DNA of 64,000 nt, from positions 10,274,288-10,338,287 of the forward strand of contig NC_092676.1 in NCBI RefSeq assembly GCF_964355755.1, in the 5' to 3' direction. Below, one piece after another: positions 1-64,000 of the stretch; position 1 is the stretch's first letter; every line of letters begins with the position of its first letter. The translations under genes and the position numbers were made by a program. The notes below the pieces were generated by a model that saw only the letters and a list, made by a program, of their open reading frames with translations, had not been told where the DNA came from and did not search any database. Source of the stretch: Antedon mediterranea (taxonomy: Eukaryota > Echinodermata > Crinoidea > Comatulida > Antedonidae).

Positions 1-27
1 CAAGCAGCGTAACATGTGCATGGGGGG

Positions 28-808
28 ATATGACCGGTTGGGCCGCCAACAAGTTGATCCGCCGGTAATTTCTATGAAACGGCCAGTGCGTCTTTTACGA
101 CATTTCGCCTAGTGATAGAGTGGTGTCCTAGTAGGCCCTACATAAGTTCATGGTCTTTAGGTTTATTGTGTCATGAAAATAAATAATAATTACATACTAC
201 AATTTTGTTGGTTTGAAACAGCTAAGGAAAGTAGTCATATTTAATAATTTAATTGTTTTTAATCTTTCAGTGCAGTGCACTCCATAATATTTTTCTCGCG
301 TGTTGCCTACCACGTAAAATCACGTTGTCTCTCAGGACTAATAGAGTATTGATATTCTTCGAATGAGGTTAAATAATTATTGTTTTTTATTTACTATCTT
401 TTAATATCATATTTTATTGAATTTTACAATGTTAATACACAAAATATTTTCCAAAAAAACGGTGATTTTATGCAATTATTTTACTTCAACTGCCGCCTGA
501 GGGGGCAACATGTTTACGTCATTTTTGGCTAAAAACGATCATTTTCGGTCATGTTTTAGGCCTTATATTTTGGAATCTACAAGTCAGATATTCATAATTA
601 TTTCTCTTTAATTATAATATTTAATAATATATACTAAAAACCGTGATATATAAACTTTGGAATATACATCGTTATATCTAATAATTAATATAAATAGAAC
701 TTCTATTAAATAGAAACGAGCACCGGCGAAAGTAAGCATTTGGCGTTTCATAGAAAATAACGTTTTTCTGGCGGCGCCTCAACTTGTCGGCGGCTCAACT
801 TGGCCTAA
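28..808. repeat. ~0.78-kb miniature inverted-repeat element, copy A
   Basis: Both ends carry the same word in inverted orientation: GGTTGGGCCGCC..ACAAGTTGA at the left and CAACTTGTCGGCGGCTCAAC at the right. An inverted copy of the whole unit lies at 20,231-20,993, and shorter diverged relatives of its interior (AAAACGATCATTTTCGG..., ACAAGTCAGAT...) lie near 19.7 and 63.7 kb. There is no coding capacity. The ORF over 784-1,218 starts in the right terminus and looks like chance. The TSD could not be fixed, so the family is unassigned. Non-autonomous DNA transposon is inferred from structure. Confidence 0.7.
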
Positions 809-863
809 TCCTGCATGGGGAGGGCCATAAGAAAGCTTTACATTTCACACATGCATTGTATAC

Positions 864-951
864 GGTCAAACCATGGAGGTATAAAAATATTTTTACCAAA
901 CCATGGAGCTGGTCAAACCATGGAGGTAAAATATACCTCCATGGTCAAACC
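864..951. repeat. Clustered CCATGG-centred repeats
   Basis: The 18-bp word GGTCAAACCATGGAGGTA occurs at 864 and 911, and an inverted version centred on the same CCATGG core ends at 951. The stretch can fold into alternative hairpins. No function is evident. Confidence 0.6.
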
Positions 952-1230
952 TTACCTGCCGCTGAAAAAGGGGCCTGGTTTGCCATGTTTATGATATTTC
1001 GTGTGCTAATCGAGTCGAATGCAGTTTTAATGATGCACTCTTGGCGTTCCATATCTGTTCGTTTGTTCGTGTCGACACATTCAGTATCAAATGGCGATAT
1101 TTCTGTAGTTTTTCAATCAATTGCTTGCTTGCGAGTATTATATAAGGTATGGTTTAAAGATCTTTGGTTATGTTCGGCTTCGGGATGTTATACCATACTT
1201 AGGCCTAGGCTAGGCTAGGCTATTATAGGG

Positions 1231-1322
1231 GTCGTCGGTTTCGTGTTATGGGTCGTCCAATTCTAGGTCGTCCAATTCGAGGTCGCCCGGGTCGTTGGGG
1301 TCGTCCAATTCGAGGTCGTCGC
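1231..1322. repeat. Degenerate tandem repeat of GGTCGTCCAATTCGA
   Basis: Imperfect tandem copies of GGTCGTCCAATTCGA and variants. The rest of 952-1,515 shows TAGGC-rich low-complexity sequence and no gene. Confidence 0.6.
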
Positions 1323-1515
1323 TTTCTACACACCCATCAATGTTCTTATATTTTCTATCAATAAAAACAGTCGGTGCTGTAGGGGAATGCATGTGTGTAG
1401 CTTGTCGATCTCACACAGACAGCAGAATTCCTCACACAGCCATTTTTATTATGCTTTGTTGTTGTTAAATTGCACCCTCAATGTAAGAAAATGATTACGT
1501 CATCGGTTATTTTAA

Positions 1516-1559
1516 GCGTACGTAAAATCCAGGGAACGTAAAACGAAGGTTCTACTGTA
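1516..1559. repeat. Solitary Tigger-like terminus (right end)
   Basis: The block ends ..AAAACGAAGGTTCTACTGTA, the inverted form of the CAGTAGAACC terminus also seen at 7,896-7,949 and 49,736. No matching left end was found nearby, so this is a truncated copy. The TA at the tip fits Tc1/mariner/pogo targeting. Confidence 0.5.
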
Positions 1560-2295
1560 AATACATTTCGGTTCTTATTCGTAAACGGTATCCATTGTTT
1601 ATTGCCATCTGTCTAGCACAAAATACCTACAAAACGCCGTTCAATTTCTCAATGCTAAAACAACTCACAGATATACTAGCGCGAGTTATAGGATGCCGCC
1701 TGTGATACAACCTGCTTGAGAGAACCGATATGGTCCCACATCACTTGACCCGGAACAATTCCAAAATTTTAGACCTATCTCAAATTTACCTTTCCATGCC
1801 AGATTAATTGAGAAAGTTGTCTCCACACAGTTAATGCCATACTAGTCCAGTCAAAATATGGTTGAACCTAGAACAAATTGCAACAGAATTTTTTTTTGTT
1901 TTATTTGGTTGATATGGTGAACATGAACATCATATCCAAAGTTTACCAAAATCGGACATCGGCAAGTGGGTTAATTAGCATAAATTCAAAATGGCCGCCA
2001 TTTGCTATTTTAAAGCCCCATATCTCCTTAACGGTTGGATTTAGACCACCTATATGCATTACGAGTAGATATAAATGTGATATTAAACATTCTAACTGGC
2101 ATATTTAAATTTCCATAGGACGTACCTATGACGTCATATGGTAGTTGTGACGTCATAAATTATGTTATAAATGTTTAAATGACATTATACTATGCGAACA
2201 ATTTAGAAACTGCAGAAAAACAAGTTTCCTAACATTCTCCTTGTTGAAATGAACATAATTTCCAAAGTTTACCAAAATCGGACGTCAGGAAGTGT

Positions 2296-3956
2296 CAGGC
2301 CTCGAATTTTACCGCGGCCAGTGCCGTCGGTGCCCTCCCAGTTGGCCTCAATGCCCTCGAAAATTAATAGCACCCACGGCCACTACTGGCCTGCCCTTTT
2401 TTTTGCGTTGGCCGTGAGTGCCCTTCCCGAGTTTTACCACAATAAAAACCACTGAAGTAGATAGAAAATAATGTCAAGAATATCGGACGAGACGCAAAAC
2501 TATCGCCTGTCTTCGTTGCAAGGGGATTTCCCTAAACGCATTTAGAGAAAACATCGAACATATTTATATAACCAAAACAATATCGTCCCGGCCGCCGTGC
2601 GTGGTAAATAATGGTATAGATTAAAATACAGGGGTGTACACTTTTAATAATAAAGCTAAAAACGTTCCTCGATCGGAGGTCACTGAAAGTATTAAAGTCG
2701 CACCACCCCCGCCTCAATAATCGAGCTAGCCGCCTTCGTTGAAAAAAAAATTACACGCACTCCTTGTCCTAGCCAGCCTATCCTCCCGCCGCCGATCCGA
2801 TCAACAAACACACGCGATTCAATACATTGGGAAAACAATTCCATTTGACGCACACGCACCCTCTGATAAGAAATTTCACACGACGTCGTCGTACGTGCGA
2901 GTACGAAGGATCGGTCGTTGGAAAAACAATTCCTTTTGACGTACACGCACCCTCTGATATGAAAATACCACGTGCGTTCCTGCATGGTGTAGTCCATTCC
3001 ATTATACGTGTAAAATTAGGGGTGTCAACTTTTAGTACTAAAGTTAAACCGGTACCTCAACCCGAAGATCGTTGGAAGTATATTATATTTATATTTTATC
3101 GCACCCACCTCAATAATCCAGCCGACAGATCATCGAAAAATCTTGTTTAACGACGTCGTACACTAAATTAACAAACGCGTTTTTACCGAACTCAAGGAAA
3201 TGGTATAGTCCACAATACACGTGCAGAAGGCTAAACAGAGAGAGAGAGGTCGGCGTCCGTCCGTCCGTGTTTTGAATTCTTATGAATATGGATTATACTA
3301 ACAAAAAAGCTTCAGAAATCGAAACTCGGAAAATAACAATAATTTATATTCTACAACATAATGTCATTGGCTTGATTTTTACCGTGGATAACACTCTGTG
3401 TATGAATAGTTGTAGTTAAGGCCTACAAACAAATTGTTTTTGTAACCTGTGTTCTCCGTCCGCTGCGCCTTTAGTGCTGCTAAGTGCTTGCTGTTGTTAG
3501 GGTCTTTACCCGTTGGGCCTGGCTTCACATGCCTTTTTTTGATCGCATTGTTTGAAACTAAACGAAACAACTGTGAACGCTAAACATCGTACCTTATTAT
3601 TATTTATATGGATCGTAAATACACGTAATATTTATATATAATGAAATACAAAAAGATGTAGACAGTCCTCTCCTACTACTACTACGCAATCTGATGAATA
3701 GGGGAAATTCCCCCAAAAATGTTTGCGGGTAGAATTTTTTTTTTTGAAAAAACTTCAACCCGGGCGCTCAACCGGAAACAAGCTATTTTTAAATTTTGGC
3801 CTATTTATTAAAATATTTTTTAATTTTGGCCTTGGTGCCCCTTCGATTTAAAACAAATGGCCTTGGTGCCCTCCCATTTGGCCTTGGTGCCCCTCAAATC
3901 AATGAAAACCGGAGGCCAAATGGCCTTGCCCCTAAAATCCCCAAATTCGAGGCCTG
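2296..3956. mobile_element. 1.66-kb element with CAGGCCTCGAATTT ends and 6-bp TSD
   Basis: It begins CAGGCCTCGAATTTT and ends (inverted) CAAATTCGAGGCCTG. AAGTGT stands on both sides (2,290-2,295 and 3,957-3,962). It sits inside the left arm of the 1,843-6,315 element, so it is younger. Its flanks are rich in GGCCTTGGTGCCC repeats. The interior (about 2,405-3,440) is shared with the 8,595-10,121 element and has internal duplications, for example GACGCACACGCACCCTCTGA near 2,848 and again, slightly changed, near 2,938. CAGG tips hint at hAT, but hAT normally makes 8-bp duplications. The ORFs inside have no recognised domain. Confidence 0.8.
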
Positions 3957-4926
3957 AAGTGTGTTCATTAGCATAAATTAAAAACGGCCGCTATTTACTA
4001 TATCATTTTGAAGCCCTATATCTCCTTAATGGTGGTTTTAGACCACCAAAGTGCATTGCGAGTAGATATAAATGTGACATTAAACTTCCCAATTAGCACA
4101 TTTAAATTACCATATGACGTAAATATGACGTCATAAGGTAGTTGTGACGTCATGTATTATGTTATAACTGCTTAAATGGCATTATCCCATGCTAAAAAAT
4201 GTAGAAACTGCAGGAAAACAATTTTCTAACAATTTCCTGTTGAAATGAACATGATATCCTAAGTTCACCAAAATCAGACTTCAAGAGGGTCAATTAGCAT
4301 AAATTCAAAATACCATTTTGAAGCCCTGTATCTCCTTAGCGGTTGGGTTTAGACAGCCTATGTGCATTACGAGTAGATATATATGTAAAAACCATTGAAA
4401 TTTCTCATTAAGTTTCCATTTACAAAATCTTATGAAAATAGATATTCTACAGAACCGTATGAAAGGTGATCATCAACTGTATTTCCGAAACTGATTTGTA
4501 CTCAAGCGCACATCTTGTTTTGTGTTTTCTAAAACTACATCTTTTAGAACTTTATCTCTTTAAATTGGTAAAGGAATAAAAAAAATATTTTAATGAGGCG
4601 ATTGATTGTGGGTCAGGCAATTCAAACCCATCATTCCCACAAACTCATCTCAATTGAAATGAAAATGATAAATGTCATACTGTAGTTTTCTGTATAGTCA
4701 GCATCTCCATTCTGCTCTTTCAAATTTGCTATTTCATTGCATCTGTTTGATGTCGATCATTTATGAGACAACAACTTTTTATGATGTTTTATATAATGTT
4801 TATCTTTTGAATGCTGTTTCCAAGATTCAATGAGCATATAACAAGGACACTTCATCCTAGTGTTAACTAGGATGAAGAACCATCAGTTAAAAGATACACA
4901 TCAACGGAATCCAAAAAGGGGTTGTT

Positions 4927-5146
4927 AAGGTAATACAGTAATTTTCAAACTTGCCACTACTAATTACAGTATTTTATTTTTCGACAAGACAGTATTCAAT
5001 TTCCTTGACAAAAAATGTCAGAAAAATGGAATAGAAACTTTGAATGCAGATGGGGATCTATTAAATATCTTACTTTGCCATAATAAAAAAAAGCGATTGC
5101 GTTTTAAGACAGAAGAAGCAAAAAATAGTGGAATAATTGGTACTTA
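4927..5146 (+). pseudogene. Unidentified decayed ORF in the element centre
   Basis: One open frame of about 72 codons without an upstream Met ends at TAA 5,144-5,146. It contains NFLDKKCQKNGIETLNADGD and is basic near its end (KKKRLRFKTEEAK). Protein-like composition continues in other frames to about 5,290. Its place at the centre of an inverted-end element suggests a transposase remnant. I recognise no family. Confidence 0.35.
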
Positions 5147-7607
5147 AAGAAAACATCTTAAGGAGCAAATTTGCAACATCTTTGTAATGCTCTGCACTTG
5201 CAAAGAAACAGGGGTATGCATTCTATTCTAAGCAAGAACTGTTTGGTCCAAAATTTAAAAAGACATCAGAAAAGCCAATGAAGTATTTTGACGGCGCCAA
5301 CATTACATTTTCTATGTATGTACTTTGGATTGGAAACTTACTGTGATCCAACTCCATATTTAGGATGGGGTCGAATTATTAAATCCCAGACTCATTACTT
5401 AATTAAGAATCCTATTTCTTTAAATATATATGAGATATATGAGATATATATGCAGTTATAAAAAGTTGCAGTTGCAGAAAATTAACTGGAATGTTCTATT
5501 GCATGTTGTGAAGGGTGGCCGAATAACTTCTGATACCCATGATCTTAACCTGGATGTGGTAAATGTTCTACTATTTTCATGAGATTAAAAACATTTTTTT
5601 CTTTCGGTTTCTATATTTTCCCCTTAGAATAATGCCAATTGAGCATTATTGTGACAAAATACATGACGTCATATGTCTTATGACATCATAGGTACGTTAT
5701 ATGGCAATTTAAATATGCTAATTATAAAGTTTAATATCACATTTATATCTACTCTCAATGCACTTAGGTGGTCTAAAACCAAGCGTTAAGGAGATATGGA
5801 GCTTCAAAATGGTATGATAAATAGCGGCCATTTTGAATGTATGCTAATTAACCCACTTCCTGACGTCCGATTTTGGTAAACTTTGGAAATAATGTTCATT
5901 TTAACAAGGAGAATGTCAAGAAACATGTTTTCTTGCAGTCCCTAAATTGTTTGAATAGTATAATGTCATTTAAACAGTTATAACATAATATATGACGTCA
6001 CAACTACCATATGACGTCATAAGTACGTCATATGGAAATTTAAATATGCTAATTAGAATGTTTAATATCACATTTATATCTACTCGTAATGCACTTAGGT
6101 GGTCTAAATCCAACCGTTAGAGAGATATGAGGCTTCAAAATAGCAAATGGCGGCCATTTTGAATTTATGCTAATTAACCCACTTCCCGATGTCCGATTTT
6201 GGTAAACTTTGGATATGATATTCATTTGAACCATATTTACCAGACAAAACAAAAAAAAATTCTGTTGCAATTTGTTCTAGGTTCACCCTATTTTTGACTT
6301 ATCTTTACTGGACTATACCTTATTAATTTTAATTTGTTAGACCCATTCCAATCAGCATATAAAGAGGGTCACTGTACTGAAACAGCTCTTCTTAGGATAC
6401 TAAATGACATAAAAGTTGCTATGGACAGTAAGCAAGCAGTTGCCCTTGTAATGCTTGACCTATCTGCTGCCTTCGATACAGTTGACCACCAAATACTTCT
6501 TGATCGTCTTCATTCTTATTTTGGCATTTCTGGCTTTGTTTTGAACTGATTTATTTCATATCTTCAAAACCGTACACAATTCATTGAAATAAATGGTGTT
6601 AGATCGTCGCCTAAATATATGGAATGCGGAGTCCCTCAAGGATCCATCCTTGGCCCGATTCTTTTCTCTTTATACTGTACATATCTCCTTTATCCCAAAT
6701 TATCAAACGTCACTACATCTCTTATCATTTCTACGCTGATGATATTCAGTTGTATATTCCTTTTGATCCCCATAATCTACTTATTGTTATTGAACGCCTT
6801 GAGAATTGCCTTAAAGACATCCATACCTGGCTTTCGACCAATCCCCTCAAATTAAATGATAATAAATCTGACTACATCATTTTCTGTACTAATCATATTC
6901 GTACCAAAATAGCACCCCATTTTAATTTATTACTATTGGCTCATCACTCATACATCCGTCTCAATTAGTTACTAATCTTGGTATAAAATTTGACGAATCT
7001 CTAAACATGGCAGCACACATCAGTTATATTACTAAATCAGTAAACTGTTATCTTCGCAATATTGCACACATTCGACATTTTGCTTTCGATACGCTCCACA
7101 TCCTCTATCATTCATGGTTTTATCTCCTCTCGTCTTGATTATTGCAATTCTCTGTTCTATGCCCTTCCGAATTTTCAAATTAATCGTCTTCAACGACTAC
7201 AGAACTCGGCTGCTCGTATCATTACGTTTACTAACCGTCGCTCTCACATTTCACCTGTTCTTCGAGAACTTCACTGGCTCCCCATTGACAATCGAATCAA
7301 ATTTAAAATCTTGCTCCTTACTTTTAAAGCACTTCTTTTCAACCAACCTGCTCACATCCGTCAATTTTATGTTCCTGGACGAACTCTTAGATCATCTGAT
7401 GATTTTTTACTCTCACGCATAGCCACTAAAACCTTTGGTCATAGATTGTTTTCTTTTGCAGCACCCACACTCTGGAATTCACTCCCCCCACAAATTAAAC
7501 ACTACTCTTCTGTTGCCTTGTTTAAAAAATTGCTCAAAACTCATTTTTTCGACCACTAACATGCCCAGCGCCTTTGATTTTGTACCTCGGTCTTTGAATT
7601 GACGCTT

Positions 7608-7652
<45 letters not shown>

Positions 7653-7895
7653 TATCACCTGTTGTTTGTTTATCAAATTACGTACATTTCATTGGCTTTT
7701 TTAGCGCGTTGTTGCTGCGTAATTTGTGATTTCGACTTATACGATATAAATCACTAAAGAATGTGTGTATTCGGACCGCAAAAAGACGTCGACTTAGACG
7801 AATTGGGACTTTCATTAAAATTTGACTTGCGCGAATACATACGTAATTACATATTGTAGGCCTACTTCATTTTGTTGTTTTTTTTCAAAGTAACG

Positions 7896-7949
7896 TACAG
7901 TAGAACCTTTGTTTTACGTTCCCTGGATTAAAACGAAGGTTCTACTGTA
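7896..7949. repeat. 54-bp TA-flanked hairpin (minimal Tigger-like element)
   Basis: TA then CAGTAGAACCTTTGTTTTAC, a short loop, then AAAACGAAGGTTCTACTG and TA. This is two termini of the CAGTAGAACC family fused with almost nothing between, so an extreme internal-deletion derivative. Around it, 7,950-8,212 is AT-rich, with the motif AATCTACAATCAAATA repeated irregularly and no gene. Confidence 0.65.
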
Positions 7950-8594
7950 TACAAGTTTATTGTTTTTACCAGTTAATCTAATACAATCAAATATATAAAA
8001 TGACATACTTAATGTACAATTTCGTTTTTTTATCATACCAAAGTAGCCTGTATACAATTTTTTTTTTAATCACAAGGTTCAAATAGTTAATCTACAATCA
8101 AATACATATTAACCTACAATTGTGTTGTTTTTATCATAGAAAATTGAATGTATACAAAGTTATTGTTTTTTATTATTCAAGGTTTAAACAGTTAATCTAC
8201 AATCAAATAGTTTTATAAGAATATATAATAAATATAATTACATAAAAGAAAACAAATATAATTATTCGTTAAATCATTCGTTTTATTTAGCCATGTACAT
8301 TCATGTTTAAAAGGTACTGTTGGTTTTATTTTGTTGAATATTTTATAAGGCGATGATGATGATGTCATCAGAGCGTGAACACCTCGTTGTTGCCTGCTGT
8401 GTATTCGTCCCATAATCTGGTCAAGTATTGGTTTGCTCTGATAGCGCTGATGGATGAAAGTCTAGTGACGTCTTCTATAAATACCAGTTCTGCGGCCAAC
8501 GTAATCAACACTCTTTCCTCATACAGCAATTAACACATGAGATAAAACTGAAGATTTCCTGTTAGAAAGAAAAGACGAATAAGCAATTTACTAA

Positions 8595-10121
8595 GGGGCC
8601 GTCCAAAAACTAATTTTCCGCGAGTTCCGCGATAACAAACCCTATTACTTACTCAACCATGAAAGTGAACGTCTCTTGCGGTAATGAGGCAAAATCATTC
8701 AAGCTTGATTTTCTCGCGGAACTCATGAATTAATATCGCGAGACTCGCGGAAGCCTTACAATATCGCGGAACTCGCGGCAGTATTGCCGATACTAGAGAA
8801 TATAGTGCTCGTTTGTATTAATAACGCTTTGCCAGCCAGGTATTACGGTAATTGATTTGTACAGAAGAACAAATTATATTTCAATATTGTTTACAATTAT
8901 TATATCCATTCGTGTGTCTGATCTTGTTTTTGTTATTAATAAATATATAGATAATAATAAATGAAATGTGAGTGCCCTTCCCGAGTTTTACCACAATAAA
9001 AACCACTGAAGTAGATAGAAAATATTAATGTCAAGAAGATTTGTTTACACGACGACTCACCTCGTTGCAGAAGTCAGGCGACTTCGCCCTTGCTTGCAGA
9101 GGCCTCCTTCTTGCGTTTACATTGTCGCCACATTGCCACGCTGCTAGCCTGGTAAAAACAACTACCAAGATAGATTTATTATAAAGTGCTTGCTTGTTAA
9201 ACAATGATAGTCCCCTGTGTACAGTACAGAAAGAAAATAATAAATCACCATGTTTCAGATTACGACGCATTACACGCACTCCTAGCCTATCCTCCCACCG
9301 CCGATCCAATCGAGAACACATGCAATTCAATTCATTGGGAAAACAATTCCATTTGACGCACACGCACCCTCTGATAAGAAAATACCATGTGCGTTCCTGC
9401 ATGGTGCAGTCCATTATACGTGTAAAATTAGGGGTGTCCGCTTTTAGTAACAAAGTTAAACACGCACCTCAATCCGAAGATCGTTGGAAGTATATTATAT
9501 TTATATTTTATCGCACCCACCTCAATAATCCAGCCGACAGATCATCGAAAAATCTTGTTTAACAACGTCGTACACTAAATTAACGAACGCGTTTTTACCG
9601 ACCTCGAAGAAATAGTATAGTCCACAATACATGTGCAGAATTAATTCTAAACTAACAGGGTATAACAGAGAGAGAGGGGCCGGCGTCCGTCCGTGTTTTG
9701 AATTTTATATAAAAAAAAGCTTTAGAAATCAAACTCGGAAAATAACTATAATTTATATTCTACTACATAATGTCATTGGCTTGAATTTTACCGTGGTTGA
9801 AACCCTGTGTATGAATAGTTGTAGTTAAGGCCTACAAACAAATTGTTTTGGTATCATTTTCTCCGTTCCATCAGAGTAGTTTAAGTAGGACTAGGCCTAG
9901 TACTAGCCTACTGTAGTCGTAGTCGGCCAACCTAGCTAGGCCTAAAACGTGCTATTCTGTACTATGATCTCATCTATTTATTAGGCTACCCGCGGAACTC
10001 GCGATATGTGGGCGGCAACATTTTGATTGTTGATATGAATATTCATCAATTGCGTTCCGCGAGCATTCCGAATGAAGGTAAAATCGCGGAACTCGCGGAA
10101 AATTATTTTTTTGACGGCCCC
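8595..10121. mobile_element. PIF/Harbinger-like element, 1.53 kb, TSD TAA
   Basis: Ends GGGGCCGTCCAAAAA.. and ..TTTTTTTGACGGCCCC, extending inward over TTTTCCGCGAGTTCCGCGAT as an inverted repeat. TAA lies directly outside both ends (8,592-8,594; 10,122-10,124). A GG-rich tip and a 3-bp TAA/TTA duplication are the PIF/Harbinger signature. No transposase is visible, so it is non-autonomous. More CGCGGAACTCGCG copies lie inside (8,715-8,780; 9,990-10,090). It interrupts an intron of the MULE gene. Confidence 0.85.
8965..9860. repeat. 0.9-kb segment shared with 2,405-3,440
   Basis: Long direct similarity to the interior of the 2,296-3,956 element, starting GTGAGTGCCCTTCCCGAG (2,411; 8,970) and running through GCACCCTCTGATAAGAAA, AAGATCGTTGGAAGTATATT and GTCCGTCCGTGTTTTGAATT to AGTTGTAGTTAAGGCCTACA. 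The ORFs on it (9,031-9,453; 9,194-9,562) match no family and overlap on opposite strands. Confidence 0.75.
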
Positions 10122-11394
10122 TAAATTAACACATTTAGATAGTTGTTAGGAACTGATTTTTCATTCAAATTGCACTTACCACGTTTAGCACGATAGTTTA
10201 TACGTCGATGCCATCCTTCGATGTCATTGTTGGTTCGCACAAAGTGACAGTAGACAACCCAGTCTTGTGGCATGAAAATACAACCATCTATCCATGTTGT
10301 CCGCATATACTCCATTAATGGTGGAAGTCCATTAACTCCAATCACATCTTCTTTGGTTGCGGCGTAGACAGGACCAATATGCTCAACGGTGATGACGGGT
10401 AAAGACATCAGTTGTCGGACGACCGCTTGTGTTCCAGGATCCCTTCGGTAAGCTTGTTGTAGCCCCAATTCCTGCACCTTACGGAATACAGCCTGCAACA
10501 AGAAGAATTTAAAACTATGAAATACTATTATGTAATGTGGTATTTACAAAGGTAATTTAATCGTAAAAGAAACCTACCTGTGTAAAGTGGAAAAAAAAAC
10601 CCGCTGATTCTAACCCGTGGAAGCAACGCCCGAATGACTTGCCACAATGCTGCCTCGAAGTCAACACAATCTTTCTCACAGAAGTTCTGGGAATCAATGT
10701 CAGAATTGCTTCCAGTACAGCTGCAGTATAGTCATATGTGCTCTTTCCTGACATGACGAAAACAAGTGGTACTAGCTTCTGTGCTGTCCCAGACTTGATG
10801 AAGCTGTTGATGGAAAATAGCTGATAAAAGGGCTCTTTGACCATCAATGTACCTACAGTATAAAAAACAAAATATAATACAATATATTTAAATATTACTA
10901 CAAAGTAGCAATATTAGTGATTTAATAATTTAAATTCGAAAATGAAATTATGCAACATACCAAACCTTTGCCCTTTCAAGGAGGTGAATCATGTCATCAG
11001 TCGCCAGAACGATGTGTTGTACATTAAAGAAATCCAGGTGGGATGTGTTTGTCATCCAGTATGAAGTTTAGTTCCATTGGTTGGTTAGGTCTGGTGAGTT
11101 TCTGTTTCACCTTTTCTCGACCTACAAAAGAAAATATATAAGTAGCTATATACGTCGCGCAAAAAAATGAAATTATTCCAAAGGTAAAAATGCGAAAACC
11201 TGTGACAATGAGAAAAGAATAGTAAGAACAACAACCATACCTGGGATGTTATCTCAAACATGCTCTTGCGTTCCTCGGACATAAGCACCATCTCTTTCCA
11301 TGACATGCATCATGCAGTCTTCATGCTCAACTAGTCTAAACAGTTTCAAGACCAACCTAAAGACGTCGCTATTCGCTGATGTTCTCGCACGTTG

Positions 11395-11482
11395 TTAATG
11401 CACAAAGCGCCATGAGCGCCACATGGGTGGAGGATACCGGCGCTATATAAGTTTTCATTTATTATTATTATTATTATTTCAT
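11395..11482 (-). repeat. LINE/SINE-type 3' tail with TATATAGCGCC
   Basis: Read on the - strand: (AAT)n, then ACTTATATAGCGCC and a GGCGCTCATGGCGCTT block. This arrangement is common at 3' ends of dispersed retroposons in invertebrates. A related tail lies at 16,475-16,720. Confidence 0.5.
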
Positions 11483-11559
11483 GGCACATCGCCAAGTCAC
11501 AGCTGGTCTCAGTCTATCAACCTTCAAGGTGTATTCGTAACCAAGACTTAAAAATTGTT

Positions 11560-11830
11560 AATGAAAGCAAATTTGGTTAAATATTGAAATCAATAAACAG
11601 ATCTGTATGTGTTTTTTAACTACGTTTAAAATTAAGAATTTTTGTGCAACATTAAAAATGAATGAAAATATTTGTCACAATGTGCATATTATAGGCCTAT
11701 ACATAATATATTCAAATAGAGAATTGAAAAAATTGAAATTAATAAACAGTTCTCGTCTAGGTGTTTATTAACTACGTTTAAAATTAAGAGTTCAAAAATG
11801 AAAGAAAATATTTGTCACATTGTGTGTATA
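11560..11830. repeat. Imperfect tandem duplication, ~150-bp unit
   Basis: AATAAACAG..CTACGTTTAAAATTAAGA..GAAAATATTTGTCACA occurs twice, about 160 bp apart, with scattered differences. Confidence 0.6.
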
Positions 11831-13778
11831 TATAGGGAGAAAAAGTGTAAGTGACGTTTCCTGGCTATACCGCCTTCTCTGAGTCAAACAAAGTTCAGTC
11901 AGCCATCTTTTCCTATTCTAACGCATTGATTTAACACTGTTTTTCGTACAGCAAACAATGGTCAATTTGGCTGCCAGCCAATGGGTTTTTGGTTGAATTT
12001 AAGCATTTATTTTGTCATTTATAAGTGAAAACATTATTTTATCTTTTTTTTTTCCTACGGAAGTGATTAACTTTATTAAAACTACAAAATAACATATTCA
12101 AAGTCTGATTTAATTAATCTTCATTTTTCATGTTTTTGGGGGACAAAACATCTTTTAAGTGGAGGTGTACTCAGTCAGGGCTTTTCCTCCGGTTATTTAC
12201 TTCAATATATTAATATTACTAGGTACAAACATAAAAAAATCATATCAAAATAAGCAGTTTCTGAGAAATCAGAAAAATAAAAAAATGTGCAAAAATATTG
12301 AAAAACCGCTGTATATTTTTTTTCAGCAGTTAGGTAATGACCTTAGTTGTGAAGGTCATGCACGTCTTCTCTTTCGTCGTCGGCGGATCGCTCGAGCTGA
12401 CAACAAGACGCGCTACTTACTACATGTACTACTACAAGTGTATCTCATCATCCACATCTGATCGAATGAAGACAACTTATTATTGTCTTGCCTTTTGTTA
12501 TTACTTTTTGCGTCTACTCTTAGCTTCAAAATGAAGTACTGTATGGTATAGTGCCATAACAAGCCACATGGAGATATCAATCAAGTGAGGTTAATCTCCA
12601 TTCGTCTCTCTGTTGCTGGGGCCTAGGCCTCACCAGGCCTAGGCTAGTCTGATTTACATCTTTGCCGTCAGCAGTTTGTGATGATTGTATGGGCCTAGGT
12701 TCTGTTTCAAACGCATAACCATGTCTTTCTGGTCTAGGCCTACGATTAAACATTGCAGTTTAATCCGTCTATCTTTTCAAGTAACCACTGCAAAACAATC
12801 TTAATCTTAGACTAATTTATTCGTATGTATTTTATATCCTAGTTCATAACATGATTCAGTTGAAAATTCATTGGTTGTTATTACATGATTTTGATAATAC
12901 GTCATGATGCATGTGGAATAAAAATAGTATTTGTGTTCATTTTTTAAATATTTAAACCACACAGTTGTTGGTTGCTACAATAAAGTAGTACTGTACTTAA
13001 ATGAGTTGCTGTATCATGATGATTCATCAACATCTATTTCAGAACTGTAAGGGACTGAATGCATTTTCTTGGCTAAGTCTTCATCTGCTGACCCATCTGG
13101 TTTGATTCAATTTCATCTGTTTCACTGTCATCATTAATATCTTCAAAAGGTTGTAGTCGGATTCTAGGCATACATAACATAATACATGTTGTGCATTATC
13201 TATCTTAGTTAAACAAATTGTGCATGGTAACCCCTTCTGGTGACTGCACTAATGAGCTTAATTTCTTGACAAGCCAAAAGTAGTTTAAAATGTTTTTCTG
13301 TAATAATACATTGTTACTTTGTTTTTGATCATCATTGGTCTGGCTACCAATGAATTGGAAGCACACAAGCCTCGCTACCACGTCAAGGTTGATGATCATA
13401 GCGAGGGTAGGTTGCACGTTTGTATGTGCCCCTTGACCAAAGAAACATATTATAGAAGACATTGGAAACATATTATGAAACTTAAAACAGATTAAATAAA
13501 TTGTAAAAGTTAATTAAAGTATGATAAAACATAAACATACTGATGTTGGCAAAGTTGTGATAATGCATTTTAGATTATAGAAGGAGGTGAAGATTTATCT
13601 CTGTTGGTGTATATTAAGTAGATAGTTGAATTTCTGATCACAAAACAATAAAAAATGTTTTATCTCTAAAATGTTCGTCAAACTGCTGTTCATCAGCACA
13701 ATGACCCTTTTTCCGCAGTGGACATATGACAACATCATCATTGGTAGTTTATCCCAATGATAAAGTCTACAGCTTCTT
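11831..13778. other. Intergenic stretch without a recognised gene
   Basis: AT-rich sequence with TAGGCCTAGG clusters near 12,620-12,740. The ORFs at 12,159-12,534 and 13,205-13,471 (88 aa, - strand) show no motif I recognise. The latter lies downstream of the PGBD-like gene and could belong to its 3' flank. Confidence 0.4.
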
Positions 13779-13784
13779 TTTATT
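13779..13784 (-). promoter_or_regulatory. Candidate poly(A) signal for the PGBD-like gene
   Basis: AATAAA on the - strand about 190 nt past the PGBD-like stop codon. It is the first exact copy I found downstream. Position is the only support. Confidence 0.35.
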
Positions 13785-13974
13785 GTGTTGTGATCAAATG
13801 TTCAACTATTTACATAATCCTAGTCTGAGGTGTATATAAACAATATATGTTTAATCTAAATCGCACTACATTCTAATTGTCCTTTTTGTTGCTAAATTGG
13901 TGCATAACTTGTGTTTAAAATATATTTATATAAATACAAAAACTAAAAATAATTTCACCTACTGTACTGTATCT

Positions 13975-16900
13975 TTAGCTGTGATATTCCTTTGTACAAT
14001 TGGTTTTGTAGTCAATGAGTGTGTGGTAGCGTTCAAAGCAGGGCACAGGACACATTGGTTTCTCACACTGCCCACATATAAATTTGGTTTGGTGTCGTTT
14101 GCTGCCAGCCCCTCTTTTTGAGCACACAATACAGTCGGGTTCGGATGTCCTACCTTTCGGTGTCCTTTGCTTATTTGCTGACACAAAGTGGCGTTCAGTA
14201 AGTCTCTGTGGTGGATCAGTTGGTCTTCTACCTGGTCTTGATGGCCGACGTTCGAAGTTTTTTAGCAGACCATCAATGAGTTCCAGTCGAAGTTTATCAG
14301 ACCTGACATGTTCATTTGGATGGACACTTCTGTATATTATCAAAGCATTGACGAAACTTACCTCCAAAAGGTAAACAAATACCTTCTTCCACCATTGAAG
14401 ACTTTTGTGGATGTTTAGATACGTCCATATAAGCCGGTCAGCACGATCTACTCCACCCATGTTCTGTGTGTAAAACTCGATGGCACATGGCTTCTGGATT
14501 TCACAATAGTTTGGTCCTCGCCGCTGTCTTATCTGCTTCTGAAATGTCATTGAGTTATGAATAGTTGAAATGAGACTTACCTTTCTCTTGTCCATCCAAC
14601 AAACAAAGAGTTGATTGCCATCTTGTTCGAATACAGAATCTCCAACAGCTGGATTGGCCAGCTTGATTCTGTCTGGAACTCCAGTCCTATTTGTCCTCAA
14701 TGTTCCACATGCACCTGTAGATTTGTTTGCAAGATCTGCAAAGAGAGCTGGGGAGGAAAAATAATTATCCATATATATATGGTGCTTCTTGCCTATGATA
14801 GGCTCGCACAGCTTCATAACAGTCCTCTGTGTAGCATCTGGAAGGCCGTCACTACCTGTAAATAAATCCTGATTATAGATGTAGCCAGTTTTGGAATCTG
14901 CTAATGTCCATACAGTCATACCCTGTTTGTGTGGTTTTTTAGGGTGGTAAGTTTTGAACCAGATCCTACCTAAAAAAGCAATAACGCTTTCATCCACAGA
15001 CATATTCCTAGATGGACTGAAAGCAGATTGAAAGTTAGCAATGAGATTTGACATGAAAAATCTGATTTTGAATCCTCGATCATAGCTAGGATCATCACGT
15101 GGTGGTGCAGCATCATTATCGGCAAGGTGGAGGCACCTGAGGATTAAAGTAAAACGATTTCTGGACATAAGTTTCCGGAGTCCAGGCTGTTCTAGAAACC
15201 AATGTGTAGACCAGTGATTTTCGTAGCTATTACGTCTATCAAAACCAAAGCCTAACATAATAGCGATAAATGCACGTACCTCATTGATGTCTGTATCTTT
15301 CCAGCCTTTCAAAGTTGAATTTTTTAACTTACCTGCATTCCGTTCAATGAATATGAGCTTATTCGCATACCTATTTGTCTCGGTAACTATGTGCTGAAGC
15401 ACTTTGTCATCTACAAAATGCAGAAATATATCCGTGATTGAAGAATCGACATCATGGATTGTTGGTCCTGCACGTTCAGTAAATTCTCCTAAAATACACA
15501 ATTTATATAAATCAAAACAAATCAACTCAATAGTTTGAAATGCAAAACATTTTGTAATCCTAAATATAATCAATAATATATTAAAATAACATAATAATTT
15601 ATTAGGTGATCATTTAGAATAAAATGATCACCTTATTGTAGGAAATCTTATTGGTTATCCTCAACGAAGTTACACAAAAATCATACAGAAAGAAAGAAGA
15701 TGAAAAAAAAGATGATGATGATGATTTCGTACAATCACAAGAGGTTATCCGCAACGAAGTTAGTTGCAGGATACCCAAATCGTTTTTTCCTACCTATTTC
15801 TATAATGTAGCAGGCCAAATAAGACGTTATTTTACAGGATAGAGGGCGGCAAACAATGTTTTTCTCGTATCAGAGCCGTTCATCGTTGTTACTGTAGGAG
15901 ATATGTGATTTCTATTACATTTTCTGGTTTGTTTGTCAGTTGCTTGTCCGGCCTGTAGGTCATAATGCCAACGTGAACACTTTCTTTTGGCCTCAACCTA
16001 TCCCCTTAATGTTAAAAGGTACGTCGTTAAACGTCCATGTTTCACCACTTGCGCGGCGGATAACCAAACTCGTCAAAGTGACGAGTTTCATGTCTAGTTT
16101 CGCTTTATTTCTTTCTGTACAGATTTTGTGTGTCAATTATCTCAAAAAGTAAAATGTCAATGATCACAAAAATTTCACAATATCTTTCAAATACTGTAAC
16201 TTGATCCTAATAAGCTTTTCAGCGTGATCACTCAACCGTGACGTCATTTATACGCCATTTTGTGAAATCACATTATCAATCATATCTCCATAATTCATTA
16301 TCACAAACTTCAGGTCAAGGGTAAAATATTAGCAAATAAAACTTGCGTAGATGTAGATCCAGCAATTGAGGTACACAACAGAGGAGGTTGCGTAGTTGAT
16401 ACGAGACGTAACAACTCGCGGAACAAATTAAAATGACTAATGTTTTGCCTTTTTTTAATAGTGTTTATCCTTAATAATAATAAACAGTATTTATATAGCG
16501 CCTAATGGATCACTGACCCCTCTAGGTGCTTTACATTAGACCTTAACTTTAAATGGTAATAAACTATCCCCTGCCGGACACCATTCCGGTATTTCTTAGT
16601 CGAGGTTTCGGGGATGGAGACAATCAATAATGTGAAAAAAAAATGTAACTAAGCTTAACTATGCTTAACTAAGGTAAAACTATCCCCCGCCGGACACCAT
16701 CCCGGTATTTCTTAAAAGGGTTCCTACTTCTAGTATTTTTATCAGTTAATCTACGGTATATTGTTTTGACAACACTTGTAACATGACAACACTTGTAACA
16801 TGACAACACTTGTAACATGACAACACTTGTAACATGACAACACTTGTAACATGACAACACTTGTAACATGACAACACTTGTAACATGACAACACTTGTAA

Positions 16901-19900
16901 CATGACAACACTTGTAACATGACAACACTTGTAACATGACAACACTTGAAACATGACAACACTTGAAACATGACAACACTTGAAACATGACAACACTTGA
17001 AACATGACAACACTTGAAACATGACAACACTTGAAACATGACAACACTTGAAACATGACAACACTTGAAACATGACAACACTTGAAACATGACAACACTT
17101 GAAACATGACAACACTTGAAACATGACAACACTTGTAACATGACAACACTTGAAGACAACACTTGTAACATGACAACACTTGTAACATGACAACACTTGT
17201 AACACACGACAACACTTGTAACACACGACCACACTTGTATTACACGACCACACTTGTATTACACGACCACACTTGTATTACACGACCACACTTGTATTAC
17301 ACGACAACACTTGTATTACACGACAACACTTGTATTACACGACAACACTTGTATTACACGACCACACTTGTATTACACGACCACACTTGTATTACACGAC
17401 CACACTTGTATTACACGACCACACTTGTATTACACGACCACACTTGTATTACACGACAACACTTGTATTACACGACAACACTTGTATTACACGACAACAC
17501 TTGTATTACACGACAACACTTGTATTACACGACAACACTTGTATTACACGACAACACTTGTATTACACGACAACACTTGTATTACACGACAACACTTGTA
17601 TTACACGACAACACTTGTATTACACGACAACACTTGTATTACACGACAACACTTGTATTACACGACAACACTTGTATTACACGACAACACTTGTATTACA
17701 CGACAACACTTGTATTACACGACAACACTTGTATTACACGACAACACTTGTATTACACGACAACACTTGTATTACACGACAACACTTGTATTACACGACA
17801 ACACTTGTATTACACGACAACACTTGTATTACACGACAACACTTGTATTAACACGACAACACTTGTATTAACACGACCACACTTGTATTAACACGACCAC
17901 ACTTGTATTAACACGACCACACTTGTATTAACACGACAACACTTGTATTAACACGAAAACACTTGTATTAACACGAAAACACTTGTATTAACACGACAAC
18001 ACTTGTATTAACACGACAACACTTGTAACATGACAACACTTGTAACATGACCACAGTGCTGATTTTGCCATTTTCCCCCTGACTGATGAATAAAATTCGG
18101 AAATATTTACACAGCCATTCACTTTGAAATATCTGTAAGCTAAAAACTGAAAGTAATACTGGATATGGGACTTTACGAAATTAAAAGAAAAAATTGTGCT
18201 GTGTGAATATTAATCTACAGTAGGATATGCATCAAAATGTGACATTGTGTCTGTTTCTGCTGGAAATAAAAATAATCGATTTTTTTCTAAGTACCACAAA
18301 CCACAGAAATAATCGCGTTGCAACTGAAAAAGTTCTCCGACGTTAATCGGTTATCTAGTAATCGCTTTTTAAAAATCACGTCATCCATACTGTACCTACA
18401 GCGCAGTTCAAGTTATGGAAGGCCGATGAGAGTTGGTTTGTTTACATCCTATCGCTGCCTAAAACTCTCACATGTAGGATTAAAAATTGAACTCCTAAAG
18501 CTATATTATTTGTAAAATAAATATCTAGACTAGACTAGGCCTAATACCGTACCACATACAACAGAATAATGATGTTAAAAGTTCGTTTTGTCGTTCGGCG
18601 TTGGTTTTACTCTAGGGCCTAGGTAGGCTATATATTTCTACCAAAACAACAGGCCTAAAAAAGGACATGCAAAACATCGTTTGCCTGGACTGGTGGGATG
18701 TAACGGTGTGCTTGTAAAGCAGAATCGTGGAGTCTCTCGGTATAATTCTCCCCCACAAAATAATAAAAATTCAAATGTTTATTAACATTTGATTGTTATT
18801 CGGTCCACATCGCTGATCGCAAATAAACACCATGCTTTGTGAATGAGGGTTGCCATACTTTAGAGGTCAAAGTGTGGTCAATAATCGCTATTTGTGTTAC
18901 AGCTCAAAACTGCTCCTCAATAATCGGTTCAAACAAAAACTAATCGATTAAAACATGCAATGGATTGAGTGTTTTTAATCGTTTATTTTTAATCGGTTAT
19001 TTTATTTTGCGCCGTTTCTGCTGCCCAAAAATAATCGATTAATAAAATAAACGGTTAATTCTCAGCAGAAACAGGCCCATTGTAAAATAACAATTGTTTT
19101 GAGAAAATGTTTAGTTTTAAAAAATTAGTTATTAATAAACAGGAAATTCAATAAACAGTGACTACCAGCACAAAAAAAATCAACAGGAAAACATTGACAG
19201 AATTGATTAAAATAATCTAGATTATGAAAAGAAACCAAATTACATACGATATCTAGTATAAAAAAATCAGTCAAAAAGACTTGATATTTTGTCTAAAGGC
19301 CCATGCTTTTCGCACCACGCCTCTAGGCACCTATTTTCCCAGAGGACATAATCCATAAGATCAACCTGAAAGCGATATACTGTATCTACGGCTGACAATT
19401 TTTAAATTTTGTAAACTCTTTATAGGTCCAGGCTGCTGGACCCAAAAAACGTCTGGAAAAAAAGTTTATTAGTGCTCACAGTTGAACAATTTTAGATTTT
19501 TGCCCTTTGATTGGTTGACGTGAATCAACCTGCTGCCGTGAAGTCATGTTGTCTCTGAGGACTGCATGTCCAACACACATCGGGGAAAAATAATGTATTG
19601 AAATTCTTTGAATGAGGTTAAATAAACATGTAATATTATAGTTTTACAAAATATATTACTAACAAAATTATTTACTTAGTTTGTGGCTAAAACGATTATT
19701 TTCGGCGATGTTTTGGACCGGCCTATATTTCGAAAACTATAAGTCAGATTTCCATAATTCTTTCTTTATTTTAATATTTATACAAAATATTAACAGGCAA
19801 TGTATGCTATTAACGTCTAATGTTGCATCTTAAATATCCCTGGGTTGGCATACAGAATAGTATGTGGGTCGGGTCATTAGGGAGTAATTAATGCTACTAC

Positions 19901-21666
19901 CCTGGAAACATACAGTATACTGTAGTTTAGTTTATGATTATATTTTTGTTCTGTACAGTAGGCCAGACTATATTTACATAAAATGTTTACTACTAATTGT
20001 TAACAAAAATATTCGATATTATAATAAACCATTATAACTGAAGAAAGAACAATGATTCATTGTTAGTTAAAAAGTTGAGCATGTTTTTTGCAAGAAATAT
20101 TTCTTGTTTATTAAGGTACGATTTACAGAATTTATAGAAATGATTATAGAATCGTCTTATTTTTGACATTTAAAAAAACATTTTTGTAGGCCCATAAATT
20201 ATTTATTTTTACATAAAAGGATTGTAGGGAAGGCCAAGTTGAACCGCCGACAAGTTGAGCAGCCGCCAGAAAATGTTATTTTCTATGGAACGCCAAATGC
20301 TAACTTTCGCCGGTGCTTGTTCTATTTATATTAGGGATAATGATGTACATTCAAAAGTTTATATATCATGGTTTTTAGTATATATATATTATTAAATATT
20401 ATAATTAAAGAAATAATTATGAAAATCTGGCTTGTAGATTCCAAAATATAAGGCCCAAAACATCACCGAAAGTGATCGTTTTTATCCAAAAATGACATAA
20501 ACATTTTGCCCCCTCAGTCGGCAGTTGTATGAACTAGGCCTACTCCATTTTTCGGTTAAATAATTACATAAAATCACGTTTTCTGGTAAAATATTTTGTG
20601 TATTAACATTGTAAAATTCAATAAAATATGATATTAAAAGATTAGTAAATAAAAAATAATATTTATTTAACCTCATTCGAAGAATGTTAATACTCTATTA
20701 ATTTGTCCTGAGAGACAACGTAACTTTACGTGGTAGGCCTACACGCGAGAAAAATTATGGAGTGCACTGAATTTTTCCCTCGAAAGATTAAAAACAATTA
20801 AATTATTAAATATTACTACTTTCCTTTGCTGTGTTTTTAATTGTAATATGTAACAATAAACCAAGACCATGAACTTATGTACTAGGACACCACCCTAAGC
20901 ACTACGCGAAATGTCGTAAAAGACGCACGCACTGTACGCTTCATAGAAATCACCGGCGGCTCAACTTGTCGGCGGCCCAACCAGTCATATCCCGATTGTA
21001 GCGTGTGCCTTCAATTAATTTTACTCATTTTGAAATTTTTAAATGCGCGTAATTGTTTGCGTAGCATGCTATTGGTAATCCATGCTATTTTATCATGTGA
21101 AAAATATGAAATACACCTTTGTAAAGTTTCATTAAAAAACAAATTTATGATCAGAATTTATGATCAACCATAACATTTTATAAAATCGCGCGTACTGTAA
21201 CTTACGCTGCGCGACTCTAACATCAAAGTTTCTTGCACACCTACAGTTTAAGGTCAATCTTCTGACAAAGTTAGACAATCTTATGTTGACAAGCATTAGA
21301 GATACACAGCAAACAAAATTCGTGGAAAGAAAGAAGAATAAGAAAAAAAAAGATCCTGACAAAAACAAGGGGTTGAATTTCAATAATATAAATTAAATAT
21401 TTACCTAACCAGGCATAATCATAGGCACGATCTTTCCAATCCAAATTATCGACACCCCTTCTATGTCTATGCCTTGCTGATGCATTGTTGTCTTCAGATC
21501 CTTCGTCATCTTCAGATCCTTCGTCGTCTTTTAATTCTTCGTCGTCTTCAGATTCAGGCTCAAAATCTTGTTCTAAAATATCACAATTAAAAGATTCCTC
21601 GTCGCTGTCGCTATCATCGATAAAAGACAAGTCAGCCACCTCTTTAGATTTATTATAGCTGGCCAT
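13975..21666 (-). CDS. piggyBac-derived transposase (PGBD-like), two exons, 591 aa, apparently intact
   Basis: Exon 1 is 21,666-21,405 and exon 2 is 15,488-13,975. Donor TTAG|GTAAAT and acceptor TTTTAG|GAGAAT join phase-1 ends in frame, giving 591 codons with no internal stop. Residues 1-87 are an acidic leader (DDSDSDEES, SEDDEELKDDEGSEDDE), then WKDRAYDYAWL. The junction yields GEFTERAGPTIHD, and the DDE_Tnp_1_7 domain follows. The piggyBac catalytic Asp residues are present at about 253 (MSVDES), 328 (YMDNYFSS) and 435/438 (GGVDRADR), spaced 75 and 107 as in active piggyBac proteins. A C-terminal cysteine-rich domain (CIVC, CGQCEKPMC, PC, about 540-577) would bind zinc and, by family, DNA ends. 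The 532-aa ORF reading into the intron upstream (Met at 15,573) is an artefact. I found no convincing TTAA-flanked ends, so it may be an old copy, a domesticated gene or an element with unrecognised ends. Family role: TTAA-specific cut-and-paste, nuclear. Confidence 0.88.
15604..16200 (+). repeat. Hairpin-bearing repeat, copy 1
   Basis: Starts with the perfect 30-bp palindrome AGGTGATCATTT/AGAATA/AAATGATCACCT (15,604-15,633) and has a second hairpin with AACTCGTCA arms (16,066-16,088) followed by TTCATGTCTAGTT. Both hairpins and the tail (CAATTATCTCAAAAAGT) recur in inverted orientation at 39,540-40,600. It lies at the 3' end of the PGBD-like intron. No coding; the class is unknown. Confidence 0.65.
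16475..16720 (+). repeat. Dispersed repeat with TTTATATAGCGCC and an internal duplication
   Basis: (AAT)n-like lead, ATTTATATAGCGCC, then two direct copies about 116 bp apart of ACTATCCCC(T/C)GCCGGACACC plus TCCGGTATTTCTTA. Probably a retroposon 3' tail. Confidence 0.5.
16768..18054. repeat. 1.29-kb minisatellite with 17-, 19- and 20-bp unit variants
   Basis: Tandem units in blocks: 17-bp GACAACACTTGTAACAT, then its GAAACAT variant, then the 17-bp form again, then a long run of 19-bp ACGACAACACTTGTATTAC (with ACGACCAC sub-blocks), then 20-bp units with TATTAAC, then 17-bp units again. The ACAACACTTGTA core is constant. The long ORFs on both strands are repeat translations. The array lies in the PGBD-like intron. 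Confidence 0.97.
18247..19078. mobile_element. Harbinger-like miniature element, TSD ATT
   Basis: Ends GTGTCTGTTTCTGCTG and (inverted) GGGCCTGTTTCTGCTG, with ATT on both sides (18,244-18,246; 19,079-19,081). TAATCGATTA and CGGTTA motifs recur inside both arms. The same termini bound the element at 33,848-35,456. It is non-coding and lies in the PGBD-like intron. Confidence 0.75.
19490..19810 (+). repeat. Diverged relative of the 28-808 repeat family
   Basis: TTTGATTGGTTGACGTGAATC, GTCATGTTGTCTCTGAGGAC and GGCTAAAACGATTATTTTCGG..AAGTCAGATTTCCATAATT match the interior of copy A and the relic at 63,340-63,800. Confidence 0.5.
20231..20993. repeat. Miniature inverted-repeat element, copy B (inverted to copy A)
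   Basis: Near full-length inverted copy of 28-808: starts GGCCAAGTTGAACCGCCGAC and ends GGCGGCCCAACC. Inner words such as CATTTTGCCCCCTCAGTCGG and AACTTTCGCCGGTGC match. It lies within the PGBD-like intron, close to exon 1. Confidence 0.75.
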
Positions 21667-24600
21667 TACACAGAAGTTTTAACCAAAATTTAAAAAAAAA
21701 TTTAATAAAAATATTCAAATGTAACCAAAATTGTTTGACTTGGATTTTCAAACAAATTGTAATACTCTTTATAAAAAAAACTATCAAATTCTCAGAAAAT
21801 CCGAAGAAGTCAATGGAAATTTTTTATGAAACACTTCAAGGTACTGTATGCTTGGCAGAAAAAATCGCCCAAGGCTTTTGAATATAAAATCAGTTTTGCA
21901 AGAATTGAGATGTGTTTCTTCAGTGATAGATCATTGAAGAATGCTGAATTGTTCAGTGATTTCAATTACCCGCCCATTGTGGGCTGTACCATTGCTAAAG
22001 TGTGGGGCAATGTTAGGTGTTGGCTTGTCTTTTAATCAATATTTACAATAGAATGACTATACATTTGTTACTTCCTATTTAAATATGCCTTTGAATTCTT
22101 TGGAATTTTAATTCAGTAGGGTGTTGCAGTAGAGTTAACATCTTTCTTATTTTTGATCAAATTAAACAATAGTACAGATTTACAAAAATTAAATTTCCAA
22201 TACTCTTTGCATTTATATAATTTTAAATTCAAATGATTAATCAAATTAAAATTTACTGCAAACACCCTACTGAATTAAATTCAGGTATATGTTAGGAATT
22301 AGTAATTTAGTAATGTTATTGTATGTACAGAGATTGATTAAAAAAACACCCCCAACTATTACAATGGTACAATCCATAATGGGTGGGTAATTGTCCTGGT
22401 GGTTAGTGTCTGGGTGATTATTGTCCTACATTCTTCTATTATAGCATGTTTACTAGGGTGCAAGGTTCAAGAATATTTGAGATAAGATCATTAATCAATA
22501 GTAACAGTTGTTAGTACAAGTTTCTTTAGGTTCAAGGTAATGGAAATAACAGTTTGTGCTGGCTGTATTCCCTACCTCCTTTCTCATATATAGCATGTGT
22601 GATCCTACTGTAGCAGCAAATATATTATTCTTCTTCTAATGTTACCAATTCATCATCTTTCAGAAACCACTATACTGTTAATGTATTGAACAATTCCTAA
22701 CTGAGCAACCATTGATGACCATCAATACAATAATAATAGTTACAACGGGACACAGTTAATAGGTGTTTTGCATTGAATTTTGTATATGTAAATTGTAATG
22801 AATGTACAGAAATACTAATGTTTTTCCAAGTATGCAAACTGTAAATGAGTTAGAAAGGGAATGAAAAATAATATATCTCTAATTTTTATATGATGTAGAG
22901 TAGGGGATAAATTTCACAAAATTCATATCAGGTGTACCACAAAGTCAATCCAAGGTCAAAGTGAATTGAATAGCTTACACATGTGATATTTATATCACTT
23001 GAAACCCTCTTAGTACTGAATTCCCAATAGGGAGGCCATTTCTTTACAGAACAGCATTTTGTATTACCCCAGGGAGTTGAAATTGTTCCAAGTAATTTTA
23101 TCATAAAGGTATAAAAATATGTTTCTAAACACAAATATTCCTTATTAAATTTCCTGCAAGATGTATAATTTATATTTTTATGATTTATTTTTATTTATGA
23201 AATCTGTAAATAAAAAAATTCAAATTTCCAAATAAAATTTTGTCAATTCAGTATTTGTGAAAATCTAAATTTTGAAAATTCCATCTTAAGGTATGTCTGA
23301 TTTCCCTTGTGTGATAACAACTCATACTATAGAAGTTATTATCCAGTAACCTTTAGTTATAGTCCTTACAGGTTACACATGGTACCATGTGGCCTAGAAA
23401 AAAAGCCACAGACAAATTGTTAACAGTAATTTTGTCTAAATTTTTGAAAAAGGCTAACTTATCAAACTACTTGGAATATTGTTGGCCAATCAGGAGTCAG
23501 GGTAGGTTAGTTAAGATAATGTTTTATTTTTTAAGGATAGTTTTAGTTGGAAGGAAGGTGAACAGACACAGGTCAGCAAGAGGGCCTGTTCATTAACAGT
23601 GGGACAGCCAGTCGACAAATCGTGTCAAATTTCGACTCGGAGAGGGCGCCCTACTTTTCTAATTTAGTTCAAAATTGCTAAATTTTAGGGTGTTGGAAAA
23701 ACACAATATTTGTAAATTTAGCTGATTATCGGAAAAATATTGTTAGTGAAATAAATTCATAAATGGTTTTAATATATTGTCATGTAAAATTAAATGTATT
23801 TGAACAAAACGATAATCTGTAATTTAACGGCAAAATCAACCAATGTCTTTTTTCCGAAATTGTACCCTAGAAAATCATTAAAATAAAATATTTAGAAAAA
23901 TTGAACAGTCCTGAATTTAAAATCCCTGTTAGAAAAATTAATAATCTACAGAATACGATATTAAGATACAAAATTCGGTGGTTGGGATGCAGCTCCGACT
24001 ATTCAAACTAAAGGTACCACTATTTGCTCCATCGAAAACTAGCGAAACCGCCATTTTGTAAACACATCGTCATCGTGTTTATGAATTTATTTATAGCGAA
24101 CGATATACGCGATGTTTATAATTGTCCGCGTATAAGAATTCATATAAATAATACATTCCAATACAACGTATATTATTACTTGTTTATTTATCACAGTATA
24201 CATTTTAGTTGAGGAATATTTATCATAACTATTATAATAGCTTTTATACGAGTCCGAGGCCTAGCCCTATTAGCGAGTGATTGTTCCAGGGGCGGAAAGT
24301 CACTTAGTGACGTTGTGATCGGGCGCGTCGGGCCTAGCTAATATTAATAATATGACCTGAAATAAGCGGCTAACAAGAACTGTTATATACTTGCTTACAA
24401 TTTTTTTGTTATTGATGAACAAACAAGCAATTAGATTGAATAACAAATTATTTATTCATTTTTTTTGGGTAAAAACATGTACAAACTAGTAGTACTGTAT
24501 AATCATGGAGTATAATATAAATTAATAGTAATATTAAACTAATACAGTATTAATAAAATATAAAATAGGCTATACAATAAATATTCAATTTTTAAGGTCT

Positions 24601-24899
24601 ACCACATGACAATAACATAATTTACAGAGTATAGTGTAGTAGGTTTGCATTCAACATAAATATTTGTATTGTAATTCATCTAAATCCTCTGCAACATACA
24701 TATATATATATTTGTAATTCAACATTTTGTTTTAAATAATTAAATTATAGTTTGAGTATGACAATGTCGGTAGGTACACTACCGGTGTCATCTTTTTATC
24801 CACTTCACTCTCAGTTTGAAGTCACAAAGACAAAGAACTCTGCATCATCAACGATTCCTGAAAGTGTCAGAAAAAATAATAAATGTCTGGTTGTATATA
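21667..24899. other. AT-rich stretch without a recognised gene; small foldbacks
   Basis: Upstream flank of the PGBD-like gene, so any promoter for it would be here. I see no convincing TATA/Inr pair. Foldback arms CAGTAGGGTGTTGCAGTA (near 22,115) and TACTGCAAACACCCTACTG (near 22,256), and an outer pair ATTACCCGCCCATT (near 21,966) / AATGGGTGGGTAAT (near 22,378), suggest a decayed nested miniature element. The ORFs of 62-83 aa have no motifs. A short block GGGATGCAGCTCCGACTATTC (23,987) recurs at 27,548. Confidence 0.4.
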
Positions 24900-27053
24900 C
24901 AGGCCCGCATGCAGCATTTATAATGGGGGGGGGGGGGGTGCGAGCGAAGCGAGCAACAATGGCTGGGGGCCGGCAAGGGCCCCGGTCAGGGTCCAGGGGC
25001 CGAAGGCCCTGGAAAAATTGGCGTTATTTGACGTTCTAAAGACTGATGTAAGACTCTCTGTTGTGGCTTGGGCTAGTTGAACGATGAACACCAGAACTTA
25101 ACGCTTTCATGATGAGGCCAACTCAGCAGGGGTGGCGCCAGGATCTTCCCGACGCGGGGGGTACATTCCCCGACGAGGGGGCTATGCGAGCGAAGCGAGC
25201 ATCACTAGGCTGAGGGCCAGGGGCCGCCAAGGGCTCCCGGTAGGGGTCCAGGGGGCGAAGCCCCCGGAAGCAACGCGTTCTAGCGTCATTTGAGGTCTTT
25301 TTAATCAGATTTAGGGTAGCCATTTTTTCCATTTTTTATAATGCATAAATAAAATACTGCGTGCAAAAAAACGATGCGCGATGACTGTTTCAATCCATAT
25401 TTTTCAATTTAAAAAATAAAAGTTCAAAGAAAATTTAGAAAAATAGAGTTGGAGGTCCCGGAAATTGGACTTATTATACCTCAAAACATGAAAAAAAATA
25501 TATAAGTCCCTATCATGGGTTGTGACTGAGCTAAGAAATGTTTGAAAAATAGAGATGTTAGGTCCCGGAAAATGTACTTCTTGTTCTTCGAAATATGACC
25601 AGCTTTATTGTTGGGGCTGAGCTAAGATTAATGTTTAAAACTAGAGCTGCAGGTCTTCAAAAAATTGCATTTTATACTTTGGAAACATCAGGCCTAGAGG
25701 CTTAAAAAACGCAAGCGTAGACCTTTTTCAGTCGGGGAAAAAAGTTTATTCCTCCCAGGTGTATGCATGGGTACCATCTGGACTTCCGAGTGGTGAGAAA
25801 TTCATGACATACAGGATATTGAAAATGTAATAACTATAGCTATAATGTTGGCTAAGCGAAAATGGCATGTTTTTTTGTTTAGTAATGGATGAAAAATTTA
25901 TTTTAGATGCCCCACGGTACAGAAGGTTACTTGTAAATTAAAAAATTGGTGAACAAACGAACAATTAACATAATTCGTTTTTGCTGTAGTGTAGCGTACG
26001 TCGACGCAGTACACGACGTAACCGTCGGTAAACTTCGCCTGGAAAATAACACATTACACATTTTGGTCCCTGGATGAAACTTGATATCACGCGCCTCGAC
26101 CCAACGTTGAACGATTCGTACAAAGGGATACCGCCAGACAAGTGCGTACCTAGCTATTGTTTAGTAGTATGTTAGATCGCTGGCAATAATGAATGCATAT
26201 AAAGTGCATAATATCACTCTGACGTACTCTCACGGTCAATGAAACGTCGCGGTTTTCTAGGCGCTGAAGCTAGCTACGAAGTGAACGCGAACGCTTTTTA
26301 CTGTATATTATATTCCCCGACAAAAAGTACACGTGTTCCCTTCGGTAACCGTCGGTAAACTTCGTCTGGAAAATAACTACATTACACATTTTGGTCCCTG
26401 GATGAAACTTGATATCACGCGTCTCGACCCAACGTTGAACGATTCGTACAAAGGGATACCGCCAGACAAGTGCGTACCTAGCTAATGTTTAGTAGTAAGT
26501 TAGATCGCTGGCAATAATGAATGCATAAAAGTGCATATTAGCCCTCTGACGTACTCTCACGGTCAATGGAATGTCGTGGTTTTCTAGGCGCTGAAGCTAT
26601 ATGAAGTGAACGCGAACGGGGCTAGGCTCCCCGACGACGCTGTCTGAGTTGGCCTTCCCTTGTTTAGGCGCCGTATTCGATAGTGTCTGTATTTCCAGAC
26701 ACGTCTTTACCGCCGGTTAAGTTGTCTGTATTTCTCCAGCAAACACTTTACCGCGTACATGAAGCGCTAAGCTATTGCTTGTCGTCACATGATCGACTGC
26801 GCATGTTTTACATCGAGTTTGTAGTCCGTTCAGATTCCGTAATTTAATTACCGGTATTTTTTCATTTTATATTAGCATATTTTTGTTTGTATACCATTGA
26901 TAATGTAAATTTTGTATATATATAATGATATTGTCTTTAGTTAAACAAGACGAGAAAAAATACCAACCGAGGAAATAGTGGACCTTTTGGGACTTGGGGG
27001 GGGTGCGTCTGCACCCAACGCACCCCCCCCCCCCCCCCCTGGATACGGGCCTG
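24900..27053. mobile_element. hAT-like G-rich element with internal duplications
   Basis: Ends CAGGCCCGCATGC.. and (inverted) CAGGCCCGTATCCAGGGGG. The flanks GTATATA and ATATATA are nearly identical but too AT-rich to prove a duplication. CAGGCCCGTA-type tips followed by a G run are typical of hAT. Inside are two blocks with GCGAGCGAAGCGAGCA (24,939; 25,186), a nested inverted pair GAGGCCAACTCAG (25,112) / CTGAGTTGGCC (26,645), and a ~275-bp duplication with a 327-bp period (26,019 and 26,346; ACCGTCGGTAAACTTCG). No transposase. Confidence 0.6.
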
Positions 27054-28346
27054 ATATATAATTATGACATAAAAGTAAGGCAAATGGAAGCTGTATTTTA
27101 TTAATTAAATTACAGTATTTACTAGTATTATTATTTATATAATCTAGGCCTACTAGTAGCCTAGCTAGGCATCAGTCTATTGAGCCTAATAAATCAAATA
27201 ATAAATGAAAAATAAAATAATAATATTAATACTGATTGAAAAAAAGTATTTTTTTGGGGGGATCAGATCACCAGGCTAGGCCGGCCAGGACCAATGATAC
27301 TCGTAATCAGTACAACTTAACGACTATCGGATCAGCATCAACACAGTACAACACACATCTCGCTATCGCCTATATTGACACACGTGTCTCGCGTTGCCGA
27401 AACCACGCTCACAGCTAGAAAATTTACCTACCTTTCGAGGCCTGAGAATACACCAACAAATTTTGAACAGGATAGAAATATATCATACTCGATTAAACTA
27501 ATATTATTCTTGATAAAACAATTGATTATAATTTTTTTAATTTGTTGGGATGCACCTCCGACTATTCAGAAAATGGACAACAAAACAGTAGTCAAATCGT
27601 ACCATATTTATAAATTTCACGAGTCCCGACTTCAGTCGCCGAATGTATTGTATTAGCTTCGGTTTCTTTGAAGGAAACCGATTGGTTATTCAATTATACT
27701 TATTAGGAAATGCTTTTACCATAATAGGTAATGTTGGGCGGTTCTTAAATATTCATGAGAGCTTAAAATAAAACAGCACTTATTTGCTAGGCGACGAAAA
27801 ATCGTGGTTTCAGTTTTCAACGATAGGTGGCGCTTCAAAATCGTCAATGCGGAAGTAAGTCGATTTTACACGATTTAACGGTCAAAACGCGAAGTGGCTT
27901 TCCCACTGTTAAAGGAATATACTTTTTCATTTCATTTCATTATTTATTTGGTCTATTTGAGTACGGTATATACATAACAAAAAAACTGAAATTGGGGAGA
28001 CCAGGGTCAACCTAAGTGAACTTAATCACTGTAACTAAGCTGGTTGACCCAACCCCAAAGTCAGTTTCCACATAAAAGACAAAGACAAAATAAAGTTACA
28101 GCGAAACAAAATGAATATGAACTTTTCTAATGAAGGCTGATCGGCTTTCTAGGACTGCAGCATCTGTCAACAGTCTTGGAAGCTGGTCCCAGACACACCT
28201 GATTGCTAATAGAATGGAAAAAAGCTCAGGTACAGGCATGAATTTTAAATAAAAATAATGATGAAAAAACATGAATTTCCCTTAATATGGTCAAATACAA
28301 CATTTGGCAAAATTCTGCCATAAAAACCAGGAAGACTTTTTTTCAG
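27054..28346. other. No recognised gene
   Basis: AT-rich sequence. The ORFs of 60-93 aa (27,236-27,656; 27,827-28,015) have no motifs. Confidence 0.4.
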
Positions 28347-28348
28347 TA

Positions 28349-28988
28349 CCGTACTGACGCGGGTATAAGCCCACCCCCCTTGAACATAAAATCACGTCAA
28401 GTTTGGGGGGTGGGCTTATACCCGAGGATCCAAAAATCCAGATCATCAAAAACAGCACATGTACACTGTGTATTCCACCATGCGAGCGAGCGCCCTCACG
28501 TGTACGACGTTGCCTCTAAATACACGAGGTGTAGTGTCGGAAATTAAGCTTATAGGCTAGGGCCTAGTTCGTGTAATTTATCGTAGAATATCTTATTTTA
28601 AACATCAATTGAACAAGAATTTATCAAGCAGAATGCTTTAAAAGCAAGTATACAATGTTTGTTAAATAGAAATGTACCAAAGAAATTTAATAAGCTTGTT
28701 TATGGCAGCCGATACCAAATAGTGGTTTTCCGTTTTGGCGACTTGTAGCGTCGTGTCTGAAGCGATCTTCGACCGCAATGGAGTGTAAACAAAACAGGAC
28801 CGCTAGGCCTCATATGGCCTAACGTCGGTGCATGGACGTCGCCAAATACAAAATAATGTATTACGACACTGTAGATCTTCGAATTAATGGGTGGGCTTAT
28901 ACCCGAGTGCCTCATTTCTCATGAAAATTAGTCAAAAGTCGGGGGTGGGCTTATACCCGAGTATGGGCTTATACCCGCGTCAGTACGG
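28349..28988. mobile_element. TA-flanked element, CCGTACTGACGCGGGTATAAG ends
   Basis: Inverted ends CCGTACTGACGCGGGTATAA.. and ..TTATACCCGCGTCAGTACGG with TA outside both (28,347-28,348; 28,989-28,990). GGGTGGGCTTATACCCGAG recurs several times inside. TA targeting fits Tc1/mariner-type insertion. There is no transposase. Terminus layout resembles 29,274-29,486, 37,222-38,083 and 47,511-47,593. Confidence 0.75.
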
Positions 28989-29273
28989 TAGTTATGTAGT
29001 TTAACCTAATGTAATAACATGTCTGGTGACTCCCTAATAAAAGGTGAAAAAAGATGGTGGATATACGGTGGATAATTTTTGCTATAGCATGAAAATAAAA
29101 ATCTGAAGTTGAATAAAAATACCAGAAATGTAAAATTCAAGTTATAAAACGTCATAACAGATAAATATTCAAATTTGCTTAACTAATTAACGCTTTCATT
29201 TAAAACTGAAGTGTCACTGATTTGTGGTATGCAAGAGTAAATTTGAGTGGTTAGAGGTAAAACTTGTATTGTA

Positions 29274-29486
29274 CCGTATATTTTGGTGTATAAGTCGCAC
29301 TTTTGACACGCAAATTTGACCTCTAAATTAAGGGTGCGTCTTATACACCGAACATAAATGCCTCACCACACAGATTGTACATATCGTCACCTCGTTTGCT
29401 AGACCTGAGTAGGCTAGGCCTAGCTACAGTATACTAACGTAACGGCAACCTGCTTCTGCCTAGTTTTTATACACCGAAATATACGG
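29274..29486 (-). mobile_element. Short TA-flanked element, internal-deletion copy of 37,222-38,083
   Basis: Ends CCGTATATTTTGGTGTATAA and TTATACACCGAAATATACGG, flanked by TA. Its 213 bp match, in inverted orientation, the right end of the 37,222-38,083 element, including CACTTTTGACACGCAAATTTG and CGTAACGGCAACCTGCTTCT. Confidence 0.8.
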
Positions 29487-30408
29487 TAAGCGTCATTCAC
29501 TAAACCTGTACCTTGAGCTGTCGTAATGAACAAAAGATCAGTGTCGTGCGAGGTGGCTTCCATAATCTTTTCCTAGTCCAGGCCTATGGAGTTGTACGCC
29601 GCGTACAATACAAAAGCATCACTCTGTAGGTCTCAACAGGCTGTAGTGTAATGTAGCCTTAGTATTTGTGACATCTGGCAAAGAATTCACATATTAGTAA
29701 TGGATGTCTTCCAGCTCGATATTTGTGCCAAAATAGATTTTTTACCTAATTTTGTTATTCTTGAGATGCTGAATCCAAAAAAGTTAGGTGCCATTTTTTT
29801 CACCACTCCTTCAGCCGACGTTCTACACTAAAGTTGGTCATCCATGATATCATTGGAAAGGGAATGTAATACTGATCATTTTATTCCATTACACCCATAT
29901 CAATAAACGCATAGTTACATAGTTATTGTGCAATAAAACAAATCACGTGACCATCAATAAAGGTCAACATGCAATTTCACCAAGTACCTGTTTTGTATCA
30001 TTGGAATAGCTTTTTTTTATTCTGAATGTTTCTTTCTACTTTGTCATAATTGTCTATTTATATGTTTTATTACATATATCTTAATACTATTTAAGTATGA
30101 TACAGTAATTGGAAAATTATGACAAAAAAACTAAGGAAAATCGAATAGATATTAGTAAAACTGTATTTAGATGAAAAAAGCTATCCTATGATACCAAACA
30201 GTAAAGTATTTGAGAAAATTAAATGTTGACCTTTTGACCTTTATTGGTCACTTGACTTGTTTATTGTTATTTATAACTATGTAACTACTGTAAAACCTGG
30301 AAAAGAGGTCTTTTTTTAGTGCTCTTGGGTGGGCTTCTTTTTGAGATGGGCTTCTTTTCGAGAGTACTTTTGCAAACTGTAGAGGGGCCTTCTTTTAGAA
30401 TATACCAA

Positions 30409-30633
30409 TTAAAAAACAATATAAAAAGCAAAATAACAGTCCCATGATTCACTGTCAAATACAATCATTTCGTTATCATCGTCGTCATCATCCACAATGG
30501 AATATTCAAGAGTGTCGTCTGTCGATGATGGCATCTCCACACTCAATTCACCAGGGACAAAAAGTAGTGAGCCCTCTATCGGCAGCGAATCGTTTTTGCA
30601 CACGAGACAGCGTTGACAATTACCCGGAAGCAA
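30409..30633 (-). pseudogene. Acidic ORF fragment, possible transposase tail
   Basis: 74 codons with CQRCLVCKND then VDDDDDDNEMIVFDSES. Acidic C-terminal tails occur in pogo/Tigger transposases, and the position at the 3' end of the element in the right orientation fits. No diagnostic domain, so this is inference only. Confidence 0.3.
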
Positions 30634-32829
30634 CTTTGTTTTGAAAAGTAAATCTTAGGTTTTTGCAAACTGGCCAATTGGAACTTTTGGTTTTATTTAC
30701 TAATGAATAATTCATGAAAACCTTTGACGAGGCATCTACGAACCACGTGATATTGTTTTTTAATCGACGAACCCATTATATTTGTGTGAAACAAGGGTGA
30801 ATTACACCGATGTTTTTTAAACAATTTTAGGCTATTCGAATGTTAAAATTTTGTCTAATTTGTTGAGGCTGTAATAAAACAACGCAATTTTTTGAGAAGG
30901 TGGGTTTTATAGTTTCTGAATATTTGATTTTTCAATAGTAGTTAATAAAAAAATCTCGTTGGGGTTATTTTTTATTTTTTTTTAATGGCTGCTTAAACAT
31001 GTGCCTTCTTGGGTATTTCACTATTGAAAATGGAACACATGGTTGTAGCTAAAATCATTTTTTACGCCATAAGATAAAAAATGTGATTTTGTAAATTAAT
31101 AAGGGCAACATATAATATATAGGAAAGCTGTTTTAAATCATAAAACTCTACAAAGCCTCTTTGTTTTATTTATAAATCAATATAGTCTAGGCCTAGTAAT
31201 ACAGTAGGAGAGCCAGGCTTTAGCCTATAATAGTGGGGTAGTGCGTGCATTATTGGCGCGTGTTCATTGTCAGGCGCGCGTTGTTTATAGGCCTAAGAAA
31301 ATAAGAATAAATATACACATATAATTAAATAATGATTATTATTAATTGAATGTTTTGTTTTTTTTACAGACCCCAGAGGATTGTTCTACATACTTCAATA
31401 CAAATAGCATTAAAGCAACAACAATTTCTTATGAGTCATATTAATTTACCTCTGGCATATAATGTCAAAAAGCACTATTAATACTGTAATTATTGATATT
31501 TATAGATGTATTGCCAAAGAGACATTTATTTTTTAAAAACTTTAACTTATCCTAATTTACTTATTTAAAGGTTCAAGTGGCGGTTGGTTGTTGTGCAGTA
31601 GTTTAATAAAGTTTAAATGTACATTTCAAATCGGCAAATAAATAATGGTAATAGGCCTACTACTACAGTAATAGTAAATCTTTTGAAGATTAGGCTTAGT
31701 ACAAAAAATGTTAGCTAAGTTCATGTAGAAAACTTGTTGTCTGATTTTTAAGGTGCAATTTGTGATAATATTAAAAGTTAAAATGTTAATTGGTGTGTAT
31801 TTGTATTTCATTTATTGCTCCATTATTATAATAAAAAGCAGGGAACCGTGAAATTTCATTTTAGCTCCGATAAAAAGTAAACATTTTCAGCATATACTTA
31901 AATCAATCATATGTTAGTGAAAGGTGACATTAACAGATTTATTATGAGATTACTAGTAAGCCTACTAGCTTTAGCTCTATTCATAAAAATATGACATTAT
32001 ATACTGTGTACATTAATTAATTAGCCTAGGCCTAACTAATTGACTGATTTTTCAGTATTTTACCAAGTCAGCCGTTCAGGCATGCAAACAGTCCCCACTT
32101 CACACTAATCTTCATAATTATAAGAAAAATGAAAGTTGAGCACTTTATTTTAAAATTTATATGCCCATATTATAAGATTCTGCATCATCCACTTAACAAG
32201 AACTAGAATTGAGAGCACAGTGATGGAGCGCATTTTCCGTCGTTCTCGTCGCCTAAGGAAACGAGTATTCCAGCCTTGCCGCGTATTCCTAGGCCTACGC
32301 GCACCGCACTTTCGCTCAAAATACACTATCTTCAACTCCTTATAGAATTTGTTTGAAAAATAACCCCAAGCTTATATTTGGAAATCTTTGAAAATGCATA
32401 TAAGACTATATTATAGCGTTTTCAGAATTTCATTTAAAAATTGCAAATTAATGTTAGCTATTTTAACAAATTAGTTAGTTTTCACTTTTTTGTTTTCGCC
32501 GTATGACTCGCTTTGTTTACGTTTACACTTGGCTTAGACGTTTATCTTAGAATTCAAATAAATTAATCCATAATCAACTAAAATTGCTATTGTTGTGGTT
32601 TTTGTTTAATATAAATGTTCTTTATTAACAGAAATAAATCAAACAACAATATAATTTAATATAAACCCGTTAAAAAGGAAATTTAGACAGCCTATAAAAC
32701 ACGGACGTCAGAACTCGCGTCGCTCGAAATGCTCGTTAACTTTCTATTTATAGCCAATCGAAAAAGGCTCCGGCTAACTTAAACAATGAAAACGGCTCTC
32801 GGAACACTTAATGTCCCATTTTCGCTGTT

Positions 32830-33075
32830 TGACGTGGATGTGTCTCATATCCAACCAACCCTTCGACGTTTACTTCTTTGTTTTCAGAACCATTAAGGGC
32901 TACATTTCTGAACTCGCACGCCAACGAACGAACAGTTCTTTGAATGTATTGCAGCAATTGCGTCCTTTTTCTTTTTCCACTCTCGCACCAGCTTACAATC
33001 AATACTAAATTCTTTTTGCAGTCTTTGCAACACAATTGCCATTAGTGCTATGCCACTGCAAAACATTAAGCTTAT
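32830..33075 (-). pseudogene. Pogo/Jerky-type HTH fragment
   Basis: Read on the - strand: ALMAIVLQRLQKEFSIDCKL, then VREWKKKKDAIAA, with frame changes afterwards. The phrase V-R-x-W-K/R-K-x-K-D after a helical stretch is typical of the N-terminal DNA-binding HTH of pogo/CENP-B-like transposases. Stops and a frameshift near 32,950 make it non-functional. Confidence 0.5.
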
Positions 33076-34176
33076 AGTCTCGAGTATACGTCACTTTCCT
33101 CGACTTTACCATTTTGCAAAAGCAAAGAAAAATAGCAAATACACACACAACGTGTTGTTTACTGTCACGTTTGACAAATTACGCAGTGCAGGCACGTCAC
33201 TATGCGCTTGCGTATGAAAATGGCTACACCGAGTCCTATCCACAAAGTGGCAATTGTTTCATCTAGAATTAAAGGACACCATGGTTTTCAGTACAATTAC
33301 AAAATAAACGAAGAAATGATATGTTAACTGGAACCCGAAAACAAGAAAAGTCTAGCCAGAAATGCAATCAAGGTATGTTCGTTGAATGGTGCAGATGTTG
33401 GACATGTTCTCAGATAATAGCTCTGTTGATGAAAGATAGGACAGTAGTGCAGCTTAAAGCCAAAATAACTGGAATGGAACGAACGGCCCCAGAAGGAAAA
33501 TGGATACTGTTTTTAGGAGGTGTGGAAATTCCCTGCCGATTTTACATATTTGCCAACGAAACAGACAAGAAAAAGATACAAGATTTATTTATTTATTTAT
33601 TTATTTTATTGCTCTATAAACGACTCCGATAAGTACAACCTTACTTTTACTCATTTTGATTTCAGTCCATAGTAAATTCCACATCTTTATTTTCAAGATG
33701 GTCCAATCGTCTCGATTTAAACTTAAACATAATTCCGCCTCCCCTTCTACCATCGTTTCTGTCTTTCCTATGTATGGTGAAACCAGGACAGTATAATTCT
33801 GAGTCTGAAACAAATGAATTGAGCCATGTTTCAGAGAAACAAATGAAGGGCCTGTTTCTGCTGCATAAAAAATAACCGGTTAAAATCGGTGTGAATAAAT
33901 TAAAATCGGTGTGAATAAATGAACTCCATTTTCTTGGCAGCAGAAACAGGAAAAATTTGTGGTAACCGGTTAAAAGGCAGCGCAAAATCACCGGTTAAAA
34001 ACACCAATTTAAATCGGTGTTAGAACGCCGTTTAGCTGGTTATCGCTGAGCAATTCTTAGCTGCAACACGAAATAACGGTTATTTGATTGACAGTTGTGA
34101 CCCCGGTTCAGATACCGTCGCGTACGATGTGTGTTTTCCTCGTGGTTTTGACAGTCGAACAATGAAGTGAACATGT

Positions 34177-34467
34177 ATGTGGATGAATGAAATCACAAGA
34201 TATGTTATTCAGTTGTGGGGGGAAGAGAAAGTACGGGGAAGGATGGCAGGCAATAGAAAAGATTCACAGATATATAAGAGCATTTTTGCGAAAGTAAAAG
34301 AGGAATTCGGGGTGGAGTTCTGGGGGAGAACGGAGACTACCGAAGCTAAAAAATTTGAGGCGTTAATACACACTCGCGAAGGGTATGGTCCTATAAACAC
34401 CAAAACGGAAACAAAAGGGACTCGGAATTTTGCAAATACCTACCAAACGAGAATAGATAATGGTTAA
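34177..34467 (+). CDS. Myb/SANT-like DNA-binding protein fragment
   Basis: 96 codons: EITRYVIQLWGEEKVRG, NRKDSQIYKSIFAKVKEEFG. The spacing of the tryptophan helix and the DSQIY(K)xI helix is that of Myb/SANT-like (MSANTD, Myb_DNA-bind_4) domains, which Harbinger elements commonly encode beside the transposase. The third helix is degenerate and the ORF runs into the internal foldback at 34,404, so it is partial or broken. Its place inside a Harbinger-like element supports the call. Confidence 0.6.
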   Translation: MWMNEITRYVIQLWGEEKVRGRMAGNRKDSQIYKSIFAKVKEEFGVEFWGRTETTEAKKFEALIHTREGYGPINTKTETKGTRNFANTYQTRIDNG

Positions 34468-34975
34468 TTAATTATGAAAACCCAGATTTTATAGCAAAAA
34501 TCATCCGAATTTATGTTATAAATGATGAATTTAGTAACAAAAACTGAATCCAAACGAGCATATTTATGGCACGCCCTTAGTGCCTTTAATAGGAGAACAA
34601 TGAACAATCTTACTTTGATTGTTTTACATAATATAATTTTTTAGAAAAACATCACATCGACCGAAAACAGAGCCTTTGATAATATATTAAATATGATTTT
34701 ACTAAGCATAGAAATGTGTTATTATTTATGTTAGTACATAAATATACGAAATATGTTCAATACTCATTATTCTATTAAAGGCACTATGTGCGTGCGATAT
34801 TCTATGACTTTGATACTCTCGTTTGATTTAAGTTTTTTGTGGCTAAACTCATCGTTTTTAACATAAATTTGGACGATTTTTGCTATAAAAGTTGGGTTTT
34901 CATAATTAATTAAACAATTATCTACTCTCGTTTGGTAGGTATTGCAACATTCTGAGTCTCGTTTTTCTTTCCGTT
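34404..34975. repeat. ~210-bp inverted-repeat arms
   Basis: 34,404-34,612 and 34,765-34,975 are inverted copies sharing ACCTACCAAACGAGA, TTAATTAATTATGAAAACCC and TAGTGCCTTTAATAG, with a ~150-bp spacer. Confidence 0.75.
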
Positions 34976-36984
34976 TGGTGTTTTGTAGGACCGCGCTCGC
35001 GAAAGACAACAGTCGTTCACGTGGAAAGGGCCGTATGTCATCGCATTTGTTGAGGAATTAGACTAGATAAAAATTATCCTAGGCGATCGGGCACTGCACG
35101 ACCCTCCCCATGTTATTGAAGGCGCCATGAGAATTAATTTTATTAGCGATGGTAAGTAGGCTTTACAAAAAACAAACTTGTAGAACTGGACACAACATTT
35201 TTTTATTTTAACATGTTTAAGATGTTCGGCGATATACACACGTGTGTACTGACGACGTCGATGTGTAAACAAACAGCCAACTTCCTACTTCCGTCTGAGT
35301 GTATTGCATTTTGGGTAATGATGACGTTTTGCTCGACGACCACCCATAAATTTAACCGGTTATTTCGGAGCACAAATTGAGTAGAAACGCGGTCTTGTTA
35401 TTGTTATCTATTTTAAAATAACCGGTTAAATTGCGTTATGCAGCAGAAACAGACCCTAAGTCAAATGAATTATTTAAAAGATGACCTTGCAATTCAGAGT
35501 TGTATACATCTAATTTATTTTTTATGCTTCTAATGTTCTGATAGTAGAGCTTAGGAGTGTTGTTGTTATTGTTTTGATTTTGATGACTGGACGTGGTAGA
35601 GCGTGTGGAATTCAAAACATGTTGGCCGATCGTTGGTCCGGAATTGACTTCGATGTCGCCACACTTGATAAGCGTAGGTTGAAAGTTGAGACACAAGATC
35701 TAGCTGAAAAGTATAGAACTCTGGCACCACTGTATTTGAGATGAGTAGTACCATTGTTCCTACAGCGTCTACAATCGAGTAGGCCGGCAATTTCAGGCTG
35801 AATGCCCAGCCATTGTTCATAACAAAGGTGGACATCGGTATTAATTGCTGTGTGCAGGTGTGTAGAGCAATGCACAGTGAGGCCTAGCAAGTTGTGAATG
35901 ATTAGAGGTAAATAATCGTCAAACTGCATAAACTTGCATCCGTTGATACATTGCACAGTGTTTATATTTGCTTCAGGATGATGTGCTGGTTTTTAAGATG
36001 TAATTATATCTTAAATGGCATATAATAAAACACAGAGAACGTAATGAGAACGACGTGTACTGGCCATAGCGGATTTATTTCTTGATAAGATGCAATCAAA
36101 GCACCATTTGGACGACAATAAACTGTAAAATAAATGTATGATAAACACGATCATACATATTAATTATTATTATCAGTCTGCATCACAAACATGTTTGTAT
36201 TGTTTATTTTTGTTCCTTTGACATTCAGTTAATAAACCTACATTCTTAATACAGTATAGTAGTCTATCCCATACTATCTTGAAAAGAAGCCCAGGGGGCT
36301 TTTGCAAACTGTACTAGAGGAAGGCTTCTTTTCTAGGTTTAAGCCCATGGGCTTCTTTTCGAGGTTTTACTGTATGCATTTTTTTATATAGATGTAATGG
36401 GATACAATGATTTCCCTATCTGATGATACCAAGGATGACAAAGTTTAGTATGGAATGAAGGAGTGGTCGAAAAAAATGGCACCTAACTTTTTTGAATTCA
36501 GCCAATAAAATCTATTTTGGCACAAATATCAAGCTGGAGCTAGTTTTCCTTACATATGTGACTGTACTATATTTATATAATTATAAAAAGCAATTATGGT
36601 TTATTAAAACAGACATTTTGGGTATACCAAAAGATTTATGGTGTCAAGATTTATGGTGTTAAAGTACTTGGAGTACTTAAAAGTAATTGACCAATCAAAA
36701 TCAAGATAGGAAAATTATGAACCATTCAACATAAACTATTAACAGCTAATAGAAGCCTGGAATAATATTTTAACAAAGAGATGAGTCTTCTTTCAACAAA
36801 AGAAGATTCATTTATATCTAAATTGTTATTCATAGTTCTAGTGTACACTTTTACCTGTGTAATGGAGTACCACAGTACCACAGCTCCAATCTAATTAAAT
36901 ATTCAAGGACTTATACCACACCTCATAAACATTGGTCAGAGGTAGGTAATCAAGGTCACTGGCTATCATGTATCAAGTATAAAT

Positions 36985-38325
36985 CTATAACAAGAGAGGA
37001 GTAGGCTTGCATATATCAAGAGAGGAGTACACTTGTGTATATCAAGAGAGGAGTACACTTGCATATATCCAGAGAGGAGTACACTTGCATATATCCAGAG
37101 AGGAGTACGCTTGCATATATCAAGAGAGGAGTACGCTTGCATATATCAAGAGAGGAGTACACTTGTATATATCAAGAGAGGAGTACACTTGTATATATCA
37201 AGAGAGGAGTACGCTTGCATACCGTATATTTCGGTGTATAAGTCGCACCTGTGTATAAGACGCACCCCCAACTGAGAGTAAAATATCGGTATTTTTTATA
37301 TCGTCGATGTATAAGACGCACCTTATATTTCATCAAAACAATGTTTTTTTAAATTGTAATCAATATTATTGTGATAATATATTTTGTTATATCTACAACG
37401 GCGTCCTTTATTTAGGTTTTTTCTTACCTAGGCTCGGCCGCGCCCAGCCTCAACAAGTTCTTTCTAACTTGTTATTCATGAGTTTCGCCGCAACATCGAG
37501 TGCATGACCGTGTGTGTAACACGCACGTGTGTGGGCTAGCCTCGCTCGATCATTTCGAGAGGGCGCATGTTTTCACGGACAATCGTATTCGATTAGTATC
37601 TATGTATCCGAGAAGTGTGTACGCTAGGTCCATGCTATAATCACCTGGAGAATATACTAGTCGAATACCGTACACTATGTGGCCACCAAAAGAAGGGCTT
37701 GCGCTTGGGGGGTACGGCGATCGTGCGTATAACTACTGTATAAATAAATACTATTCCAATCGTACGACGTAAACGTTTACAAATGAAATTTTATCGGAGC
37801 GCCATAATGAACAAATCTTTTCATCATATTTAGTATAACATCATGCTAAAATGACTTGAAAACTAGGCCTAGGCTAGGCAGAAGCAGGTTGCCGTTACGT
37901 TAGTTAGTTACTGTAGCTAGGCCTAGCCTACTCAGGCCTAGCAAACGAGGTGACGATAGCCTAGGCCTAGGCCTATGTACAATCTGTGTGGTGAGGCATT
38001 TATGTTCGGTGTATAAGACGCACCCTTAATTTGGAGGTCAAATTTGCGTGTCAAAAGTGCGACTTATACACCGAAATATACGGTATATCAAGAGAGGAGT
38101 ACGCTTGCATATCATATATCAAGAGAGGAGTACACTTGCATATATCAAGAGAGGAGTACACTTGTATATATCAAGAGAGGAGTACACTTGCATATATCAA
38201 GAGAGGAGTACACTTGTATATATCAAGAGAGGAGTACACTTGCATATATCAAGAGAGGAGTACACTTGTATATATCAAGAGAGGAGTACACTTGCATATA
38301 TCAAGAGAGGAGTACACTTGTATAT
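36985..38325. repeat. 26-bp minisatellite in two blocks
   Basis: Unit: TATATCAAGAGAGGAGTACACTTGCA with C/T and G/A variants. About nine units at 36,985-37,221 and nine at 38,084-38,325, the same phase on both sides of the 37,222-38,083 insertion. The 68-112 aa ORFs on it (repeating YISREEY and similar) are repeat translations. Confidence 0.95.
37222..38083. mobile_element. TA-flanked element inserted in the minisatellite
   Basis: Ends CCGTATATTTCGGTGTATAA and TTATACACCGAAATATACGG, TA outside each (37,220-37,221; 38,084-38,085). Removing it and one TA restores a perfect 26-bp unit. The interior has GTATAAGACGCACC repeats near both ends and no transposase. Confidence 0.88.
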
Positions 38326-38616
38326 AACATATTTAGTCTTTTCTTCTAATATAAAGATTATCAAATTCAGTTTAATAGTGATTTGACTGATAGTAAGTAG
38401 AACTTTTATTTACTATTTTATTTTATTAGGGTTGATTTACCGATTTAGGAATGGCTTGAAAATGATATTTAGTTTTCAAATTTGTTGTACCTGTAATTTA
38501 AATCAAGAAAGGTAATCAAGTAAAGATCCAGTCCCACTGTCATTTCTTTTCTTCAATTTTTCAAAGGGACTTGTATTGATTGATAATATAACAGAAGAGG
38601 GTTTACAGATCTCTGG

Positions 38617-38820
38617 GTCTGTTTCTAGTGAAAAATAAATAAAGAACGTTTTTTGGAAACCGGTTTCGGCAGTTGTTTGTAAAGATCGCATTGCAACTCA
38701 ATTTTTACTCCAAGAAAACCGGTTCCGTCCATGTCCGTTCGTTATGAATGATGCCATTATATACCCCAATTCAGTTCATTAGGCAGAAGCACAATTGGAT
38801 CGAGGTCATGTTTACTTTTT
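38617..38820 (+). repeat. Harbinger-like arm, diverged copy
   Basis: GGGTCTGTTTCTAGTG.., GGAAACCGGTTTCGG, GCATTGCAACTC, ACCGGTTCCGTCCATGTCCG. Aligns with 48,497-48,720 and with the left arm of 18,247-19,078. No second arm found. Confidence 0.55.
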
Positions 38821-38909
38821 TTGCATAGCTCTATCCCAAGAATTGCATCCATTTTGTCATAGAAGGGACAGGTAATTCTGTCATTATTACCTGAAACTAT
38901 TCATTCTAT

Positions 38910-39600
38910 TGTGGTCCCTCCGATATTGTCAAGTTGAACTCGTCTAGCTTTCGCACTTTCTTTCTTTCTAACTCCAAATAATTGTCCTTCTGTATGGATA
39001 CTAGGTTTTTGATTCCCTTAATTCAACTCGCCTTTTCTTTTCACCATTGGCCCGTCGTCTTCTTACCTCACAGCGGAGCTTAAAGTCATCATTTCTTTCC
39101 CGTGTTGTCTTGTCTGGAGAAATAAAGACCTTTTCCCATCCTTTAAGTTTATTCATTTTGTTGGCCTCCCTCAAAATCTTTGGACAGTGACAATCAGGAT
39201 ACCACTACTGGACCCTCATCATGTTTTATCCTGTACACATTCTCAATAGAGCCCCAACACATTATGGACAATATGGTCTACAAGTTCTACTTCTGTTAAG
39301 ACTTTACCCCCATACTTCCTTAATTCAATTTCTCTGGTTAACCCCCTAAATACTAACTTATTAGCTTTTCTTTCTTTTTGGATGGCTTCATCTTCATCGC
39401 TAATTAGTTTATTTAATTTCTCGTAGTCGACTTGCTCGCTACTACTGTTATTAGTTAATTTCATATTATCAATTTCACTAGATAATAAATCAACCTTGGA
39501 CTCCAGTTTCTCACAATGTTTTTGGACATACCACAGCCATGAAATTCTACTACTGTAATTTTTTAGATCATTGCTATTTAACTTTTTGAGATAATTGTTA
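38910..39600 (-). pseudogene. LINE ORF1-like relic (coiled coil, RRM-like, C-terminal domain)
   Basis: 39,464-39,243 reads EKLNKLISDEDEAIQKERKA then NKLVFRGL and VELVDHIVHNVLG, the coiled-coil to RRM transition of LINE ORF1 proteins. Farther on, in shifted frames, KILREANKMNKLKGWEKVFI, SPDKTTRERND and RRRRANGEKKRRV match the C-terminal domain of that family. At least two frameshifts, no intact ORF. Confidence 0.65.
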
Positions 39601-40606
39601 CAGAAAAAGTGTACAGAAAGAAGAATAACAACAAAGAAAACAACTAGACATGAAACTCGTCACTTTGACGAGTTAGTTATCCGCACGACAAACGCCACGT
39701 GCACGTCATACGTTGGACACAGAAAAAGATTATGGCATATTGACATGAACTGAAGAGTATAATATGTTGTTAGTGCTAAATGCTGTATATTTTGTGTCAT
39801 ATACTATTTACAGTATACATAGTATAATCTGTATACATATTAATACAGTGTAGGATAGGCGAAATTACGGGTCCCGTCATTTATTCCAATTTTTAACATG
39901 GCGACGGTATCAAAATGAAACACTATAATATAGCAATTTCGGAGGGAAATTATCTCAGCAACAACATATTAACGTGTAGAAGAAATCACGCGAAAAATAT
40001 ATGTTTTTAATGCTACGTGCGCACTGCACACGTAAAAATTTGCGCACGCGTGGGAATTTTTTACATGCTTAAAATGACATGAAATGCGTAGAAAGTTGAT
40101 TAGAAATTAATTTTGCGCATTTTGAAATTTTAAATGCGCGTGCGCGCGTAACTTTGTGTAAAACACGCAACTTTTTTTCAACAGAAAGTTAGCGCCTGAT
40201 ATAAATTAAACTTTTGCAAAGTTTAAATTTAAATTGTTTATGGTTTTCGATTTATGTTAAATACGCGAAATTCATAAAAACGCGCGTAAGTCATGTTGCG
40301 CAACACTGACGTCATTCAAAAATAGGAGGTGCACAACTTCACGTAAATATCCATATGTTGACAAAGTTATGAAATGTTATGTTTACCCATTTTAGAGATA
40401 CGCTCTGCACAAAAAGTGAGGGAGAAAGACTGAAGAATAATGCCAAATAAAAAGACACAGGACAGTTACAAGGAGTTATCCGCTGAATGCGGATAACTAA
40501 TAATACAAAAAAAAAAAAAATTTATCCACTACAATCACACGAACTAATAAAGATTTTGTACAATAACAATAGGTGATCATTTTATTCTAAATGATCACCT
40601 AATTAT
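39540..40606 (-). repeat. Hairpin-bearing repeat, copy 2
   Basis: Inverted and longer relative of 15,604-16,200: the 30-bp palindrome AGGTGATCATTT..AAATGATCACCT (40,571-40,600), the AACTCGTCA hairpin (39,653-39,674) next to CTAGACATGAAACTCG, plus a third palindrome GTTATCCGC/TGAAT/GCGGATAAC (40,475-40,497). The middle is rich in CGCGCGTAA-type words. Confidence 0.65.
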
Positions 40607-40649
40607 TAATTTTCTTGTTGGTCCATGATTCTGTGATGGCTATAGTATC

Positions 40650-42232
40650 AGATAGAACAATCAATAGAACATAGTCCTTCTCATCTTCCGACACAATATC
40701 GTCCTCTGTTCCATCAAATGCATACTATGCAGCATTTTTTAAATGATTTATTTATGATTTCAGGCTTGTCTGACCATGCTATCCATTGGCATACAATAGG
40801 CAATGGTGCAACGCGCGTATTTCCTGCTGGTGTAAATGTTTTTGGTCCATTTGCCATTCAGTCTTTCCATTTTTTTCTCATATTGTCTTTGAATGGTACT
40901 TGTTGTACTAACATCCAAAGCCTGAACCATGGATGTCAGACCTCCTGGAATAACCCAATATCGGTATGCCCACTCAAGTTTTCTTGACGATTGGTTTTAA
41001 TTTTGTACCATTGGCCATGCATGCGAATACAACTGCTGTTTTTAAACCTTTCACTGCGTATACCCGGTACTACCGGGTATAAACAGACGTCATTGAAATA
41101 CGTATACCCGGTAATACCGGGTATGGGCAAAACAATGATTTAATCGTATTTGCCTATAATATATAGCACCCTCTGTATTTTTTTGATGAACTTGAATATT
41201 TTTGCAAGTCATTAAAATTTTTTTCCAGGAAAAAAAACGGCCCTCTATAGTTATATTATATATAGTATAGTACACTGTATATATAATAGTATTTCTATCT
41301 TGGAAAGTTGTTTTGAGTAGCGTAATGGTGGCCATTTTGAAAGTAACACAAATTTACCAGCCCCAATAGGGCAACATGGTGTTTATCACAACACGCAAAA
41401 AAAAAATTTCTGAAACAATAGTTAGTTTTTGTTCTATAGTGAATTTTTTGAAAATGTCATTATTTTCACGATTTTGCCCCAAAACTTTGATTTGTGCATA
41501 ATTTTTATAAAACAATAAAAATAATTCAATTTTTTTAAATATTTTTGTATTTGTTATACGTATGTTCATCAATATCCAGTTGGAAAAACGTATTCCATAA
41601 GAATGTCTTATAGAAAATATAGTTTTTATCATCGATTCAACAAAAAACATGAAATCCAAAATACCTGTAATGACGTCACATGACGTCATCAATATGCAAA
41701 TTACTTTTTTTTTTATACCTAACTGTAGACTAACCCTTTGCCGATTACACACCACAAAAATAATTACACAATTATCTCAATTAGTATTTTTTTTAAATTA
41801 ATTAAAATATCATGTTTTTCCTAAATATATATTACGCACAGAGGTGGGAATAATGCTCCGCAGTGAAAGGGTTAATGGCCAGTTGTTTTGAACATAATCG
41901 TTTTTCCCCTTCCTACTGACTTTCCGATTTCCGGTAATGTCAAAGTACTAGAGCGTTTCGTCCAAGTCAAATAATATTCCGTTGAAATTTGACGTAATTT
42001 TTTTCTTCCATGTCTTTTAGAAGTTGTGCCATTTTTGTTTTTTGGTGCACGCATAAATTGTGTCTGCACATAAACATTGTACACCAACTGGGGTTTGCCA
42101 TGAAGTTCACGGATTGTGCACGATGGGTTTGTGACCACTTTTATCAATGCTCTGGTGAAAGACAAGCCCGTTTATCAATTACCCACTGGTTTAGGTATTC
42201 TTCAATTTCAGGCACATGCTTTTCTCATTAAT
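40650..42232 (-). pseudogene. Pogo/Tigger-type transposase, interrupted and frameshifted
   Basis: Right part (42,232-41,872): VPEIEEYLNQWV, a degraded MDET box, then KTIMFKTTGH. Left part (41,041-40,650): TAVVFACMANGTKLKP, PGGLTSMVQALDV, then in another frame FTPAGNTRVAPLPIVCQWI, INKSFKKCC, and an acidic tail. This is the motif order of the DDE_1 domain of Tigger/Jerky-like proteins. The 41,046-41,871 element cuts it between TTGH and TAVVF. At least three frameshifts or stops besides. The region between KPIV and PGGL, where the third acidic residue and the DSF box should be, is deleted. Confidence 0.85.
41046..41871. mobile_element. TTAA-flanked miniature element (piggyBac-type)
   Basis: Ends ACCTTTCACTGCG and (inverted) CCCTTTCACTGCGG, with TTAA directly outside each (41,042-41,045; 41,872-41,875). 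CCC tips with TTAA duplication are the piggyBac signature. Near the left end CCCGGTA(C/A)TACCGGGTAT occurs twice as hairpins. The interior ORF (41,354-41,755, - strand) has no piggyBac motif. Could in principle be served by a protein like that at 13,975-21,666, but no terminus match shows this. Confidence 0.82.
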
Positions 42233-42662
42233 TGTAAAAATGTCGATGAATTGAATTGAAATACGTATACTACTTGATTTTGGATACTCCGTCTGGGGAA
42301 ACACGCACAAGTCACGTGGTTTGACACCAAGAATTCTTGGTGCATACGATTATCCGGTTGACTAGTTTCAGCTGCATGCGATTGGCTACTCTCTCGTACA
42401 CCGTTTAAATATTCATATTTAAGAATTTCAAAGACTCAACAACTAAGATGATGCGCATGCGCTATGTTACATTTAGACAATGTGTAGGCCTACTTGGGTA
42501 CATTTATGAAAGTTCTGAAGGCTAGAAATTATTTTATATGCCTAGTAGTCTGGTAAACATTTGATGGGATCTTTGAAACATGAAAACTCGTCTTGATATA
42601 TGATAGGCTAGCTTCTCCGCAAATCAAACATTGAATGGATCATTTATTACGCGGAGATAATT

Positions 42663-43574
42663 GGCGCTAGTTCCGTTTCGCACCTGTTTTTATTTCGACT
42701 TCCTTTTGACTCCAAATTGTTAAGCAACTTATTGTGAATACCACACCTTAAAATTGGGCCTCACAAGTACTTTTGTGAAGAAAAATCACATAAAAAGTAA
42801 CAAATAAATCCTTAAATTGATGATTTTACAGACATGTTTCTCGCATACCGTTCGCCGCCGCGAATTTAGCATACTCGAAGTTCAATATTTTCGTTTCTAT
42901 GGAGCGCCAAAAGAGCAACAACAATAGATGGTTAAAACCTCAGTGGAATGCGTCTTCTTTTAATGCATTTATTATTGAAATACACGTTTAATTTTAATAC
43001 ATTTTGTCAATAAAAATGCTGTAACATTTTACTGCTAATAATTTGCTGTTTTCAAATAGCAACCAACCCTAGGCCTAAGAGAAAGACTAAGAGGCATAGT
43101 ATTTAGATTAAGGTATACCCCTACACTACACTTCACTACAGTACATGTAATATGATGATGAATTTGTCGATTTTCATTCATTCAAAAGCTCCTGCAAAAA
43201 CCATGTACAGTATCAACAGTAATATTTTTGTTGCATTGACATTGACAAAATATGATAAAATTGAACGTAATTTTCACCAATAAATGCATTAAATATACGA
43301 AATTTACTGAGTTTTTAGCCCTCTATTATGATTGCTCTTTTGGCGCTCCATAGAAACAACAACATTGAACATGGAGTATGCGAAATTCACGAACCGATGT
43401 GCGAGAAACACGTCTGTAAATTCATCAATTTAAAGGATTCATTTTTTACTTTTTGTGTGATCTCCTTCGTAAAAGTATTTTTGAGGCCTAATTCTAAGGT
43501 GTGGTACTCACGATAAAGTTACTTAACCAATTTTGAGTCGAAATAAACGACAGGTGCGAAACGGAACTAGCGCC
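42663..43574. mobile_element. Long-TIR element, perfect 8-bp TSD
   Basis: Starts GGCGCTAGTTCCGTTTCGCA, ends inverted; AGATAATT on both sides (42,655-42,662; 43,575-43,582). Arms of about 255 bp pair throughout (to GGAGCGCCAAAAGAGCAA near 42,920 and its inverse near 43,335). Centre ~400 bp, AT-rich, no transposase. 8-bp duplication plus long arms fits MuDR/Merlin/P-like groups; not resolved. Confidence 0.85.
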
Positions 43575-43582
43575 AGATAATT

Positions 43583-44751
43583 TTGATTTAATTCCCACCC
43601 AGACCCTGTCCTGTTCTGTGTGGTGGTGTAGCCCTGTTGTGTGCCGATGGTATGTAGGCCTACTTCATTGGCGTTTTATTTGGCAGGTCATACGTGCGAG
43701 TTGAGTAGGACCTACGAAAGAGGCCTAGGCCAAGGACTAAACAATTAATAAACAAAACAACTTGGCATTACTATTTTATATTTCAACAGTCTCGATCGTA
43801 CATTAAGCACTGGTAGGCCTACGTACTCGATCTCTTTCATTTTGAAACAAAATGATCATTGGTTGATTCGAAATCCATATTTACATACCGCCCGCCCCAT
43901 ATAGCCAAATACGGTATGATAACCTACGTCATTCTTATCGGAGGTTTGCGGTCTGCAAATCGATTTCTATACGTGTTTCACAAGTCTGTATTTTCAAACA
44001 AAAATCGCGGTCGAAATAAAAACAAATAAAAAAAAAAAAAAGATAATACAGACTTGGGGCAAGTCTAACTTCCAGCATGCAGTGGTCACTAGCTAGGCTA
44101 GGCCTAAATTAATCTACAGCAGTAGGCCAGGCTAGCCTACCTAGCTAGTGTGAGGCCTAGCTGTGAGACCTAACTAGAAAAGTATATGCTACACCTGCCA
44201 ACTCTTACACATAATGTGTGAGTCTCGCGCATGAGGGCCGATTTGTTATCTGTATCAATAAAAAATGTTCAGAAAAACATTATTTCGAAATTAACTTTCC
44301 TATTTTGAAGGAAAAATTACCTTAATAGCACTACACAATTCCACGGTAAACGGAAAGACAGTTTTTCTCATAATACAACATTTTAAATGTGAGCATCACA
44401 AAAAATGCTATTAGTTATATCAACAAAATATTATTATTATATTTTAATATTATTACCTTCAATTTCCAGATATTTTATTTATAGCTACCATTTGTTTATT
44501 AATGATGAATATTAATTGGGTTGGTAACAGAAAGATGCTAAAATGGACATGAATTTTTATCTTAATGTGTCTTTTGTGTAACCCTATGAAGAGTGAATGA
44601 CTATTACCAAATTGCACAGTCACAAAACAACTACAACTTTTAATATATGTATCTCTCCCTATTATCCATAAATGGTGATGGTAGCAACATTTTGATTTGA
44701 TTTCTAGCAATCACACCATACTTATCTGTATAATCCTTAGCAATAAATACT
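43583..44751. other. No recognised gene
   Basis: TAGGCCTAGG-rich patches near 43,730 and 44,090-44,170, then AT-rich sequence. The 83-aa ORF at 44,459-44,710 has no motif. Confidence 0.4.
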
Positions 44752-46215
44752 TTACCTATTAAACTTATCACTTTTGTGAAGGTTTGTTACATAGATGTCA
44801 TCATGTATTTCTAATGCTACAAATTTGTATGATTTGTTGACTTTATTCTCTTTTAAGTATTCTACGAGAACAAAGTGTCCACATTGGGTAGGACGCTGAT
44901 CATCAATTAATACAGCAGCAGATGCAATGATTTCAGATGGTGTATCATTTGCATGTATGTCAGTGTTTGCATCATTTGTAAATGCAAACTGTTGGTAACT
45001 GTTGGATGTTGCATATTGTACAATATGTTTTCTTGCAGTTTTAACTGAATGAGTAATTTGAATATTGGCAACGACTTCACATCTGCCCACCTTTCATCAA
45101 GAATTTGCTTATTACTGTATCACCAACTTCACTAGCAGGTATAAATATAACCTTTATAGCAGTTGCTCGTTTGGATGCTTTTTGCAGCAAAGGACAGTTC
45201 ATCCTTGATGTAAGATCCGGTCTTGGTTGCTGAAAAGACCATACTGTACATTTAACTTGTCCACCAATGTCATCAAATGTGCCTTTGCCATGACTTGTCG
45301 CAAAGTAGTTCCATGTTGCTGCGATGTCATAATCTCCTTTGAAGTAGGTTAGATTTTCAAAGAGGAATCGTTTCTTTAATTGACTGGCTGCACCATTCGA
45401 AAAGAAGGACAGATTTCTTTCACGTCTTTGATACAGAAATGTCGCCACAGCATATTTTCCATGAACCAAATCATCGCTGACTATCGCATATGATTTAACA
45501 TCTTTGTAGCCAATATATACACACCCAGTGAATTTTGTTACCTGTTCATGATTCCAATGTCCACTTTGAATCTCATTTTGTTGAATGATTGCATAATTTT
45601 CTGCAAAATCCAATTGCACAACAACCTGCTGACCATGAGCTTTCTCTTTCTCGGTTTCAAAATGAAAACTTTGCTTTCTCTTGATATATGTGTGAACGAG
45701 GAATACTGGAAGTTATTTCTTTATAATGCTAATACATTTTTGTAGAGTATTATGTTTTACTATCTTAGTTATCCATTGAATCCATTCTACTTCAAGATCA
45801 GCTTTTCTGGAAACGTCTCATCAAACTTTAAACTTCAATTTTCCAAACATGCATCCTTCATTTTCTTGATCGCATACTACAGTGTCAATAAAGTCATGAA
45901 AGTGTGTTGATATGTTGTCTGACACATTCTTTTTAATGCATTCGAGAAGAAGCCCAATGTTTTCATGATATTTCCAGATACAAACATTATGTGGAAAATC
46001 CTGTGCAAGACTTATTACATGTGCTGGTCTGAGAGAACAAAATGCTGATAACCCAACTGGATGGTTAGGATTATCTTGACAATATAAAGCATGACATTCC
46101 TTCAATGTCATAACGTTGCAGGAATCGCTTCTGCATGTATTCTTTAGTACCATTGCTCCAAAGTATGGCTACATCTTTACGGTAGGGCTTTGCCATGAAA
46201 TGTCATTGTGGGAGT
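44752..46215 (-). pseudogene. Transposon-type protein with DFAENY, SDGAASQ and HGKG motifs
   Basis: Segments from upstream to downstream: about 46,215-45,821 (DVAILWSNGTKEYMQKRF, VGLSAFCSLRPAHV, WKYHENIGLL), then 45,740-45,077 (YIKRKQSF, VVVQLDFAENYAII, SGHWNHEQVTKFT, YAIVSDDLVHGKYAV, FFSNGAASQLKKRFLF, YFATSHGKGTFDDIGGQVK, IFIPASEV), then 45,090-44,752. The series LDFAENY..WNHEQVT..SDDL..F(S)xGAASQ..HGKG recurs in an uncharacterised, repeat-like protein family of many invertebrates. The acidic positions look like an RNase-H-like nuclease core, but that is inference. Here the SDGAASQ Asp is Asn. There is a stop near 45,720 and a frameshift near 45,080. Confidence 0.7.
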
Positions 46216-47510
46216 AGAAGGTAGGGACATAGTCGTATGTAGCATCTGACATCTTCCAACTTACTTCCTTTTTCCAGTGACTGGAATATCAAACTTATTT
46301 ATCAGAGTTCTGATAACTTTGCTTCATTTCTGGGGACTCTTTGGAAGCCTCTTTATAACACGGGTTCACAGCTTTCCACAAGCTCTGTTTTATGTAGTAA
46401 TCATGAGCTCAAGCTCAAAATCGTAGAAATCATAAAAGCGTAATAAAATACGTTTAAAAAAAAATGTGCAGAATGTGTTTTTATGATATTTTATAAACAA
46501 GAAGTGTTGTTAGATTTGTTTTTTTATACGCAATGGTACAACACTTTCCTATAATAACAATTATTAGGATTTTCTGTTTTAAAAATCATAATTACATAAT
46601 ACACATTTTTGGTACCAAGACGTATTAAAAACTATGGGATTAAATCTTGAAAATATAGAGGGCGTATTCCACGATTATTTTGAGTTATTATAACAATACA
46701 TAGAGGGCGCTATATACAATTTTAATTTAATGTCTCACCCATTGCCCACTGAACAAGTTGGCAAGTATAATATGCAGGCTGTGCGATGTTTAAATAAAGT
46801 AAAAAATCAATGTTCTTGTATTTTAAAAATTTTTTTATTACTAAGATATGATGCTACATTTCTATACTGTATTTTGTGCACAGTGTTTAATTTTATTTGA
46901 GTCATCAACACACAAGCCCCAAGCTATGCAATCGAGGACCTTCATTAAGGATGAATCTCACTATTTTTTTTTGCACTCGAATAAATCAAAACGAGTTTTC
47001 CGTTAGGAGGCTTATTAAATTGTACAGGCGAGTAGTTGTAAATCGCGTTATCTGTAAATGTACACGTGCCCGACTAAGGAGAATTTATTTTATGAATAGA
47101 CATACGCAGTAATTGTAATTACGAACAAACAAACAAACTGCGCATGTGTATAGATGAAAATATCGCGCAATAACAAACATTCTGCATGGACATTCCCAAC
47201 GTCGTGTAGTTCATTTGTGGTGTGTGTTAACGATGTTTTCGCGAGTGAATACGAAGCATATAAAACACAAATGAAAACTATTTATTCTTAATTATCTTAA
47301 AAGCGTAATATAAACATCAAAATGAGTCTTTGTGATATATTAATATTTTATTGACCAGTATTTGTTGGAGTTGTATTATTTTGTACAATGTAGGTATTAA
47401 ATTGAAAACTTCTGTGAGTGATTGATGATAGGCCACTGACTTTGCTAGCTAGGCCTTGACAGCTGACGGCTTTTGAACAAATTTTTTCGGCCTGATTTTT
47501 TTTTAAATCG
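46216..47510. other. No recognised gene
   Basis: AT-rich; the ORF at 46,897-47,112 (71 aa, + strand) has no motif. Confidence 0.4.
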
Positions 47511-47593
47511 CATGGTCGGAGTATAAGTCGACCCCCCGATTTTGAAATTAGAATTTTCCCACAAAGTCTCGACCTATACTCCGGAAAATACGG
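47511..47593. repeat. Tiny decayed element of the CCGTA..GTATAAG type
   Basis: Right end GACCTATACTCCGGAAAATA then CGG and TA; left end keeps GGTCGGAGTATAAGTCGACC but has lost the outermost bases. 83 bp, essentially two termini. Confidence 0.6.
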
Positions 47594-47639
47594 TAGTCAA
47601 AGTGGTTTTGAATGAGGGCATAGCAAAGAAATTTTTCGT

Positions 47640-47878
47640 TTGTTTTCTCTAAGAAAAGATGCTTACAAGTCTTTAAAGAAATTAAAGTATACCATTAATA
47701 CAGTATACTTTGGATTGTATTTGATTGTTGACTGTAATGTTGATTGTAATGTTTTTGTTTTTGAGTTTGTGTTGTGTCCGTTGGATATTGTGCTCCGCCA
47801 ACAGAGCAAACAGAATTTCTATGTTTTTCCTAAAACAAATGATAATAAATGATACTTGACTTGACTTGACTTGACACT
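47640..47878 (+). repeat. LINE 3' end with (TTGAC)n tail
   Basis: CAGAATTTCTATGTTTTTCC..AAATGATAATAAATGA followed by four to five TTGAC units (47,857-47,878). This layout is typical of CR1/Jockey-like LINE 3' ends. The 70-aa ORF here is not recognised. Confidence 0.5.
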
Positions 47879-47882
47879 GTCT

Positions 47883-48110
47883 TTATAGGGATTTCATCAC
47901 AGTATATACTTTAAAATCCCGACCATTTTCATTTATGTTTGGTTCCCAATAACATGGTCTCAGTTTTTCCCATATGGAGGGATAACTTGTTGTCAATGAG
48001 CCATTACAGGCCGACAATCTTGAACTCAGTCTTGAAGCTATTAGGCATGAGTTCTTTCCAGATAGTAAAAGAACGCTGTCGTCAGAGTATAAAATCAAAT
48101 TACAATTTAC
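47883..48110 (-). pseudogene. LINE reverse transcriptase fragment (YxDD box)
   Basis: LILYSDDSVLLLSGKNSCLI then ASRLSSRLSACN and, after a frame slip, a decayed NKLSLHxGKTE region. YSDD is the RT catalytic box (usual YADD). Only this palm segment remains. Confidence 0.7.
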
Positions 48111-48189
48111 ACTTTTGTTAATTGTGTATAATAAAATAACAGAATTAAATAATTAATAAAAAGCTGACTGTGAGATATAACATTCTTCT

Positions 48190-48410
48190 GACACAATAGT
48201 TTCTTTGTGAATTTCAAGTCTTTCATTGTGCAATTTTCTCATTCACAGTTTCATCTTTGGCAAACTCCAGCATCACAATTATAGAAGCAAGTTCTTTTCT
48301 TTGATTTGAAACAGCATCTCTTTGAAGGTGTTGGTAATATTGTTGAAGTTGTGGAGTAGCCATCTTCTCTAAAATAGCCAGGAGACTGTCTTCATTTCAT
48401 TCGTTATTGG
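48190..48410 (-). other. Short unidentified open frame
   Basis: About 55 codons, helical: ILEKMATPQLQQYYQHLQRD, KELASIIVMLEFAKDETVN, ending TGA-like after KIAQ. Looks protein-like rather than random. Family unknown. Confidence 0.25.
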
Positions 48411-48496
48411 CTACATACTCTTTCTGTACTTTCAGGCTTGCGGTGAGTTTTTGTTGACTACAGCACTCCATCAATGCATGTTGTCTATATAGAACC

Positions 48497-48720
48497 TTAG
48501 GGTCTGGTTTCTATTTAAAAAGAAAAAAAAAAGAACGGTTTCTTGGAAATCGATTTTGTTTATAAATAAAGATTGCATTGCAGGTTAATTTTTTACTCCA
48601 ATAAAACTGGTTCCATCCATGTGCGGTCGTTATGAATGTAGGTCATTATTACCCACAATGCAGTTCTTTTGGCGGAAATGCAATTGGGAATTTGTTTACT
48701 TTTTTCCGCCGACTCATTCA
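48497..48720 (+). repeat. Harbinger-like arm, second diverged copy
   Basis: TTAGGGTCTGGTTTCTATTT, GGTTTCTTGGAAATCG, GATTGCATTGCAGGTT, ACTGGTTCCATCCATGTGCG align with 38,617-38,820. Confidence 0.55.
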
Positions 48721-49092
48721 CCCGATTCTTCAAATTCAAAATTAAATATGGATATCTTTACATTGCTAATGCTAAGCCTATATCTGAGAAACACTTCCCA
48801 GAGTAGCCTAGTTAAAAAGAACTGAACTTTTGGCGACAAGGTGCAAGAAGAAGACAAATGTTTGCAGGTGTGCTGATCATAGGGACGTCGGCTAACATCA
48901 TTTTTCTTTCCCACGAAACTGTCTGCCACGGGTCATTCCATGTCAAATCACCCAATGGGTTAAACCCTACTTTCTTCAAATTTGCTCAAATTTGGTTTTT
49001 GGGTTATTTTTAGCTAAAAAAACAGAAATATTTAATTTGGCACAAAGGCTCTGCGAAAAGAAATGGATTAATTAAAAATACTAATTCAAGTA

Positions 49093-49600
49093 CTAAATTC
49101 TGAAGATATTTTGTTTACTTTCTGCATTGTAACGGTATTGCATCCAATTTGCTTTTTTGGATGCACGGATGCATTGTCCAGCTACTTGCAGCACAAGCAT
49201 GTTGTGCCCAAACTGCTCCACAGAGGGGTTGTCGTGAGAGCGACCAATACCTCGCTGTTTACAAAAGTATTCTTCTAAGGGGTCCTGGTTAAATTTGTCA
49301 CTCAGGATAAATTTTATTCCCTGGTCTGATGAAAGCAAGTTTTGTGACAGCTGCACGAATAAACGAACTGAGAAAAAAAAGTAGAATATTATGTTAACAG
49401 ACCTAAACCATAAGACCCTGAACCATAATAAGCATACATGACAACAATAATAAAAAATACTAGCATTACCATAAGCGTATACCAATGGTGGTTTGTGGGC
49501 TTAGAATCATCTTTTTTTTCATAGCTGGTGTGGCATCCTCTAAATTCTAAATTTGTTCTTCCCAGTCATCAAAAAATGACAAGAATTCCCCTCCAAGCCA
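49093..49600 (-). pseudogene. P-element-like transposase, C-terminal exons
   Basis: Exon 49,600 to about 49,487 (WLGGEFLSFFDDWEEQ, then MKKKMILSPQTTIG) and exon 49,367-49,093 (LLSSDQGIKFILSDKFNQDP, LEEYFCKQRG, DNPSVEQF). Acceptors CTCAG|TGG and CTCAG|TTC are clear. F-x-L-(S/T)-x-K-F-x-Q-D-P-(L/V)-E with QR-x-x-G and DNP is characteristic of P-like transposase C-termini. TAG just after EEQI breaks the first exon. No 5' exons were found upstream. Confidence 0.65.
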
Positions 49601-49735
49601 CTGAGAAACAAACAGTAAAGTAGATATGACAACCTTTTTTACACCAAACTATGATGACGTTTATGTTAAATAAAGTAAACATACTGTTTTTGTATATTAA
49701 ATAACATCTAAAAACAATGTTTTTTTATTACCAGT

Positions 49736-50400
49736 TACAGTAGAACCTTCATTTTACGTACGGTACGGGACCAAAAGGCGTACGTAAAACAAGAGATTCG
49801 TAAAATCCAGGTTGACCTTAAATTGACCCCAAATACGTAGAGATTGTAGCTATAAATGCTACCGTGTTTGCCTAGGCCTACTTGACTGTACAGCATGGAG
49901 TCCTCCTAAATACCAAGACCTACCAAGACCTGTCAATTTGAAGTGTTAATTTAACGAAATATGATATATATAGACTTCTAATAGCATTTCCAACAATAAA
50001 ACCTCAATTTTAGTGCGATATAGACATCAAAAATGTTAAATAATCGACAAGCTTCGCGTTCGCGAAACGAACTGAGTTAATGCATACATTGCGTCACAAA
50101 TGGCCATATTGCGTCAACTAGTATGACCTACCAAGAACTACCAAGACCTGTCAATTTAAAGTGTTATTTTAACGAAATATGATATATATATAGACTTCTA
50201 TAGCATTTCCAATAATAAAACCTCAATTTTAGCCCGATATAGACACCAAAATTGTTAAATGTAGGCCTACGGACACAGTAGGCCTACGACAGGAGAGCTG
50301 CGTCGAGTGTCAGTGACCCATACTATGTATGCGATTATTTAACATTTTCTAAACATTTTTGGTGTTTATATCGCCAATTTCACTAGAACCATGTGTATGC
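49736..50400. repeat. CAGTAGAACC terminus and a ~217-bp-spaced tandem duplication
   Basis: TACAGTAGAACCTTCATTTT at 49,736 is a left terminus of the family at 7,896. Then CTACCAAGACCTGTCAATTT..ACGAAATATGATATATATA..AAAACCTCAATTTTAG occurs at about 49,917 and 50,132. A partial inverted form begins near 50,338. No right terminus found. Confidence 0.55.
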
Positions 50401-52821
50401 CAATTTGGTGTAATAGTTATGTAACCAGACTTTCAACAAACAATAATTTCAGTTGACTAACATTGGAACAGCAACGCCAAAAACAAACGGGCGAATTTTG
50501 AAAATATAGGTTTTTTAAAACTACTCGTATAACGAAACCTGTAAATTAAATCAAATTATGTTATAAAATTACAAATCACAAATTATAACTATTATAATTT
50601 CATCATATAATACATTACAAAGGAAAAACATAATCAAATAAAAAATTAAAATTAAAAGCAACAAACAAAAACAACAAAGATATCCATCTAACAAATTAAA
50701 TAAAGGTTCATAAAAATTATTCTACTCTCTAACCATTTCATATTTGATTTATAAATTCTTCTAATTTTATCCATTTTCTATTAAAAATACTGTCCTTAAA
50801 ATTCTGATGATAAATAAATTTTTCTGTTTCATAAAACCTTTTTAACTCGTTCATAACCACTTTGATAGTTGGCTTTCATTTAACTAGTTTACATTTATAA
50901 ATTATAACTCTTGCCTCTTGTACAAAAATGAAGTTTTTTGGACAAGTACTTCTCGAGAAAATACAATTTCAGTTTACTTGTTACTTTAGACTGCGTCGCC
51001 GGCTTTTGAAATTTCTTTCCTATCTTTTAACACTAGCAGGTCTTAAAACTATACTAAAAAGTGGTTCAGAATTGGGAACGTGGTACGGATTTCCCCCACA
51101 ATTTAATGGTGTGTTCCTTGACCACAATCTATCTGTATTTTCATTTTAGTAAATATCTTGTAAATACTTTTTGACTAATCCTCCTTAGCAGAGGTAAAAA
51201 ACACAGGCCATTGACTACATATACCTCCTTGCCGGAGGTAAATAATGTTCCTCCACAGACGATCAGGTAAACCCCGTATCACCCACTAACGTAACAATCA
51301 ACCACTAATATAACAGTAACCACTAACTAACTAACAAAAATCAACCACTGTAACAATTTCAGGAACTACTTGCGTAACAGTTTAGTGGTTAATTGTACAT
51401 TAGTGGCTGATTCTGATTCTTACGTTAATAGGTGAGATACAGACCCGACCCCTTGTTTGCAGAATAAACGATCCTGATCGTATCAATTCAGTTTCCAAAA
51501 TAATATACTATTTTTCCAAATTACACTAAAAATGTTTCACTTGTTTTAAAAAACAAATCAAAACCTATAGGCAACATCTGGTAAATAAATTAATAGCCGA
51601 AATTAACTTGATAATCTATCTAATTCTCCCTATAATACTGGAGTATTGTACGCAATATCCAGTCGTCTCAAGTCAATTTCGTCTAAGTCGACAGTTATGA
51701 AATGCAAACACAACACTCCCGGTTTCATTAAAACTCGATATAATTCAACAAACACATACATTCATTTCTAAACAATATTCTTTAATATTACGTAACAATC
51801 GTTAAACAACAACACTAAAATTTTTTAAATAATCTGTAGTCTGATATAAACTACAAAATTATAGTACTAATAATTGTTTAGTTTATATTTAGTAGTAAAT
51901 TAACCTTGCGTCATTGTGCAAAACTATATATACTACGCTACAAAAATACATGCATTACTATGCTTTTAAATAAGGTAAAAAAAAAAAATTATTGTGTTGG
52001 CCACGTTTTGGGTTTTTTTTTCAGACCAAAAATGTGTTGCCGGCAAATTAATAAACAATTTACACAAATGATACAAACAGATTTTTAAACACTTTTCATA
52101 TCACCCTAGCCTCATGCTAGCTATAATTGATTCAACAAAAGTTTAAAAAAGGTTTATTTAAAACTAGCGTTTTGAGGCAAAATGGCCTAGGCTAGCCCTA
52201 CTAGGCTCTAGCTCCATTTTTAAAGCCAACAAAAACAATCAAGATCGAAATAAACTATTTCTGTGTTATATGCTACATTACGCAAGTTTATATTATTCTA
52301 GATGAAAAATATTGACTTAAATTTATATAGTTTTATCCATACGTAATTACACTGGCATTAAAGGTTTAACATTAAAAATGTAGGCCGTTATGAGCCATAT
52401 TTAGGTATGTTAAAGAAAAATAAATGTTATTTGAATTTCAATCATTTTTATGTCAAAAAATAAATTTAAAAAATTGGTCAATTGGTTGTTTAGTTAGGGA
52501 TTATTTAGATATTTAATGTCGCCGATAATTTCTCAACAGATAGTATAGCAAATTTGTGACCTTTTTACATTAGTTTATTACAAAAGTTGCAGGACATGCT
52601 CTGAACATCAAATACATAACTACAGACATATATCAAGATGGATGAGCCTTGAATGATGTTTAATGTTCTACCCCTACCCCAAAATATAGATATCTGGGAA
52701 TGGGATAAGAGCGCATTTGTCCATGTTCTTCAGCAATGATTATTATATACTGTAATAGTTGCTTTTCCATACCTATATTAATGTAAATTCCAAAGTTAAT
52801 TTTCTAAATTGCACACTGCCT
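50401..52821. other. No recognised gene
   Basis: Very AT-rich. (C)CACTAACTAAC-type words at 51,280-51,340 and the ORF 50,928-51,149 (73 aa) were examined without result. Confidence 0.4.
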
Positions 52822-54700
52822 TTATTGGATGACCAGGTAACCTTGGGTAAAATCAATGGTTAAAGAGTACATTGAAATATTCCAGCTTTCGGCATCCTCA
52901 TCGTATATTTCGTCTGGACCCCAATATTGAATACGATATTTTGATTTTCCTCTCAAAAACTTCTTGACTCTCCCAGAATAGATAGTAATATCTTTTGTGC
53001 TTTCTTCATACCATGCATGCTGTAGAAAGCCTTTGAGTTCACCAGCTAGGATGGCCTCCATCCCACTTTGAAAAATCATCCACTCTGCATTTTCATTAAT
53101 CATTTCCGTTAGACCCTTTGATTTTAGCTCTTTCTCCAGTTTTCTTCTTTCTGCAATTCTTTTGTTTATTTCTTCCTCCACTTCTCTTGTGGTTTTCTTC
53201 CTTTCTTCTCTCCGATTCCTTCCTTTGACAGTCAATTTTAGAAGATTGATTTTGAATGGAAGATTAAGGTTCGCCAGAAATTCTGTTGTCTTATTTTTTC
53301 TAGCCTTGATGCCACATGCAAGAAAATCTAATGTCGCGTTTGGTTTCATGGTCTGTCTTGCGGAAAACATACCCATCATCTGCTCAGCTTCGATGTTGTG
53401 AAGCCGAGCAGATGATGTTTTTCCCCTTAGCTCATCCGAAATGTCCATCTTAGCGTAATTAGCATACTGTCGTACTAAAACCATCTTTGTTTTTGTACTA
53501 CAACTTCGCATCATCGTTGGAAACAAATCAACGTTGGTTGGTGGTGCCTGTAGTTGCTTGATTTCCACTTGTACAGATTTTATAATATCGTACTCATTAA
53601 AGTGGCTCAGCTTTGTTCCTTTCTCTACATAGAATCTGCTCATCCACAGAGAAGTAATCAGTTTCCCTATCAAAGCAAAAACATGCAGTTCACATTGAGA
53701 AAAGTCAGTGGAATATGACCGCTTCATAGCCCTGCATAATGTGGCACAACTCAAATTTGATGAATCAAAAAGATTTGTAAAAAATTTTTGCTCTGTGAAA
53801 CACGATATGCAGCCGGTTACCACAGAATCTTGGCAGGAAACCTTTTTGATAACCTCTCTCTTTCAACTCATTCTTGAAACCTCTTGGGTCGCCTTTCCCA
53901 TCTGCATACTGCATTTTACTAATGTTGTACACGATACGCTGAGTAATGCATCAATTGCTAAACAAGTCTTTTTGTTGATTGCCAGTTTCCTTTTCCATGT
54001 TTACAAGGACTGTTCCACAGTCTTTCGCTATTGATTCTAGTGGGTGGAGGTGACAGTTTAATTCAGTCAAGCTAACATCCCATTTCTTTTCGAGAAGTGT
54101 TATAGTAGAATGATTAACAATGACTCGGTCACTCATTGTTAAAGTGATTTTACCTATCAGCTGTTGTCGAATATCAGTAAATATGGTTTCTTTATAGACA
54201 GTTGTGTAGATGGATGCCATGCTATTGATACACTCGTCAATCTGCTCTAGGTAATCCAAGTGAGTTGCCAGTTCATCAAATGCGATGACCTTACAATCAT
54301 TCTCACTACTCACATAAACTCCATTGACATGAGTTCCTTTTTGGGTTATGGCATCAACCCCTATAGATAATTGATCTGCTTCCAACATAAACTTTGCCGC
54401 CTAGTACCCAGAAACAGCACCCAGCTCTCTGGCCATATTTTCCACTTAGCTACGTTTCGGAGCATTATGTTAGTCACCATTTGCCCAAATGTACATTTGG
54501 ATGTTACAATAAGATGCTCTATATGTTTTGTTGGAACACCCAAGTTCAACATGTAGAAAATCAACTCCCTGGTTACGTAACTGAATGTGTTGCCTAGCTT
54601 GCAATTCCACACACTGATGTTTTCTTTCAAGGCTTCAATTAACTTTTCTTTATAACTGAAGACTACATTTTGTATCCGTTTATCTACATAACCTGTTTGA
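52822..54700 (-). pseudogene. RNase-H-like transposase core and C-terminal region of an OTU-linked gene
   Basis: From upstream: 54,630-54,400 (ELIFYMLNLGVPTKHIEHL), 54,388-53,951 (LSIGVDAITQKGTHVNGVYV, then TMSDRVIVNHS and LTELNCHLHPLESIA), a stretch at 53,930-53,790 in another frame (YADGKGDPRGF, FLPRFCGNRLHIVFH), and 53,780-52,822 (FALIGKLITSLWMSRFYV, EAEQMMGMFSARQ, KARKNKT, a charged coiled coil, IYSGRVKKFL and YRIQYWGPDE). The Asp in GVDAITQKG and that in MSDR, with HLHPL, look like acidic residues of an RNase-H-like core. The arrangement recurs in uncharacterised repeat-borne proteins of many invertebrates, but I cannot name the superfamily. Frameshifts near 54,390 and 53,790 break it. 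Confidence 0.6.
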
Positions 54701-54833
54701 TATTAAACTAAAACTCTAAAATCACAAATTGAGAACACGTCAATGCATGCAAAATAACAACTATTTAAAACTGCAATATACTACACTACAAAAATACATA
54801 CCATGCTTTTAAATCACTTCTAATGCGGTTAAC

Positions 54834-57800
54834 AACCTACAGTATCTCCGTCAGTTTGATAGTTGACTTGGCAGGCAATTTAATCTCCAAATCAAAATCC
54901 AAACCCTCTGGAATTTTTAAAATTTCACCATCTTCGAGGATTACGTCTACGGGATATCTAAAAATGAAATAATAACAAAACAATGAAACATTAAAAAAAT
55001 AACATTGCAGGTTCTTTTTATAAACCAACACATTGACCTTCCTTATCTTTCCATGGATGAAACGGAAAACATCTTTCACGAAAACATTTGTATTATTATA
55101 GCCCTGCAGTAGAATATTTTGAATATGATCCCTAAATGCAATAGAATTCTATATAGGGTATTTACAAATTTAAGTACAGATGTGGTATTAATGAATTGTA
55201 CAATTACAATAATTAGTTACTGCAACTTACTTGATATACACTATCACAAACACTTTCATCTCCACTTGATATTAATATTTCAGCAAGCTGAAAATACAAA
55301 ATAAGCCAAGTTTTGATTTTTTTAAATGTAATATAGTACATTAATATATAAATTAGGGTTGATAATTAATGTTTAATAAAGACAGATTTTGAATATTTGA
55401 ATAGTGGGTATGTGTGAAATAAATACATACAGTATTTAGAAATATGATAAAAGTATACATACTGTATTATACAAAACTAATTTCTCTCCTTCCTGGTAAA
55501 TTTACCCAAAAAATTCATACTGTACACTAATAAAAAAAAAAGACACATTTGTAAATGTTCTAAAAGCTACACTGTATCTTAAAGAAAACAACAAAAACGT
55601 TTTGGAAACTCATAATCAATATCATCTTATATCAGTATTATCAACTTTATAGGCCTATCTGCATCTGGGCTTTCAAAAGCAATTATTCATAAACCAAATA
55701 AACACAAAATTACAAAATTTACCACTAAATGCCCTGCCTTTAAAAACACTGAGACCAGGATTGTATTCTTCTGGACCAAAATGCTCAAATATCTTGGCTT
55801 TTTTGTGCCTCTCTGTTTTTTTGTGTTTTTCCACAGATTCTGTAAATACAAAAACATACAATATTATCCCATAACAATTTCTAAAGTATGGCCTAAAAAA
55901 GTAAAAATATAGGCAATTCATAAGACAATTATCTTTTAAATACTCGTAACTTTAAGAAGATTTGCTGACTTCATCAGTGCTAATTTTCAATCTCTGTCTT
56001 GAAATTGTAGATAATAGTTAAAAAAATAATTCAAAAAGTGTTTAATGTATATAAACTATACAATCATATTATTCAGCTCAATATCATTCATTCTGTTCTA
56101 TTGGATGTTGTAAGAGTTTAAGAAATGTCAGTCCATTTTTTAATATTATTACACACAGTATAATCGTAGATAAACATTCTAAAACATAAGACTAACCTGC
56201 ACGGTTCCCCTCGTCACATTTGGATACAACTGGACACCCAACTTCTGTTAGCAATTACATGTATGATTCCCAGTATATGCAAAGTACACATCTGAGTTTC
56301 CACATCCAAGGTTACAGCTTGGTTCCCACTAGAACGTAACGCAAGGACGTAAACGCAACGTAAGCGTTTTAACCAATGACAAGCGAAGTTATAGACAGTT
56401 AGCAATCACAAGCGAATAAGCCATCGCTTGTGATTGGTCAATTCACTTGCGTTGCGTTACGTCATTGTGTTGCGTCGCTAGTGGGAACTGCAACTGTCAT
56501 TCTCTATTGAGAAGAAAAGAAAAAGTAATTAAAAATAAATCTGATAACAAGAATAAAACAAACTAATTAAAAGAAACAACATTACTCTTCAGCAAGTAAA
56601 CAGATTTAAGAATGCCTGATGAGTTTGTCTGGATATTAGCAAAAGCGTTTAAATGCAATAAACTAAATACAATTTTGAAAATGAAAGCACGATAAACTTA
56701 CATTTTCAATTGAATTGACATACCGATTTTGTAAAGGTAGTCACGAATTAAATCAAAAACTTCCTCTTCTTCTATCGAAAAAAGCAAGCTAAGCATTGGT
56801 AAAAACACCGGTTTTCATTCCCCGGTGGGTCAGCTTTCAAAGTAAGTCCTCGCTTTTTTGCTTCGAGAAGGCACAACACCCAGTCATTGTGAAGTAAGGA
56901 AAAAATAATCAATAAATATTCTCCCGCATATGGCCGTACAGTGTTAATAACACGTGCACTGCTATTTTCTTTAAAAACCAGCACGGTAAGAAATATCAAA
57001 ACATTTTTACTTTTTTTGGTAACTCTAAAGGAAATGTTAAAAACTGGGAGCACGAAGAGTCATTTAAGGTTGATTATCCTACTATAGTATATAGCAACTA
57101 CAGAAATCGTCGAAATACTGTCGGTGAATAAAAAAAAAGGCACATACGGATGGCAGCTATCCACACACAACTTACACAAATAATTTGACAACATGATGAA
57201 TATTTATTTATTTATTCATTTTTATTTCTAATGATATAGCATAGGCCTATGTTATAAAAATTTAAATAATTGATTTATATAATAGCATATTAAGATATGC
57301 CTCGCGGGTTTTTGAAATTTTAAAATACATGCCTCGCACTTTTGGAAATGATAAAACGGTGCTTAGCATGCCTCGCACTTTGTCAACACTTCTATAAATC
57401 AATTAAATAAGAAATTACACATGTTTATGTCAATTGCCCTCCAAAAATATGCTCGTCCCGCTATATTGCCGTATTTCTGTTGGTTACGTTTCCCTGAAAA
57501 GTATTGTTTGCCATCGACCGATCTTACCTTTCCCAAAAAAAAAGCCTATTATTGCACGCATCTAAAACCAATCACACAATCTCCTCATTTCCCAAATCCA
57601 AATGCCAAAGTTACACAAAATTCCTGCTGGGTAATATAAAATATAAAAGTACATACCCTTCGTTCTCATTGCCAAGCCTGATGACCACCCCTTCTAAAAA
57701 TTCAGAATCGTCAGTCTTAAATTAGACATTGTTTAATAAATAACTACAACGTACAAATCATATCTAATTCTCAAAATACAAAGCAATTCACCATCATTTT

Positions 57801-58796
57801 TCCAAGTAAATTCATTTTTTTTTCAATATTTATTAATTTCAATAACGCTATTTCCATTCCAGTTATGACATGTTTCATTCTTCCTTAAACCTTTATTTAC
57901 TTCACTATCAAAATAAAAATATCTTTGTATTAAATCGCGTGCAATGCGACTCTACAGCTCACTATGGTTGGTCGGTAAACACGCGACTGCAGCCATGTAT
58001 ATGGCCTTGTTAACAGACATATTTATTTATTTATTCAATTTAACTAAAATATATTGGTAATGATTAAATAACATTTGAGTAGGCTATACGCTTAAAAAGT
58101 CAAGCCTTCCTACACATCTCAAGCTTAAATTATAACACAAAATATGTTGAGCTTAAAATATTCAATATCACTTTACCGATACTAATTATACAACCAACAA
58201 ACTAACATAAAGAACAACATCGTAGTGCAATTATTTTATCACACTCCAACCCGAGACACCTTGCCCAGGCGACAGACAGAATTAGGCCGAGAGCATGCCT
58301 ATTTGGTAAATATCAAGCCGCCATAAACCTCAAACTTGGCATGCAAAATAAAAAAACCATCACAACACTCGATCTCGTGCTTTTAAGTTTATTTGTTTCC
58401 TCTACCACTACCGCCAAAATGGTCACCTATTTCAGTGCTTTCCAGTCAATCAACTGACTTTTATCTCCCCAAAGGACTAAATAAATATTTGATTCCTGTG
58501 TGCCTATAACTTCAGACATCGTCTCTTATAAGTGGGTGTCTCCACTAACTTCCCCACCTAATTGATAAAGTAAAGTTGCTTTGTGACTAATAGCACAACA
58601 GGTTTTTCAACTTGGACGCATTATTTAAATTGATTTTGTTTTTTAATGAAATAAAAAAAAAGTAATCTATTAAATACAAATATTCATCAATAATTACCTC
58701 AAATACATTTCCTTTCACCGATATCCTTCGTTTAGGGGGGCTTCCCTTCGCTTCCTTCACAGTAACCACCTCTGGCTTCAAAAATTTATCAATCAA
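54834..58796 (-). pseudogene. 5' exons of the same gene, including an OTU-like domain
   Basis: Exons with good splice signals: 58,796-58,698 (PEVVTVKEAKGSPPKRRISV), 57,715-57,657 (TDDSEFLEGVVIRLG), 56,968-56,724 (LLHNDWVLCLLEAKKRGLTL, NENRCFYQCLACFF, EEVFDLIRDYLYKI), 55,839-55,723 (KHKKTERHKKAKIFEHFGPE), 54,957 downward (YPVDVILEDGEILKIPEGLD). N-x-C-F-Y followed by a helix is the start of an OTU cysteine protease domain (deubiquitinase fold), with the Cys nucleophile present; the later His is not located. One base must be removed from a T run near 56,784 to stay in frame. Exon linkage is inferred from strand, order and splice sites; the 54,957 exon meets an early stop near 54,837. Confidence 0.5.
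56332..56488. mobile_element. 157-bp miniature element, GGTTCCCACTAG ends
   Basis: GGTTCCCACTAGAACGTAAC.. and ..GCGTCGCTAGTGGGAAC. Internal inverted AATCACAAGCGA / TCGCTTGTGATT and repeated ACGCAACG words. It lies in an intron of the OTU-linked gene. TSD not evident. Confidence 0.6.
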
Positions 58797-59229
58797 TCTT
58801 GATTGATTGAAAAGTCACCAACTCTGCACAACACCTATAACCACAAAAAAATAAAAAGACATGACTGTACAACATAAATCAAACAATACATTCAACTCTG
58901 AACTACCACAACATAAATGACTAATCTATACCTAACCACTATAAAACAAAATAAATTAACAAGCATTAAAAAATGTTGAGGTTGACATGTTTAATAATGT
59001 TGTTAAAAATTTATAAACCACAGTGGAGGTAAGGTTTTTTTTAGGTTTTTTTTTTTATGATTTTCATTGTCATTATCATAACGAATGTTTAGTCAGGAAA
59101 AAATGTTATTTAAACGGTGGTCACAATTTGTTCAATGCAAATGAATACCTGTTTACCTATTTCTATTAGGCCATGTAAAAAAAAATTGTTGATCGTCTTT
59201 TTTTTTTTTAAGTCAGGAGGGAGGAAGGC
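57716..59229. other. Introns/5' flank of the OTU-linked gene, otherwise featureless
   Basis: AT-rich. Apart from the 58,796-58,698 exon, no gene or clear repeat was found. Long T runs follow at 59,190-59,260. Confidence 0.4.
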
Positions 59230-59260
<31 letters not shown>

Positions 59261-59690
59261 ATAAAAAAAGCAGCAAAGCATCATGAAAGTGTAACGATTC
59301 GACAAAATGTTGAAATGTTGCTTTTGTTCCAATTGCTTGCGCATGCCATCAGTACAACAAATGCACTAGGCCTAGCATTTTGGGGCATCGTAATTTCGGG
59401 AACTGTAGGTGTTTGGACAAACTTAATGAACGAACCTAGTTTATCCACGATGTCACTCAGCTTAGACTGGGCCAATACTTTGATCATACCATCTCCCTTT
59501 CCGGGCTTCCTATCGCTGGCGTATACTGTAGGCAACGTAGGCCTATCGCCGAACTTCCCCGTGTACAATTCAACATACAACTCTGATAATGTTACATCAG
59601 CCGTGACTTCGCAGCCAAACCAATCTTTATTCGGCGAACCACAAAAGGCATTTAAGCTGCGTAAAACGTATCAATAAAGATCTTTTGTTC
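59230..59690 (-). other. Open frame ending in poly(A), possible retrocopy
   Basis: On the - strand an open frame of about 130 codons (DWFGCEVTADVTLSELYVEL, SDRKPGKGDGMIKVLAQSK, DIVDKLGSFIKFV) ends at a stop near 59,279 and runs straight into ATAATT and a ~25-nt A run (59,233-59,258 on the + strand as T). That suggests a reverse-transcribed transcript end. Family not recognised. The + strand ORF over the same bases (59,117-59,677) starts in poly-T and is the shadow. Confidence 0.35.
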
Positions 59691-60164
59691 GGAAATCACG
59701 TGTAAAAAGAACCCACGCTGTACAGCAGGCCAGCGAAAAAAAATTAACAAAATCAAGCTAGATACCTGTATCTTGCACATGCGCATATTGATACTATCGA
59801 TAGAGGGCAAGATAATCGCGATGAATTTCTGAATTTTGCGATCGCGACGACTGATCTGAGGTTGAAAAACGGGATTTTCGCCCGGAGTTTCACGGTTAAA
59901 AAAAAAAAAAAAAAAAATGAGGCGGCCAAACACAACTTTGTCCACAATTCTTGTTTTCCAAGATCAAAAATCACTTCTTTTATCAACGCTAATTCTAATT
60001 CTAACAATAAGGCTACCACTATTGACAATAAATATACTTTAATAACAATTGTTCATTGCATTATCCTTCTTGGTCAATAATGTCCAATGACATTATTTGT
60101 TTTTCCACTTTTGTGACCAGACACGTTTGGGAATACATCTAAAATGTTGCCTGCCACTTATTTT

Positions 60165-60360
60165 AATATGTCCTTCTTGCAAAAGTACTCAGTACCGTCA
60201 TCAGTGAAAAGAACATATCCTGACCTGCACAATAAATATGTAATAATTACAAAAATACAAAAGCCAAAAAAAAACCAAAAAACAACCAGCTTCAACATTA
60301 TTGGCCCCCTGAAAATGAATCAATTTCATTTTCTTCTTCATGTCCATGTCCACTAAATAA
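60165..60360 (-). other. Two short exon-like blocks of unknown origin
   Basis: TTTATTTAG| followed by HGHEEENEIDSF, and TTATTGTGCAG| followed by SGYVLFTDDGTEYFCKKDI with a stop at about 60,165. They have splice-like acceptors but no identified partner exons. Confidence 0.25.
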
Positions 60361-60413
60361 AAAAAGAAGGGAATTGTATAATAAATATTATGAAAGTAAT
60401 AAAGAAATCAATA

Positions 60414-62347
60414 CTAGAAGAAATGTGTTAATATAAAATATTTTTCAGATGCTGTATTCATTGGAAATCGAGGGTACCTTATTATAGCATTGTCAGTCAG
60501 TGGTTTTTTTTTAATGAATCCTAATTGTTTTTTTCTTTGCACGTTTCCTTTCATTTCTGATGTACTTAACATTCTATAATTAGAACAAAATGTTGCAAGA
60601 CACATTGTGTTAAATTAAAAACTGTCTGATCGAGCTTTATATTTGTCGAGCTTATTTGGCAACCATGCACTTTTATGATCATCCAATTTGTTTTTAATTA
60701 CACTTAGTGGTAAACTCATTCTAACAGGATTAGGTCCTACTGGGATAAATTCAACTTTCCTTGAACATTGTTTCAATTTCAAGCCACAAACATGATAAAC
60801 ACTTTCTTGCGCAGATACTTCTCGATTGTTCATACACACATGACCAAGTTTTGACATATATCCTATAACATACGTAACACATGCATACACTGGTAATATA
60901 CTGAATATCCATATTAGCATTCCATGCTCTCAATAAAGAAGGATTGTATTGATTTACTCTTTAGAACAATCTTTTCTTCAGTAGTTATACAATTATTTGC
61001 TTCCTCATATGCACTCTGGATAATATTTAAACTTTTAAAAAGTTCTTTTGCACTCTCAAACATTCCTTCATTAGTTAAAGAATCTTTTACTGAGGATAAT
61101 ACGTGTTGCGCTTGTTTTTTTGCATAACCATCATCATTATCATCATTGTTTTTATCCACAATTGTAGGTCTCATAACAAATGTTTTTTCAGAAGGCTGTC
61201 TAGGGAAGTTGAATCTGCAATTCGTTCCCTTCTTTTTACACGATTTTGAATGTCTTTTACTATGAATCTGCACACTGGTGACAATTTCATTCATTTCACG
61301 ATCTACAATTTGACTTGGCACAGAACAAGAAATATATTTATCAATAAATTCAATCACTTTTTTATCTTCATCTTCATTAAAAACAGCATTTTCGACCCAT
61401 ACCAACATATGAACATGTGGACTTCCTCTCATTTGAAATTCAATTCTGTAAAAATAATCTGTAAATTTACCAATGGGTTTTGCTTCCGACAAAATAACAT
61501 TTTTTTAAAAGTATGAAAACGGTTGTCGAACATTCTGGCAACAGTCACTGGATTTGATTTCAGTAAATTACATTTGTCTGCCCATTCTAAATCATCAATA
61601 TTTCTATTATCTTTCTGTTTGACTTAACAATGTCGTCATTATTTTGTTCCAGCGAAAATCAGCACTTGAGAATGAAAGAAAAAATGTTGGCTTTCCAATC
61701 TGTCTTACCATTGCTAATACATCTTTTTGTGTTGCTTGCCAATAAGGTGGAGTTCCACGTATTTGTTTTAGAAATTTATAACCTTTATCAGATTTTAATA
61801 TCTCCTAAATTTTGTTTATATTTTTAAAATCAGATACAGTTACTTTACTAAATCAATCTTTTTACTTGACCCTTTTCGCAACGCTATGGAAATACTCGAT
61901 AAAATTTGTTAAAGTTCATATATAGATTGAGCATAAAATATGAATTCTGTATTTTTTGCAAACCTGTTATCTACAGTACATGCATTAATCTATTGTGTAA
62001 ATATCGTCCAAGTGTTATTTTAACAACTCTTGTATCATGGAATGTTGGTTGCCCTGTTGGAAATAGCACTGGAAATGATTTTGCTTCGTTGTTTTCATTA
62101 CATAATAATGCAATAGGGCTATTATTTTCACATGCACAACAAATAATATCACGAAAATATTCATCAACCAAATTTTGTCGCCTGTCAGCAGGTTGTAAAC
62201 TTGTGTCAAACGCAATGCTACACAATCGATATGCCGCTTCTTCTTCTCTTGTTTATTATTTTTTATACATGTTTGTTGATCATCTTCATTAGCTTTTGCA
62301 ATTTGAATGTTTTCTTTAGATACATAATTGTGCCACTTTTTGATCAA
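60414..62347 (-). pseudogene. Helitron Rep/Helitron-like N-terminal protein, frameshifted
   Basis: Ordered segments: about 62,270-61,971 (FPVLFPTGQPTF, KITLGRYLHNRL), 61,960-61,500 ([50 protein letters not shown]), 61,492-60,914 (PIGKFTDYFYRIEFQMRG then SPHVHMLVW), 60,920-60,615 ([42 protein letters not shown]) and 60,605-60,414 (MCLATFCSNYRML, IIRYPRFP). The PHVH site is the HUH metal-binding motif of the rolling-circle nuclease. Later Rep Tyr residues were not confirmed. The frame changes at least four times. The Pif1-like helicase that should follow is missing. Confidence 0.92.
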
Positions 62348-62443
62348 TAGCTACATCAAAATACCATTTGTTATGATCTTGTAAATATTCAAGAGCTTGA
62401 ATAACATTAGCTGTGTTAACAAATTTATATTACAATAACCCTT

Positions 62444-62520
62444 GCCTGGGGCGGATCCAGAGAGGGGGTCCACGGGGTCCGGACCCCCCCTAAATTTTAA
62501 GGGTGCCCTTTTTTTAGAGG
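62444..62520 (+). repeat. hAT-type terminus relic
   Basis: TGGGGCGGATCCAGAGAGGG followed by GGTCCACGGGGTCCGGACCC. (C/T)AGGGGCGGATCCAG-like tips with a G-rich palindrome are frequent at hAT ends. No partner terminus is visible before the window ends. Confidence 0.45.
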
Positions 62521-63339
62521 TTCAATATTTTATTCGTGTGACATATTTGTGTGTATATTAGTATGCACAGAGTAAGCTACACTAACCCCAAAAATAAAAA
62601 CAGAAATTTATCACAATGAGCGCGATGTTAAGTTACGGCGGCCGATCAAAGAGCATTGTGAGAGAGGTGGTGATGCGTGATGATCTCTAGTTAAACTTCT
62701 AAAAATAGATCGTTTCGCATACTACAGAGGGCGCATGTAAACTTTTTACGATTCAACTCCGCGTACGTTACCATGCGCGTTCTGTCATTGACGCGATTAT
62801 TTGTCCATTGGTAAACACATTTTTATGTATTATTATTCTGAAAATAATTGAACTGTAAACATAATTCTTTTGAGTATTTGTTTATTTACATATCATTCCA
62901 TCAGATCAACTATTTTTTATTTACATTACATCCAACCAAACATGTAAAAAATGTAGTTAAAATATCGTACTATCTACCGCGTACGACCATACGCGGTAGA
63001 TTGTTTACTCAAAAATCATCGAACGGTCCTTACACTATACTATTCAACCTTGTTTTTATAGTGGAGCCTCTCATGACCTGAGATTTGTTTGTCTTCCTAC
63101 GCCAAGATAATATAGTTCTACAAGCCATGTGCTTTTTTCTCTGAGAAATATTTATTATAAGTGCCAAAAAAATGTTTTTTTCTCGATATGAAGCCTTTAT
63201 TATTCAAATCTTTTAAAGAAAAATCACACATACCATAAAGAAGGTTCATTTATTTCATTTTTGAAACAATATTTGTGAAAATTACGTGAGGCTCAACTAC
63301 AAAACCACCATTTTGTGATATGATGTCATCGTAAGCCAA
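62521..63339. other. No recognised gene
   Basis: AT-rich. A perfect palindrome CTACCGCGTA/CGACCA/TACGCGGTAG lies at about 62,974-62,999. Confidence 0.4.
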
Positions 63340-63830
63340 TCATAGCTGAGCTTTCCCGCGATCGGCAGAGCTCACGGTTGAATGATTTTGGATTCTGGCT
63401 ATTTGATTGGTGGACGCGAATCACCCACAGCGGAATGTTTTCTCTCGCGCGCGTGTACCAAGAAGTCACGTGATCTCTCTTTACTGAACACAAATTTAGA
63501 GCAATGAATTTGTACGAATTCCGTTAAATAAACAACTCTATATATTTTATAAACATTTAATAATATTTTATTGATATTTCCAATGTTGATATATAAAAGA
63601 AATTACTATAAAACGTAATTATATGTAATTATTTTAGCGAAAAATGGCGCAATTTGTTTACAACGTTCGTGGCTGCTAAAAACGATCATTTTCGGCAATG
63701 TTTTAGACCCTATATTTCGAAAACTACAAGTCAGATTTTCGTAATTCTTTCTTTATTGGAATATTGAAACAAAATACCAACAGATAATGTTTAAATTGGT
63801 TGAAAAATAACAACTTTTAATTTTGCATCG
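63340..63830 (+). repeat. Diverged relative of the 28-808 repeat family
   Basis: TTTGATTGGTGGACGCGAATC, GCTAAAAACGATCATTTTCGG, CTATATTTCGAAAACTACAA and GTCAGATTTTCGTAATTCTT match the copies at 19.5 kb and 28-808. The window then ends in a G run with no further feature. Confidence 0.5.
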
Positions 63831-64000
63831 TTATCCCTGCTAATAAAGTGTCATTTCCGGCGAACTAGAAAGGTGCCATTTATCATGGATTTTGCGTGCG
63901 AGAGTGCCATTTCCGGCCATCTAAGTGTGTCCTGTAACAAAATTCGCTTCGCCACAACCCCCACCATGGGGGGGGGGGGCTGTGGCTCAAATACTCAATA

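Follow-up and report, generated by a model that had tools for sequence, protein, structure and literature searches.

The N-terminal region of piggyBac, of about 100 aa, is described as dominantly acidic and disordered (PMC9499001). Pokey of Daphnia carries a piggyBac transposase gene with one intron, inserts at TTAA, and is accompanied in the same genome by MITEs that are deletion derivatives (PMC3849761). For the PGBD5 gene, orthology and synteny extend from lancelet to human, and it was reported as not found in echinoderms, hemichordates, and urochordates (PMC3902484). piggyBac copies were reported in sea urchins, and introns are not mentioned in the available part of the report (PMC10813416).

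In the window, that is, the whole stretch of 64,000 nucleotides of Antedon mediterranea DNA that was analysed, a piggyBac-derived gene can be compared with these systems in three respects. One is that, like T. ni piggyBac (PDB 6x67), Myotis piggyBat (9c0f), and the rest of the superfamily, it has a DDE_Tnp_1_7 domain, aligned catalytic Asp residues, a Cys-rich end domain, and an acidic N-terminal region; unlike them, it has one long intron and no recognised TTAA-bounded ends. Another is that it resembles Pokey in being a one-intron piggyBac transposase gene in a genome with MITEs, a likeness in the presence of an intron; however, the Pokey intron is 68–84 bp long, its ends are present and its copies many, whereas here the intron is 5.9 kb long and the gene single-copy. 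The last is that PGBD5 and other domesticated PGBD genes, likened here by description, are also single, intron-containing, piggyBac-derived, and apparently immobile; PGBD5 is backed by orthology and synteny, while the intron here is ancestral to a transposon lineage. A literature search revealed no account of such a gene, which does not prove that none exists.

The gene is composed of the following parts, and a paralogue of it is referred to as C6 hereafter.

13975..15488, minus strand: exon 2 (1,514 nt, stop codon included), encoding the piggyBac DDE domain and the Cys-rich end domain
15489..21404, minus strand: intron of 5,916 bp, GT..AG, phase 1; its counterpart at this site in C6 has 309 bp
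21405..21666, minus strand: exon 1 (262 nt; 87 codons and 1 nt), encoding the acidic N-terminal region; a homologous exon 1 is present in C6

The two exons are joined in phase after codon 87 into 591 aa with neither a stop nor a frameshift (donor TTAG/GTAAATAT, acceptor TTTTAG/GAGAATT, the slash marking the splice site). The splice model is independently supported, because C6 has an intron at the identical codon and phase. Judged from the two genomic copies, the intron is therefore an ancestral feature of this piggyBac lineage and not a gain by a host gene. The 591-aa gene is presumably transcribed and spliced in this form. In Pfam, DDE_Tnp_1_7, the piggyBac catalytic domain, was found at residues 107–469 (E 5.5e-86), and zf-Tnp_2, the Cys-rich end domain, at residues 536–576 (E 2.7e-6), with Cys/His residues at 540–576. 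D253, D328, D435, and D438 are aligned with Asp 268, 346, 447, and 450 of 6x67, which we take to be the catalytic residues of T. ni piggyBac; the best PDB match was piggyBat 9c0f (E 1.4e-58). The original prediction, which had joined two open reading frames by GT..AG sites into 591 aa, placed a minisatellite and miniature elements in an intron of about 5.9 kb, and listed the catalytic Asp set and the cysteine-rich end domain, was thus confirmed in all of these points. Because the acidic region, the DDE core, and the Cys-rich domain are all kept, the predicted protein would be expected to bind DNA specifically at TTAA and perhaps to cleave it. The exon-2 protein was modelled from a 3-row alignment with a mean pLDDT of 52.7, and no claim is based on the model.

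In the genome search (46 matches; 74 of 77 candidates scored), nothing besides the gene itself exceeded 73% identity, so that the near-identical copies expected of a mobile piggyBac element were not found among these matches. The nearest relatives, 62–73% identical, are broken or fragments, and no other match above 45% identity covers the whole protein without a lesion. C6, with an omega of 0.32, is nearly intact and changes frame once. Within the window, all other transposases had been described as broken, and this holds for the part that was checked: 11 other open frames (5 + 6) submitted to Pfam contained no whole transposase. Two of the 11 matched mobile-element families, namely, a Helitron_like_N fragment in a 192-aa ORF (60914–61492) and a reverse-transcriptase fragment in a 117-aa frame (6615–6965).

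The ends of the family are known from C6, from another relative (C9), and from a young family of TTAA-flanked MITEs with CCCTCTTAG ends. When these patterns were sought in the correct place and orientation between 9 and 32 kb, the best sites had 8 mismatches of 21 (3′) and 11 of 25 (5′), in a scan without a shuffled null that would miss ends unlike those of the relatives. The best pair of TTAA sites around the gene (10/14) equalled the median of 200 shuffles of the flanks, and in the 4-kb flanks the best pair was an AT-rich 12/16, for which no null was computed. The controls of the TTAA-pair scan were mixed: the expected ends were recovered at one of three loci (L008), whereas L007 gave a misplaced 12/14 pair and L006 no clear result. 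Since only one control in three was recovered, the failure to recognise ends carries less weight than it might seem to. Far from the gene, at 9439 (plus strand) and 46608 (minus strand), are weak end-like sites, each with 4 mismatches of 16. One further feature lies near the gene.

23003..23240, plus strand: truncated piggyBac-type end, 78% identical to the 3′-type end of the MITE and directed away from the gene

A TIR-like site at 23005 was a candidate for an end of the gene itself; it was rejected because it faces away from the gene and is part of this truncated MITE-like end. The check for TTAA and family-type ends thus recognised none, but with mixed controls, and diverged ends would escape it. 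Apparently, the transposon ends of the gene were lost while the protein was kept. Within the limits of the end scans and the copy search, it is a single copy without ends, as is looked for in a domesticated gene.

The minisatellite and five dispersed repeats occupy 4,506 of the 5,916 bp of the intron (76%). They are listed below without strand.

15774..16341: repeat D; 1.1% private substitutions (6/558; 4 copies)
16472..16712: repeat C, young; 1 private substitution in 228 (8 copies)
16768..18044: 19-bp minisatellite, 69.7 copies
18235..19085: repeat E; 7.4% from the consensus, 2.3% private substitutions (16 copies)
19307..20112: repeat F, the most diverged of the intron repeats; 11.1% from the consensus, 5.1% private substitutions (10 copies)
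20231..20993: repeat A, MITE-like, with many copies; 3.9% from the consensus, 1.84% private substitutions (14/762)

The direct 8-mer GATTGTAG was read by eye on both sides of repeat A. Against 4 copies, repeat F is 13.2% from the consensus with 9.6% private substitutions. Repeat D is 6.1% from the consensus of 4 copies, but flanking bases in the alignment inflate this value. Repeats A and D were dated by private substitutions, and their FastTree branches, which are inflated by 20-bp flanks, were left out. For a palindrome at 13600–13840, no second copy was found from which to date it.

The codon data support purifying selection along the lineage: omega is 0.165 on the branch of the gene (2dlnL 10.3 against 1) and 0.986 on the tips of four broken relatives (2dlnL 0.01). 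Because the former branch includes the time as an active transposon, selection at a host locus is not separable by these data from selection in the transposon phase. In a two-phase codon model, the best fit assigned the gene a neutral tail, 0.124 per codon or about 4% per site in length, and neither a tail of zero (2dlnL 2.3) nor one of 0.2 per codon (1.0) was rejected. The sole locus-specific evidence for selection is the survival of the frame set against the age of the intron insertions. If the gene had been neutral since insertion, the probability of no disabling change would be 0.027 from the private changes of repeat A, 2.8e-4 from E, and 0.015 from A, C, D, and E pooled; the tree branch of repeat F, counting stops alone, gives 1.9e-4 for a frame intact by chance. 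On the most cautious count, which takes repeat A at its lower 95% bound and leaves out indels, the probability is 0.47. These values need a correction, perhaps tenfold or more, because the gene was noticed for being intact and several related loci exist. It is unlikely that the frame survived by chance since the intron insertions (P between 0.03 and 2e-4, or 0.47 if counted most cautiously). The original prediction had offered purifying selection (domestication) or a fairly recent element. The low omega supports purifying selection along the lineage, with selection at the locus itself depending on frame survival; a plain recent element is disfavoured by the lack of near-identical copies, for which a search had been proposed, by the lack of recognised ends, and by the old intron repeats.

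It is about an even proposition, in our judgement, that the gene is an immobilised, selectively kept, possibly domesticated single-copy gene. A copy of an intron-bearing piggyBac element would have settled at the present locus, would have lost, or never retained, usable terminal repeats, and would have stayed on as a single-copy two-exon gene; repeats would then have entered the intron while the reading frame was preserved. Its transposase may now serve the host or act in trans, its own movement given up. Selection at the present locus is an inference, as is any host role; the gene is a candidate for host adoption.

A copy that was inserted, lost its ends, and stayed intact by luck through a brief neutral drift, that is, a dying transposon copy, is a fairly unlikely explanation. 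The codon data allow it a neutral tail of several percent, the cautious count from repeat A agrees with it, and C6 is an example of a copy with only one change of frame; however, with insertions as diverged as E and F in the intron, several stops and frameshifts would be expected, and none was seen. Quite unlikely is an orphan transposase that acts in trans on the young MITEs and is intact incidentally or through recent activity. Eight near-full MITE copies, the query included, are 93–100% identical to the query copy, their 5′-type end matches the end of C9 at 87% identity over 146 bp and their 3′-type end that of C6 at about 75% over some 75 bp, and the gene encodes the sole lesion-free full-span protein noted above. 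Nevertheless, the MITE ends derive from the C6/C9 branch, no ends of this gene having been recognised, and the C6 copy could itself have been the recent mobiliser. An autonomous element, about 9 kb in length and mobile even now, with unrecognised, diverged subfamily ends is very improbable for a single copy with old repeats inside and a best TTAA pair at the shuffled median, even though TTAA sites are plentiful beside the gene (39 and 35 within 3 kb of either side), no second copy defines the ends, and the scan was right at one control in three.

For the immobilised, selectively kept gene, a more specific proposal is only tentative and rather doubtful: that it is an independent piggyBac domestication, in which an end-less single-copy gene with kept catalytic residues stands beside a young TTAA MITE family with the ends of close relatives, so that the host-kept transposase may still cut or move the MITEs. 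If host-kept, it would be an independent case with the catalytic residues retained, and the path from mobile element to gene would be traceable, since the ancestral intron, broken relatives, deletion derivatives, and MITEs are all still in the genome. If not, the gene is nothing unusual: the last copy still intact in a family that is fading.

Finally, a conserved segment was found 3′ of the gene.

13293..13457, minus strand: non-coding segment, 86% identical to a segment 3′ of C6

Rfam gave no match for this segment. It was dropped as a small secreted protein of the opposite strand, because several distant copies retain the DNA but contain stops. Searching the genome with it yielded 36 matches. 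Apart from itself, these comprise 22 of identical extents at 96%, single matches at 94, 88, and 86%, and ten that are partial (83–89%). Among the 12 loci that were retrieved, eight belong to the 22 at 96%. They represent one young repeat, seven matching the eighth (L015) over about 1.9–2.0 kb at 98.3–99.5%. The segment as a mark of a piggyBac MITE burst was rejected, as these sampled copies sit in a probable retroelement. The frame upstream in L027 contains an OTU domain that passes the Pfam cut-off and a sub-threshold integrase core (E 3.3e-6), and for this reason the young repeat is probably a retroelement that acquired a decayed piggyBac C-terminus together with the segment.

The best reading of these results is that the window holds a piggyBac transposase gene, immobilised and present in a single copy. 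The features in and around it are:

21666-21405, minus strand: exon 1 of the gene
15488-13975, minus strand: exon 2 of the gene
16768-18044: 19-bp minisatellite in the intron of the gene
23003-23240: truncated MITE-type end (78% identical), pointing away from the gene; the sole such end in the window

The gene structure is real, as originally predicted: the two exons fuse in phase 1 after codon 87 into a stop-free product of 591 aa, and the 5,916-bp intron between them has GT..AG ends. In Pfam this product matches DDE_Tnp_1_7 (E 5.5e-86) and, at E 2.7e-6, zf-Tnp_2, a zinc finger of the piggyBac type. The nearest solved structures are piggyBat 9c0f (E 1.4e-58) and T. ni piggyBac 6x67 (E 2.1e-30); Asp 253, 328, 435 and 438 are aligned with residues 268, 346, 447 and 450 of 6x67. 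The N-terminal region, which comes from exon 1, is acidic, a feature known from piggyBac proteins (PMC9499001).

The splice model is borne out by a paralogue on contig C6 (18767355-18769402), which matches residues 4-90 and then 86-590 of the window protein in two exons. Its donor GCCTGGTTAG/GTAAATAT and acceptor TTTTTTAG/GAGAATTTACTGAAC (slashes mark the splice junctions) are the counterparts of the window gene's sites, and its intron is 309 bp long. Pokey, likewise a piggyBac transposase with a short intron, provides a precedent for such an intron (PMC3849761). The donor CCTGGTTAG/GTAAATAT is retained in both copies on contig C9, which can be aligned over most of the C6 intron; the alignment ends short of the acceptor, and the exact acceptor motif was not found in either copy. 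Synonymous divergence between the window gene and C6 amounts to 0.9 changes per site over their coding parts, so the intron common to them is old and of the transposon lineage; that is, the window gene's intron is ancestral.

The minisatellite and five dispersed repeats (A, C, D, E and F) account for 4,506 bp of the 5,916 bp of this intron. A direct 8-mer, GATTGTAG, was read by eye on both sides of repeat A, which was therefore inserted in place. Among the best 40 candidates scored per search, the rest of the intron matched only itself, save some short edges and a 94-bp stretch (about 21281-21374) that has an 89% match on contig C2.

A search of the genome for near-identical copies, which the original prediction had proposed, returned 46 matches to the window protein (74 of the 77 candidates scored), and among them only the gene itself exceeded 73% identity. 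The copy at C3:13450541 (62%) has seven stops within the matched stretch, that at C4:14242485 is badly broken, and several others, 54-68% identical, are fragments, of which some are stop-free. C6 showed one TAG and one TGA across two overlapping matches in this search, and one change of frame with stop-free aligned pieces in a local alignment. A separate, distant piggyBac family (about 30% identity) was also found at loci L007 and L008, whose two young copies are 99.5% alike over 2,661 bp; it has a 636-aa open frame at L007 and was apparently active recently.

The intron repeats bear on whether the frame has been kept by selection or the gene is, less probably, a lucky recent survivor. Stops are made by 4.0% of random substitutions in its coding sequence. 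The changes private to the window copy, a count biased down by picking copies among the best matches and up by pre-insertion changes, are 14/762 for A (against 20 other copies), 19/814 for E (16 copies) and 40/782 for F, the most diverged repeat (10 copies). The resulting probabilities of escaping stops and frameshifts are suggestive only, because the gene was chosen for being intact: 0.027 for A, 2.8e-4 for E, and 0.015 for A, C, D and E pooled. The pooled value counts four frameshifting indels, from A and E only, and is conservative because further private indels in D were left uncounted. At the lower 95% bound of A, with indels omitted, the probability is 0.47; for F, stops alone give about 0.03 from the private changes and 1.9e-4 from the tree branch, and divergence from the consensus gives 5e-8 (A) and 8e-6 (E).

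Purifying selection on the gene, also suggested originally, is seen along the lineage, but the codons do not place it after fixation here. The pairwise dN/dS values (NG86) of the window gene were 0.24 with C6 (dN 0.217, dS 0.906), 0.30 with C9, 0.24 with C4, and 0.10 with C3, where dS is near saturation; those of the broken-copy pairs were 0.84 (C3-C4), 1.05 (C3-C3b) and 1.005 (C4-C3b), and that of C6-C9 was 0.66. In a purpose-written branch model (587 codons, six sequences), omega was 0.165 on the window gene branch (2dlnL 10.3 against 1), 0.32 on the C6 branch (2dlnL 5.0), whereas the tips C9, C3, C3b and C4, taken together, had 0.986 (2dlnL 0.01 against 1); the internal control of the model behaves well. 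The value of 0.165 is normal for any live lineage of the family, because the branch includes transposon time and the internal branches have omega of 0.08-0.25. When a constrained phase was followed by a neutral one in a two-phase codon model, the best neutral tail of the window gene was 0.124 per codon; tails of zero (2dlnL 2.3) and 0.2 (1.0) were not rejected, and 0.3 was (5.7). Since tails from zero to 0.2 are all acceptable, the codons are silent on selection after the gene's fixation at the locus. C6 itself received a tail of 0.2 despite its single change of frame, from which the model probably overstates neutral tails. Overall there is a moderate case that the frame has been maintained by selection, and domestication is plausible, the gene being a candidate. 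PGBD5 is a different case: its orthology and synteny have been documented, and it is reported to be missing from echinoderms, hemichordates and urochordates (PMC3902484).

The relatives have ends of the form TTAA-[A/G]CCTCTTAGTRCC, both being present in the C9 derivative and the 3′ one in C6; no 5′ end of the C6 copy was recognisable in the 2.3 kb examined. Judged by these ends, the window gene likely lacks ends of its own. In the correct place and orientation within 9-32 kb, the best candidates, scored without a shuffled null, had 8/21 mismatches for the 3′ end (left of the gene) and 11/25 for the 5′ end (right); in any place or orientation there, the site at 23005 aside, the best had 7/21 and 10/25. 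When a 16-base version of the end was used, weak sites turned up at 9439 (+), 9645 (-) and 46608 (-), each with 4/16 mismatches. Within 3 kb of the gene, the best TTAA pair with inverted ends scored 10/14, the median of 200 shuffles. The check for TTAA ends thus recognised none belonging to the gene, but the end patterns were taken from relatives and the controls of the TTAA scan were mixed: the expected ends were recovered at locus L008 (12/14), L007 gave a misplaced pair (12/14), L006 gave 9/14, and C9, with a narrow range supplied, gave 11/13. With these mixed controls taken into account, a still mobile element with diverged, unrecognised ends is improbable.

A further, less probable reading is that the gene is an orphan transposase working on MITEs. 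With one mismatch at most, the motif CCTCTTAGTACYGAAT has 24 occurrences in the genome, as compared with 2 for the reversed control; nine of the 24 sites are exact, among which are window 23006 and the ends of C6 and C9. Thirteen of the 24 were fetched; a second scan, whose pattern differed slightly, picked up 12 of them, and 4 of these 12 are accompanied by an inverted partner no more than 1.5 kb away. They reveal a young family of piggyBac-type MITEs that are about 885 bp long, flanked by TTAA and bounded by CCCTCTTAGTRCC ends (loci L089, L091, L093 and L098, and G000 sites), in which L089 and L093 are 99.3% alike and L091 is 97.3-97.6% identical to both. Of the 53 rows from a genome search with L093 (40 of 42 candidates scored), eight are near full length at 93-100%, counting L093 itself, and many are partial. 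Over 146 bp, the 5′-type end of the MITEs is 87% identical to the C9 copy's 5′ end, and no intact transposase of this closest branch (C6/C9) was found among the 46 protein-search matches (74 of 77 candidates scored).

Several other elements were observed. A structured non-coding segment lies 3′ of both the window gene (13293-13457, minus strand) and C6, and its occurrences include L012:4654-4818, L015:933-1080, L025 and L026; its fold has a z of -3.25, with a hairpin CCTCGCTA..TAGCGAGG, and Rfam gave no match to it. Its core recurs at ten more loci (83-89% over 74-117 bp), and at the two of these that were fetched no piggyBac match was better than E 0.4. A young family, represented by L027:3502-7451 and 22 genome loci matching the segment at 96%, carries it together with a captured, decayed piggyBac C-terminus. 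This family, probably a retroelement, has an OTU domain, an integrase core under Pfam's cut-off and two 246-bp repeats that look tRNA-like by eye, and two of its copies are 99.4% alike over 3.95 kb. Runs of minus-strand open frames at 52822-54702 and 44755-46168 are possibly decayed mobile genes; five frames from them had no Pfam match. Finally, two arrays of one 26-bp minisatellite unit (36986-37221 and 38084-38326) are located about 0.9 kb apart.
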